A stretch of 36,706 nucleotides of DNA, from positions 1-36,706 of the forward strand of contig JACZWL010000029.1 in the NCBI GenBank assembly GCA_022572185.1. Direction: 5' to 3'. The notes under the pieces are model-generated. The model was not told the origin of the DNA. It saw only the letters and a program-made list of their open reading frames with translations, and ran no database searches. Below, one piece after another: positions 1 to 36,706 of the stretch. This DNA is from Pseudomonadota bacterium (GTDB lineage Bacteria; Pseudomonadota; Gammaproteobacteria; Steroidobacterales; Woeseiaceae). The first letter of the stretch is position 1, and every line of letters starts with the position of its first letter. A program made the position numbers and the translations under genes.

Positions 1-195
1 ACGGGTACACCGGTTTGTGGCGGGCTGACCACGCACCAGGCGATGTCGATTATCCGCGGGCTCATGGGAATCAACTTGGTAGGAATGGATCTTGTCGAAG
101 TGGCGCCGGCTTACGATGTCGGCGAAATTACGGCCCTTGCAGGCGCACATTTGGCAATGGAGATGATTTGCGTCTACGCCAGTCGGCCGGACTAG
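1..195 (+). CDS. Agmatinase-family ureohydrolase, C-terminal fragment
   Basis: Only the last 64 residues are in the window; the gene starts upstream of base 1. The segment reads [19 protein letters not shown], then [14 protein letters not shown] and [15 protein letters not shown], which is the usual C-terminal region of the arginase/agmatinase/guanidinobutyrase family (Mn-dependent release of urea from a guanidino compound). The metal-binding histidine and aspartate motifs lie outside the window, so the substrate cannot be read. Possible products are putrescine (agmatine), GABA (4-guanidinobutyrate) or beta-alanine (3-guanidinopropionate); all three would suit the neighbouring amine and omega-amino acid genes. 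Its TAG stop directly abuts the stop of the convergent PuuR-like gene. Family is near certain, substrate is open. Confidence 0.88.
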
Positions 196-741
196 CTAAA
201 AACTGGGCGGTGTGCAGGCACTGACCAGTACGCAGTCTTCGCTGCCGGTATTGCGAAAGCGGTGCGGCAGCCGGCTGTTGAAGTGATAGGCGTCGCCGGC
301 CGACAGTGTCCGCACCTGATCGGCCACGGTGATCTCGAGACGGCCCTGCAGGATTATTCCGCCTTCTTCGGCCTCGTGGCTCAACATGGATTGACCGGTA
401 TCGGCACGCGGCTGATAGCGTTCATGGAGAATCTGCAGATTGCTTTCGGATAGATTGGCGCCAACCTGGCGGTAAGAGATGGGTCCGCTGCCTATCTCTC
501 TCAGTTCACTTTGAGTAAAGAAATATTTTTCGGGCTGCCGGGTATCCGATGCAAAAAAGTCGGCGAATGACACACCCATCGAATCGAGAATGCGTTTCAG
601 AAGCCCCATCGACGGGTCTGTCCGGCCGTGTTCGATCAGCGAAATCGTGGCATTCGAGATGCCCGAGTTTCGCGCCAGTTGCCGCTGCGACAAGCGCTGC
701 CGGGTCCGCAATTGCTTTAAACGAAGGCCAACATTGTCCAT
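196..741 (-). CDS. puuR: PuuR-like transcriptional repressor (XRE HTH plus cupin)
   Basis: A two-domain regulator of about 181 residues. The N-terminal third is a Cro/C1-type helix-turn-helix (LKQLRTRQRLSQRQLA, then NATISLIEHGRTDPS); the C-terminal half is a cupin ligand-binding barrel (HEAEEGGIILQGRLEI, SAGDAYHFNSRLPHRF). This is the architecture of PuuR and related regulators of putrescine and amino acid catabolism. I chose the ATG at 741 because relatives start MDxGxRLKxxR; a GTG at 750 is also in frame. It is divergent from the FAD oxidoreductase gene at 864-870, with an AT-rich intergenic region holding repeated GTTAAAT motifs that may be its operators. The most likely role is ligand-responsive control of the downstream amine/omega-amino acid genes. 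The ligand is not known. Confidence 0.85.
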   Translation of the reverse strand: MDNVGLRLKQLRTRQRLSQRQLARNSGISNATISLIEHGRTDPSMGLLKRILDSMGVSFADFFASDTRQPEKYFFTQSELREIGSGPISYRQVGANLSESNLQILHERYQPRADTGQSMLSHEAEEGGIILQGRLEITVADQVRTLSAGDAYHFNSRLPHRFRNTGSEDCVLVSACTPPSF

Positions 742-755
742 TTCGCTCACCGCTT

Positions 756-783
756 GTTAAATCGTTTAATTTATTTAACGATT
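756..783. promoter_or_regulatory. Inverted repeat, candidate operator of the PuuR-like repressor
   Basis: GTTAAAT (756-762) is matched by ATTTAAC (773-779), and the overlapping AATCGTT (760-766) by AACGATT (777-783). The block sits just upstream of the repressor start and in the divergent promoter region. A further GTTAAAT lies at 836-842. Position and symmetry fit an autoregulated operator; that PuuR binds here is inference. Confidence 0.45.
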
Positions 784-826
784 ATGACTCATGATTTAAT
801 AAAATCAAGAAGTTACTGTTTTACGC

Positions 827-845
827 TTAAATATTGTTAAATATT
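827..845. promoter_or_regulatory. Tandem 9-mer TTAAATATT, candidate operator near the bauB-like start
   Basis: TTAAATATT occurs at 827-835 and again at 837-845, one base apart, so the repeat period is 10 bases, close to one helical turn. It ends a few bases before the GGGAG ribosome-binding site at 851-855. It shares the core GTTAAAT with the inverted repeat at 756-783. Likely a second regulator-binding site or promoter element; no function is proven. Confidence 0.35.
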
Positions 846-869
846 TCCCCGGGAGTAAGCTGGGTGGCT

Positions 870-2156
870 ATGCTTGATACCAATGAACACACCAGTTCCT
901 ATTTCGCGGCAACCGCCAACTGGCAAACGGACTATCCGAGGCTCCTGGGGGAGCACCGTTGTGACGTTGCCATCGTGGGTGCGGGTTTTACAGGCGTGTC
1001 GACCGCCCTCTATCTTACCGAACGGGGCTATGACGTTGCTTTGATCGAAGCAAACCGCGTTGGCTGGGGCGCGTCGGGCAGAAACGGCGGTCAGCTGATT
1101 GACGGATTCGTCAATGTCGACAAGATCGAAAAGCGATTCGGTGCGGATGCGGCTGATATCGCCTACCAGGTTGGTGTGGAGTGCCGGGACATCGTGTTGC
1201 AGCGAATAGAAAAATATTCCATCAGCTGCGATTTGAAGTTCGGTTTCCTGGACCTGGCTTTATTTGAGAAAGACATGGACTATTTTCGTTCGGAGATCGA
1301 GCGCAAACAGGAGAAAAATTATCCGCACAAAATGGAGCTTGTTGCCAAAGAAGACATGCACTCGGTAATCGGTTCGGATATTTATATTGGCGGCCTCATC
1401 AATCACGGTAACGGACACCTTCATCCGCTCAATCTCTGTATCGGCGAAGCGCGAGCAGCGGAACAGAGCGGAGCAAGGATTTTCGAAGAATCACCTGTCA
1501 CCAGGATCCATCATGGCGACAATCCTCGCGTAGAAACGAAGAACGGCGTCGTGCACGCCAAGAAAGTTGTACTCGCCGGCAATGCATATCTCGGTAAAAC
1601 CGAACCGAAATTATACGGCTCAGTAATTCCGGCCGGAAGTTACATCATTGCAACGGAACCACTCACGCCCGAAGTCGCGAACGAATTGCTGCCGCAGGAC
1701 ATGGCGACCTGCGATCAAAGGGTAGGGCTCGACTACTTTCGATTGTCTGCCGACAGGCGATTGCTATTCGGCGGGCTGTGCAATTACTCGGGCAGGGATC
1801 CGAGAGACATTACTGCAACTTTGCGCCCGAAAATGCTCAAAGTGTTTCCACAACTGGAAAGCACAACCATCGATTACGAATGGGGCGGCAATATAGCGAT
1901 CAGTATCAACAGGATTCCTCAGTTGGGCCGGATCAAGAACAATACCTACTACGCGCAGGGATATTCTGGCCACGGCGTCGCGCCGACGCATATAGCCGGC
2001 CGGATTCTGGCCGATGTCATTGCCGGTGACAGCGAAAGGTTCGATGTATTCGAGCGAGTGCGCCACGTGAAATTGCCGGGCGGCAAGTGGTTCGCGAATC
2101 CTGCCCTGGCACTGGGCATGCTCTATTTCAGATTGAAGAAGGAAATATTGGAATAA
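870..2156 (+). CDS. FAD-dependent amine/amino acid oxidoreductase (OrdL/PuuB/BauB-like)
   Basis: A DAO-family flavoenzyme of about 428 residues. The N-terminal FAD dinucleotide fold is clear: CDVAIVGAGFTG (residues 31-42), then LIEANRVGWGASGRNGGQL, and a C-terminal GYSGHGVAPTHIAGRILAD FAD-binding segment. Relatives are gamma-glutamylputrescine oxidase (PuuB) and the BauB protein of the Pseudomonas beta-alanine cluster; both oxidise primary or secondary amines to aldehydes plus ammonia. A GGGAG ribosome-binding site (851-855) serves either GTG 864 or ATG 870; I chose the ATG, and an upstream ATG at 834 looks too early. The transaminase follows after 31 bases, so this is the first gene of a long co-directional array. 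Class certain, substrate inferred from context. Confidence 0.85.
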   Translation: MLDTNEHTSSYFAATANWQTDYPRLLGEHRCDVAIVGAGFTGVSTALYLTERGYDVALIEANRVGWGASGRNGGQLIDGFVNVDKIEKRFGADAADIAYQVGVECRDIVLQRIEKYSISCDLKFGFLDLALFEKDMDYFRSEIERKQEKNYPHKMELVAKEDMHSVIGSDIYIGGLINHGNGHLHPLNLCIGEARAAEQSGARIFEESPVTRIHHGDNPRVETKNGVVHAKKVVLAGNAYLGKTEPKLYGSVIPAGSYIIATEPLTPEVANELLPQDMATCDQRVGLDYFRLSADRRLLFGGLCNYSGRDPRDITATLRPKMLKVFPQLESTTIDYEWGGNIAISINRIPQLGRIKNNTYYAQGYSGHGVAPTHIAGRILADVIAGDSERFDVFERVRHVKLPGGKWFANPALALGMLYFRLKKEILE

Positions 2157-2187
2157 GAAGCGACAACAAGTTTTTCGGAGACAAGCG

Positions 2188-3525
2188 ATGACAGACAACA
2201 CAGCCAGGAAACTGGACTTCGATTTACCTGATCTTCAAGCCTACTGGATGCCGTTCACGGGCAACAGGTTCTTCAAGAAGCACCCGCGGCTGATCGTCCG
2301 CGCAGAAGGCATGCACTGCTGGACCCATGACGGCAAGCAACTTCTTGATTCGATCGCTGGCCTCTGGTGTTGCAATGCGGGTCATTGTCATCCGAAGATC
2401 GTGGAGGCAATCCAAAGGCAGGCTGAAACACTCGACTATGCAACAGCGTTTCAGCTCGGCCATCCCAAAGTTTTCGAACTGGCGAATAAGCTGACCGATA
2501 TTGCGCCGGACGGGTTCGACTACGCGTTCTTTGTCAATTCAGGTTCGGAAGCCGTGGATACGGCACTCAAAATGGCGCTCGCCTATCACCGGATTCGGGG
2601 CGACGGGGCACGCACCCGCCTGATCGGCCGGGAGCGCGGCTATCACGGGGTCGGTTTTGGCGGAATTTCAGTCGGGGGGATATCCCCGAACCGTAAGATG
2701 TTTGGCGCCATGCTGCCCGGCGTTGATCATTTGCCGCATACCCATAATCTGGAGAAGAACGCCTTTTCACGCGGGCTGCCCAAGTGGGGCGCGCATCTCG
2801 CCGACGAGCTGGAGAACATCGTGGCGCTGCACGATGCTTCAACAATCGCAGCAGTGATCGTCGAGCCGGTTGCCGGCTCGGCGGGCGTGATCCTGCCGCC
2901 TGAGGGATATTTGCAGCGTCTTCGGGATATCTGCGACGAGCACGGGATCCTTTTGATTTTTGATGAAGTGATCTGCGGATTCGGCCGCACAGGCGACAAC
3001 TTTGCTGCCACACGCATGAATGTTTTGCCAGATCTCATGACGATCGCCAAGGGCCTGACCAGTGGTGCCGCTCCGATGGGCGCGGTATTGGCGAAAAGTG
3101 ACATATATGACACGTTCATGACGGGGCCGGAGGGCGCGATCGAGTTCTTCCACGGCTATACTTATTCGGGGCACCCGCTGGCAGCGGCCGCCGCTTGCGC
3201 TACGCTTGATGTCTACAAGGAAGAAGGCTTGTTCGAGAGGGCGAGATCGCTCGAGGGCTATTTTGAAGAGGGTCTGCACAGCCTGAGGAGTGAGCCGTAT
3301 GTGATCGACATACGAAATTTCGGCTTGATCGGTGCCGTCGAACTCGAGCCGATCGAGGGGCAACCGACGGCAAGGGCAATAGCGCTATTTGGCCATTGCT
3401 TTGAGAACGGCGTGATCGTACGAACGACCGGGGACACCGTCGCGTTCTCGCCGCCGTTGATCATCGAAAAGAACCAGATCGATCAGATGATTGATGCCGT
3501 ACGGAACGCTTTACGCGCGATTTGA
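2188..3525 (+). CDS. Omega-amino acid:pyruvate transaminase (BauA-like, class III)
   Basis: A 445-residue PLP-dependent class III aminotransferase. Visible landmarks are DLQAYWMPFTGNRFFK near the N-terminus (typical of the beta-alanine:pyruvate group), NSGSEA at 117-122 (phosphate binding), DEVICGFGRTG with Asp259, and the PLP lysine Lys288 in TIAKGLTSG. It should move the terminal amino group of beta-alanine, or a similar omega-amine such as putrescine or GABA, to pyruvate, giving malonate semialdehyde (or another semialdehyde) and alanine. A GGAG ribosome-binding site precedes the ATG by about eight bases. Placed between the FAD oxidoreductase and the MmsA-type dehydrogenase, it matches the bauA position in Pseudomonas bau clusters. 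The exact amine is inferred. Confidence 0.88.
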   Translation: MTDNTARKLDFDLPDLQAYWMPFTGNRFFKKHPRLIVRAEGMHCWTHDGKQLLDSIAGLWCCNAGHCHPKIVEAIQRQAETLDYATAFQLGHPKVFELANKLTDIAPDGFDYAFFVNSGSEAVDTALKMALAYHRIRGDGARTRLIGRERGYHGVGFGGISVGGISPNRKMFGAMLPGVDHLPHTHNLEKNAFSRGLPKWGAHLADELENIVALHDASTIAAVIVEPVAGSAGVILPPEGYLQRLRDICDEHGILLIFDEVICGFGRTGDNFAATRMNVLPDLMTIAKGLTSGAAPMGAVLAKSDIYDTFMTGPEGAIEFFHGYTYSGHPLAAAAACATLDVYKEEGLFERARSLEGYFEEGLHSLRSEPYVIDIRNFGLIGAVELEPIEGQPTARAIALFGHCFENGVIVRTTGDTVAFSPPLIIEKNQIDQMIDAVRNALRAI

Positions 3526-3572
3526 CGTCTGACAGGACGTCCATTCGATAATTTTTAGACAGGAAGACCAGC

Positions 3573-5090
3573 ATGGCCGAAAAAGCGGCAGCACTGAATG
3601 TAATCAGGAAAATTCCTCACTGGATCAACGGGCAGATGCACGAATCCGGCTCGGATCGTTACGGCGAGGTCTTTGATTCGGCAACTGGCGAACAATGCGC
3701 CGAAGTCGTCATGGCGGATGAAGCAGACGTCGATGCGGCAATTCAATCGGCGCAGGAGGCGTTTTCAAGCTGGTCCCGAACGCCGGTCTTGAAGCGCTCC
3801 AGGGTCATGTTCCGCTTCAAGGAACTGATCGAGAGAGATCGCAAGGGAATCGCGGCGCTGCTCACGCAGGAACACGGCAAAGTATTGCATGACGCTGATG
3901 GGTCGATTCAGCGCGGACTCGAGGTGGTCGAGTTTGCCTGCGGCATACCGCATCTGATCAAGGGCGAGTACAGCGACCAGGCCGGCACGGGCGTCGATAC
4001 CTACTCGATGCGCCAGCCGCTGGGCGTGTGTGCGGGCATTACACCGTTCAACTTTCCGGCGATGGTGCCATTGTGGATGTTTCCGATCGCAATTGCATGC
4101 GGTAACACGTTTATTCTGAAACCGTCAGAGAAAGATCCGGGTTGTTCATTGAAATGGGCCGAGCTGATGCAGGAGGCCGGTCTGCCTCCAGGTGTTCTGA
4201 ATGTCGTCCAGGGTGACCACGTGGCTGTCAATTCACTGCTAACGGATTCGCGTATTGCCGCCGTCAGCTTCGTCGGCTCGACAGCAGTTGCCGAACACGT
4301 TTATCGAACCGCGGCGGAACATGGCAAGCGCGTTCAGGCGCTGGGCGGCGCGATGAACCACCTGGTGGTGCTGCCTGACGCCGACATGGAGCAGGTTGCT
4401 GACGCGTTGGTCGGCGCCGCTTACGGTTCGGCTGGCGAGCGTTGCATGGCGATCGCGGCTGTCGTGACGGTCGGTGATTCGGCTGAACCACTGCTTGAAA
4501 AACTGTTACCCAGGATCGACGCGCTCAAAGTCGGCCCGGGTACTGACAACAACAACGACATGGGGCCGCTCATCACCGCGGAGCATCGCGACAAAGTCCG
4601 TTCGTATATCGACCTGGGCGAAGAAGAGGGCGCGAAGCTCGTCGTCGACGGCCGTCAGCACGAAATCACGAAATCGTCGGGCTATTTTCTCGGGCCGACA
4701 CTTTTCGATCACACGACACCCGACATGCGCGTGTACAAGGAAGAGATCTTCGGCCCCGTGCTGACGATGATTCGTGTAGAGACATTCGACGATGCGATCA
4801 AGTTGGTCAACGACCACGAATACGGCAACGGCACGGCTATTTTTACGCGTGACGGCGACGCGGCACGGGAGTTTGCATCCGGGATTCAGGTCGGCATGAT
4901 CGGCATTAACGTGCCGATACCGGTGCCGCTTGCTTTCCACAGTTTCGGCGGCTGGAAACGCTCTTTATTCGGCGATATGTCGATATACGGCATGGAAGGC
5001 GTGCGTTTCTATACGCGGCTGAAGACCGTGACCTCGAGGTGGCCTACGGGAATTCGCGCCGGTGCGGATTTTTCCATGCCAACCATGTAA
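3573..5090 (+). CDS. mmsA: Methylmalonate/malonate-semialdehyde dehydrogenase, CoA-acylating (MmsA/BauC)
   Basis: A 505-residue aldehyde dehydrogenase of the MmsA type, which converts malonate or methylmalonate semialdehyde plus CoA and NAD to acetyl-CoA or propionyl-CoA and CO2. Features include GVCAGITPFNFPAMVPLWMFP (151-171), ILKPSEKDPG, and the catalytic Cys291 in GSAGERCMA. The block ALGGAMNHLVVLPDADME (257-273) is the family's diagnostic segment, but it has Met261 where relatives usually have Lys (GGAKNH). AGGA eight bases before the ATG supports the start. Directly after the transaminase, it would finish beta-alanine breakdown to acetyl-CoA. Methylmalonate semialdehyde from valine, thymine or inositol remains an alternative substrate. 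Confidence 0.9.
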   Translation: MAEKAAALNVIRKIPHWINGQMHESGSDRYGEVFDSATGEQCAEVVMADEADVDAAIQSAQEAFSSWSRTPVLKRSRVMFRFKELIERDRKGIAALLTQEHGKVLHDADGSIQRGLEVVEFACGIPHLIKGEYSDQAGTGVDTYSMRQPLGVCAGITPFNFPAMVPLWMFPIAIACGNTFILKPSEKDPGCSLKWAELMQEAGLPPGVLNVVQGDHVAVNSLLTDSRIAAVSFVGSTAVAEHVYRTAAEHGKRVQALGGAMNHLVVLPDADMEQVADALVGAAYGSAGERCMAIAAVVTVGDSAEPLLEKLLPRIDALKVGPGTDNNNDMGPLITAEHRDKVRSYIDLGEEEGAKLVVDGRQHEITKSSGYFLGPTLFDHTTPDMRVYKEEIFGPVLTMIRVETFDDAIKLVNDHEYGNGTAIFTRDGDAAREFASGIQVGMIGINVPIPVPLAFHSFGGWKRSLFGDMSIYGMEGVRFYTRLKTVTSRWPTGIRAGADFSMPTM

Positions 5091-5136
5091 TTACCTGCTC
5101 GCTGCTACGCATGCCGGGACACAACGGTGACCAGAA

Positions 5137-6066
5137 GTGAAGCGAACGGAGAAGCCGTTTCGTCGGGGGAAGAATCCGTTCCGCGAGAGTCTCGAGTCGG
5201 GACACTTCGCAGTAACGGCGGAACTGACGCCGCCGCGCAGCGCAAGCCTGGATTCCCTGACGATAGCGGTAAACGCGCTGAAACCGGCAGTTACTGCAAT
5301 CAATCTTACTGACGGCGCCGGTGCGCGAGTCCGGATGTCCAGCATGGCCGCCGCAGTCCATGTCAAGCAAATGGGCGTGGAGCCGATTTTGCAAGTTACC
5401 TGCAGAGACCGAAACAGGATTGCGTTGCAAAGCGACTTGTTGGGCGCTGCTGCATTCGGTATTCGAAATGTGCTCGTTCTGAAAGGTGACGCCGTCGAAG
5501 CAGGGGATGATCCCGACGCAAAACCAGTGTTCGATTTGGACTCACGGCAGCTTATTGCGGCGCTGAAAAACATGTCGGAAAAATCCGTGACATTGTCAGG
5601 CAGCGAATTGACATCTGTGCCTGAATTTTTTCGAGGGGCTGCCGACACACCATTCGAGGTAGCGGACGACTGGACGCCCGACGGCCTGCAGGCGAAGTTC
5701 GATGCTGGCGCACAGTTTGTTCAGACGCAATATTGCTTTGATATGCGCTTGCTTGAGCAGTATATGTCGCGACTGGCCGATCACGGACTGACCGAGAAAC
5801 TGTATTTCCTTGTTGGTCTCGGTCCCTTGCGATCGGCGAACGGAGCCCGCTGGATGCGGGATAATCTGGCTGGGACTGTGATGCCGGGCGGCATCATACG
5901 ACGCATGGAGGCTGCGAGGGACGCGCGCCAGGAAGGGATCTGTATTTGCGCGGAGCTGTTGCAGCAGGCCAGGGATATCAACGGCATCGCGGGCGCCCAT
6001 TTGATGGCGCCGGGGCTGCACCAGGAAATCGTCGAAGCGGTAAAACTGGCAGGAATTATCCCGTAG
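5137..6066 (+). CDS. MetF-like methylenetetrahydrofolate reductase
   Basis: A 309-residue TIM-barrel protein of the MTHFR family, which interconverts 5,10-methylene- and 5-methyl-tetrahydrofolate with FAD. Glu in AVTAELTPPRS aligns with the catalytic Glu of E. coli MetF (FEFFPPR); LVLKGD matches the LRGD motif with the flavin-contacting Asp; FVQTQYCFD matches ITQFFFD. The start is GTG (5137). It is divergent from classical MetF and lies 46 bases after mmsA and 46 before coxG, not near other methionine genes. That placement suggests a catabolic C1-folate role, for example handling a methyl or formaldehyde-level carbon released by the pathway. Family is confident; the direction of catalysis is inferred. 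Confidence 0.8.
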   Translation: MKRTEKPFRRGKNPFRESLESGHFAVTAELTPPRSASLDSLTIAVNALKPAVTAINLTDGAGARVRMSSMAAAVHVKQMGVEPILQVTCRDRNRIALQSDLLGAAAFGIRNVLVLKGDAVEAGDDPDAKPVFDLDSRQLIAALKNMSEKSVTLSGSELTSVPEFFRGAADTPFEVADDWTPDGLQAKFDAGAQFVQTQYCFDMRLLEQYMSRLADHGLTEKLYFLVGLGPLRSANGARWMRDNLAGTVMPGGIIRRMEAARDARQEGICICAELLQQARDINGIAGAHLMAPGLHQEIVEAVKLAGIIP

Positions 6067-6112
6067 GATCCGGAAAAAGGGGACGGACTCCACACTTGGG
6101 GCGCAAATTAAG

Positions 6113-6667
6113 GTGAAAATCAAAGGCGAATATCAGATCGCGAGCAGCCGCGAGAAGGTTTGGGCTGCATTGATCGATCCGGAAGTGCTCAAAGAGTGTA
6201 TTCCGGGTTGTGAGTCGCTGGAAAAAATCAGTGACACCGAGTTTGCCGCGAAGGTAATAGCAGCAATCGGCCCGGTCCGGGCGAAATTCGATACCAGCCT
6301 CACGCTGGAAAATATGCAACCGCCGGAGAGCTATACTTTGGTCGGCAGCGGCAAAGGTGGAGCGGCCGGTTTCGGTAGCGGAAGCGCCGACGTTCGGCTT
6401 TACGAGATTGATGGTGGCACGCAGCTGACCTACAGTGCCGAATTCAAAGTCGGCGGCAAACTCGCCCAGGTCGGCTCGCGACTCGTGCTGGGCGCTACCA
6501 GGAAAATGGCCAAAGAGTTTTTTGGAAATTTTTCGCGTAGGCTTGATCCGCATGCGCAACGTATTGAAACGGCAGAGGAAAAAGGCGAGGGCGGCATCTC
6601 GAAGACCTGGCTTGCGGTAGCTGCCGCAGTGGTTGTATTGTTGATTTGGTGGTTCCTGCTAAGCTGA
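6113..6667 (+). CDS. coxG: CoxG-like SRPBCC protein with C-terminal membrane anchor
   Basis: A 184-residue protein. Residues 1-145 form an SRPBCC/START-like fold typical of CO dehydrogenase subunit G ([20 protein letters not shown], then [14 protein letters not shown]). A hydrophobic helix (164-184, [18 protein letters not shown]) closes the protein and should anchor it in the inner membrane with the globular part in the cytoplasm. CoxG proteins attach Mo-hydroxylases to the membrane and have been linked to handing electrons to quinone. Start is GTG 6113. The 52 bases upstream contain GGAAAAAGGGGACGGACTCC, a sequence that looks like a remnant of a dispersed repeat. It precedes coxS by 106 bases. 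Confidence 0.82.
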
Positions 6668-6773
6668 ACGTAGGTCGAAAAAGAGCGGTCGTGCGACTGG
6701 TAGTCCATCAATATCACCTGAGCGGAGTACTGGAACAAAAGGCAATATCAACAAACCTGCAAAGGATGCGTTC

Positions 6774-7244
6774 ATGTCCATAACAGTGTCATTCACGCTC
6801 AACGGCGAGCCCGTGAGTGCAGAGGTTGACAATCACACGCTACTGGTTGAAATGATCCGTGATCAACTCGGACGTACCGGTACGCACATCGGTTGCGATA
6901 CCAGTCAGTGCGGCGCCTGTGTTATTCACGTCGACGGGCGGTCTGTCAAGAGCTGCACGATGCTCGCAGTACAGGCCGAAGGCGCCGATGTCGGAACGAT
7001 CGAAGGTGTTGCACTAAACGGTAAGCTGCATCCCATGCAGGAAGCGTTTCGCGAATACCATGGCTTGCAGTGCGGTTTCTGTACGCCGGGCATGATCATG
7101 AGTGCCCTCGATCTCGTGCAGCAAAACCCCGATCCCAGCGAGCAGGAAATTCGCCAGTGGCTCGTGGGCAATCTTTGCCGTTGCACGGGTTATCAAAATA
7201 TCGTCAGGGCCGTGAGAGCCGGCGCCCAGGCGATGCGGTCATAG
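6774..7244 (+). CDS. coxS: Mo-hydroxylase small subunit, two [2Fe-2S] clusters (CoxS)
   Basis: A 156-residue iron-sulfur subunit of the xanthine oxidase family. The plant-type ferredoxin cluster is bound by Cys41, Cys46, Cys49 and Cys61 ([18 protein letters not shown]); the second cluster by Cys100, Cys103, Cys135 and Cys137 ([23 protein letters not shown]). All eight cysteines are present, so the electron relay from the Mo site to FAD should be intact. AAGGA nine bases before the ATG supports the start. It is followed after 17 bases by coxL, giving the S-L-M gene order typical of form II enzymes (form I CO dehydrogenases are M-S-L). Confidence 0.93.
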
Positions 7245-7261
7245 GAACAAGGGGCGCAGGC

Positions 7262-9646
7262 ATGACAGAAAACGGTATCGGCGCGGCGGTTCGACGTAAA
7301 GAGGACCATCGCTTTATCACGGGCCAGGGACAATACACCGACGACATAAATCGTCCCAACCAGTTGTATGCACACATTATTCGCTCGCCGTTGCCCCATG
7401 CCAGGATTCGCGGAATCGAACTCAAGGCAGCGTTGGATATGCCTGGTGTCGTCGCCGTGCTGACGGGCAAGGACATGGTCGATGACGGGATTGGTGGACT
7501 GCCCTGCGGCTGGGGCGTCAATAACAAAGATGGTTCGCCAATGACGGAACCGGGTCACCCACCGCTTGCCGCCGATACGGTTCGTTACGTTGGCGATCAG
7601 GTAGCTGTCGTACTCGCGGACAAACGCAGCATTGCGCGCGATGCCGCCGAACTGGTTGATATCGATTACGAAGAATTACCCGCTGCTGCAAGCTTGTCGG
7701 CCGCGAGCGCCGAAGCTGCACCGGCCGTGTGGGAGGAAGCGCCCGATAACGTCTGCTTCGACTGGGAGATCGGTGATGCGGCTGCGACCGACGAGGCATT
7801 CGCAAGCGCGGCGCATGTCAGCAGCATCGATATCGTCAATAGCCGACTGATACCCAACGCGATTGAGCCGCGGGTGGCCATCGGCGAATACGACAGCGGC
7901 AGGGACGAGTACACTTTGTATACAACGAGCCAGAACCCGCACGTCATTCGCATGTTGATGGGAGCGTTTGTCCTCAGTATTCCCGAACACAAGCTTCGTA
8001 TCATCGCGCCCGATGTCGGTGGTGGTTTTGGTTCCAAGATTTGTCACTATGCCGAGGAAGCGATCGTTACCTGGGCTTCGAAGCGCGTGAACCGGCCGGT
8101 CAAGTGGACGGCGGATCGCAGCGAGTCATTCATGAGCGATGCGCATGGCAGGGACCACATATCACATGCCGAACTCGCGCTAAGCAAGGATGGTGACTTC
8201 CTGGGACTGAGAGTACGGACGAAAGCGAACCTGGGTGCCTACTTGTCGACATTCGGGCCGGCGGTGCCGACTTATCTTTATGCCACTTTGCTGGCAGGCA
8301 CTTACAAAACACCCGCCATTTACTGTGAAGTGAAGGGCATGTTCACTCACTCGGTTCCCGTCGATTCGTATCGCGGAGCCGGGCGCCCGGAGGCCTGCTA
8401 TTTGCTTGAACGACTCGTGGACAGGGCCGCGAGAGAAACCGGCATCGATCCGCTCGAGATCAGGCGCCGAAACTTCATTCCACGGGACGGCTTTCCGTAT
8501 CAAACCCCGGTATTACTCGAGTACGACTCGGGTGATTATCATGCGTGCCTGGACAAATGCCTCGAGCTTGCCGATTACAAAGGCTTCGAGAAACGCCGGG
8601 CCGAGTCGGCTGAGCGTGGCAAATTAAGAGGCGTCGGTTTATCGACCTATATCGAGGCCTGCGGTATTGCGCCGTCAAATGTTGCCGGCGCACTCGGTGC
8701 CCGCGCCGGGCTTTACGAATCCGGAACGATACGCGTAAATCCGACCGGCTCTGTGACGGTATTGACCGGGTCGCACAGTCACGGGCAGGGACACGAGACC
8801 ACGTTTGCGCAACTCGTGACCGAGGCGCTTGGCGTAGACTTCGACAACGTCGACGTTGTCCATGGCGACACAGGCAAGATTCCCTTCGGCATGGGCACTT
8901 ATGGTTCGCGGTCACTTGCCGTTGGTGGCATGGCATTGATGGCAGCGCTGGAAAAAATAAAAACAAAATCCAGGAAGATTGCCGCCCACTTGCTTGAAGC
9001 GTCCGAAGACGACGTCGAATTTGTTGACGGACAGCTGCGGGTTGCCGGCACGGATCGCACAGTAAGCTTTGGCGATGTCGCCCTCGCAGCATATGTGCCG
9101 CATAACTACCCGCTCGATGTTCTCGAGCCGGGGCTGGATGAAACGGCCTTTTATGACCCGAAGAATTGGACGTTTCCAGCCGGCTGCCATATATGCGAGG
9201 TCGAGATAGATCCGGATACCGGTGTCGTCGAGATTGACCGGTTCACGGCTGCCGACGATTTCGGACGAATAATCAATCCGATGATTGTTGAGGGTCAGGT
9301 CCACGGTGGTCTGACGCAGGGCATCGGTCAGGCGCTCTACGAGCAGTGTGTCTATGATGATTCCGGCCAGTTGCTAACCGGTTCCTATATGGATTACTGC
9401 ATGCCGAAAGCCGATAACTTGCCGAATTTCGAAGTGACGACGAACACGACGCTCTGCACCCACAACGTACTTGGGGTCAAGGGATGTGGCGAGGCCGGGA
9501 CAATTGGTTCTACGCCCGCCGTTATCAATGCCGTCGTCGACGCATTGTCGGAGCTCGGCGTGAATGATGTTCCGATTCCGGCGACGCCGGAGCGTGTCTG
9601 GGACGCAATCCGTACGGCAGCACACAACCGCGCCGTATCCGCCTAG
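7262..9646 (+). CDS. coxL: Form II CoxL-like molybdenum hydroxylase large subunit
   Basis: A 794-residue catalytic subunit of the xanthine oxidase/CO dehydrogenase family, binding molybdopterin cytosine dinucleotide. Landmarks: [21 protein letters not shown] (248-259), [20 protein letters not shown] (505-524), and the catalytic Glu744 in [12 protein letters not shown]. The active-site loop is SYRGAGR (369-375), the form II signature; the Cu-binding cysteine of true CO dehydrogenase (AYxCSFR) is absent. Form II enzymes hydroxylate N-heterocycles, aldehydes or purine-like compounds, or have unknown substrates. The ATG at 7262, preceded by AAGGGG and AGG, is preferred over an upstream in-frame extension that overlaps coxS. 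The substrate cannot be read from sequence. Confidence 0.92.
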
Positions 9647-9675
9647 AAACGTAAGGATCAAAACAGGGATTCACT

Positions 9676-10473
9676 ATGTACGAGTTTCAGTATCACCGGC
9701 CGGCTTCGATCGATGAAGCAAAAAAGATCCTTGCGGATAACGACGAAGCAATAATTCTCGCAGGTGGCATGACTATGCTGCCGACGATGAAGTTGCGCCT
9801 CGCGCGACCCTCCGACCTGGTCGATTTGAGCGCGATTGATTCGCTCCGCGGAATCAGGAAAGATGGCAAGACCATCGAAATCGGTGCAATGACGCCGCAC
9901 GCGGACGTTGCCGGTAGCAGCGTAGTGCAGTCCGAGATACCGGCACTGGCGGATCTCGCCGGTATGATCGGCGATGCCCAGGTTCGAAATCGCGGCACGA
10001 TCGGAGGTTCATTGTCCAACAGCGATCCTGCCGCCGATTACCCGGCCGCCGTTCTTGGCCTGAACGCGGTCATCAAGACAGACACGCGCGAGATTGCGGC
10101 TGACGATTTCTTCAAAGACTTGTTCGAGACGGCACTCGGGCCCAACGAGATCATCCAGGCTGTCCGGTTTCCAAAGCCAAAGCGAGCCGCTTATGCCAAG
10201 TTTCCGAACCCGGCGTCGCGCTATGCTGTCGTCGGCGTGATGATCGCGGAAACGACGGATGGCATTCGCGCGGCCGTAACGGGCGCCGGTCCCTGTGCGT
10301 TTCGTGCGACCGAGATCGAAGCGGCATTGGCGAAAGACTTTTCCGCGACGGCACTGGACGGGCTGACGTTTGACGCTGGCGATTTGAATGATGATTTGCA
10401 CGCAAGCCCTGAGTACCGTGCTCATCTTGTAATTGTCATGGCAAAACGGGCGGTTGCTGCGGCGAGTGTCTGA
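9676..10473 (+). CDS. coxM: Mo-hydroxylase FAD subunit (CoxM)
   Basis: A 265-residue medium subunit of the CoxM/CutM family. The two FAD-binding motifs are AGGMTMLPTMKLR (29-41) and TIGGSLSNSDPAADYP (108-123), followed by the CO_deh_flav_C region. It takes electrons from the two iron-sulfur clusters of CoxS and passes them to an acceptor, perhaps quinone through CoxG. An AGGGA ribosome-binding site precedes the ATG. Its stop overlaps the coxD start by eight bases, so translation is probably coupled. Complete and normal in length. Confidence 0.92.
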   Translation: MYEFQYHRPASIDEAKKILADNDEAIILAGGMTMLPTMKLRLARPSDLVDLSAIDSLRGIRKDGKTIEIGAMTPHADVAGSSVVQSEIPALADLAGMIGDAQVRNRGTIGGSLSNSDPAADYPAAVLGLNAVIKTDTREIAADDFFKDLFETALGPNEIIQAVRFPKPKRAAYAKFPNPASRYAVVGVMIAETTDGIRAAVTGAGPCAFRATEIEAALAKDFSATALDGLTFDAGDLNDDLHASPEYRAHLVIVMAKRAVAAASV

Positions 10474-11380
10474 ATCCTCGAACAAGAGAGACTTGCCGGG
10501 AGACGTTTCAGAAACACGTTCGCTCCTGATCAGCGGTGACTACATTGCCGGGCGCGATCTTGCGACCGTTGTTTACCTGGCACTGCACATGGGCCGGCCG
10601 ATGTTGCTCGAAGGTGAGGCGGGTGTCGGCAAAACCGAAATCGCCAAGGTTCTTGCCGCCACGCTCGGTCGCGACCTGATTCGTTTGCAATGTTTTGAGG
10701 GGCTGGACCTGGCGAGCGCGGTGTATGAGTGGAACTATCCTCGGCAGATGGTCGCGATCCGTATTGCCGAGGCCGAAGGCGATACCGGGGACATCGGCAA
10801 GAACCTCTACAGCCGGGAATTCTTGACGGAAAGACCACTACTTAGCGCGCTCGAGGAACATGCCAACGGGCCGCCGGTACTGCTGATCGATGAAATCGAT
10901 CGTGCCGATGAGCCGTTCGAAGCATTTCTGCTGGAGCTCCTTTCTGATTTTCAAATCAGTATCCCGGAACTCGGCACGATCAAGGCGAAAGAGCCACCCA
11001 TAGTCGTGATCACGTCGAACCGGACACGCGAAGTTCATGACGCGTTACGCCGCCGCTGTCTGTACCACTGGGTCGATTACCCGAGCCAGGAAACCGAGTC
11101 CCGCATCGTTGCGCTGAAAGCGCCGGATATTGCCGATGAGCTGCGCGATCAGCTCGTTGCATTCATACACAAACTCCGCGAGCAGGACCTGTTCAAGCGG
11201 CCCGGAGTTGCGGAGGTGATCGACTGGGCGAACGCATTGACTCAACTCGATGTCGTGACCTTAACGCCCGAAGTGCTGGATGACACCCTGGGATCATTGC
11301 TGAAGTATCAGGACGACATTGCGAAGCTGCGGGGTAGCGAGGCCGCCCGGCTGCTGGCGGAAATTCAAGCCGCCGCATGA
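10466..11380 (+). CDS. coxD: MoxR-family AAA+ ATPase (CoxD)
   Basis: A 304-residue MoxR-type ATPase. Walker A is GEAGVGKT (50-57) and Walker B VLLIDEID (138-145), with VVITSNRTREVHDALRRRC following. CoxD proteins, with a VWA partner, mature the Mo active site of CO dehydrogenase-type enzymes. I chose the GTG at 10466, eight bases into the coxM 3' end; a more upstream ATG at 10433 would overlap by 41 bases and adds residues not typical of the family. Its TGA overlaps the ATG of the VWA gene in an ATGA. In this context it should act on the CoxSLM enzyme in the cytoplasm. Confidence 0.9.
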   Translation: MSESSNKRDLPGDVSETRSLLISGDYIAGRDLATVVYLALHMGRPMLLEGEAGVGKTEIAKVLAATLGRDLIRLQCFEGLDLASAVYEWNYPRQMVAIRIAEAEGDTGDIGKNLYSREFLTERPLLSALEEHANGPPVLLIDEIDRADEPFEAFLLELLSDFQISIPELGTIKAKEPPIVVITSNRTREVHDALRRRCLYHWVDYPSQETESRIVALKAPDIADELRDQLVAFIHKLREQDLFKRPGVAEVIDWANALTQLDVVTLTPEVLDDTLGSLLKYQDDIAKLRGSEAARLLAEIQAAA

Positions 11381-12615
11381 GCGCAGGAAATGCAAGCAGA
11401 GCGGCTGACTCGGGCCGCCTCGCCGACAATATCCTGATGTTTTGCAGGACCCTGCGCAATGCTGGTCTGCCAATCGGCCCCGGCCGGGTGCTGGACGCGA
11501 TGGCTGCAGTTCGCTGTGCAGGAATCGATCGCCGTGATGATTTTTACTGGGCCCTGCGCGCGGTACTGGTGAATGATCCGGCCCAATTTCGCCTGTTCGA
11601 TCAGGCTTTTCACGTCTATTTTCGTAATCCTCGCCTGTTGGAGCGGATGATGTCGCTGCTGCTGCCCACGCTTGAAATGGATTCGCTCAGCGCCCCGGCA
11701 GAAGCACCCATTCGCCGCCTGCGCGAGGCCATGTCCGGTACCGGCAGCGGCCGGGCCGACGAAGAACAAGGCACACAAATCGGAATTGATCAGTCGGGGT
11801 CCTGGTCTCGTCGCGAAGTGCTGAGGCACAAGGATTTTGAAGAGATGAGCCTGGAAGAGCAAAGCGAGGCGGATGAGTTGTTGCGGGCAGAGATTCTTGC
11901 AATTGCAAATGTCGCAACGCGCCGTTATCGCTTTCATCCTTACGGTAATCGCTTTGATTTGCGGCGGTCAATGAGGTTGATGCTCAAAAATAGCGGCCAG
12001 CTCATCGAGCTTGTCAGGAAGCGTCGACTTATGAATCCGCGACCACTGGTATTGATCTGCGATATCTCGGGATCGATGAGCCGCTATTCGCGAGTGTTTC
12101 TGTATTTCGCCCACGTCATGACCTCGCGGCAACATCGGGTTCACACATTCGTTTTTGGCACACGGCTCACGAACATCACGCGCAGGCTTGCCGACAAGGA
12201 CATCGACAGAGCGCTCGCCGCGGTATCGGCGGACGTGAAAGACTGGGACGGTGGTACCAGGATCGCCGAGTGCCTCGAGCGCTTTAATGTAGACTGGGGC
12301 CGCAGAGTGCTCGCCCAAAGCGGCATCGTCATATTATTGAGCGATGGCCTCGAGCGGGACTCGAAAGCTGACCTCGGATTTCAAATGCAAAGGCTGCATC
12401 GCTCCTGTCGGCAGTTGATATGGTTGAACCCGATGCTCAGGTATTCGCAATTCGAACCCAGGGCAATGGGTATCAGGACGATGTTGCCGCATGTTGATTT
12501 ATTTTTGCCCGCCCACAATATTGAAAGCCTCGGCCAACTGAGCCGCTTATTGCAGCAGGATACAGACAGCGGACGAGCGAGCAGGCCCCTGGCAGCATTT
12601 CAGGCAACACAATGA
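11377..12615 (+). CDS. coxE: VWA-domain protein, CoxE-like
   Basis: A 412-residue protein of the CoxE family. The C-terminal half is a von Willebrand A domain with the metal-binding MIDAS motif DISGSMS (229-235), and later GGTRIAECLERF and IVILLSDGLERD. CoxE works with the MoxR ATPase CoxD in assembling the active site of Mo-hydroxylases. Residues 110-170 are charged and probably flexible. Start ATG overlaps the coxD stop (ATGA), and its own stop overlaps the next start in the same way, so coxD, coxE and the xdhC-like gene form a tightly coupled unit. Confidence 0.9.
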   Translation: MSAGNASRAADSGRLADNILMFCRTLRNAGLPIGPGRVLDAMAAVRCAGIDRRDDFYWALRAVLVNDPAQFRLFDQAFHVYFRNPRLLERMMSLLLPTLEMDSLSAPAEAPIRRLREAMSGTGSGRADEEQGTQIGIDQSGSWSRREVLRHKDFEEMSLEEQSEADELLRAEILAIANVATRRYRFHPYGNRFDLRRSMRLMLKNSGQLIELVRKRRLMNPRPLVLICDISGSMSRYSRVFLYFAHVMTSRQHRVHTFVFGTRLTNITRRLADKDIDRALAAVSADVKDWDGGTRIAECLERFNVDWGRRVLAQSGIVILLSDGLERDSKADLGFQMQRLHRSCRQLIWLNPMLRYSQFEPRAMGIRTMLPHVDLFLPAHNIESLGQLSRLLQQDTDSGRASRPLAAFQATQ

Positions 12616-13670
12616 CGCTAAAAAACCTCCTGAAATCTTTTGACGAATGGCGCAAGCAACAACAAGCACTCGTACTCGCAAGTGTCTATGAGACTGCGGG
12701 ATCCACTTACAGCAAGACCGGCGCCCGCATGCTCATCAATTCCGATGGTGATTATCAGGGAATGCTCTCAGGTGGCTGCCTCGAAGGCGATCTTGCAGAG
12801 CGGGCGCGAGCGGTACTCACCTCCGGGACTGCTCAGATGGTTACCTATGATCTGGGCCTCAATGATGAAGAGTTATGGGGTCTCGGCATCGGTTGTGACG
12901 GACTGATGAGAATATTTTTGCAAGCCCTGCGCGCCGAAAACAACTACGCGCCGTTTGTGGCGATAGCCAGGGCATATGAGGGCGATCATCCCGAGCTTGC
13001 CGCAACAGTGCTTGTGTCCGACCAGGATGGCATCGAGCCTGGTGCTACGCTGGTTACGGCAGACGAGAATGTGGAACTCTTCGGCCTGACTGATGATGCT
13101 GCCAAGGACCTGCTGGTTGAGTCGAAGGCCGCATTGGCCGACAACATGTCTTTGACCAGGCAGGTTCAGATCGGCGATGCAAAAGCAACTGTCCTGTTTG
13201 CCCTCATCAAACCACGCCCACGCTTGCTCGTACTGGGAGCAGGGCTTGATGCCGAACCGGTGACTCGCCTGGCGGCCGAACTGGGCTGGCACATTACCGT
13301 GATTGACCACCGTCCTGCGTACATCGAGAAAGGCAGTTTCGACGATGCGGACAAGGTCATTTGCTGTCCGGCGGATGAGATGGCCGACATTGTCGATCTG
13401 GCGAAGTTCAATACAACGATCGTCATGAGTCACCATCTCGCAACCGATCGCAGCTATCTGGCTCAGTTGTCCAAGTCAGACATCCAATATATCGGGCTGC
13501 TGGGGCCGAAAGACCGGCGCAAGCGCCTGCTTGAAGACCTCGGCGATGATGCCAGGGACCTGGAAGGACGGTTGCATGGGCCTGCCGGCCTCGATATTGC
13601 TGCGGTCGGGCCGGCGGCAATCGCGTTATCGATTCTGGCAGAGATGCACGGCGATCTTGCCGGCTGCTGA
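12612..13670 (+). CDS. XdhC/CoxF-family Mo-enzyme maturation protein
   Basis: A 352-residue XdhC-family protein. The N-terminal XdhC/CoxI domain shows VLASVYETAGSTYSKTGARM and SGGCLEGD (53-60); the C-terminal half is a Rossmann-like domain (RLLVLGAGLDAEPVTRLAAELGW, VIDHRPAY, then YIGLLGPKDRRKRLLEDLG). XdhC proteins bind the molybdenum cofactor, support its sulfuration and insert it into the large subunit. It is translationally coupled to coxE through ATGA and is the last gene of the array. Its stop (13668-13670) abuts the stop of the convergent TetR gene with no space for a separate terminator. Confidence 0.9.
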   Translation: MTLKNLLKSFDEWRKQQQALVLASVYETAGSTYSKTGARMLINSDGDYQGMLSGGCLEGDLAERARAVLTSGTAQMVTYDLGLNDEELWGLGIGCDGLMRIFLQALRAENNYAPFVAIARAYEGDHPELAATVLVSDQDGIEPGATLVTADENVELFGLTDDAAKDLLVESKAALADNMSLTRQVQIGDAKATVLFALIKPRPRLLVLGAGLDAEPVTRLAAELGWHITVIDHRPAYIEKGSFDDADKVICCPADEMADIVDLAKFNTTIVMSHHLATDRSYLAQLSKSDIQYIGLLGPKDRRKRLLEDLGDDARDLEGRLHGPAGLDIAAVGPAAIALSILAEMHGDLAGC

Positions 13671-14366
13671 TCAGGCTCCTGGTTCAGGTTCTTGTCCCGT
13701 GCCGGACTGCTCGTTTACACGCAAAGGCAGGAACACATCGATGATCATATCCGCCAGCTCATCGATCTTGCCCGGCGCGTTAAGGTCGATGCCGCTGGTG
13801 CCCTTCAATTCGTGGCCGAGCGCAACCAAGCCGCCTGCGGCCACACGAATCATGTTGAACAAAATCGCGACATCACCTTGCGGGGCGATTCCCTGCTCCT
13901 GAAGCTTCTTGAGGTTCTTGACGGACACTTCGAACAAAGGGCGCAGATGCGTTCTGATCAGCCATTCGAGGCGGCTGCTCGGGTGACTTGCTTCCTGCAC
14001 CAGCACCTTGTGCAAAGCTGGCCGGCTGGCTGCGTAATGCACGTACGTGCGTATGAGACTGGCCATTCGTGTGCGGGGGCATTCGTTGACCGACTCCTGT
14101 AATGCCCGGCTCATGGACACATTGAATTCGGAAAAAATCCGGTCGGCAGCGGCGCGCCAGAGTTCTTCCTTGTTCTTGAAATGGTAGGTAATAAGCGGGT
14201 GATGAACGCCGGCTCTTACCGCGATATCGCGGGTCGATGTGCCCTTGAAACCGTTCTCGGAAAACGCCTCGATCGCTGCATCCAGCAACTTCTGCTGGGT
14301 CTTGAGGCTGCGTTTTTGTTGCTTCCGAGGTGCTTTTTCTTCTGTATTTTTCGATTCCACGCTCAC
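13671..14366 (-). CDS. TetR-family transcriptional regulator
   Basis: A regulator of about 231 residues. The N-terminal TetR helix-turn-helix is clear: QQKLLDAAIEAFSENGFKGTSTRDIAVRAGVHHPLITYHFKNKEELW. The C-terminal ligand domain is not recognisable to a specific subfamily. I chose GTG 14366 because GGTGGA lies about nine bases upstream and because a likely promoter at 14405-14432 would leave almost no leader for the more upstream TTG at 14396. It is convergent with the cox-like array and abuts its last stop, so it may regulate that array or the adjacent divergent functions; this is inference. Confidence 0.87.
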   Translation of the reverse strand: MSVESKNTEEKAPRKQQKRSLKTQQKLLDAAIEAFSENGFKGTSTRDIAVRAGVHHPLITYHFKNKEELWRAAADRIFSEFNVSMSRALQESVNECPRTRMASLIRTYVHYAASRPALHKVLVQEASHPSSRLEWLIRTHLRPLFEVSVKNLKKLQEQGIAPQGDVAILFNMIRVAAGGLVALGHELKGTSGIDLNAPGKIDELADMIIDVFLPLRVNEQSGTGQEPEPGA

Positions 14367-14404
14367 CGTGCGGCGTCCACCCAGATACTTCGGCAATCCC
14401 GTAG

Positions 14405-14432
14405 GCTATAGGGTTTGCTACATTTGGTCCAA
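14405..14432 (-). promoter_or_regulatory. Probable sigma70-type promoter of the TetR gene
   Basis: On the minus strand TTGGAC (14432-14427) and TATAGC (14410-14405) are separated by 16 bases, close to the -35/-10 consensus. Transcription would start near 14398, about 30 bases before the chosen GTG start. Confidence 0.4.
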
Positions 14433-14503
14433 TCCGGAAATTCTGGAATGCCGGAAACGCCCCGGCCGGCCTCGAAAATGACGGTTTTCGGGGCCTGCGA
14501 CGC

Positions 14504-17500
14504 CTACTGCAAGGTGAACATCATCCGCACAGCCACCCGTCTTTCGACGGCTACACCGTTCTCGACAACAGGCTCGAAGCGCCATTGGCTGATGGCCTTG
14601 GTGGCGGAATCGTCGAACACCGAGCCAGGCGTCGACTCGATGATTTCAATGCTATGGACACTGCCTTCCCGCGAAACGGTGAAACTCACATCGACCCAGC
14701 CGCTGGTGTTTCTGCGCTCCGCAGACCGCGGATACTTGGGTGCCACGTAATTCGTTCGTTTCAGCCGGTTGATGGCTAGCGGTTCCGGCCGGCTTCCTGC
14801 GGCTTCCGCGGTGGTCGAAGCCCGAGAAAATTGAGCGTCGGCAGTCGCAGTCGCGACGGCGAGCAAGGTTTTTTCTGCCGTGCCGCTTTGTTGTACCACC
14901 GGCGGTTCAATCGTTGCGGCTGCTTGTTCGTCAGCGTCCGCAACAGTCCGGGACTGATCCGCAGCTTCCGGCCTGACACCACTCGGCTTGTCCTGCGCTG
15001 TTTGCGTTTGAGTTGCCACTGCAGCTGCAGCCACTACCGCTGCAGCTGCAGCAGCCTTTTCTGCGGCAGCCTGTCTTCGCGTCTCGGCTTCACGTTCTGC
15101 TGTCAGCTGTCGCTCAAGTTCGGCCTGCCTTTCGATGGTTGCTTGCCGTTCTCTTGCTGCACGTCGTTCAGCTTCCGCCAGGCGTTCGGCTTCCGCCAGG
15201 CGTTCGGCTTCCGCTTTTCTGAGAACGGCCGCCTGGCGTTCTGCTTCCTGCCTTGCTGCGGCGGCTTGCCGTTCAGCTTCCGCCAGGCGTTCGGCTTCCG
15301 CCACGCGTTCGATTTCCGCCAGGCGTTCGGCTTCCACTTTTCTGAGAACGACCGCCTGGCGTTCTGCTTCCTGCCTTGCCGCGGCGGCTTGCCGTTCAGC
15401 TTCCGCCAATCGTTCGGCTTCTGCTTTTCTCAGAACGGCTGCCTGGCGCTCAGCTTCCTGCCTGGCCCTGGTGTCATCTAACGCTGTCTTGGAGGTAGCG
15501 AGGTCGCTGTTGGTCGGATCCATCGCTTCGGCATCCCGGAGCAGGCTGCCGGCGAGAGCGAATTGTTCCTTGTCGATCGCCGTTCGTGCCTTGAGGGCCA
15601 GTTTACTGGCTATGATCGTGATGCCTTGCTCAGCGGCCGGGTTTTGCGGGTCATTGCTGAGGACCAGCTCATAGTAGTAGCGTGCATTGTCATTTGACGG
15701 CGTGATCAGCTTATCGTCATTGAGACGTGCGCTTGCAAGTGCGAGTACTTCATCGACTCGCTGTGCGCTGCGCGCGGTGGACAGTTCCTGCTTCAGGACA
15801 TTGATTTCCGTCGTGTCGCGGGTGCGCAGGGCTTCCGCGTCACCAATCAGTTTGCCGGCGTCTTCGAAGCGACCGGACCGAATCGCGGCCCGCGCCTGGT
15901 CTGTCGTATTTCGGAACCGCAGCTGCAGCAACTGTGCGTCCAGGAATACGAGACGGGAGTTGCCAGGGTCAGCGAGGCGGACCACTTGAAGTGCCTCGGC
16001 CGCATCTTCCATGCGCTCTTCGAGCAGCGCTGTCTCGGTCATGCCGAGCGTCTGATTTACGACCTGTTCGAACTCCGCCGCGACGACTCCATTGTTCGGC
16101 GCCGAAGACATCGCTGCCAGGTAGAGTTCGACAGCGTTCGAACCGGGTGGACTGAAGATCCGTCCGAAGTCTCGTGCGATCCTTGCGTTGTCAAGCAGGT
16201 TCTCAATACCCGGCACTGCTGGTGATTTAATCGACTGTGGACCAGACGGCCGTATCGGCAAGTCCGATTCGACAATTGTCGGAACCCGCGCTGCTTCCTC
16301 GGGCACAGATTCGGGCATTAATGAATCCCAGTTACTGGCAAGCCAGTATCCCCCCCCGATAACGGTCACCAGGCTGGCAACGATTGCGAGATTCCTGGGC
16401 TTCCGCAGTGGGGCAGTCGCAGCGGCCAGTAATTTTCCGAAAGTTTTGCCGGAAAACATTAGCACCGTGATTGCGCCTCCGGCGATCAGTCTGAATGCGC
16501 CCGACAGAAATTTTCCGATGAAACTTGCAATGCCGCTCATCGTTTCACTGAAGCCGCCGCCTTGCTCGAAGGGATCGGACAAGCGATCGGCTTTAGATGA
16601 TGCGACGATTGGTGTCGGCACGGGATGACGCTTTGCCTTGGGCTGTGGTTGCGCCGTCGGCTTCAATTGCGCCTTGGACGTTGGCTTCAGTTGTGCCTTG
16701 GCCGTCGGCTTCGGTTTGGCCCTGGCCATCGGCTTCGCTTTCGCCTTGGCCTTCGGCCTTGCTGCTCGTACCGGCTTCGCCGGCGCCACTTTGACGGCTG
16801 ACTTTGGTCTGCCCTTGAACGCGGAATCTGCCGCCTCGAGGTGGTGCTTGACTGATGCTTCGATCGCCAGTCGGGCACGCCCCGGTGACACGGGCTTCAA
16901 AAGGAACCGATATACGTGTCCACGATTGATCAGGTCCATCAGTAGTTCGCCGTCGTCACGACGTCCGGCGACGACAGCAACGAGGCGCGGAACGGCTTTA
17001 CGCAGACGTTCAATCAGTATTTCGACGTTGGCACCGATCATTGCCGCGTCGGTAACGAGAACACCAACCTTATGCCCCCGGGCAATCTTATTGGCCTGCG
17101 TCGGTGTGTTCGCATGATGGACGGTGTGAAGGCCGCGGGCCGAGTCCCGGACCGTTGCAAGAAACTCGTCGTCCCTCGTAAGGACGAGGACGTCGATCTG
17201 GCGTCCGCCAATGTTTGGCACAAGCGGCACTCTTCCCGGTTTCAATGCTGGCATTCTGCCGGTGCCATCGCTGATAATCGATGTGCCGTTCTCCAACGTT
17301 TCCATGACTATGTGTTCGGCAACCGGCTCATCCGGATTCGCTGCCTGATCGTTCGCTGATTCAGACAATGCAACGAGTCTTACGCGACGTGTCGCCTCGT
17401 CAATCAGTTCGCGTAATTCGGGGGGGGTGATCGCGCCGCGAATGATTTGAAAAACTTCCTGATCGCCAACCAGCGCTTCAAGGCCGTCGTCGCGGTCGGT

Positions 17501-17758
17501 GCCGGCAAGCAAAATGCCGATTGTGTCCGGCGAACGTTTTCTTGCTTCGCGAAGTGCTTCCAGTCCACTCATGCCGGGAAGATCCTGAGCAGTAACGATG
17601 ACATGAATTGGAGTTTCGCCAAGCGTGTTTAGCGCTTCCGTGCCAGTCGTAGCGAGGTGAACGGAATATCGATCGTTAAATCCGGCACTCAGCACTTCCA
17701 GCGTGCTCTGTTGACTGTGTAGCAACAGTATTTGAGTTTTGAAATGCTCGCGCCCCAC
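14504..17758 (-). CDS. Receiver-receiver-TM-coiled-coil-TonB fusion protein
   Basis: A 1084-residue multidomain protein. Residues 7-128 look like a degenerate response-regulator receiver: the phospho-Asp position holds Ala57 (TAQDLPGMSG), and the conserved Lys is replaced. Residues 187-308 form a second receiver with Asp237 (LVTDAAM) and Lys288-Pro289 kept. A Lys/Pro/Ala-rich linker (320-380) and hydrophobic segments (414-436 and a stronger one at 456-476) follow. Residues 540-760 have TPR-like helices; 766-905 are a repeated AERQAAA/RKAEAERLAEAER coiled coil; 995-1084 are a TonB C-terminal domain (YPRSAERRNTSGWVDVSFTVSREG, WRFEPVVENG). The natural topology is cytoplasmic receivers with a periplasmic TonB end. 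AAGGAG seven bases before the GTG start is strong. No exbB or exbD is nearby. Confidence 0.85.
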   Translation of the reverse strand: MGREHFKTQILLLHSQQSTLEVLSAGFNDRYSVHLATTGTEALNTLGETPIHVIVTAQDLPGMSGLEALREARKRSPDTIGILLAGTDRDDGLEALVGDQEVFQIIRGAITPPELRELIDEATRRVRLVALSESANDQAANPDEPVAEHIVMETLENGTSIISDGTGRMPALKPGRVPLVPNIGGRQIDVLVLTRDDEFLATVRDSARGLHTVHHANTPTQANKIARGHKVGVLVTDAAMIGANVEILIERLRKAVPRLVAVVAGRRDDGELLMDLINRGHVYRFLLKPVSPGRARLAIEASVKHHLEAADSAFKGRPKSAVKVAPAKPVRAARPKAKAKAKPMARAKPKPTAKAQLKPTSKAQLKPTAQPQPKAKRHPVPTPIVASSKADRLSDPFEQGGGFSETMSGIASFIGKFLSGAFRLIAGGAITVLMFSGKTFGKLLAAATAPLRKPRNLAIVASLVTVIGGGYWLASNWDSLMPESVPEEAARVPTIVESDLPIRPSGPQSIKSPAVPGIENLLDNARIARDFGRIFSPPGSNAVELYLAAMSSAPNNGVVAAEFEQVVNQTLGMTETALLEERMEDAAEALQVVRLADPGNSRLVFLDAQLLQLRFRNTTDQARAAIRSGRFEDAGKLIGDAEALRTRDTTEINVLKQELSTARSAQRVDEVLALASARLNDDKLITPSNDNARYYYELVLSNDPQNPAAEQGITIIASKLALKARTAIDKEQFALAGSLLRDAEAMDPTNSDLATSKTALDDTRARQEAERQAAVLRKAEAERLAEAERQAAAARQEAERQAVVLRKVEAERLAEIERVAEAERLAEAERQAAAARQEAERQAAVLRKAEAERLAEAERLAEAERRAARERQATIERQAELERQLTAEREAETRRQAAAEKAAAAAAVVAAAAVATQTQTAQDKPSGVRPEAADQSRTVADADEQAAATIEPPVVQQSGTAEKTLLAVATATADAQFSRASTTAEAAGSRPEPLAINRLKRTNYVAPKYPRSAERRNTSGWVDVSFTVSREGSVHSIEIIESTPGSVFDDSATKAISQWRFEPVVENGVAVERRVAVRMMFTLQ
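15149..15463. repeat. Imperfect internal tandem repeats encoding the coiled coil
   Basis: Within the TonB-fusion gene the plus strand repeats a block that begins CTTTTCTGAGAACG and runs through GCCTGGCGTTCTGCTTCCTG. Copies begin at 15214, 15337 and 15424, so the spacing is 123 and then 87 bases (41 and 29 codons). Shorter units of the type GCTTCCGCCAGGCGTTCG fill the space. All spacings are multiples of three, so copy-number change would lengthen or shorten the coiled coil without breaking the frame. Confidence 0.8.
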
Positions 17759-18065
17759 TTCCGTGCTCCTTGGCGGCTTATGTTTAATTGCGGCGACAGA
17801 CCTTACGGCCGACGAGTATAGCCGTCACGCGGTTCGGAAATGGTGCCGGAGCCCGACGAGATTCGGAATCTGTGACAGGGCGCACAGTCGGTGTGCAGCC
17901 GGCTTCACGTATGGATGGGAGTGTATTGTCGGAGGGCCGGCAAGGGAGCGCGCGGGCAAGACCGTCAGCAAGCACGTGGTGAAACAGTGGTTCAGCAAGC
18001 TAATATTGGTGGGCTCAGCGAGTCGTGAAGCGGTTAACCGCCAGGGTTGTCTGCTTTGAATTTTT
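17759..18065. other. Intergenic region between the TonB-fusion gene and thrS
   Basis: A 307-base gap. It carries the AAGGAG ribosome-binding site of the TonB-fusion gene and, on the minus strand, a TATACT hexamer (17820-17815) that could be its -10 element; no convincing -35 is seen. I find no tRNA, no stable terminator hairpin after thrS and no credible ORF; infC-rpmI-rplT, the usual downstream neighbours of thrS in gammaproteobacteria, are absent. Confidence 0.5.
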
Positions 18066-19988
18066 CTAGGTGCTGCGGCCCCGGTTGCGGATTTCGCCGG
18101 AGAGTTCTGCAACGGCTTCGACGACAGACACGACCTTCTGTTTCTTCGACCCGAGCCTTCGCATAGCGACGGTCTCTTCGTCTACTTCGCGCTGTCCAAC
18201 GGCCAGCAGTACAGGTATTTTTGCAACGCTGTGCTCGCGGACCTTGTACGAAATCTTCTCGTTTCTGAGATCTGCGTCCGCTGTGATGCCAGCATCACGA
18301 AGCCTGGCTACGACATCAAGAGCATATTCATCCGCAGCCGATGTAATCGTCAGCACCTTCGCCTGAGTCGGTGCAAGCCAGAGTGGCAAGTTGCCGGCGT
18401 GATGCTCCAGGAGAATGCCAATGAATCTTTCCAACGAGCCGAATATCGCACGGTGCAACATAACCGGCGTGTGTTTTTGGCCATCCTCCCCAATGTATGT
18501 GGCGCCGAGCCGGGCCGGCATGTTCAGATCGACCTGATGTGTTCCGCATTGCCAGTCGCGGCCGATGGCATCTCGCAGAACGAACTCCAGCTTGGGGCCG
18601 TAAAATGCGCCTTCGCCGGGATTGTAGATGTACTCCAGCCCGGATGTTTCGAGCGCCTGTTTCAATGCTGCTTCGGCCTGGTCCCAGACTTCATCATCGC
18701 CAACACGATTCGTTGGCCGGTCCGCGAACTTGATCAGCACGTCATCGAAACCGAAATCGCGATAGACGCCGAGTATTAAATCGCATACTGCGATGGTCTC
18801 TTCCGTAATCTGCTCCGGTGTGCAGAAGATGTGCGCGTCGTCCTGGGTAAATGCGCGCACCCGCAGCATCCCATGCAATGCCCCTGACGGTTCGTAGCGA
18901 TGGCACTTGCCAAATTCTGCCAGACGATACGGCAAGTCTCGATAGCTCTTGATGCCTTGATTGAATATCTGGATATGCCCCGGGCAATTCATCGGTTTGA
19001 TCGCATAACAGCGGCCGTCCTCCATGTCGCTCGTGTACATATGCTCGCCGAAGACTTCCCAGTGACCGGACGCTTCCCAGAGTGAGCGATCCATGATTTC
19101 GGGCGCGTTGACTTCCTGGTAAGCGGCTTCGTTCTGACGCCGGCGCATATAGTCGATGAGGGTCTGGAACAGGCGCCAGCCTTTGGGATGCCAGAATACG
19201 GCGCCGGGCGCTTCCTCCTGGAAATGAAACAGGTCCATCAACTTGCCCAAGCGGCGGTGGTCGCGTTTCTCGGCCTCTTCGAGCTGCATCATGTGTTGCC
19301 GGAGCTGCTTCTCATTCGCCCAGGCGGTGCCGTAAATTCTTTGCAGCATGGCGTTTCGAGAGTCACCGCGCCAATAGGCCCCGGATACGCGGGTCAGGTG
19401 AAAGGCCTTGCCCAGTTTTCCGGTAGACGGCAAGTGCGGACCGCGACACAGATCGATAAAGTCACCCTGCTGGTACAGCGTTAGCGTCTCTTCCTCCGGG
19501 ATGTCCTCAATAATCCGCGCTTTGTATTCTTCGCCGATCCCACGAAAGAACTCGATAGCCTTGCTTCGCTCCCAGACTTCCCGCTGAATTTTCTCGTCGC
19601 GGTCGACGATTTCCTGCATCCGCTCTTCAATGACAACGAGGTCTTCGGGTGTAAACGGTTCTTCACGCGCGAAATCGTAGTAAAAGCCATTCTCGATCGC
19701 GGGACCGATAGTTACCTGAGTTTCCGGCCATAACTCCTTTACGGCTTCGGCCAGCACGTGGGCCGCATCATGACGCAGAATCTCCAGTCCGTCCGGCGTA
19801 TCTCTCGTTATGATTTCAACAGACGGATCATCAGCAATGCTGCGAGTCAGATCCCAGAGCTCGCCGTCAACCCGAATGGCAACGGCATCACGGGCCAGGC
19901 CTTGGCCAATTGCGCCAGCTATCTCTTGTCCCGTCACGTCGTGTTTGAACTTGCGTTCGGAACCGTCGGGTAGCTTGATTATTGGCAT
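18066..19988 (-). CDS. thrS: Threonyl-tRNA synthetase
   Basis: A full-length, 640-residue class II ThrRS that charges tRNA-Thr in the cytoplasm. Domains in order: TGS-like N1 (1-62), editing domain with HDAAH (73-77) and CRGPH (181-185), catalytic core (about 245-535) and anticodon-binding domain (540-640). The zinc ligands align with E. coli Cys334/His385/His511 as Cys335 (MNCPGH), His386 (DDAHIF) and His512 ([13 protein letters not shown]). A GAAGAGA ribosome-binding site precedes the ATG. It is divergent from zur, and not followed by infC, rpmI and rplT as in E. coli. Complete, no damage seen. Confidence 0.98.
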
Positions 19989-20050
19989 CGTCTCTTCGCT
20001 GCTTTAAGTATTTAGCGCTCTGCGCACGGCGCGCTATTGTACGCGATTTG

Positions 20051-20105
20051 CCGGGTTTTCTCGGCCATCGCCCGGGAAACCCGGCCATTCCCGGAAAAAC
20101 CCGGC
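20051..20105. repeat. GC-rich repeats able to form hairpins between thrS and zur
   Basis: CCGGGTTTTC at 20051 is followed by CCCGGGAAACCCGGCCAT from 20071 and CCCGGAAAAACCCGG from 20090. The first is complementary to the later AAACCCGG strings, and the last two units resemble a direct repeat of about 20 bases. Depending on pairing, one or two hairpins can form in the leader of thrS (minus strand) or in the zur promoter region. Function unknown; it could be a thrS leader structure. Confidence 0.35.
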
Positions 20106-20176
20106 GATAGATCGATGGAGAGTGGCCGCTTTTCAGCTGGTGTACAATCCCGCTTTCCAAGCAGGTTTGCGCAGAG

Positions 20177-20680
20177 ATGACCAGGGACAATTTATCGAAT
20201 CGCTTCCCGCCTTCGCAGCATGATCATGACGGTTGTGTTGCGAGAGCGATTGAGACGGCCGAGAGTTTATGCCGCGAACGAGGACTGCGATTCACCGGAC
20301 TACGCCGCCGCGTCCTCGAACTCGTCTGGAACAGTCACATGCCGGTCGGTGCATACGATATTCTGGACAGTCTCAATGGGGATGGCAGGAAGGCGGCGCC
20401 ACCGACGGTCTATCGGGCGCTTGATTTTCTCATCGAGGCCGATCTGGTCCACCGCCTGGACTCGATTAATGCTTTTGTTGGTTGCCCCGTTCCGGGCAGC
20501 TCCCACACCGGTCAGTTTCTGATTTGCAGGCAATGCAGGTCGGTAGCCGAGCTTGATGATGCCGATATCAATCGTCTGGTCGAGCAAAAAGCTTCAGATC
20601 TTGGGTTCTCAGCAATCCACCAGATGCTCGAAATTCAGGGCTTGTGCCAGGATTGCCGCTTGGGGACGGACCCCGACTAA
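20177..20680 (+). CDS. zur: Zur, zinc-responsive Fur-family repressor
   Basis: A 167-residue Fur-family regulator. The winged helix holds RFTGLRRRVLELVWNSHMPVGAYDIL and the recognition helix APPTVYRALDFLIEADLVHRL. Metal-site residues include Cys103 and His110, the structural-zinc pairs Cys117/Cys120 (CRQC) and Cys157/Cys160 (CQDC), and His148. The AYDIL and PPTVYRALDFL pattern and the short, Cys-rich C-terminus fit Zur better than Fur. It would repress zinc uptake genes when zinc is sufficient. It lies divergent from the zinc enzyme gene thrS and upstream of glnS, with no zinc transporter in the window. Start ATG 20177 has only a weak ribosome-binding site. Confidence 0.88.
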   Translation: MTRDNLSNRFPPSQHDHDGCVARAIETAESLCRERGLRFTGLRRRVLELVWNSHMPVGAYDILDSLNGDGRKAAPPTVYRALDFLIEADLVHRLDSINAFVGCPVPGSSHTGQFLICRQCRSVAELDDADINRLVEQKASDLGFSAIHQMLEIQGLCQDCRLGTDPD

Positions 20681-20703
20681 ATCCCAATCCTATTTTTTCT
20701 GCC

Positions 20704-20757
20704 AAAGATTAGGGGTCGAACCGCTATGCAAGGTTAGCGGTTCGACCCCTATCTTTT
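20704..20757. terminator. Long inverted repeat between zur and glnS (terminator or REP-like)
   Basis: AGGGGTCGAACCGCTA (20711-20726) is perfectly matched by TAGCGGTTCGACCCCT (20735-20750) around an eight-base loop. Flanking AAAGATT and ATCTTTT extend the pairing with one unpaired T. The stem is followed by a short T run, so it can end zur transcription in the plus direction. It also overlaps the possible -35 of glnS. The sequence looks like a dispersed palindrome of proteobacterial genomes; the GGTTCGA string is like a tRNA T-arm, but there is no tRNA. Confidence 0.65.
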
Positions 20758-20767
20758 AGCGTACAAT
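20741..20767 (+). promoter_or_regulatory. Possible glnS promoter
   Basis: TACAAT (20762-20767) is a good -10 element and TTCGAC (20741-20746), inside the right arm of the palindrome, a poor -35, with 15 bases between them. GTACAAT also occurs upstream of thrS (minus strand, 20042-20036), zur (20142-20148) and the small membrane protein gene at 32934, which suggests it is a recurring -10 form here. Confidence 0.35.
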
Positions 20768-20800
20768 TGCGCCGGTCTGAAACCCGGCAACAGATTTTTC

Positions 20801-22504
20801 ATGAGCGACAACCAGCCCAAAGACTTCATTCGCCAGATCATCAGCCACGATATTGCCAGCGGCAAACACGGGGGTAACGTCGTCACTCGGTTCCCACCAG
20901 AGCCGAACGGTTACCTGCACGTCGGTCACGCGAAATCTATCTGCCTGAATTTTGGCGTTGCTAGAGAGAACAACGGCAAGACTTTTTTGCGGTTTGACGA
21001 TACCAATCCTGGCAAGGAAAGTGAGGAATTTGCGAAAGCAATTGAGAGAGACGTCCGTTGGCTCGGTTTTGACTGGGGAGACAGGTTGACCCATGCGTCC
21101 GACTACTTCGATCAGTTGTACGAATCAGCGGAACGGCTCATCGCCATGGGTAAAGCCTATGTCGACAGTCTGAGCGCCGAAGAAATTCGTGAGTATCGAG
21201 GTACGTTGACTAAGCCGGGCAAGGACAGCCCCGATCGAAATCGCAGCGTGGAAGATAACATGGATCTTTTTCGCCGTATGCGTGCCGGCGAATTCGAAGA
21301 CGGGAAACACGTGTTGCGTGCAAAGATAGACATGCACTCACCGAACATGAACATGCGAGACCCGACACTTTATCGCATACGGCACATTCCTCACCAGCGA
21401 ACCGGTGACAAGTGGTGTATATACCCGATGTACGATTTTGCGCACGGTTTGTCGGATGCCTTTGAAGGCGTAACGCATTCGCTGTGCACACTCGAATTTG
21501 AGGATCATCGGCCGCTGTACGACTGGTTCATCGATCAGATCAATCCACCACACCGTCCTAATCAGTACGAGTTCTCCCGACTGAATCTTGCCTACACGGT
21601 CACCAGCAAACGTAAGCTGGCTAAGCTTGTTGAGGATGAGATCGTAAGCGGTTGGGACGATCCCCGCATGCCGACACTCGCCGGAATGCGTCGACGAGGG
21701 TATCCGCCAGCGGCGTTACGAGAGTTCTGTCGCAGGATCGGTGTAACGAAGAAGGAAAATCTGATTGAGATGGCGGCGCTGGAAAACTGCGTCCGGGAGA
21801 TCCTCGATCACGCGGCACCGCGACGAATGGCGGTTATCCGACCGCTCAAAGTCATTCTTGCGAATTATACCGAGGGTCAGACTGAGAAATTGTCTGCGCT
21901 GAATCATCCGAATCGCCCCGAACTCGGCAGCCGTGAATTGCCGTTCGGCCGTGAGATATACATCGAGCAGAACGATTTCATGGAAGATGCGCCGCGAAAA
22001 TTTTTCCGTCTGAGACCCGGCGGCGAGGTACGGCTTCGCTATGCGTACATAATTCGTTGCGACGAAGTCATCAAGGATAAATCAGGTAAGGTTGTCGAGC
22101 TGCACTGCAGTTACGATCCGGACACGAGGAGTGGTACCGGCAGCAGCGATCGAAAAGTAAAAGGTACTATTCACTGGGTATGCGCGAGCCATGCGCTGGC
22201 GGTGGAAGTACGGTTGTACGATCGCCTCTTCACCGTGCCGGATCCGGCAGCATCGGACGATGTCATGGAGCACCTGAATCCCGACTCGCTCGAGACGGTT
22301 ACGGCGCAACTGGAACCCTCGCTGGGCGAGGTTGAAACAGACAGTCTATTTCAGTTCGAGAGGCTTGGTTATTTCCGGCCGGACGACATTGATTCGACGC
22401 CGGACAAGCCCGTATTCAATCGCGTTGCGACATTACGAGACAGTTGGGCGAAGATCGAAAAACAGGCGTTGCAGCAGCAGGCTAAGTCATTGCGCCTTCG
22501 ATGA
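20801..22504 (+). CDS. glnS: Glutaminyl-tRNA synthetase
   Basis: A 567-residue class I GlnRS, full length against the E. coli enzyme (about 554). The HIGH motif is HVGH (40-43, in [15 protein letters not shown]), and the KMSKS-like loop is VTSKRKL, followed by [17 protein letters not shown], characteristic of GlnRS. The two C-terminal beta-barrel anticodon-binding domains are present (from about residue 340; [21 protein letters not shown]). Its last 23 bases overlap the end of the convergent DUF62 gene. GlnRS is usual in gammaproteobacteria, which fits the proposed origin. Confidence 0.98.
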
Positions 22505-23288
22505 CTGTAATCGGTGCGCCGCGTTCGGACCCCAGGCCCTCAGCTGCGCTACCCTCGGCGCGAGCGATTTCAAGAACGCCAAACGAGTTGATGAGCGCCA
22601 GGTATTCCCCGGGTTTTGCCTGGCCATACGTTGTCTTGAGCGCAAAATCATGGCCCGCAAGATGTGTAACAGGATTACTGAATGACTCGATAAGGCTGGC
22701 GTCGATATTGCTGATCAGATTGCCGAATGCGTCGACGGTGATGATGACACCGGTGACCCGTCCCGTATGCACCTCAGGATCATCGATCCAGGCCGGCGTC
22801 CATTGCGTTGTCATTTCGCCGATTTCGGCGGGCCTTATGCGACCCGCAGCCATTTCTGCCGCTACCGGTGCAAAAATGTCGCGACCGTGAAAAGTGGGGC
22901 TGGGCGCTGACAATCCGAGTGACTGCAGCTTGTCGAAAACAAGCTGATAAACGACATCCGATTTTTCCAGCACCGGCGCCAGCAGGCCGTTGTCGGGCGC
23001 CATGAACACATGGCCGTCATATTCGGCAATGATGATTTGCCTTTCGGTGCCGACGCCCGGGTCGACGATGGCAACATGTATGCTGCCGTCGGGAAAATAC
23101 TGATAAGAACGGGCGATCCAGAAACCGGCCTCAGGTGGCCAATGGGCAGGGATGTCATGGGCGAGATCGATGACCGACGCGTCCGGAAATCGTGTCAGAA
23201 TGACACCCTTCATTACCGCAGCGAACGGACCTTTATGACCGAAGTCGGTCGTTATCGTGATGACGCCGGATGGCTGCCAGTTACTCAT
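22482..23288 (-). CDS. SAM hydroxide adenosyltransferase (DUF62 family)
   Basis: A protein of about 268 residues of the SAM-dependent fluorinase/chlorinase superfamily. It shows [18 protein letters not shown] near the N-terminus, then [39 protein letters not shown] and [11 protein letters not shown], the diagnostic DUF62 segments. Characterised members hydrolyse S-adenosylmethionine to adenosine and methionine using hydroxide. The physiological role is still debated. ATG 23288 is chosen; GTG 23294 is two codons upstream. It runs convergent to glnS and overlaps it by 23 bases. The acyl-CoA dehydrogenase gene lies about 107 bases upstream on the same strand. Confidence 0.88.
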
Positions 23289-23395
23289 GGACACAAATCA
23301 TACCGCATCGCCTGTCAGGCAGCGCCAGCTACCGCAGCCTTGGGCCACTTGTGCAGAGCGCAACAACCGTATGAGAGATTCGGGCTGGCCACGCC

Positions 23396-24526
23396 TCAGG
23401 ACAGTTCAATATACCTGTTGAGGTGAAAGTCGGCGTTGCCGAAAAGGAGTTCGATCGCCGTAAAGCGCTTGAAATAGTGCGCGATGTCCAGCTCCCAGGT
23501 TACACCCATAGCGCCGTGAATCTGCACGGCTTCCTGGGCCACCTTTCGCCCGGCCGTGCCAATCTGATACTTCAGTGCACTAATGGCCTTGCGGGCATCC
23601 GGGTCGTTGGCGGTATTAAGCATTGCCGTCCATAGAAGCAGCGAATACGTCTGCTCACATGCCATCAGAGTATCGACCATTCTATGCTGGAGTGCCTGAA
23701 ACGTCCCGATCGGAACACCGAACTGTACGCGGTTCTTGGAGTATTCGACCGTTTTGTCGTGCATGGTTCGCATGATGCCTACCGCTTCAGCACAGACGGC
23801 GAAAGTCGCCTCATCGATAACGGCCTGCAGTGTTGCGAAGCCCTGTCCGACCTCTCCCAAAACCGCGGCGGCATCTACCTGCACATCTTTGAGTGTGATG
23901 TCTGCCGCGTGATGCGCGTCGACGGTCGCATAACACTTTCGTTCGATGCCCGCGCTGTCAGCTGCAACGGCAAACAAGGTGATGCCGCTCTGATCCGACT
24001 GCGAGCCACTGGTACGAGCCGGAATGATCAGAAGATCGTCGTTGGCACCATTCAGAACAAGGTTCTTATGTCCATTCAGGATGTATTTGTCGCCGTTTGC
24101 TTTTGCACTTGTGGCGATATCTGAAATTTCAAAACGACCCTGCGGCTCAGAGAATGCGAGCGCCGCCTGAATACTTCCTTCGATAATGCCGGACAGCCAT
24201 TGCTCTTTCTGTGGCGCAGATGCGGCTCTCTGTAACACTCCGCCGGCCAGGACGATCGTTGCCAGAAAAGGCTCGACGACGAGCCCGCGGCCGAACTGCT
24301 CCATCATGAGCATAAGTTCAATCGGGCCACCGCCGAGACCACCATCGTCTTCGGCAAACGGCACGGCCGTCCAGCCTAGCTCGGCATAAGTCCGCCAGAG
24401 CTCGGGGCTGTAGCCCTTCTCGGATTCGGCAATTTCCTGCCGTTTTTCAAAACCGTAGTCGTTGTCGATGAAACGGGCGATGCTGTCCGCGAGCATCGAT
24501 TGTTCTTCACTGAGAGAAAAATTCAT
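23396..24526 (-). CDS. Acyl-CoA dehydrogenase, probable partner subunit
   Basis: A 376-residue acyl-CoA dehydrogenase. The N-terminal domain (MNFSLSEEQSMLADSIARFI) and middle beta domain (AALAFSEPQGRFEISDIAT) are clear. The C-terminus (AMGVTWELDIAHYFKRFTAIELLFGN) lacks the usual Y-x-G-x-x-EIQ segment and ends in a short FHLNRYIEL. That is typical of one subunit of the heteromeric acyl-CoA dehydrogenases found as adjacent gene pairs in steroid, pimeloyl or branched acyl degradation. AGGA seven bases before the ATG supports the start. The second subunit gene lies 23 bases upstream on the same strand. Substrate is unknown. Confidence 0.88.
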   Translation of the reverse strand: MNFSLSEEQSMLADSIARFIDNDYGFEKRQEIAESEKGYSPELWRTYAELGWTAVPFAEDDGGLGGGPIELMLMMEQFGRGLVVEPFLATIVLAGGVLQRAASAPQKEQWLSGIIEGSIQAALAFSEPQGRFEISDIATSAKANGDKYILNGHKNLVLNGANDDLLIIPARTSGSQSDQSGITLFAVAADSAGIERKCYATVDAHHAADITLKDVQVDAAAVLGEVGQGFATLQAVIDEATFAVCAEAVGIMRTMHDKTVEYSKNRVQFGVPIGTFQALQHRMVDTLMACEQTYSLLLWTAMLNTANDPDARKAISALKYQIGTAGRKVAQEAVQIHGAMGVTWELDIAHYFKRFTAIELLFGNADFHLNRYIELS

Positions 24527-24549
24527 AAATTGTCCTGTCGAAGTTTTCC

Positions 24550-25752
24550 CTACAGTCCGAGCACATGCTTGGCAACGACATTCTTTTGAATCTCGTTCGA
24601 GCCGCCATAGATGGATGCTTTGCGGTTATTGAAGTATTTCAGTGATGATCTGGTCTCTGCGCCGTGACCGATGCGTTCAGAATTCGGGAATTCGAGGTCA
24701 TATTGATCAGGTACGTAAGGCAGGGCGTAGTAGCCGGCGGCCTCCAGGAGCAGTTCGTCAAGCATTTGCTGCACCAACGTGCCTTTGATTTTGAGTATTG
24801 ACGACTCGGGTCCTGGCGCCTTGCCGACGGCGACTGCAGCCAATGTACGCAGCTGGGTGTACTCCAGCGCTTTGAGTTCGATCTCCGCCGCCGCTACTTT
24901 TCTGGCGAAATTTGGATCGTCCATGCACGGCGGGCCACCGTGCACGGACTGTCCGGCCTGCTCCTTTAATCGGTTCAAGCGGTACTCCGAGCGCGCGACG
25001 GTGGCCATATTAGTGCGCTCGTGCTCCAGTAATACCTTGCCGTAGGTCCAGCCCTTGCCCTCTTCGCCGACCAGATTTTCAAGCGGCACTTCGACATTCT
25101 CAAAATGTACCTCGTTGATTTCCTGCACGCCGTCGATGGTAATAATCGGCTTCACCGAAACGCCGGGCGTCTGCATGTCGATCAGTAAGAAACTGATACC
25201 TTCCTGTCGGCGCGCGACATCTGAACTGGTCCGTACCAAACAAAAAATCCAGTCGGCGTACTGGGCAAGTGTTGTCCAGGTCTTCGTTCCATTGACGAGG
25301 TAATGGTCTCCCTGTCTTTCGGCTTTGGTTTTCAGCGAGGCGAGGTCGGATCCGGATCCGGGCTCAGAGTAGCCCTGGCACCACCATACGTCACTGGAGA
25401 GTATGTCGGGCAAAAACCGCCGTTTCTGCTCGTCGTTGCCGAACGTATAAATAATCGGGCCAATCATTTTCACGCCGAACGGCAGGAACTCGGGTGCGTT
25501 TGCGGCGCCGATTTCGTTTTCGAAAATGTACCGCTGGATCGGCGACCAACCGGTTCCACCATTTTCGACCGGCCAGTTGACGGCAGCCCAGCCCTGTTCG
25601 TACAGGATTTTCTGCCAGCGGATCATGTCGTCCCTGCTCAGGGAGATGCCGCTGTCCTGTTTCTTGCGGATATCGTCCGGGTATTTTTCTTTCAGAAACG
25701 TCCTGACTTCCTGTTGGAAAGCCAGTTCTTCTGCAGAGAAAATTATGTCCAT
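24550..25752 (-). CDS. Acyl-CoA dehydrogenase, probable catalytic partner
   Basis: A 400-residue acyl-CoA dehydrogenase. Visible are MDIIFSAEELAFQQEVRTFLKEKYP, the FAD/substrate segment WCQGYSEPGSGSDLASLKT, NGTKTWTTLAQYADW and the C-terminal SIYGGSNEIQKNVVAKHVLGL. This layout (about 400 residues, GWSPIQRYIFENE near residue 75) is the FadE type seen beside a shorter partner in steroid-like and dicarboxyl-CoA pathways. The start is ATG 25752 with AAGGA upstream; a longer in-frame reading to 25794 has no support. The shorter ACAD gene follows after 23 bases. Their joint substrate cannot be inferred here. Confidence 0.9.
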   Translation of the reverse strand: MDIIFSAEELAFQQEVRTFLKEKYPDDIRKKQDSGISLSRDDMIRWQKILYEQGWAAVNWPVENGGTGWSPIQRYIFENEIGAANAPEFLPFGVKMIGPIIYTFGNDEQKRRFLPDILSSDVWWCQGYSEPGSGSDLASLKTKAERQGDHYLVNGTKTWTTLAQYADWIFCLVRTSSDVARRQEGISFLLIDMQTPGVSVKPIITIDGVQEINEVHFENVEVPLENLVGEEGKGWTYGKVLLEHERTNMATVARSEYRLNRLKEQAGQSVHGGPPCMDDPNFARKVAAAEIELKALEYTQLRTLAAVAVGKAPGPESSILKIKGTLVQQMLDELLLEAAGYYALPYVPDQYDLEFPNSERIGHGAETRSSLKYFNNRKASIYGGSNEIQKNVVAKHVLGL

Positions 25753-26014
25753 GCGAAAATCCTTGTCATTTCGTGTCGTTCGCCGCCGCCGCACGGCGCG
25801 TACAACAGCTCCGCGTCACGGGCTCAGGTACCTTGAGTGAATCGCCTGGATTCGGGTTACCATCAGCGTCACAAACCTGGCGCAAGCCGTGGTCTGTCAG
25901 CAGGTCCCGCCGTCGGCGCGAGCAGTATAACGGCCTATGTTGCGCCGCACAAGAAAGCGCCATAAAGAAGCTTAAGTTTTTGAATTGAATAATGTATTTG
26001 GCTAAAACCACACA

Positions 26015-26764
26015 ATGATTTATACCGCGCTGGCATTTGTTGCCGTGGCATTTCTTTATGCCTCGGTCGGCTTTGGGGGAGGTTCGACATACACGGCTAT
26101 CCTGATCGAGACAGGCATGGCCTACGATCTCGTGCCGCCGGTGTCATTGCTGTGTAACATCGTCGTTGTGACCGGCGGCGTGTTTCACTTCGCGAGGGCC
26201 GGACATCTCAATCTCGGTTTTACGTTTCCGCTTCTCGTCACGTCAATACCCGCCGCGTTCTTGGGGGGCTACATTCGGATCGAGGAATCAAGCTTTCTGG
26301 CAACGCTGGGAGTCGCACTGTTCGTCGCAGGGATTCTGATGATCCTGGATCGCCGCTGGGGTTCGGTAACCGGTGCCAGCAGGTCGTTTGGCATGTTGCC
26401 GCGCCTCGTTCTCGGCGCGGCTCTCGGCGCGCTTGCCGGCATTACGGGCATCGGCGGCGGTATCTACCTGGCGCCCACGCTGCACCTCATGCGCCTGGCT
26501 GATGCCAAGACGGTTGCGGCGGCCTGTTCCCTGTTTATACTCGTCAATTCTCTTGCCGGACTGGGCGGGCAGCTGACCAAACTCGGTAGCCAGGCCGAGG
26601 TTTTACTTAATACGGCCTATCTGGCCCTTCCCCTGGCGGTGCTGATCGGCGGTCAGTTCGGCAGCCGGCTGGGCGCGACATGGCTGCCGGCGGCGCCGAT
26701 TCGGCGCCTCACCGGGCTGGTCGTCCTGGCCGTCTCTCTCAGGCTGTTGTGGCAGGCATTTTAG
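26015..26764 (+). CDS. TSUP/TauE-SafE family membrane transporter
   Basis: A 249-residue polytopic membrane protein. The duplicated family motif is visible: VGFGGGSTYTAILIETG near residue 18 and GITGIGGGIYLAPTLHLM near residue 145. About eight hydrophobic helices cover the protein. TSUP proteins export or import sulfite, sulfonates, thiosulfate or related anions; the exact substrate is open. It precedes moaA by 36 bases on the same strand and may be co-transcribed with the molybdopterin genes. The upstream gap (25753-26014) is AT-rich near its end and probably holds the promoter; the ribosome-binding site is weak. Confidence 0.85.
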   Translation: MIYTALAFVAVAFLYASVGFGGGSTYTAILIETGMAYDLVPPVSLLCNIVVVTGGVFHFARAGHLNLGFTFPLLVTSIPAAFLGGYIRIEESSFLATLGVALFVAGILMILDRRWGSVTGASRSFGMLPRLVLGAALGALAGITGIGGGIYLAPTLHLMRLADAKTVAAACSLFILVNSLAGLGGQLTKLGSQAEVLLNTAYLALPLAVLIGGQFGSRLGATWLPAAPIRRLTGLVVLAVSLRLLWQAF

Positions 26765-26800
26765 CTTAACCAGAGGGCCGGTTTCGGGCAGAATGGACGG

Positions 26801-27862
26801 ATGACTGTTCGGCACACACAAAGCGACGAAGATCAGGTGGCAGGCACGGGCCCCAGGGACACGATGGGGCGGCCTCTGCGCGACCTCAGGATTTCCGTGC
26901 TCGATCGCTGCAATTTTCGGTGCCCATACTGCATGCCGGAAACGCAATACCATGCCGATTACCAGTTTCTCAAGAGACAGGAACTCCTGAGCCACGAAGA
27001 AATTCAGAGAATCGCTGCAGTTGCGGTTGGACTTGGGGTCACGAAACTGAGATTGACGGGCGGCGAGCCGCTGCTCGACAAGACGATCCCGGACCTGATA
27101 GCCAGGCTTAGCAAGCTGTCCGGGGTCGACGATTTTGCGCTGACGACGAACGGCAGTCTTCTGGCGCCGATCGCGCAAACGCTGGCGGACGCGGGGTTGC
27201 AGAGAGTTACGATCAGTCTCGACAGCCTCGACGAGGAAACCTTCAGGCGCATGAGCGGCAATCGCGGTGACGTGACGAAGGTATTACAGGGCATTGAAGC
27301 GGCGGCGGAGGCCGGTCTCACGCCGATCAAGATCAACGTGGTTGTGCAGCGTGGCGTGAACGACCACCAGATTCTTGATTTGCTCGCACACTTTCGAGGC
27401 AGTGGTCATATCGTGCGACTGATCGAATTTATGGACGTCGGCAACCGCAACGGCTGGCGCCTGGACCAGGTCGTGCCGTCCCGGGAGCTCTATCAGCAAA
27501 TTCAGGAACGCTGGCCACTGCGGGCAATTGGCCGCAGCTACCACGGAGAGGTTGCGAATCGTTACGGCTATCTCGACGGCCAGGGAGAAATCGGTTTTAT
27601 CTCTTCCATCACGGAGCCGTTCTGTGGGGCCTGCAACCGCGCGCGCCTGTCAGCAGACGGCGTCCTCTATACCTGCCTGTTCGCGACCACCGGCACCAGC
27701 CTGCGGGAGCCGCTTCGAAACGGCGCCGACGATGCCGAGCTGGCCGACATACTGTCCAGAATCTGGTTGCAGCGTGCCGACCGCTACAGCGAGTTGCGCA
27801 AACCCGATGCCGATGAGCAACCGCTGCTGAACAAAGTCGAAATGTATCGCATGGGCGGCTAG
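26801..27862 (+). CDS. moaA: MoaA, GTP 3',8-cyclase
   Basis: A 353-residue radical SAM enzyme for the first step of molybdenum cofactor synthesis: conversion of GTP to 3',8-cyclo-7,8-dihydro-GTP. The N-terminal SAM cluster is Cys37, Cys41, Cys44 (CNFRCPYC), followed by GGEP (87-90). The C-terminal GTP-binding cluster is Cys275, Cys278, Cys292 (EPFCGACNRARLSADG, YTCLF). The required C-terminal Gly-Gly is present (MGG end). The first 20 residues are an extra polar tail. It leads a co-directional moaA-moaC-mobA-moaD-moaE group; moaC starts six bases after its stop. Confidence 0.97.
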   Translation: MTVRHTQSDEDQVAGTGPRDTMGRPLRDLRISVLDRCNFRCPYCMPETQYHADYQFLKRQELLSHEEIQRIAAVAVGLGVTKLRLTGGEPLLDKTIPDLIARLSKLSGVDDFALTTNGSLLAPIAQTLADAGLQRVTISLDSLDEETFRRMSGNRGDVTKVLQGIEAAAEAGLTPIKINVVVQRGVNDHQILDLLAHFRGSGHIVRLIEFMDVGNRNGWRLDQVVPSRELYQQIQERWPLRAIGRSYHGEVANRYGYLDGQGEIGFISSITEPFCGACNRARLSADGVLYTCLFATTGTSLREPLRNGADDAELADILSRIWLQRADRYSELRKPDADEQPLLNKVEMYRMGG

Positions 27863-27867
27863 CCGGT

Positions 27868-28350
27868 ATGGGCAAGCTCAGTCACATTGATCAGGACAAC
27901 CTGCCGACGATGGTTGATATCAGTCATAAAGACGCGACCGACAGGCAGGCCCATGCCCGAACGATCGTCGAGTTTCCGGCAGTCGTTGCCGATCGATTTG
28001 CGGATGGCGACATCCGAACGGCCAAAGGCCCGGTCTTCGTGACCGCAATCGTTGCGGGTGTCATGGCATCGAAAAAAACACACGAACTGATCCCGTTTTG
28101 TCACCCGCTGGGTCTCGACAACTGCAAAATAACGATAAAAATGGACGACATGCGCCGCGCCGTCATCGATTGTCATTGCAAGGTTCACCACAAGACCGGC
28201 GTCGAGATGGAAGCATTGACCGGCGCCACGGTGGCGGCACTGACGATCTATGACATGTGCAAGGCCCTGTCGCACGACATTGTGATCGGCCAGACACGGC
28301 TCGTGTCGAAGACCGGCGGCAAAGAGGATTTTCACCTTGGCGACGAATGA
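27868..28350 (+). CDS. moaC: MoaC, cyclic pyranopterin monophosphate synthase
   Basis: A 160-residue MoaC, which turns cyclo-dihydro-GTP into cyclic pyranopterin monophosphate. Landmarks are MVDISHKDATDRQAHA, KKTHELIPFCHPL (69-81, with conserved Lys and His) and GVEMEALTGATVAALTIYDMCKA. The end (TRLVSKTGGKEDF) is also typical. Length and motifs are normal. Its 3' end overlaps the TTG start of mobA by 14 bases, indicating coupled translation. Confidence 0.97.
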   Translation: MGKLSHIDQDNLPTMVDISHKDATDRQAHARTIVEFPAVVADRFADGDIRTAKGPVFVTAIVAGVMASKKTHELIPFCHPLGLDNCKITIKMDDMRRAVIDCHCKVHHKTGVEMEALTGATVAALTIYDMCKALSHDIVIGQTRLVSKTGGKEDFHLGDE

Positions 28351-28930
28351 GCCCGTTTATGGCCTGGTGTTGGCAGGTGGCCGAAGCAAACGCATGGGCC
28401 AGGACAAGGCACTTCTGCGTGTCGGCGGCGAGACGCAACTGAGTCGGGCCGTACATTTGCTCGAGCCATTCGTCGATCAGGTCTTCGTGTCGACACGTGT
28501 CGACCAGCAGGACGAGCCCGAACGAAGCAAGTTTCGGCAGATTGTCGATCGGTACCAGGAACTGGGTCCGCTCGCCGGCATCTTGTCGGCCATGGAAGAA
28601 CATCCGGACGCGGGCTGGCTGGTGCTTGCCTGCGATTTGCCTAATGTCGAGAAGCTTACAATCCGGTATCTGCTCGATAACAGGTCCTCCAGGCATCCGT
28701 TTACCGCTTACAAAAGCAGCTCTGACGGACTGCCGGAGCCGCTCTGCGCCTTTTACGCTGCTGGTGCTGCTGCCATCGTCAAACCCTTCGCCGACGACGG
28801 CATCATTTGTCCGAGAAAGATACTGATGCGTTCAGATACTCATCTGCTCGACCAGCCGAATCCCGAGGCGCTGGACAACATCAATACGCCCGAAGATCTG
28901 GCCAGAACCGGGATCAAGATAGCGTCGTGA
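28337..28930 (+). CDS. mobA: MobA, molybdopterin guanylyltransferase
   Basis: A 197-residue nucleotidyltransferase that links GMP to molybdopterin. The nucleotide loop is LAGGRSKRMGQDK (12-24); GPLAGILSAMEE, ACDLPNV and DGLPEPLCAFY follow, and NINTPEDL closes the fold, all typical of MobA. The start is a TTG at 28337, backed by AAAGAGGA eight bases upstream inside moaC; no suitable ATG is in frame nearby. The gene serves DMSO-reductase-type enzymes (bis-MGD), none of which is encoded in this window. Its stop overlaps the moaD start in GTGA. Confidence 0.93.
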   Translation: MATNEPVYGLVLAGGRSKRMGQDKALLRVGGETQLSRAVHLLEPFVDQVFVSTRVDQQDEPERSKFRQIVDRYQELGPLAGILSAMEEHPDAGWLVLACDLPNVEKLTIRYLLDNRSSRHPFTAYKSSSDGLPEPLCAFYAAGAAAIVKPFADDGIICPRKILMRSDTHLLDQPNPEALDNINTPEDLARTGIKIAS

Positions 28931-29172
28931 GCAAGTCCATCACAGTGCGTTACTTTGCGATCTTCCGTGAGCATGCGGGCGTGGATGAAGAAACGGTTGC
29001 CATAGATGCAGATACTGCGGGCGATGTGTTTCAGCAACTAAAGAACCGGCATGGCTCAAGGGAACCGCTTGGCCATTGCAAAGTCGCGATAAACGACGAA
29101 ATGGCGGACTGGAATTCACCAGTCAACGATGGTGATACCGTCCTGTTGTTTCCACCCGTTGCCGGTGGCTGA
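28927..29172 (+). CDS. moaD: MoaD, molybdopterin synthase small subunit
   Basis: An 81-residue ubiquitin-like sulfur carrier. It starts SKSITVRYFAIFREHAGVDEE and ends in VLLFPPVAGG; the terminal Gly-Gly is the thiocarboxylated site that delivers sulfur to cyclic pyranopterin monophosphate together with MoaE. The start is GTG 28927, which overlaps the mobA stop by four bases. The upstream in-frame reading belongs to mobA territory and is not coding in this frame. Confidence 0.94.
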   Translation: MSKSITVRYFAIFREHAGVDEETVAIDADTAGDVFQQLKNRHGSREPLGHCKVAINDEMADWNSPVNDGDTVLLFPPVAGG

Positions 29173-29623
29173 TGTGATCAGGATTATTGACAAGCCCATC
29201 GACCCGAATGTTCTGCGGCGCGAACTCTTCGATCCCGCGGCCGGTGCCTATGCCGGTTTTGAAGGCTGGATCAGAAACGAGAACGAAGGCCATTCGGTTG
29301 AGAGACTCGAATACGAAGTATACGCGCCGCTGGCCGTCAGCGAGGGCGAGAAAGTGATTGCAGAGGCTAAAGCACAGTTCGCCATCCTTCATGCCCATTG
29401 TGTGCACCGCACCGGTATGCTCGAAATCGGTGAATGTGCTGTCTGGGTCGGCGTCTCTTCCGCGCACCGGGATGAGGCGTTCAATGCCTGCCGTTACATC
29501 ATCGACCAGGTGAAAGTGCGGCTGCCGATCTGGAAAAAAGAGCACTATGCCGACGGCAATTCGGGCTGGGTCAATTGCGAACGCTGCGCCGAACATGCGC
29601 ATCCTTCCGCCGTGTCCCTCTAG
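29165..29623 (+). CDS. moaE: MoaE, molybdopterin synthase large subunit
   Basis: A catalytic subunit of 152 residues that builds the dithiolene of molybdopterin with MoaD. Visible are GAYAGFEGWIRNENEGHSVERLEYEVY (where G-x-x-x-x-W-x-R-N is typical), AHCVHRTGMLEIGE, VGVSSAHRDEAF and the C-terminal active-site stretch VRLPIWKKEHYADG with Lys124/Lys125. I chose GTG 29165, overlapping moaD by eight bases; GTG 29174 is an alternative. It is the last plus-strand gene of the cluster, followed by the REP pair. Confidence 0.95.
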   Translation: MADVIRIIDKPIDPNVLRRELFDPAAGAYAGFEGWIRNENEGHSVERLEYEVYAPLAVSEGEKVIAEAKAQFAILHAHCVHRTGMLEIGECAVWVGVSSAHRDEAFNACRYIIDQVKVRLPIWKKEHYADGNSGWVNCERCAEHAHPSAVSL

Positions 29624-29644
29624 GTAAGGCTTGTAGCAGCGTCT

Positions 29645-29710
29645 CGTAGGAGCGGCTTCAGCCGCGATTGCACCGTAAGATCTAGCGTAGGAGCGGCTTT
29701 AGCCGCGATT
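29645..29710. repeat. Pair of REP-type palindromes, same orientation
   Basis: Two 25-base copies (29645-29669 and 29686-29710) share GTAGGAGCGGCTT, then C or T, then AGCCGCGATT. They differ at one base and have a 41-base period. Each forms a hairpin through AGCGGCT/AGCCGC. This is the REP class widespread in Pseudomonas-like and other gammaproteobacterial genomes. They lie between the convergent moaE and mocA genes and may act as a bidirectional transcript end; the second overlaps the mocA 3' end. Confidence 0.9.
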
Positions 29711-30292
29711 CCTTACGAGCTTAGCAAGATCCCCGGGCGTATCTATATCGACCGCTGCCGCTTCGAACGCGAGACCCCTTATCGAATACTTCGTATCGCT
29801 CAATACTGAGCGTGCCCCCTGATCCCCTTCGAGTTTCATGAGACTGTCAAAGCAGTGCGCCGGAAAAACGACCGGCGGACCCTTGACGCCCGAGTACTCA
29901 CTGATGACGATTTCATTCGGAGCTCCAAGCCATTCACTAATCAGCGAATTCAAATGTTCCGCGGTTACCAACGGTTGATCCGCCATCAAAAGCAGCACGG
30001 CATCTGCACTATGCGTCACTGCATTGACGCCGCAGGCAATTGAACTCGCCAACCCCGACTTGTAGTTGTCGTTGCGCACGAAGAATCCGCGTAGCGGACC
30101 GCAAGCCGCCAACACTCTTTGCCAGTCGCTGCCGACGACGAGGACCGTGCGATCGCCGCATACATCTTCCGCAAGGTGGACGGCACGACCTACGAGCGTC
30201 GCGCCGTCGTATTTAGTGAGTTGTTTGGTCGATCCGAAGCGACTGCTTTCGCCGGCCGCCAGGACAAGCGCAAAAACGGAGTGCTCACGCAT
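29699..30292 (-). CDS. mocA: MocA-like molybdenum cofactor cytidylyltransferase
   Basis: A 197-residue NTP-transferase. The nucleotide-binding loop is LAAGESSRFGSTKQL (11-25), with Gln24-Leu25 typical of MocA instead of the MobA pattern. LLLMADQPLVTAEHL, GPPVVFPAHCFDSL and DIDTPGDLAKL follow. MocA attaches CMP to molybdopterin, giving the MCD cofactor needed by xanthine oxidase-family enzymes such as the CoxSLM-like enzyme in this window. Start ATG 30292 gives the normal length; longer readings are unsupported. The final Asn-Arg-Gly codons and the TAA stop lie inside a REP element, so the C-terminus was probably reshaped by it. Confidence 0.9.
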   Translation of the reverse strand: MREHSVFALVLAAGESSRFGSTKQLTKYDGATLVGRAVHLAEDVCGDRTVLVVGSDWQRVLAACGPLRGFFVRNDNYKSGLASSIACGVNAVTHSADAVLLLMADQPLVTAEHLNSLISEWLGAPNEIVISEYSGVKGPPVVFPAHCFDSLMKLEGDQGARSVLSDTKYSIRGLAFEAAAVDIDTPGDLAKLVRNRG

Positions 30293-30629
30293 TGGCAGGA
30301 ATCTCGGCCATGCGGAGGGAGTATAGACACAGCCTGAATCTCTGCAAGCAGGCACCAGCAGCGGCATCATCAGCGTTCCATGAATGCTGGCAGGCGCTCC
30401 TCCAAATACGCACGCCGCCTGCAGGTACAAAAACCGCAGCATTTTTCAAATAGCCCATGCCGCAGGATGACAGGCTTTTGCGACTATCGACCCACGATTC
30501 TGCAAAAAAACGGGCATGCAAAACTTGCCCTGATCCCGGCATCTGTGTATCTCTTGTCTTATGAGGAAAGTACTTCAGCAGCGCTCCAGGGCACAAGGAA
30601 ATGTAAATCGTCAAGTTAGGGAAGCCACA
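30293..30629. other. Intergenic region between mocA and the MaoC gene
   Basis: A 337-base gap between divergent genes. It should hold both promoters. I see no credible ORF, RNA gene or strong hairpin. A TTAGGGAAG stretch near 30616-30624 is the ribosome-binding site of the MaoC gene. Confidence 0.5.
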
Positions 30630-31091
30630 TTGCACGTGATCAAGTCAATTGAAGATGCGAAAGCGCTGGAAGGTAAGGAAGTAGGCCTGTCCGACTGGGT
30701 CGATATCGACCAGCAGAAAATCGACCGGTTCGCCGAGGCGACCGGTGATTTCCAGTGGATTCACGTCGATGCCGAAAGGGCGAAAAAGGAGTTGCCCGAT
30801 GGCAAGACCATCGCCCACGGTTATTTCACGCTCGCGCTGATACCGGCGTTGACGGGTGACTTCGTCCAGGTCGATAATCTCGCCCGTGCGATAAACTTCG
30901 GTTGTAACAAGGTACGCTTCTATACCCCGGTCCCTGTTGACAGCCGGGTTCGTGCTCGCGCTACCGTCCTGCAGGCCAGAAAACGGGCTGGCGCACTTCA
31001 CCTCCTCAGCGAGATCAAAATCGAAGTCGATGGAGAGCGCAAGCCGGCCTGTGTCGCCGAGACTCTCGGCATATACATCTTTAACGACTGA
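30630..31091 (+). CDS. MaoC-like enoyl-CoA hydratase
   Basis: A 153-residue hot-dog-fold hydratase. The (R)-hydratase motif is visible: FAEATGDFQWIHVD (34-47) with Asp40 and His45, then GKTIAHGYFTLALIP. It hydrates a trans-2-enoyl-CoA to a 3-hydroxyacyl-CoA or acts in a related step. Start: TTG 30630 with an AGGGAA ribosome-binding site about eight bases upstream; GTG 30636 is possible, while an ATG at 30561 would add a non-family leader. It stands alone on the plus strand, convergent with the CysK-Grx gene; it might serve the acyl-CoA dehydrogenases at 23396-25752, which is inference. Confidence 0.88.
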   Translation: MHVIKSIEDAKALEGKEVGLSDWVDIDQQKIDRFAEATGDFQWIHVDAERAKKELPDGKTIAHGYFTLALIPALTGDFVQVDNLARAINFGCNKVRFYTPVPVDSRVRARATVLQARKRAGALHLLSEIKIEVDGERKPACVAETLGIYIFND

Positions 31092-31229
31092 TTCCCGACA
31101 CCCAGGCGCACGGCCGTGGCGCGGCCCACTTTCGCTTCATCTCGGGCACAAATCCCTGTTGCCTCGAGAATCGACGCTCCGCTGGCTGCGCCGTCCCAGG
31201 CTAACGTCGCCCCCTGGACAGCGAAACTT

Positions 31230-32726
31230 TCATCGCTGCTGCAGCCAGCCGGGCAGGAACGTGTAAGGATCGACGTCGATATCCTTGTTGTAGACGACCG
31301 AATTCTTTTCCAACAGCTCGGCCAGTTCCCCGTCTTTCTGAGAGTCGAAGAGTTCCGTAGCCCCGCCAATGAATTGGCCGCCGACGAAAACCTGCGGAAT
31401 CGTCTTGGAGCCGGTGCGCTCCCTGAGTGCGGCGCGTATCTTGCCGCCTTTGTTGTCTTCCTGATACGCGACCGAATCGAGGTCGATCGACCGGTAGGGA
31501 ATTTCATACTTTGCAAACATCTTGCGGAGTGACCAGCAAAACTCACACCATTCGAGCGCAAATAGCACCACCGGCTGGTCGGCGTCGCTGATCGTATCGT
31601 TCAGGAACTTCACGGCATCGGCCGGGGCCTCGATCTCCGGTTCTTCCGTCGCCGCTTTGTCGGGTCTGGCCGGTGGCGGTGCATCGAATCTGGCGCCAGG
31701 CGTTGATCTGGAGATTTCGAATTCCTCATCCGTCATGTCGGCCGGAATGTCATCGAACAGCGGCGTGGAGAGATATCGCTCACCCGTGTCGGGCAACATG
31801 CAGAGTACGGTTGTGCCTTCCTCGGCGCCTTCGCAGACCTGTAATGCACCGGCCAGGGTCGCGCCCGCGGAAATGCCGACGAATATGCCTTCCTCGCTGG
31901 CGAGCGCCTTCGACAGTCTCAATGCATCGTCGCCACTGACCGGTATCACTTTGTCGATGGTTTTCATGGCCACGGCGTCTTCGGTCAGCTTCGGGATAAA
32001 GTCCGGGCTCCATCCCTGCATCAGGTGCGGGCGAAACAGCGGATGACTGTCGGCCGGCGTGCCGTCGGCCGTGCGTTCCTGAGGAATGCCGCTGCCGAGT
32101 ATTTGTGAATTATCGGGCTCGCAAACGATGATTTGGGTGTCCGGGCGTTTCTCTTTGAGCACCCTCGAGACGCCTTTCAAGGTGCCGCCGGTGCCGAATC
32201 CGGTCACCCAGTAATCCAGTCGCTCGCCCTCGAAGTCTGCGAGGATCTCCGGGGCGGTGGTATTCGAGTGCGCGTCGGCGTTTGCCTCGTTTTCAAATTG
32301 CCGGGTCAGGTACCAGCCATGCTCTTCGGCCAGTTCGACTGCCTTGGCAAGCATGCCACTGCCCTTGAGCTCGGCCGGGGTCAGAACGACTTTGGCGCCC
32401 AGGAACCGCATCATCTTGCGACGCTCGATGCTGAAATTCTCGGCCATGGTCACGACCAGCGGATAACCCTTCTGGGCACACACCATCGCGAGGCCGATGC
32501 CGGTATTCCCGCTGGTCGCCTCGACGACGGTCTGACCCGGTTTCAATTGGCCGGTTCTCTCGGCATGTTCGATGACACCAAGGGCCAGGCGGTCTTTGAC
32601 CGATCCCATCGGATTAAAGGACTCGATTTTCACGAAGAGGTTGATGCCGTCGGGGGCCAGTTTGTTCAGTCGCACAACCGGCGTATTGCCTATCGTTTCG
32701 AGAATATTTTCATACTTCGCCGACAT
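31230..32726 (-). CDS. Cysteine synthase fused to a C-terminal glutaredoxin domain
   Basis: A 498-residue fusion. Residues 1-330 are an O-acetylserine sulfhydrylase (CysK/CysM fold II): NTPVVRLNKL, PLP Lys44 in NPMGSVKDR, TSGNTG (71-76), GTGGT (178-182) and ISAGAT (285-290). Residues 340-370 are an acidic, Pro/Ala-rich linker. Residues 375-498 are a glutaredoxin-type thioredoxin fold with the redox pair Cys394/Cys397 (EWCEFCWS) and TIPQVFVGGQFIGG (442-455), where the cis-Pro is expected. The PLP enzyme should make cysteine from O-acetylserine and sulfide (or thiosulfate); the glutaredoxin may reduce an S-sulfocysteine product or regulate the enzyme. AGAGGA nine bases before the ATG supports the start. 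Confidence 0.92.
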   Translation of the reverse strand: MSAKYENILETIGNTPVVRLNKLAPDGINLFVKIESFNPMGSVKDRLALGVIEHAERTGQLKPGQTVVEATSGNTGIGLAMVCAQKGYPLVVTMAENFSIERRKMMRFLGAKVVLTPAELKGSGMLAKAVELAEEHGWYLTRQFENEANADAHSNTTAPEILADFEGERLDYWVTGFGTGGTLKGVSRVLKEKRPDTQIIVCEPDNSQILGSGIPQERTADGTPADSHPLFRPHLMQGWSPDFIPKLTEDAVAMKTIDKVIPVSGDDALRLSKALASEEGIFVGISAGATLAGALQVCEGAEEGTTVLCMLPDTGERYLSTPLFDDIPADMTDEEFEISRSTPGARFDAPPPARPDKAATEEPEIEAPADAVKFLNDTISDADQPVVLFALEWCEFCWSLRKMFAKYEIPYRSIDLDSVAYQEDNKGGKIRAALRERTGSKTIPQVFVGGQFIGGATELFDSQKDGELAELLEKNSVVYNKDIDVDPYTFLPGWLQQR

Positions 32727-32857
32727 CTCAATAATCCTCTTCTTGTCTGCTCATTTGCGGTAGTTTGTATATCAAGCCTGCGCGATGGAGTCGCTTATGG
32801 GAGAGCGTAGCCTGGAAAGTATAGTCGGGTACCAAGCGCAAACAAGCGATACTGATG

Positions 32858-32885
32858 TTTGATTAAGTTTCGGCGAGCGTACAAT
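32858..32885 (+). promoter_or_regulatory. Possible promoter of the small membrane protein genes
   Basis: TTGATT (32859-32864) and TACAAT (32880-32885) are 15 bases apart, just upstream of the gene at 32934. Transcription would begin about 40 bases before its ATG. Confidence 0.4.
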
Positions 32886-32933
32886 GACCAGGCGTCGAAA
32901 CAAACGCTGACAGCACAGACAAGGGAGTTGGGG

Positions 32934-33110
32934 ATGGAGTTTTCAGGAATACTCGGTTTTGTTTATCTGATCGTTGTTATCTACGCCGTCTTGCAGATCG
33001 CACAGAGTTCAGCGGATAACGGCAAGAAAGCCATTTGGATCGCCGTCGTGCTGGTTATCCCCGTTGCCGGTCCGATCGCCTGGTACTTCCTGGGGCCGGG
33101 CGGCAGATAG
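32934..33110 (+). CDS. Small PLDc_N-type membrane protein
   Basis: A 58-residue protein with two transmembrane helices (about residues 5-24 and 34-53). The second one, WIAVVLVIPVAGPIAWYFLGPGGR, is the signature of the phospholipase D-nuclease N-terminal (PLDc_N) family, which here occurs without any nuclease domain. The start is ATG 32934 with AGGGAG eight bases upstream. It precedes the next small membrane protein by 23 bases and probably shares its transcript. Function of stand-alone PLDc_N proteins is unknown. Confidence 0.82.
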   Translation: MEFSGILGFVYLIVVIYAVLQIAQSSADNGKKAIWIAVVLVIPVAGPIAWYFLGPGGR

Positions 33111-33133
33111 CCTCACTCTGGACAGGAGCCAAA

Positions 33134-33505
33134 GTGCTGAAAATACTCATTGCCCTGTTCGGCGTACTGATTTGTCTGGGAGGCCTGACTATCCTGATAC
33201 TTCCGGAGAAATTCAAAAACTTCATGAACCGATGGACGGGCCAGCCACGATTCCTGTTCGCCGTGATCATTCGCGTTGTCCTTGGTGCGATATTGCTTTC
33301 CGAGGCAGCGAACCTGAAGTTTCCACTTGCCATGAAGATCATCGGCGCAATCAGTATTCTCGCCGCAGTCGTTCTGCTGCTCGTCGGACAGGAACGCATG
33401 GACCGATTTATCGACTGGTGGATGAAGCAGTCCGAAAATGTGTTTCGGGTCGCGTCGGTTCTGGCAATCGCTTTCGGCGCGTTTTTTATCTACGCAGCTT
33501 CGTGA
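33134..33505 (+). CDS. Four-helix membrane protein of unknown function
   Basis: A 123-residue hydrophobic protein. Four membrane helices can be seen at about 2-23, 40-57, 67-85 and 104-121, joined by short basic loops (EKFKNFMNRW, ERMDRFIDWW). The two loops look alike, so the protein may be an internal duplication of a two-helix unit. I do not recognise the family. Start is GTG 33134 with AGGAG seven bases upstream. It follows the PLDc_N gene closely, and a strong hairpin terminator ends the transcript just downstream. Confidence 0.75.
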   Translation: MLKILIALFGVLICLGGLTILILPEKFKNFMNRWTGQPRFLFAVIIRVVLGAILLSEAANLKFPLAMKIIGAISILAAVVLLLVGQERMDRFIDWWMKQSENVFRVASVLAIAFGAFFIYAAS

Positions 33506-33512
33506 GAACGAT

Positions 33513-33550
33513 AAAAGGTGGCCCGTGTATGAAATCACGGGCCACCTTTT
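33513..33550. terminator. Bidirectional hairpin terminator
   Basis: AAAAGGTGGCCCGTG (33513-33527) and CACGGGCCACCTTTT (33536-33550) are perfect 15-base arms around the loop TATGAAAT. The T run on each strand allows termination of both the plus-strand membrane protein gene (ends 33505) and the minus-strand receptor gene (ends 33562). Confidence 0.9.
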
Positions 33551-33561
33551 AGCCTAAAAGT

Positions 33562-36375
33562 CTAGAAATTCTTGCGGAATGTCAGTCCGTAAGTCCTTGG
33601 CTCAGACGGATATGAATTCATTCGTCCATCCTGGATAGGTGCGTCGAATGAACCGGCAAAGTATCTCTCATCACTAAGGTTACGGCCCCATAGCACCAAT
33701 TCACTTCCTTCATCAGACCCCCACCTCAGGCCGAGGCGCAGGTTGAAGAGGTTGACCTCATCCTGGAGCGTGAATGGATCGATATCGCCGTCTGTGAACA
33801 GGTCGGAAGCGTAAGTGTATTCGGCACGAACAAACGTCGTAGTCGTCCCCGACAAAGAAAAATCTTTTGTGAGACCAAGGAAGAATCGGTTTTCCGGGTT
33901 GTACGCTATCCGATTGCCGGTGCGGGAACAAACCTCTGAAGGGAGTACGCTCGGGGCGGTTCCCGGCGGTGGCGGCTGGACGCCCGGGTCGTCTGTTTGC
34001 GTATGGAAGGTGAAGGCATCCCAGCAAGTACCTTTCTCGAAGCTGTCGTAGTCAGCTTCGCTACGCGCATAGAATGCCTGGATCGTAAATGTGTCTGATG
34101 GATACCACCAGAACTCGATTTCCCCGCCAAACGTATCTGCTTTACCGGCGTTTTGCAGATTGAATCCGGTGCCAGTGAACGAATTCGACTGCAGGTCGTC
34201 AATCTGGGTGTCGTAGACTGCGATGTTCAAGCGGATATTCTGATCGGGAAAGTCAGCCTTGATGCCGAATTCGATCGACTCCGAGGTTTCCGCCTGGAAT
34301 ATCGGGTTGAACGCAGCATCGATCCGGTCCGTATTGGTGCCACCGGATTTGTAGCCGGTGCCCCAGGACAGATAAAGCAGTACGGAATCACTCGGCAGCC
34401 AGGTAATTTTTGCTGTACCGGTCAGCTGGTCGTCCTTCAATGTTTCGACAAGGTCCGGCCGTGGTGCCAATGGAGCAAATAAGTAATTGCCCCAGCCCTC
34501 AGACGCGTAGGGTGCCAGTATGAACTCAGCCACCGGGTCGTTCGGATTGAAGGGGGCACTCGGAGAGATTGGGAAGGTCCCCGGAGGGGCCACCTGTTCA
34601 AGCGCTCTCAAGTCCGCGCAGATAGAAACGAATGGATCAAAACCCGGACTGGGGAAACCCAGGGCATTACCCAATTGGCAACCCACCAGGACCAATCCGT
34701 CAAGATTGATTGGGTCCCCCTGAGCGCCCTGTACGAAGGTCCCCCTCATGTCCTTTTCTTCTTCCGTGTATCTAGCGCCGAGCGTCACGATCCACTTGTC
34801 GCCCAGCGGTATGTCGAACTGGCCAAAGACGGCCCAGCTCTCATGTTCCTGCGTAAAGGAATCGGCCGAAGATGAGTCGATGGAGCCGCCCAGTGCCGTC
34901 GAGGGGAAAGCGGTACCCGCAGGCTGAATGGTTCCATCGCCAATGGGCGGAAACCCCGGAAGGAGGTTTGCGTCGATTAGGAATGCCAAATCGACTAAAG
35001 AAGCCGCAGTGGGTATAAGGGGCGCGCCCTCGACCCTGACCGCTACATCGAGGTAGGGGCCGAGAAATGGCCCGCCGTTGGTTTGTCTCTGGTTATCGAG
35101 ATCCTGACTAAAGTAGTAAGCACCAGCGACGAAATTTCCGCCATTTTCGAAGTTCTTCGTCAGACGCAGCTCTTGCGAAATGGAACTCTGCTGCGCGTTG
35201 TTGATTCGTTCCAACAGCGCCACATCCGTAAAATCTGCGTCGATGAAGTCGGTCGTATCGAACGAGCGATAGCCTGTAACTGACGTGAGTGTCATGCCAT
35301 TGTCGAAGTCATAGTTAAACTCGACTGACAGTCCCGCGTCCTCACTAGTCGACCTGGGTACCTGATTTACGGCGACGAGATACTCGTCAAAACCAACTCC
35401 GGTTACCACCGTGGGGAAGGGAGCAAGAAACGCATCGGGGTAGGGGAAGTCTGTGAAAATTGTGCCGCCTAATCCCAACAGGACCGCGTCGGGGCCAGGC
35501 GTCGGGCCCAACGGGTCGGTCAGAGTGGCTCGTGAGTAAATCGCGTCCACGCGGGAAACCGCGACACAACAGACCTCGTCGATTTCTGAGTAATCGGCAA
35601 TAATTCGCACGTCGAGTTTGTCACTGGGCGTTGAATATAACTGCAGTCGAACGCCGAAACGGTCACGATCGTTGAAGATGTCGTTGCCCAGATTTACATC
35701 GCTGACATAGCCATCGCGCTGACTCGAAAACAGCGTGGCCCGCATTGCCGTATTGTCAGACAGGGCAAAACTACTGGCAGCGCTGAGTTTGACGAGTCCA
35801 TAGTCCCCGGCGGTTAGTTCTACAAATGCGTTGGGATCATTAGGATCAGGTCTCGTCGTAAGCATCTGGATCGCGCCCTGGGGTGTATTCTTGCCAAACA
35901 AGGTTCCCTGTGGTCCACGAAAGACTTCGACCGAAGCAATGTCCACGAGGTCATTGATCATTGAACTCTGCCGCGAGCGGTAGATGCCGTCTACGTATAG
36001 GCCCACTGACGATTCCAGGCCGAAGTTATTCGAGCTGGTACCGATGCCACGGATGGAGAAGTTTGACGTTGTCGAGGATTGACTTTGACCGACGATAAGG
36101 GCCGGCACATTTTGCTGCATATCGAAAACATCTTTGATTCCAGCTTCCTGGAGATAGCTGTCCGTCAGCGTCGTAATCGAGTATGGCGCTTCCTGCACGT
36201 TGACACCCTCTTGCACCTTCGTTCCGACAACGATGATTTCTTCCAGCAAAGTGTCTTGTGCATTCGCGCTGGACCCGAATATGCCCATGACCATGACAAA
36301 TGCGGTTGTTTGAGCTAGCAGGCTGACTGCGAACGCTGAGTGGAACAATTCGATAAATTTTCGTGAAGCTTTCAT
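33562..36375 (-). CDS. TonB-dependent outer membrane receptor
   Basis: A 937-residue receptor. A signal peptide of about 39 residues ends in ANA before QDT. A TonB box-like EEIIVVGTK (about 45-53) and the plug domain follow (TSNFSIRGIG, VGLYVDGIYRSRQ, VEVFRGPQGTLFGKNTPQGAI). The rest is the beta-barrel with a DKWIVTLGARYTEEEKD strand and the terminal Phe (TYGLTFRKNF) needed for barrel assembly. The type is common in degraders of aromatics, steroids and other organics in sphingomonads and marine gammaproteobacteria; it is not a recognisable siderophore receptor. GGGGGAG precedes the ATG closely. No regulator or FecR is adjacent. Confidence 0.95.
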   Translation of the reverse strand: MKASRKFIELFHSAFAVSLLAQTTAFVMVMGIFGSSANAQDTLLEEIIVVGTKVQEGVNVQEAPYSITTLTDSYLQEAGIKDVFDMQQNVPALIVGQSQSSTTSNFSIRGIGTSSNNFGLESSVGLYVDGIYRSRQSSMINDLVDIASVEVFRGPQGTLFGKNTPQGAIQMLTTRPDPNDPNAFVELTAGDYGLVKLSAASSFALSDNTAMRATLFSSQRDGYVSDVNLGNDIFNDRDRFGVRLQLYSTPSDKLDVRIIADYSEIDEVCCVAVSRVDAIYSRATLTDPLGPTPGPDAVLLGLGGTIFTDFPYPDAFLAPFPTVVTGVGFDEYLVAVNQVPRSTSEDAGLSVEFNYDFDNGMTLTSVTGYRSFDTTDFIDADFTDVALLERINNAQQSSISQELRLTKNFENGGNFVAGAYYFSQDLDNQRQTNGGPFLGPYLDVAVRVEGAPLIPTAASLVDLAFLIDANLLPGFPPIGDGTIQPAGTAFPSTALGGSIDSSSADSFTQEHESWAVFGQFDIPLGDKWIVTLGARYTEEEKDMRGTFVQGAQGDPINLDGLVLVGCQLGNALGFPSPGFDPFVSICADLRALEQVAPPGTFPISPSAPFNPNDPVAEFILAPYASEGWGNYLFAPLAPRPDLVETLKDDQLTGTAKITWLPSDSVLLYLSWGTGYKSGGTNTDRIDAAFNPIFQAETSESIEFGIKADFPDQNIRLNIAVYDTQIDDLQSNSFTGTGFNLQNAGKADTFGGEIEFWWYPSDTFTIQAFYARSEADYDSFEKGTCWDAFTFHTQTDDPGVQPPPPGTAPSVLPSEVCSRTGNRIAYNPENRFFLGLTKDFSLSGTTTTFVRAEYTYASDLFTDGDIDPFTLQDEVNLFNLRLGLRWGSDEGSELVLWGRNLSDERYFAGSFDAPIQDGRMNSYPSEPRTYGLTFRKNF

Positions 36376-36687
36376 AACTCCCCCTTTCCAGAATCTAACT
36401 GACCAAGCTCTGGTTTCCAGGCGTCTTGTTGGGCCTGTGCGCTGTACCAGAGGCTTTGCCTCATCGGGCTGAAGGATAACACGGAATTCCGCGCCAGCCC
36501 CCGCTTCGACTCAGTATAAACCCCTATGGAAACGGCTGGATGCGGTGTTTTCAGGGGTGATCGGCTGCTGCGGTTCAGCTCTTCGCCTTCGCTTGCTGGA
36601 AGCGATATTGTGAGGCTCGTGAGCAGGGCGCAGTGTTCTGTTAAATTGCATCTCCTGCTCATGCCGAAATAAAAAGGAAACCAAAAA
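36376..36687. other. Divergent promoter region of the receptor and the next gene
   Basis: A 312-base gap between the receptor (minus) and the gene that begins at 36688 (plus). It should contain both promoters. A minus-strand reading of 96 codons (36372-36662) looks like a chance ORF. I see no RNA gene or clear operator. Confidence 0.5.
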
Positions 36688-36706
36688 ATGCATGGCCTGA
36701 TGATGG
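36688..36706 (+). CDS. Start of a truncated gene, possibly AMP-forming acyl-CoA ligase
   Basis: Only six codons (MHGLMM) are in the window. AAAAGGAAA lies about seven bases before the ATG, a good ribosome-binding site. Medium/long-chain and methylthiopropionyl-CoA ligases of the DmdB/FadD type often begin M-x-G-L-M-x-D, so an AMP-dependent acyl-CoA synthetase is a fair guess. The next bases would decide it. Confidence 0.4.

Follow-up and report, generated by a model that had tools for sequence, protein, structure and literature searches.

The gene at 14504–17758 on the minus strand of the window, the whole 36,706-nucleotide stretch of Woeseiaceae DNA analysed here, is a fused, kinase-less relative of an operon encoding a histidine kinase, a tandem-receiver (REC-REC) protein, and a transmembrane TonB-like protein. 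We computed the domains, orthology, synteny, and residue losses of the gene, and identified the operon, which includes a kinase gene and in which receiver 1 is intact. On balance, we lean towards the product being a tether or transducer of Woeseiaceae that is anchored in the inner membrane, spans the envelope, and shares an ancestor with the histidine kinase/tandem receiver/TM-TonB_C system. Its pseudo-receivers would bind the protein or ligand that steers it, a reading that we favour over an ExbBD-driven importer.

The reading frame is intact, starts with GTG, and encodes 1084 residues in 1084 codons (Table 1). No site was found in a promoter scan. The product is organized into two receivers, a basic linker, a transmembrane segment, TPR-like helices, a long helix, and a TonB C-terminal domain. 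Pfam matches to Response_reg in two stretches (E 8e-13) and to TonB_C in residues 1006–1083 (E 2.5e-20) are both above the curated cut-offs. AlphaFold predicted two alpha/beta receiver folds within residues 1–322, of which residues 133–185 have pLDDT below 50, a helical solenoid (518–746), one helix (751–894), and a TonB C-terminal domain (1001–1081). The pTM values of 0.45 and 0.49 mean that the relative placement of the domains is not reliable. In Foldseek searches, the C-terminal domain matched TonB of P. aeruginosa (6i97_D) with an rmsd of 1.0 and a TM-score by target length of 0.91, and the receivers matched PleD and HupR. The reading frame, Pfam, AlphaFold, Foldseek, and the orthologues bear out the one-gene receiver-receiver-TM-TPR/coiled-coil-TonB architecture given in the preliminary description.

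Table 1 Features of the fused gene and its conserved neighbours in the window
Feature	Position	Strand	Evidence
Whole gene, REC-REC-linker-TM-TPR-like-helix-TonB_C	14504..17758	-	ORF reading, Pfam, orthologues
AAGGAG, putative ribosome-binding-like motif, 7 nt before GTG	17766..17771	-	read in sequence
Receiver 1 (residues 7–130), aspartate-less pseudo-receiver	17369..17740	-	Pfam, model, 65 orthologues
Ala57, phospho-Asp position of receiver 1	17588..17590	-	A in 62/65, D in none
Receiver 2 (residues 187–312), pseudo-receiver	16823..17200	-	model and aligned orthologues
Asp237, phospho-Asp position of receiver 2	17048..17050	-	D in 65/65
Lys/Pro/Ala-rich linker (residues 313–400), predicted cytoplasmic	16559..16822	-	sequence; 35% mean pairwise identity
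Hydrophobic stretch 417–435 preceding TM, probable membrane-lying helix, possibly a second pass	16454..16510	-	hydropathy
Transmembrane segment (about 456–478), no His	16325..16393	-	alignment, hydropathy, His check
TPR-like helical solenoid (518–746), predicted periplasmic	15521..16207	-	model; weak Foldseek TPR matches
Ala/Glu/Arg-rich single helix (751–894)	15077..15508	-	model; length differs between orthologues
TonB C-terminal domain (1001–1084)	14507..14758	-	Pfam, PDB matches
thrS, conserved upstream neighbour	18066..19988	-	Pfam; upstream in 70/71 named loci with room, of 79
TetR-family regulator, conserved downstream neighbour	13671..14396	-	Pfam; downstream in 66/67 named loci with room, of 79

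The topology of the protein is predicted from its sequence. The hydrophobic stretch 417–435 is slightly more hydrophobic than the transmembrane segment itself, and exceeds a hydrophobicity of 1.6 in only three of the 65 aligned orthologues; therefore, the number of membrane passes is taken from the family. If the stretch spans the membrane, as it may, the topology would be reversed. The automatic choice of the transmembrane segment fell on the wrong segment in three of the 65 rows (window, L124, and L138), and the aligned columns gave the same totals.

Orthologues are present in at least 20 of the 24 other sampled genomes of the family; 16 are single full-length reading frames, and the other four run into a contig end. 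Scanning the genome contigs with the single window protein as the query gave no relative. A scan with alignment A1, the 18 rows of which were picked by whole-protein similarity, provided the best 80 of 86 relatives, corresponding to 79 distinct loci, of which 53 contain a full-length reading frame by blastp coverage. There is no room for a neighbour upstream at eight of the 79 loci and downstream at 12, and the exceptions to the conserved neighbourhood are L105, without thrS, and L095, without tetR. No recurring partner gene was found at the locus across orthologues beyond the housekeeping-type neighbours. Since the genome searches scored few candidates per genome (19, 6, 5, 4, or 2, depending on the search), the counts are lower bounds. 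A survey of the class identified the fused form in at least two of 369 genomes, the window's own (G000) and G009.

The 65-row alignment leaves out 15 of the 79 loci, at which the reading frame is cut, split, short, missing, or of doubtful start (L080, L084, L085, L092, L098, L101, L108, L110, L112, L114, L116, L128, L131, L132, and L137). The A1 scan used as search patterns one motif of receiver 2 (VAGRR-DDG) and one of the linker (EHIVMET), and the conservation of those columns in the 65 rows, Ala264 included, is thus partly built in. Ala57, Asp237, and Lys288 lie outside the patterns, and the 18 A1 rows, many from the same organisms, agree with them.

Neither receiver has the DD, D, T, K active site of a canonical response regulator. 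Receiver 1 retains none of the five catalytic positions and receiver 2 retains two; in the 65-row alignment the positions are H/S/A/A/G and T,K/D/A/K, respectively. The loss of the phospho-Asp from receiver 1 (Ala57) and the retention of Asp237 and Lys288 in receiver 2, both previously described, extend to the whole alignment: the former residue is absent from all 65 orthologues, whereas all 65 share Asp237, Lys288, and the neighbouring Asp196. The preliminary description overlooked two further losses from receiver 2, namely those of the acidic pair (here T194/R195) and of the Thr/Ser (here A264). In none of the 65 orthologues does receiver 2 have the first acid or the Thr/Ser, and the 18 A1 rows likewise all have Ala264. 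A definition given in PMC12632262 counts a receiver that lacks any one of the five residues as a pseudo-receiver. Judged by their residues, both receivers of the window protein, which have the receiver fold without the catalytic set, are pseudo-receivers, and a phosphorelay onto the protein is therefore unlikely. The receivers are the best-conserved parts of the protein (mean pairwise identities of 72% and 75%, compared with 63% for TonB_C, 52% for the solenoid, 37% for the helix, and 35% for the linker), and thus look constrained rather than decaying. With Asp237, Lys288, and Asp196 invariant, some phospho-chemistry or metal binding could survive. According to PMC12632262, which also terms the switching of pseudo-receivers a mystery, those with the Asp retained may act as weaker response regulators.

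In the homologous operon, the histidine kinase, REC-REC, and TM-TonB genes follow each other in the same order. Matches to the three are ordered on one strand at 31 of 33 loci, and the remaining two are cut by contig ends. The gaps between the genes range from −4 to 60 and from −16 to 39 nucleotides (23 triads, longest-ORF starts). Receiver 1 of the operon is catalytically intact in 31 of 32 cases (D 32, D 31, D 32, T 31, and K 32 of 32), with both exceptions belonging to L062. Receiver 2 of the operon, in which the Asp is present in 31 of 32 cases, Ser and Lys in 29 each, and the second acidic position is acidic in three, may not be wholly inert. The operon resembles a two-component system whose output is a TonB-like arm in the envelope. 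The genes flanking the operon vary, and neither ExbBD nor a TonB-dependent receptor was found among eight scanned neighbours from seven loci.

The window gene shares the domain order and homologous parts with the operon family, but it has neither an adjacent histidine kinase nor an intact receiver 1. In the receiver tree, which leaves out L062, L205, and L208, includes 15 of the 65 fused rows, and has long branches at the joins, receiver 2 of both forms clusters together with three single-receiver proteins (SH-aLRT 99). In G003, G007, G008, G009, and G017, the only other matches to the window receivers at 1e-10 are operon receivers, among up to 19 scored candidates in each genome. At least these five genomes of the family contain both the fused gene and the operon. 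Searches of G000, G006, G011, and G016 for the operon kinase gave no full-length relative (E 1e-15), and the matches in G000 cover only kinase residues 438–633. A class survey with one operon protein gave at least one of 274 genomes, from the same family. A phylum survey with the REC-REC profile gave at least 11 of 398, and because all 12 matches are limited to receiver 1 positions, we read them as ordinary receivers.

The window lineage carries the receiver and TonB parts in one polypeptide, with no accompanying kinase gene and with receiver 1 stripped of its catalytic residues. In the tether or transducer that we propose, the tandem pseudo-receivers would form a cytoplasmic docking platform, either constitutive or regulated by a ligand or protein. 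The membrane segment would relay the state of the platform to the periplasmic solenoid and long helix, and the TonB C-terminal domain may touch either the cell wall or a protein of the outer membrane, perhaps a TonB-dependent receptor. More tentatively, there may be a class of two-component systems with mechanical or spatial output, in which a kinase-phosphorylated receiver pair acts on a TonB-like arm extending to the outer membrane. The window protein would then be a cis-fused relative, a cytoplasm-gated envelope arm in which a ligand or partner bound to the two pseudo-receivers takes the place of phosphorylation.

The signal could instead run inwards, with the TPR and TonB_C parts sensing outer-membrane receptor occupancy or envelope state and the pseudo-receivers binding a cytoplasmic regulator. 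We regard this as rather unlikely. The high conservation of the receivers is what an output surface would show, and TonB_C also occurs on Ser/Thr-kinase proteins of related genomes, one of which (L055) adjoins a TonB-dependent receptor gene. However, only housekeeping-type neighbours recur at the locus, and the kinase, as the likely sensor of the operon form, points to inside-out flow.

It is unlikely that the protein is a second TonB, energised in trans by ExbB/ExbD, for some TonB-dependent receptors. Its C-terminal domain has the TonB fold and a good family score. The previously noted absence of a kinase, ExbB, and ExbD beside the gene holds for the 28 other window reading frames scanned with Pfam, one of which was matchless; the scanned frames include one TonB-dependent receptor, some 16 kb from the gene (33562–36375). 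G000 contains six MotA_ExbB matches, all on other contigs, and a TonB-type cluster that includes two ExbB-like genes and an ExbD recognised by eye, so that coupling to ExbBD in trans is possible. TonB-dependent receptors are abundant in genomes with the gene (15 in G000, 21 in G011, 53 in G008, and 57 in G006, compared with 9, 15, 8, and 6 in four reduced genomes without it), but G000 and G014 both have 15, and receptor number is no clean correlate. Furthermore, G004 and G014 lack the gene yet keep one short TonB together with 9 and 15 receptors, respectively, and no TonB_C was seen in the less complete G019 and G022. Instead of a short cytoplasmic tail before one N-terminal transmembrane segment, about 450 residues precede the segment. 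The Ser/His motif, which in TonB contacts ExbB, is missing, since the aligned segment contains no His in any of the 65 orthologues; none was found in 23 operon TonB proteins either. A canonical TonB is ruled out by the His-less segment, the long tail, and the lack of linked ExbB/ExbD among the scanned reading frames.

Also unlikely is that an orphan kinase phosphorylates Asp237 and thereby changes the periplasmic arm. The invariance of Asp237, Lys288, and Asp196 would fit such control, and cross-talk is possible in the five or more genomes that share the fused gene and the kinase operon. Against it stand the aspartate-less receiver 1, the loss of the first acid and Thr/Ser from every receiver 2 (the Ala264 column being partly pattern-selected), the kinase-free scanned neighbourhood, and the four genomes without a full-length operon-kinase relative. 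Of the receiver-controlled TonB put forward in the preliminary description, the signalling-linked TonB architecture is supported, whereas a phosphorelay via Asp237 in the window protein is not; given the operon, that proposal fits the operon relative better than the window gene. Neither of the two results named there as refuting was obtained, as receiver folds are predicted and the one-gene form recurs in many genomes. An assembly chimera of two genes, to which the two-gene operon form, the reading split into two frames at L085, and the late starts at L116 and L137 might point, has practically no chance of being correct, because the single full-length gene recurs in independent assemblies between the fixed neighbours thrS and tetR.

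The nearest analogue of the tether or transducer architecture appears to be GltG of Myxococcus, an FHA/TonB protein with a cytoplasmic FHA domain. GltG combines FHA (PF00498) with TonB (PF03544) (PMC3169522), and GltG and GltJ of the Agl-Glt machinery are described as modular and TolA/TonB-like, each crossing the membrane once and carrying periplasmic helices and TonB_C (PMC5349195). The window protein resembles these Myxococcus xanthus proteins in its modular single-TM organization with periplasmic helices and TonB_C. However, GltG contacts the TolQ-like AglR and sits in a motility gene cluster, whereas in the window protein Pfam receivers take the place of FHA or another Glt cytoplasmic domain, and the scanned neighbours include thrS and tetR but no Agl/Glt motor genes. 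TonB and TolA share the fold of the C-terminal domain, and the long helix resembles that of TolA. TonB proteins are stated to be generally without a cytoplasmic domain (PMC8262864), in contrast to the large receiver region of the window protein, which also lacks the TM His and has no ExbBD/TolQR among its scanned neighbours. PleD-type proteins, the top Foldseek matches, have a similar tandem receiver pair. In PleD, receiver 1 is canonical and receiver 2 is a pseudo-receiver, as in the operon form; the window protein differs in that its receiver 1 is dead too, and in its membrane TonB-like part in place of GGDEF. Ligand-binding pseudo-receivers of the ShkA REC1 type, which the window receivers resemble as pseudo-receivers, are reported to regulate without Asp phosphorylation (PMC7010744, PMC12632262). 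No receiver-TonB protein was found in the titles and abstract beginnings among the literature matches listed in a limited search.

Most two-component systems act within the cell, through DNA binding, enzymes, or protein binding. An operon that recurrently places a TonB-like protein next to a kinase and a canonical receiver would add the envelope to these outputs. Comparison with the kinase-free fused form lends itself to showing what phosphorylation contributes, and the two forms together could serve to study how a cytoplasmic signal might control an arm in the envelope. Woeseiaceae are a marine family, abundant in sediments and known mainly from metagenomes. The presence of the gene in most of the other sampled genomes of the family provides a handle on the envelope biology of Woeseiaceae.

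The window open reading frame is uninterrupted over 1084 codons, and a plausible AAGGAG motif lies ahead of it. The Pfam matches of the encoded protein to Response_reg and TonB_C both exceed the curated cut-offs. Two receiver folds were predicted by AlphaFold for residues 1–322 (43-row alignment, mean pLDDT 77, residues 133–185 under 50). Foldseek ranks highest the tandem receivers of PleD and, as a single domain, the receiver of HupR, in agreement with the N-terminal receiver fold put forward in the preliminary description. In the AlphaFold model of residues 480–1084 (41-row alignment, mean pLDDT 81), a helical solenoid is followed by one helix of 144 residues, a Pro/Ala stretch modelled with low confidence, and a TonB C-terminal domain. 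This domain superposes with an rmsd of 1.0 on the Pseudomonas aeruginosa TonB of the FoxA complex and, together with the Pfam match, confirms the earlier TonB assignment. For the middle part, described previously as TPR/coiled-coil, the solenoid and the long helix were recovered in the model, but the TPR label is weaker than the other domain labels: Pfam gave no TPR at E 0.1, and the structural TPR matches had E-values of about 5e-4 or worse and low TM scores.

The window gene is a real, conserved gene. Its genome assembly comprises 3.14 Mb in 99 contigs, and orthologues are present in 20 of the 24 other same-family genomes searched. The orthologue is a full-length single ORF in 16 of them, which disposes of a fusion of two genes by sequencing error; it is nearly whole in one (G007), and represented by contig-end pieces in three (G005, G015, G024). 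No orthologue was found in the other four of the 24, which share one genus code and have genomes of 1.3–2.0 Mb. A search for named loci based on the orthologue alignment yielded 79 distinct loci from the best 80 of 86 relatives. Of the listed loci with contig room, 70 of 71 have thrS upstream and 66 of 67 have a tetR gene downstream. Receivers 1 and 2 have mean pairwise identities of 72% and 75% among 65 aligned orthologues, compared with 63% in TonB_C, 52% in the solenoid, and 37% in the long helix; the cytoplasmic part is thus the most constrained.

Coordinates of the window gene and of features in the window and at the loci of relatives
Position	Strand	Feature	Observation
Window 14504-17758	minus	Receiver-receiver-TonB_C gene	
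Window 6113-13670		Molybdenum hydroxylase cluster	CoxG, large and FAD subunits, AAA ATPase, CoxE, XdhC; the SYRGAGR motif of the large subunit resembles that of form II CO-dehydrogenase-like enzymes
Window 31230-32726		PLP-dependent enzyme (PALP)	Fused to C-terminal glutaredoxin domain
L195:2179-3288, L204:6233-7372, L207:891-2000		Second TonB_C protein just after operon	369-379 aa, TonB_C mid-protein (about 131-215)
L206:3187-5580		Enlarged REC-REC gene of one operon	797 aa; one Response_reg stretch by Pfam, at receiver 1
L054:9914-13236		selA and selB	Adjoin one kinase/receiver/TonB operon
L055:7087-9594, L058:6568-8904, L060:5798-8401		Ser/Thr kinase joined to TonB_C, Pfam-scanned	TonB-dependent receptor gene within a few kb at L055 and L060

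Receiver function is described as requiring two acidic residues, Asp, Thr/Ser, and Lys, and a domain missing any one of these as a pseudo-receiver (PMC12632262). The corresponding positions of receiver 1 in the 65 orthologues are occupied by H14 (65), S15 (63), A57 (62, never Asp), A85 (63, Thr in two), and G108 (64). In receiver 2 they are Thr or Ser194 (65), Lys, Gln, Arg, His, or Thr195, D237 (65), A264 (65, an invariance partly built in, as the search pattern covered that column), and K288 (65). The earlier observation that receiver 1 has lost the phospho-Asp and receiver 2 keeps Asp and Lys holds across these orthologues. Because catalytic residues are missing from both, we infer that the window-form receivers cannot act canonically. 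Asp196, which adjoins the lost acidic pair, is invariant in all 65 orthologues, and its equivalent is Asp in 31 of 32 operon receivers. We read this conservation as probably structural or ligand-related, but no other feature argues as strongly for residual chemistry.

Searching with the window protein also retrieved relatives in which the REC-REC and TM-TonB_C parts are separate genes. The gene immediately upstream of this two-gene form encodes a histidine kinase with HATPase_c and HisKA in eight of nine cases scanned by Pfam, HisKA being below cut-off in five; the ninth (L062) had no Pfam match. A DAHL-like sensor was seen in five of the nine, each time below cut-off. In an order-wide survey with a REC-REC profile (E 1e-45), matches were obtained in at least 28 of 296 genomes, 16 from the same family and 12 from four other family codes, the counts being lower bounds as few candidates were scored per genome. 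The kinase, REC-REC, and TonB genes follow each other on the same strand at 31 of 33 loci (28 genomes). The two incomplete loci (L205, L208) are contig-end pieces from the same genome and may belong to one operon, and the kinase gene extends beyond the contig in two of the 31 (L194, L200). Across 23 measured triads, the first gap ranges from −4 to 60 nt and the second from −16 to 39 nt, an operon-like spacing. The 32 readable copies of operon receiver 1 retain Asp (32), Asp (31), Asp (32), Thr (31), and Lys (32). Receiver 2 has Thr or Ser at the first acid position in all 32 and an acid at the second position in three; Asp is kept in 31 copies, and Ser and Lys in 29 each. It chiefly lacks the acidic pair, and window receiver 2 lacks the Thr/Ser too. 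All 23 operon TonB proteins checked have a single N-terminal TM within about residues 11–46, and their TonB_C was identified by Pfam for L045 and by sequence similarity for others.

A tree of 105 receiver domains is divided by a branch with an SH-aLRT of 99. One side holds receiver 2 of both forms together with three single-receiver proteins, and the other holds receiver 1 of both forms together with 12 ordinary receivers. The fused-form receiver 1 stem is long (1.41), as expected from the loss of catalysis. Since the tree has 125 columns, a midpoint root, and long branches that meet, our claim is limited to an ancestry shared by receiver position; the direction of fusion is outside it. The REC-REC profile survey did not find the operon in the window genome at the threshold used, and matches there to the operon kinase are limited to its residues 438–633 of 671.

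A Lys-rich linker precedes the TM of the window protein, and in 61 of 65 orthologues the region before the TM has a more positive net charge than the region after it. The receivers should therefore be cytoplasmic and the TonB domain outside, with the caveat of an extra hydrophobic stretch at residues 417–435. It is unlikely that the window protein is the import TonB of the genome, because contig C69 encodes a 201-aa TonB, beside two MotA_ExbB matches and an ExbD recognised by eye, that fits the role, none of the 65 orthologues has His in the TM, and two reduced genomes without the window gene (G004, G014) keep one short TonB each, with 9 or 15 receptors.

Among described proteins, the closest are GltG and GltJ of the gliding machine of Myxococcus, which are TonB/TolA-like; GltG is reported to have an FHA domain and, by two-hybrid assay, to contact AglR, a TolQ-like protein (PMC3169522, PMC5349195). 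Within the order, TonB_C is joined to a Ser/Thr kinase at five loci, two of them (L056, L057) assigned by similarity. At L048, L049, and L059 (L051 less clearly), proteins of 580–676 aa contain one receiver-2-like stretch by blastp; the three scanned have TonB_C and no Response_reg by Pfam at 0.01, and L049 adjoins an rpoD-like gene. Signalling domains on TonB_C proteins are thus a known kind. Neither a receiver-TonB protein nor, above all, a kinase/receiver/TonB operon appeared among the matches listed from the open-licence PMC literature. As the window protein is unlikely to be the import TonB, we propose that it may act as a tether or as a transducer, with pseudo-receivers in the cytoplasm that would bind a partner or ligand; the action of c-di-GMP on ShkA REC1 is a reported precedent for a ligand-bound pseudo-receiver (PMC7010744).
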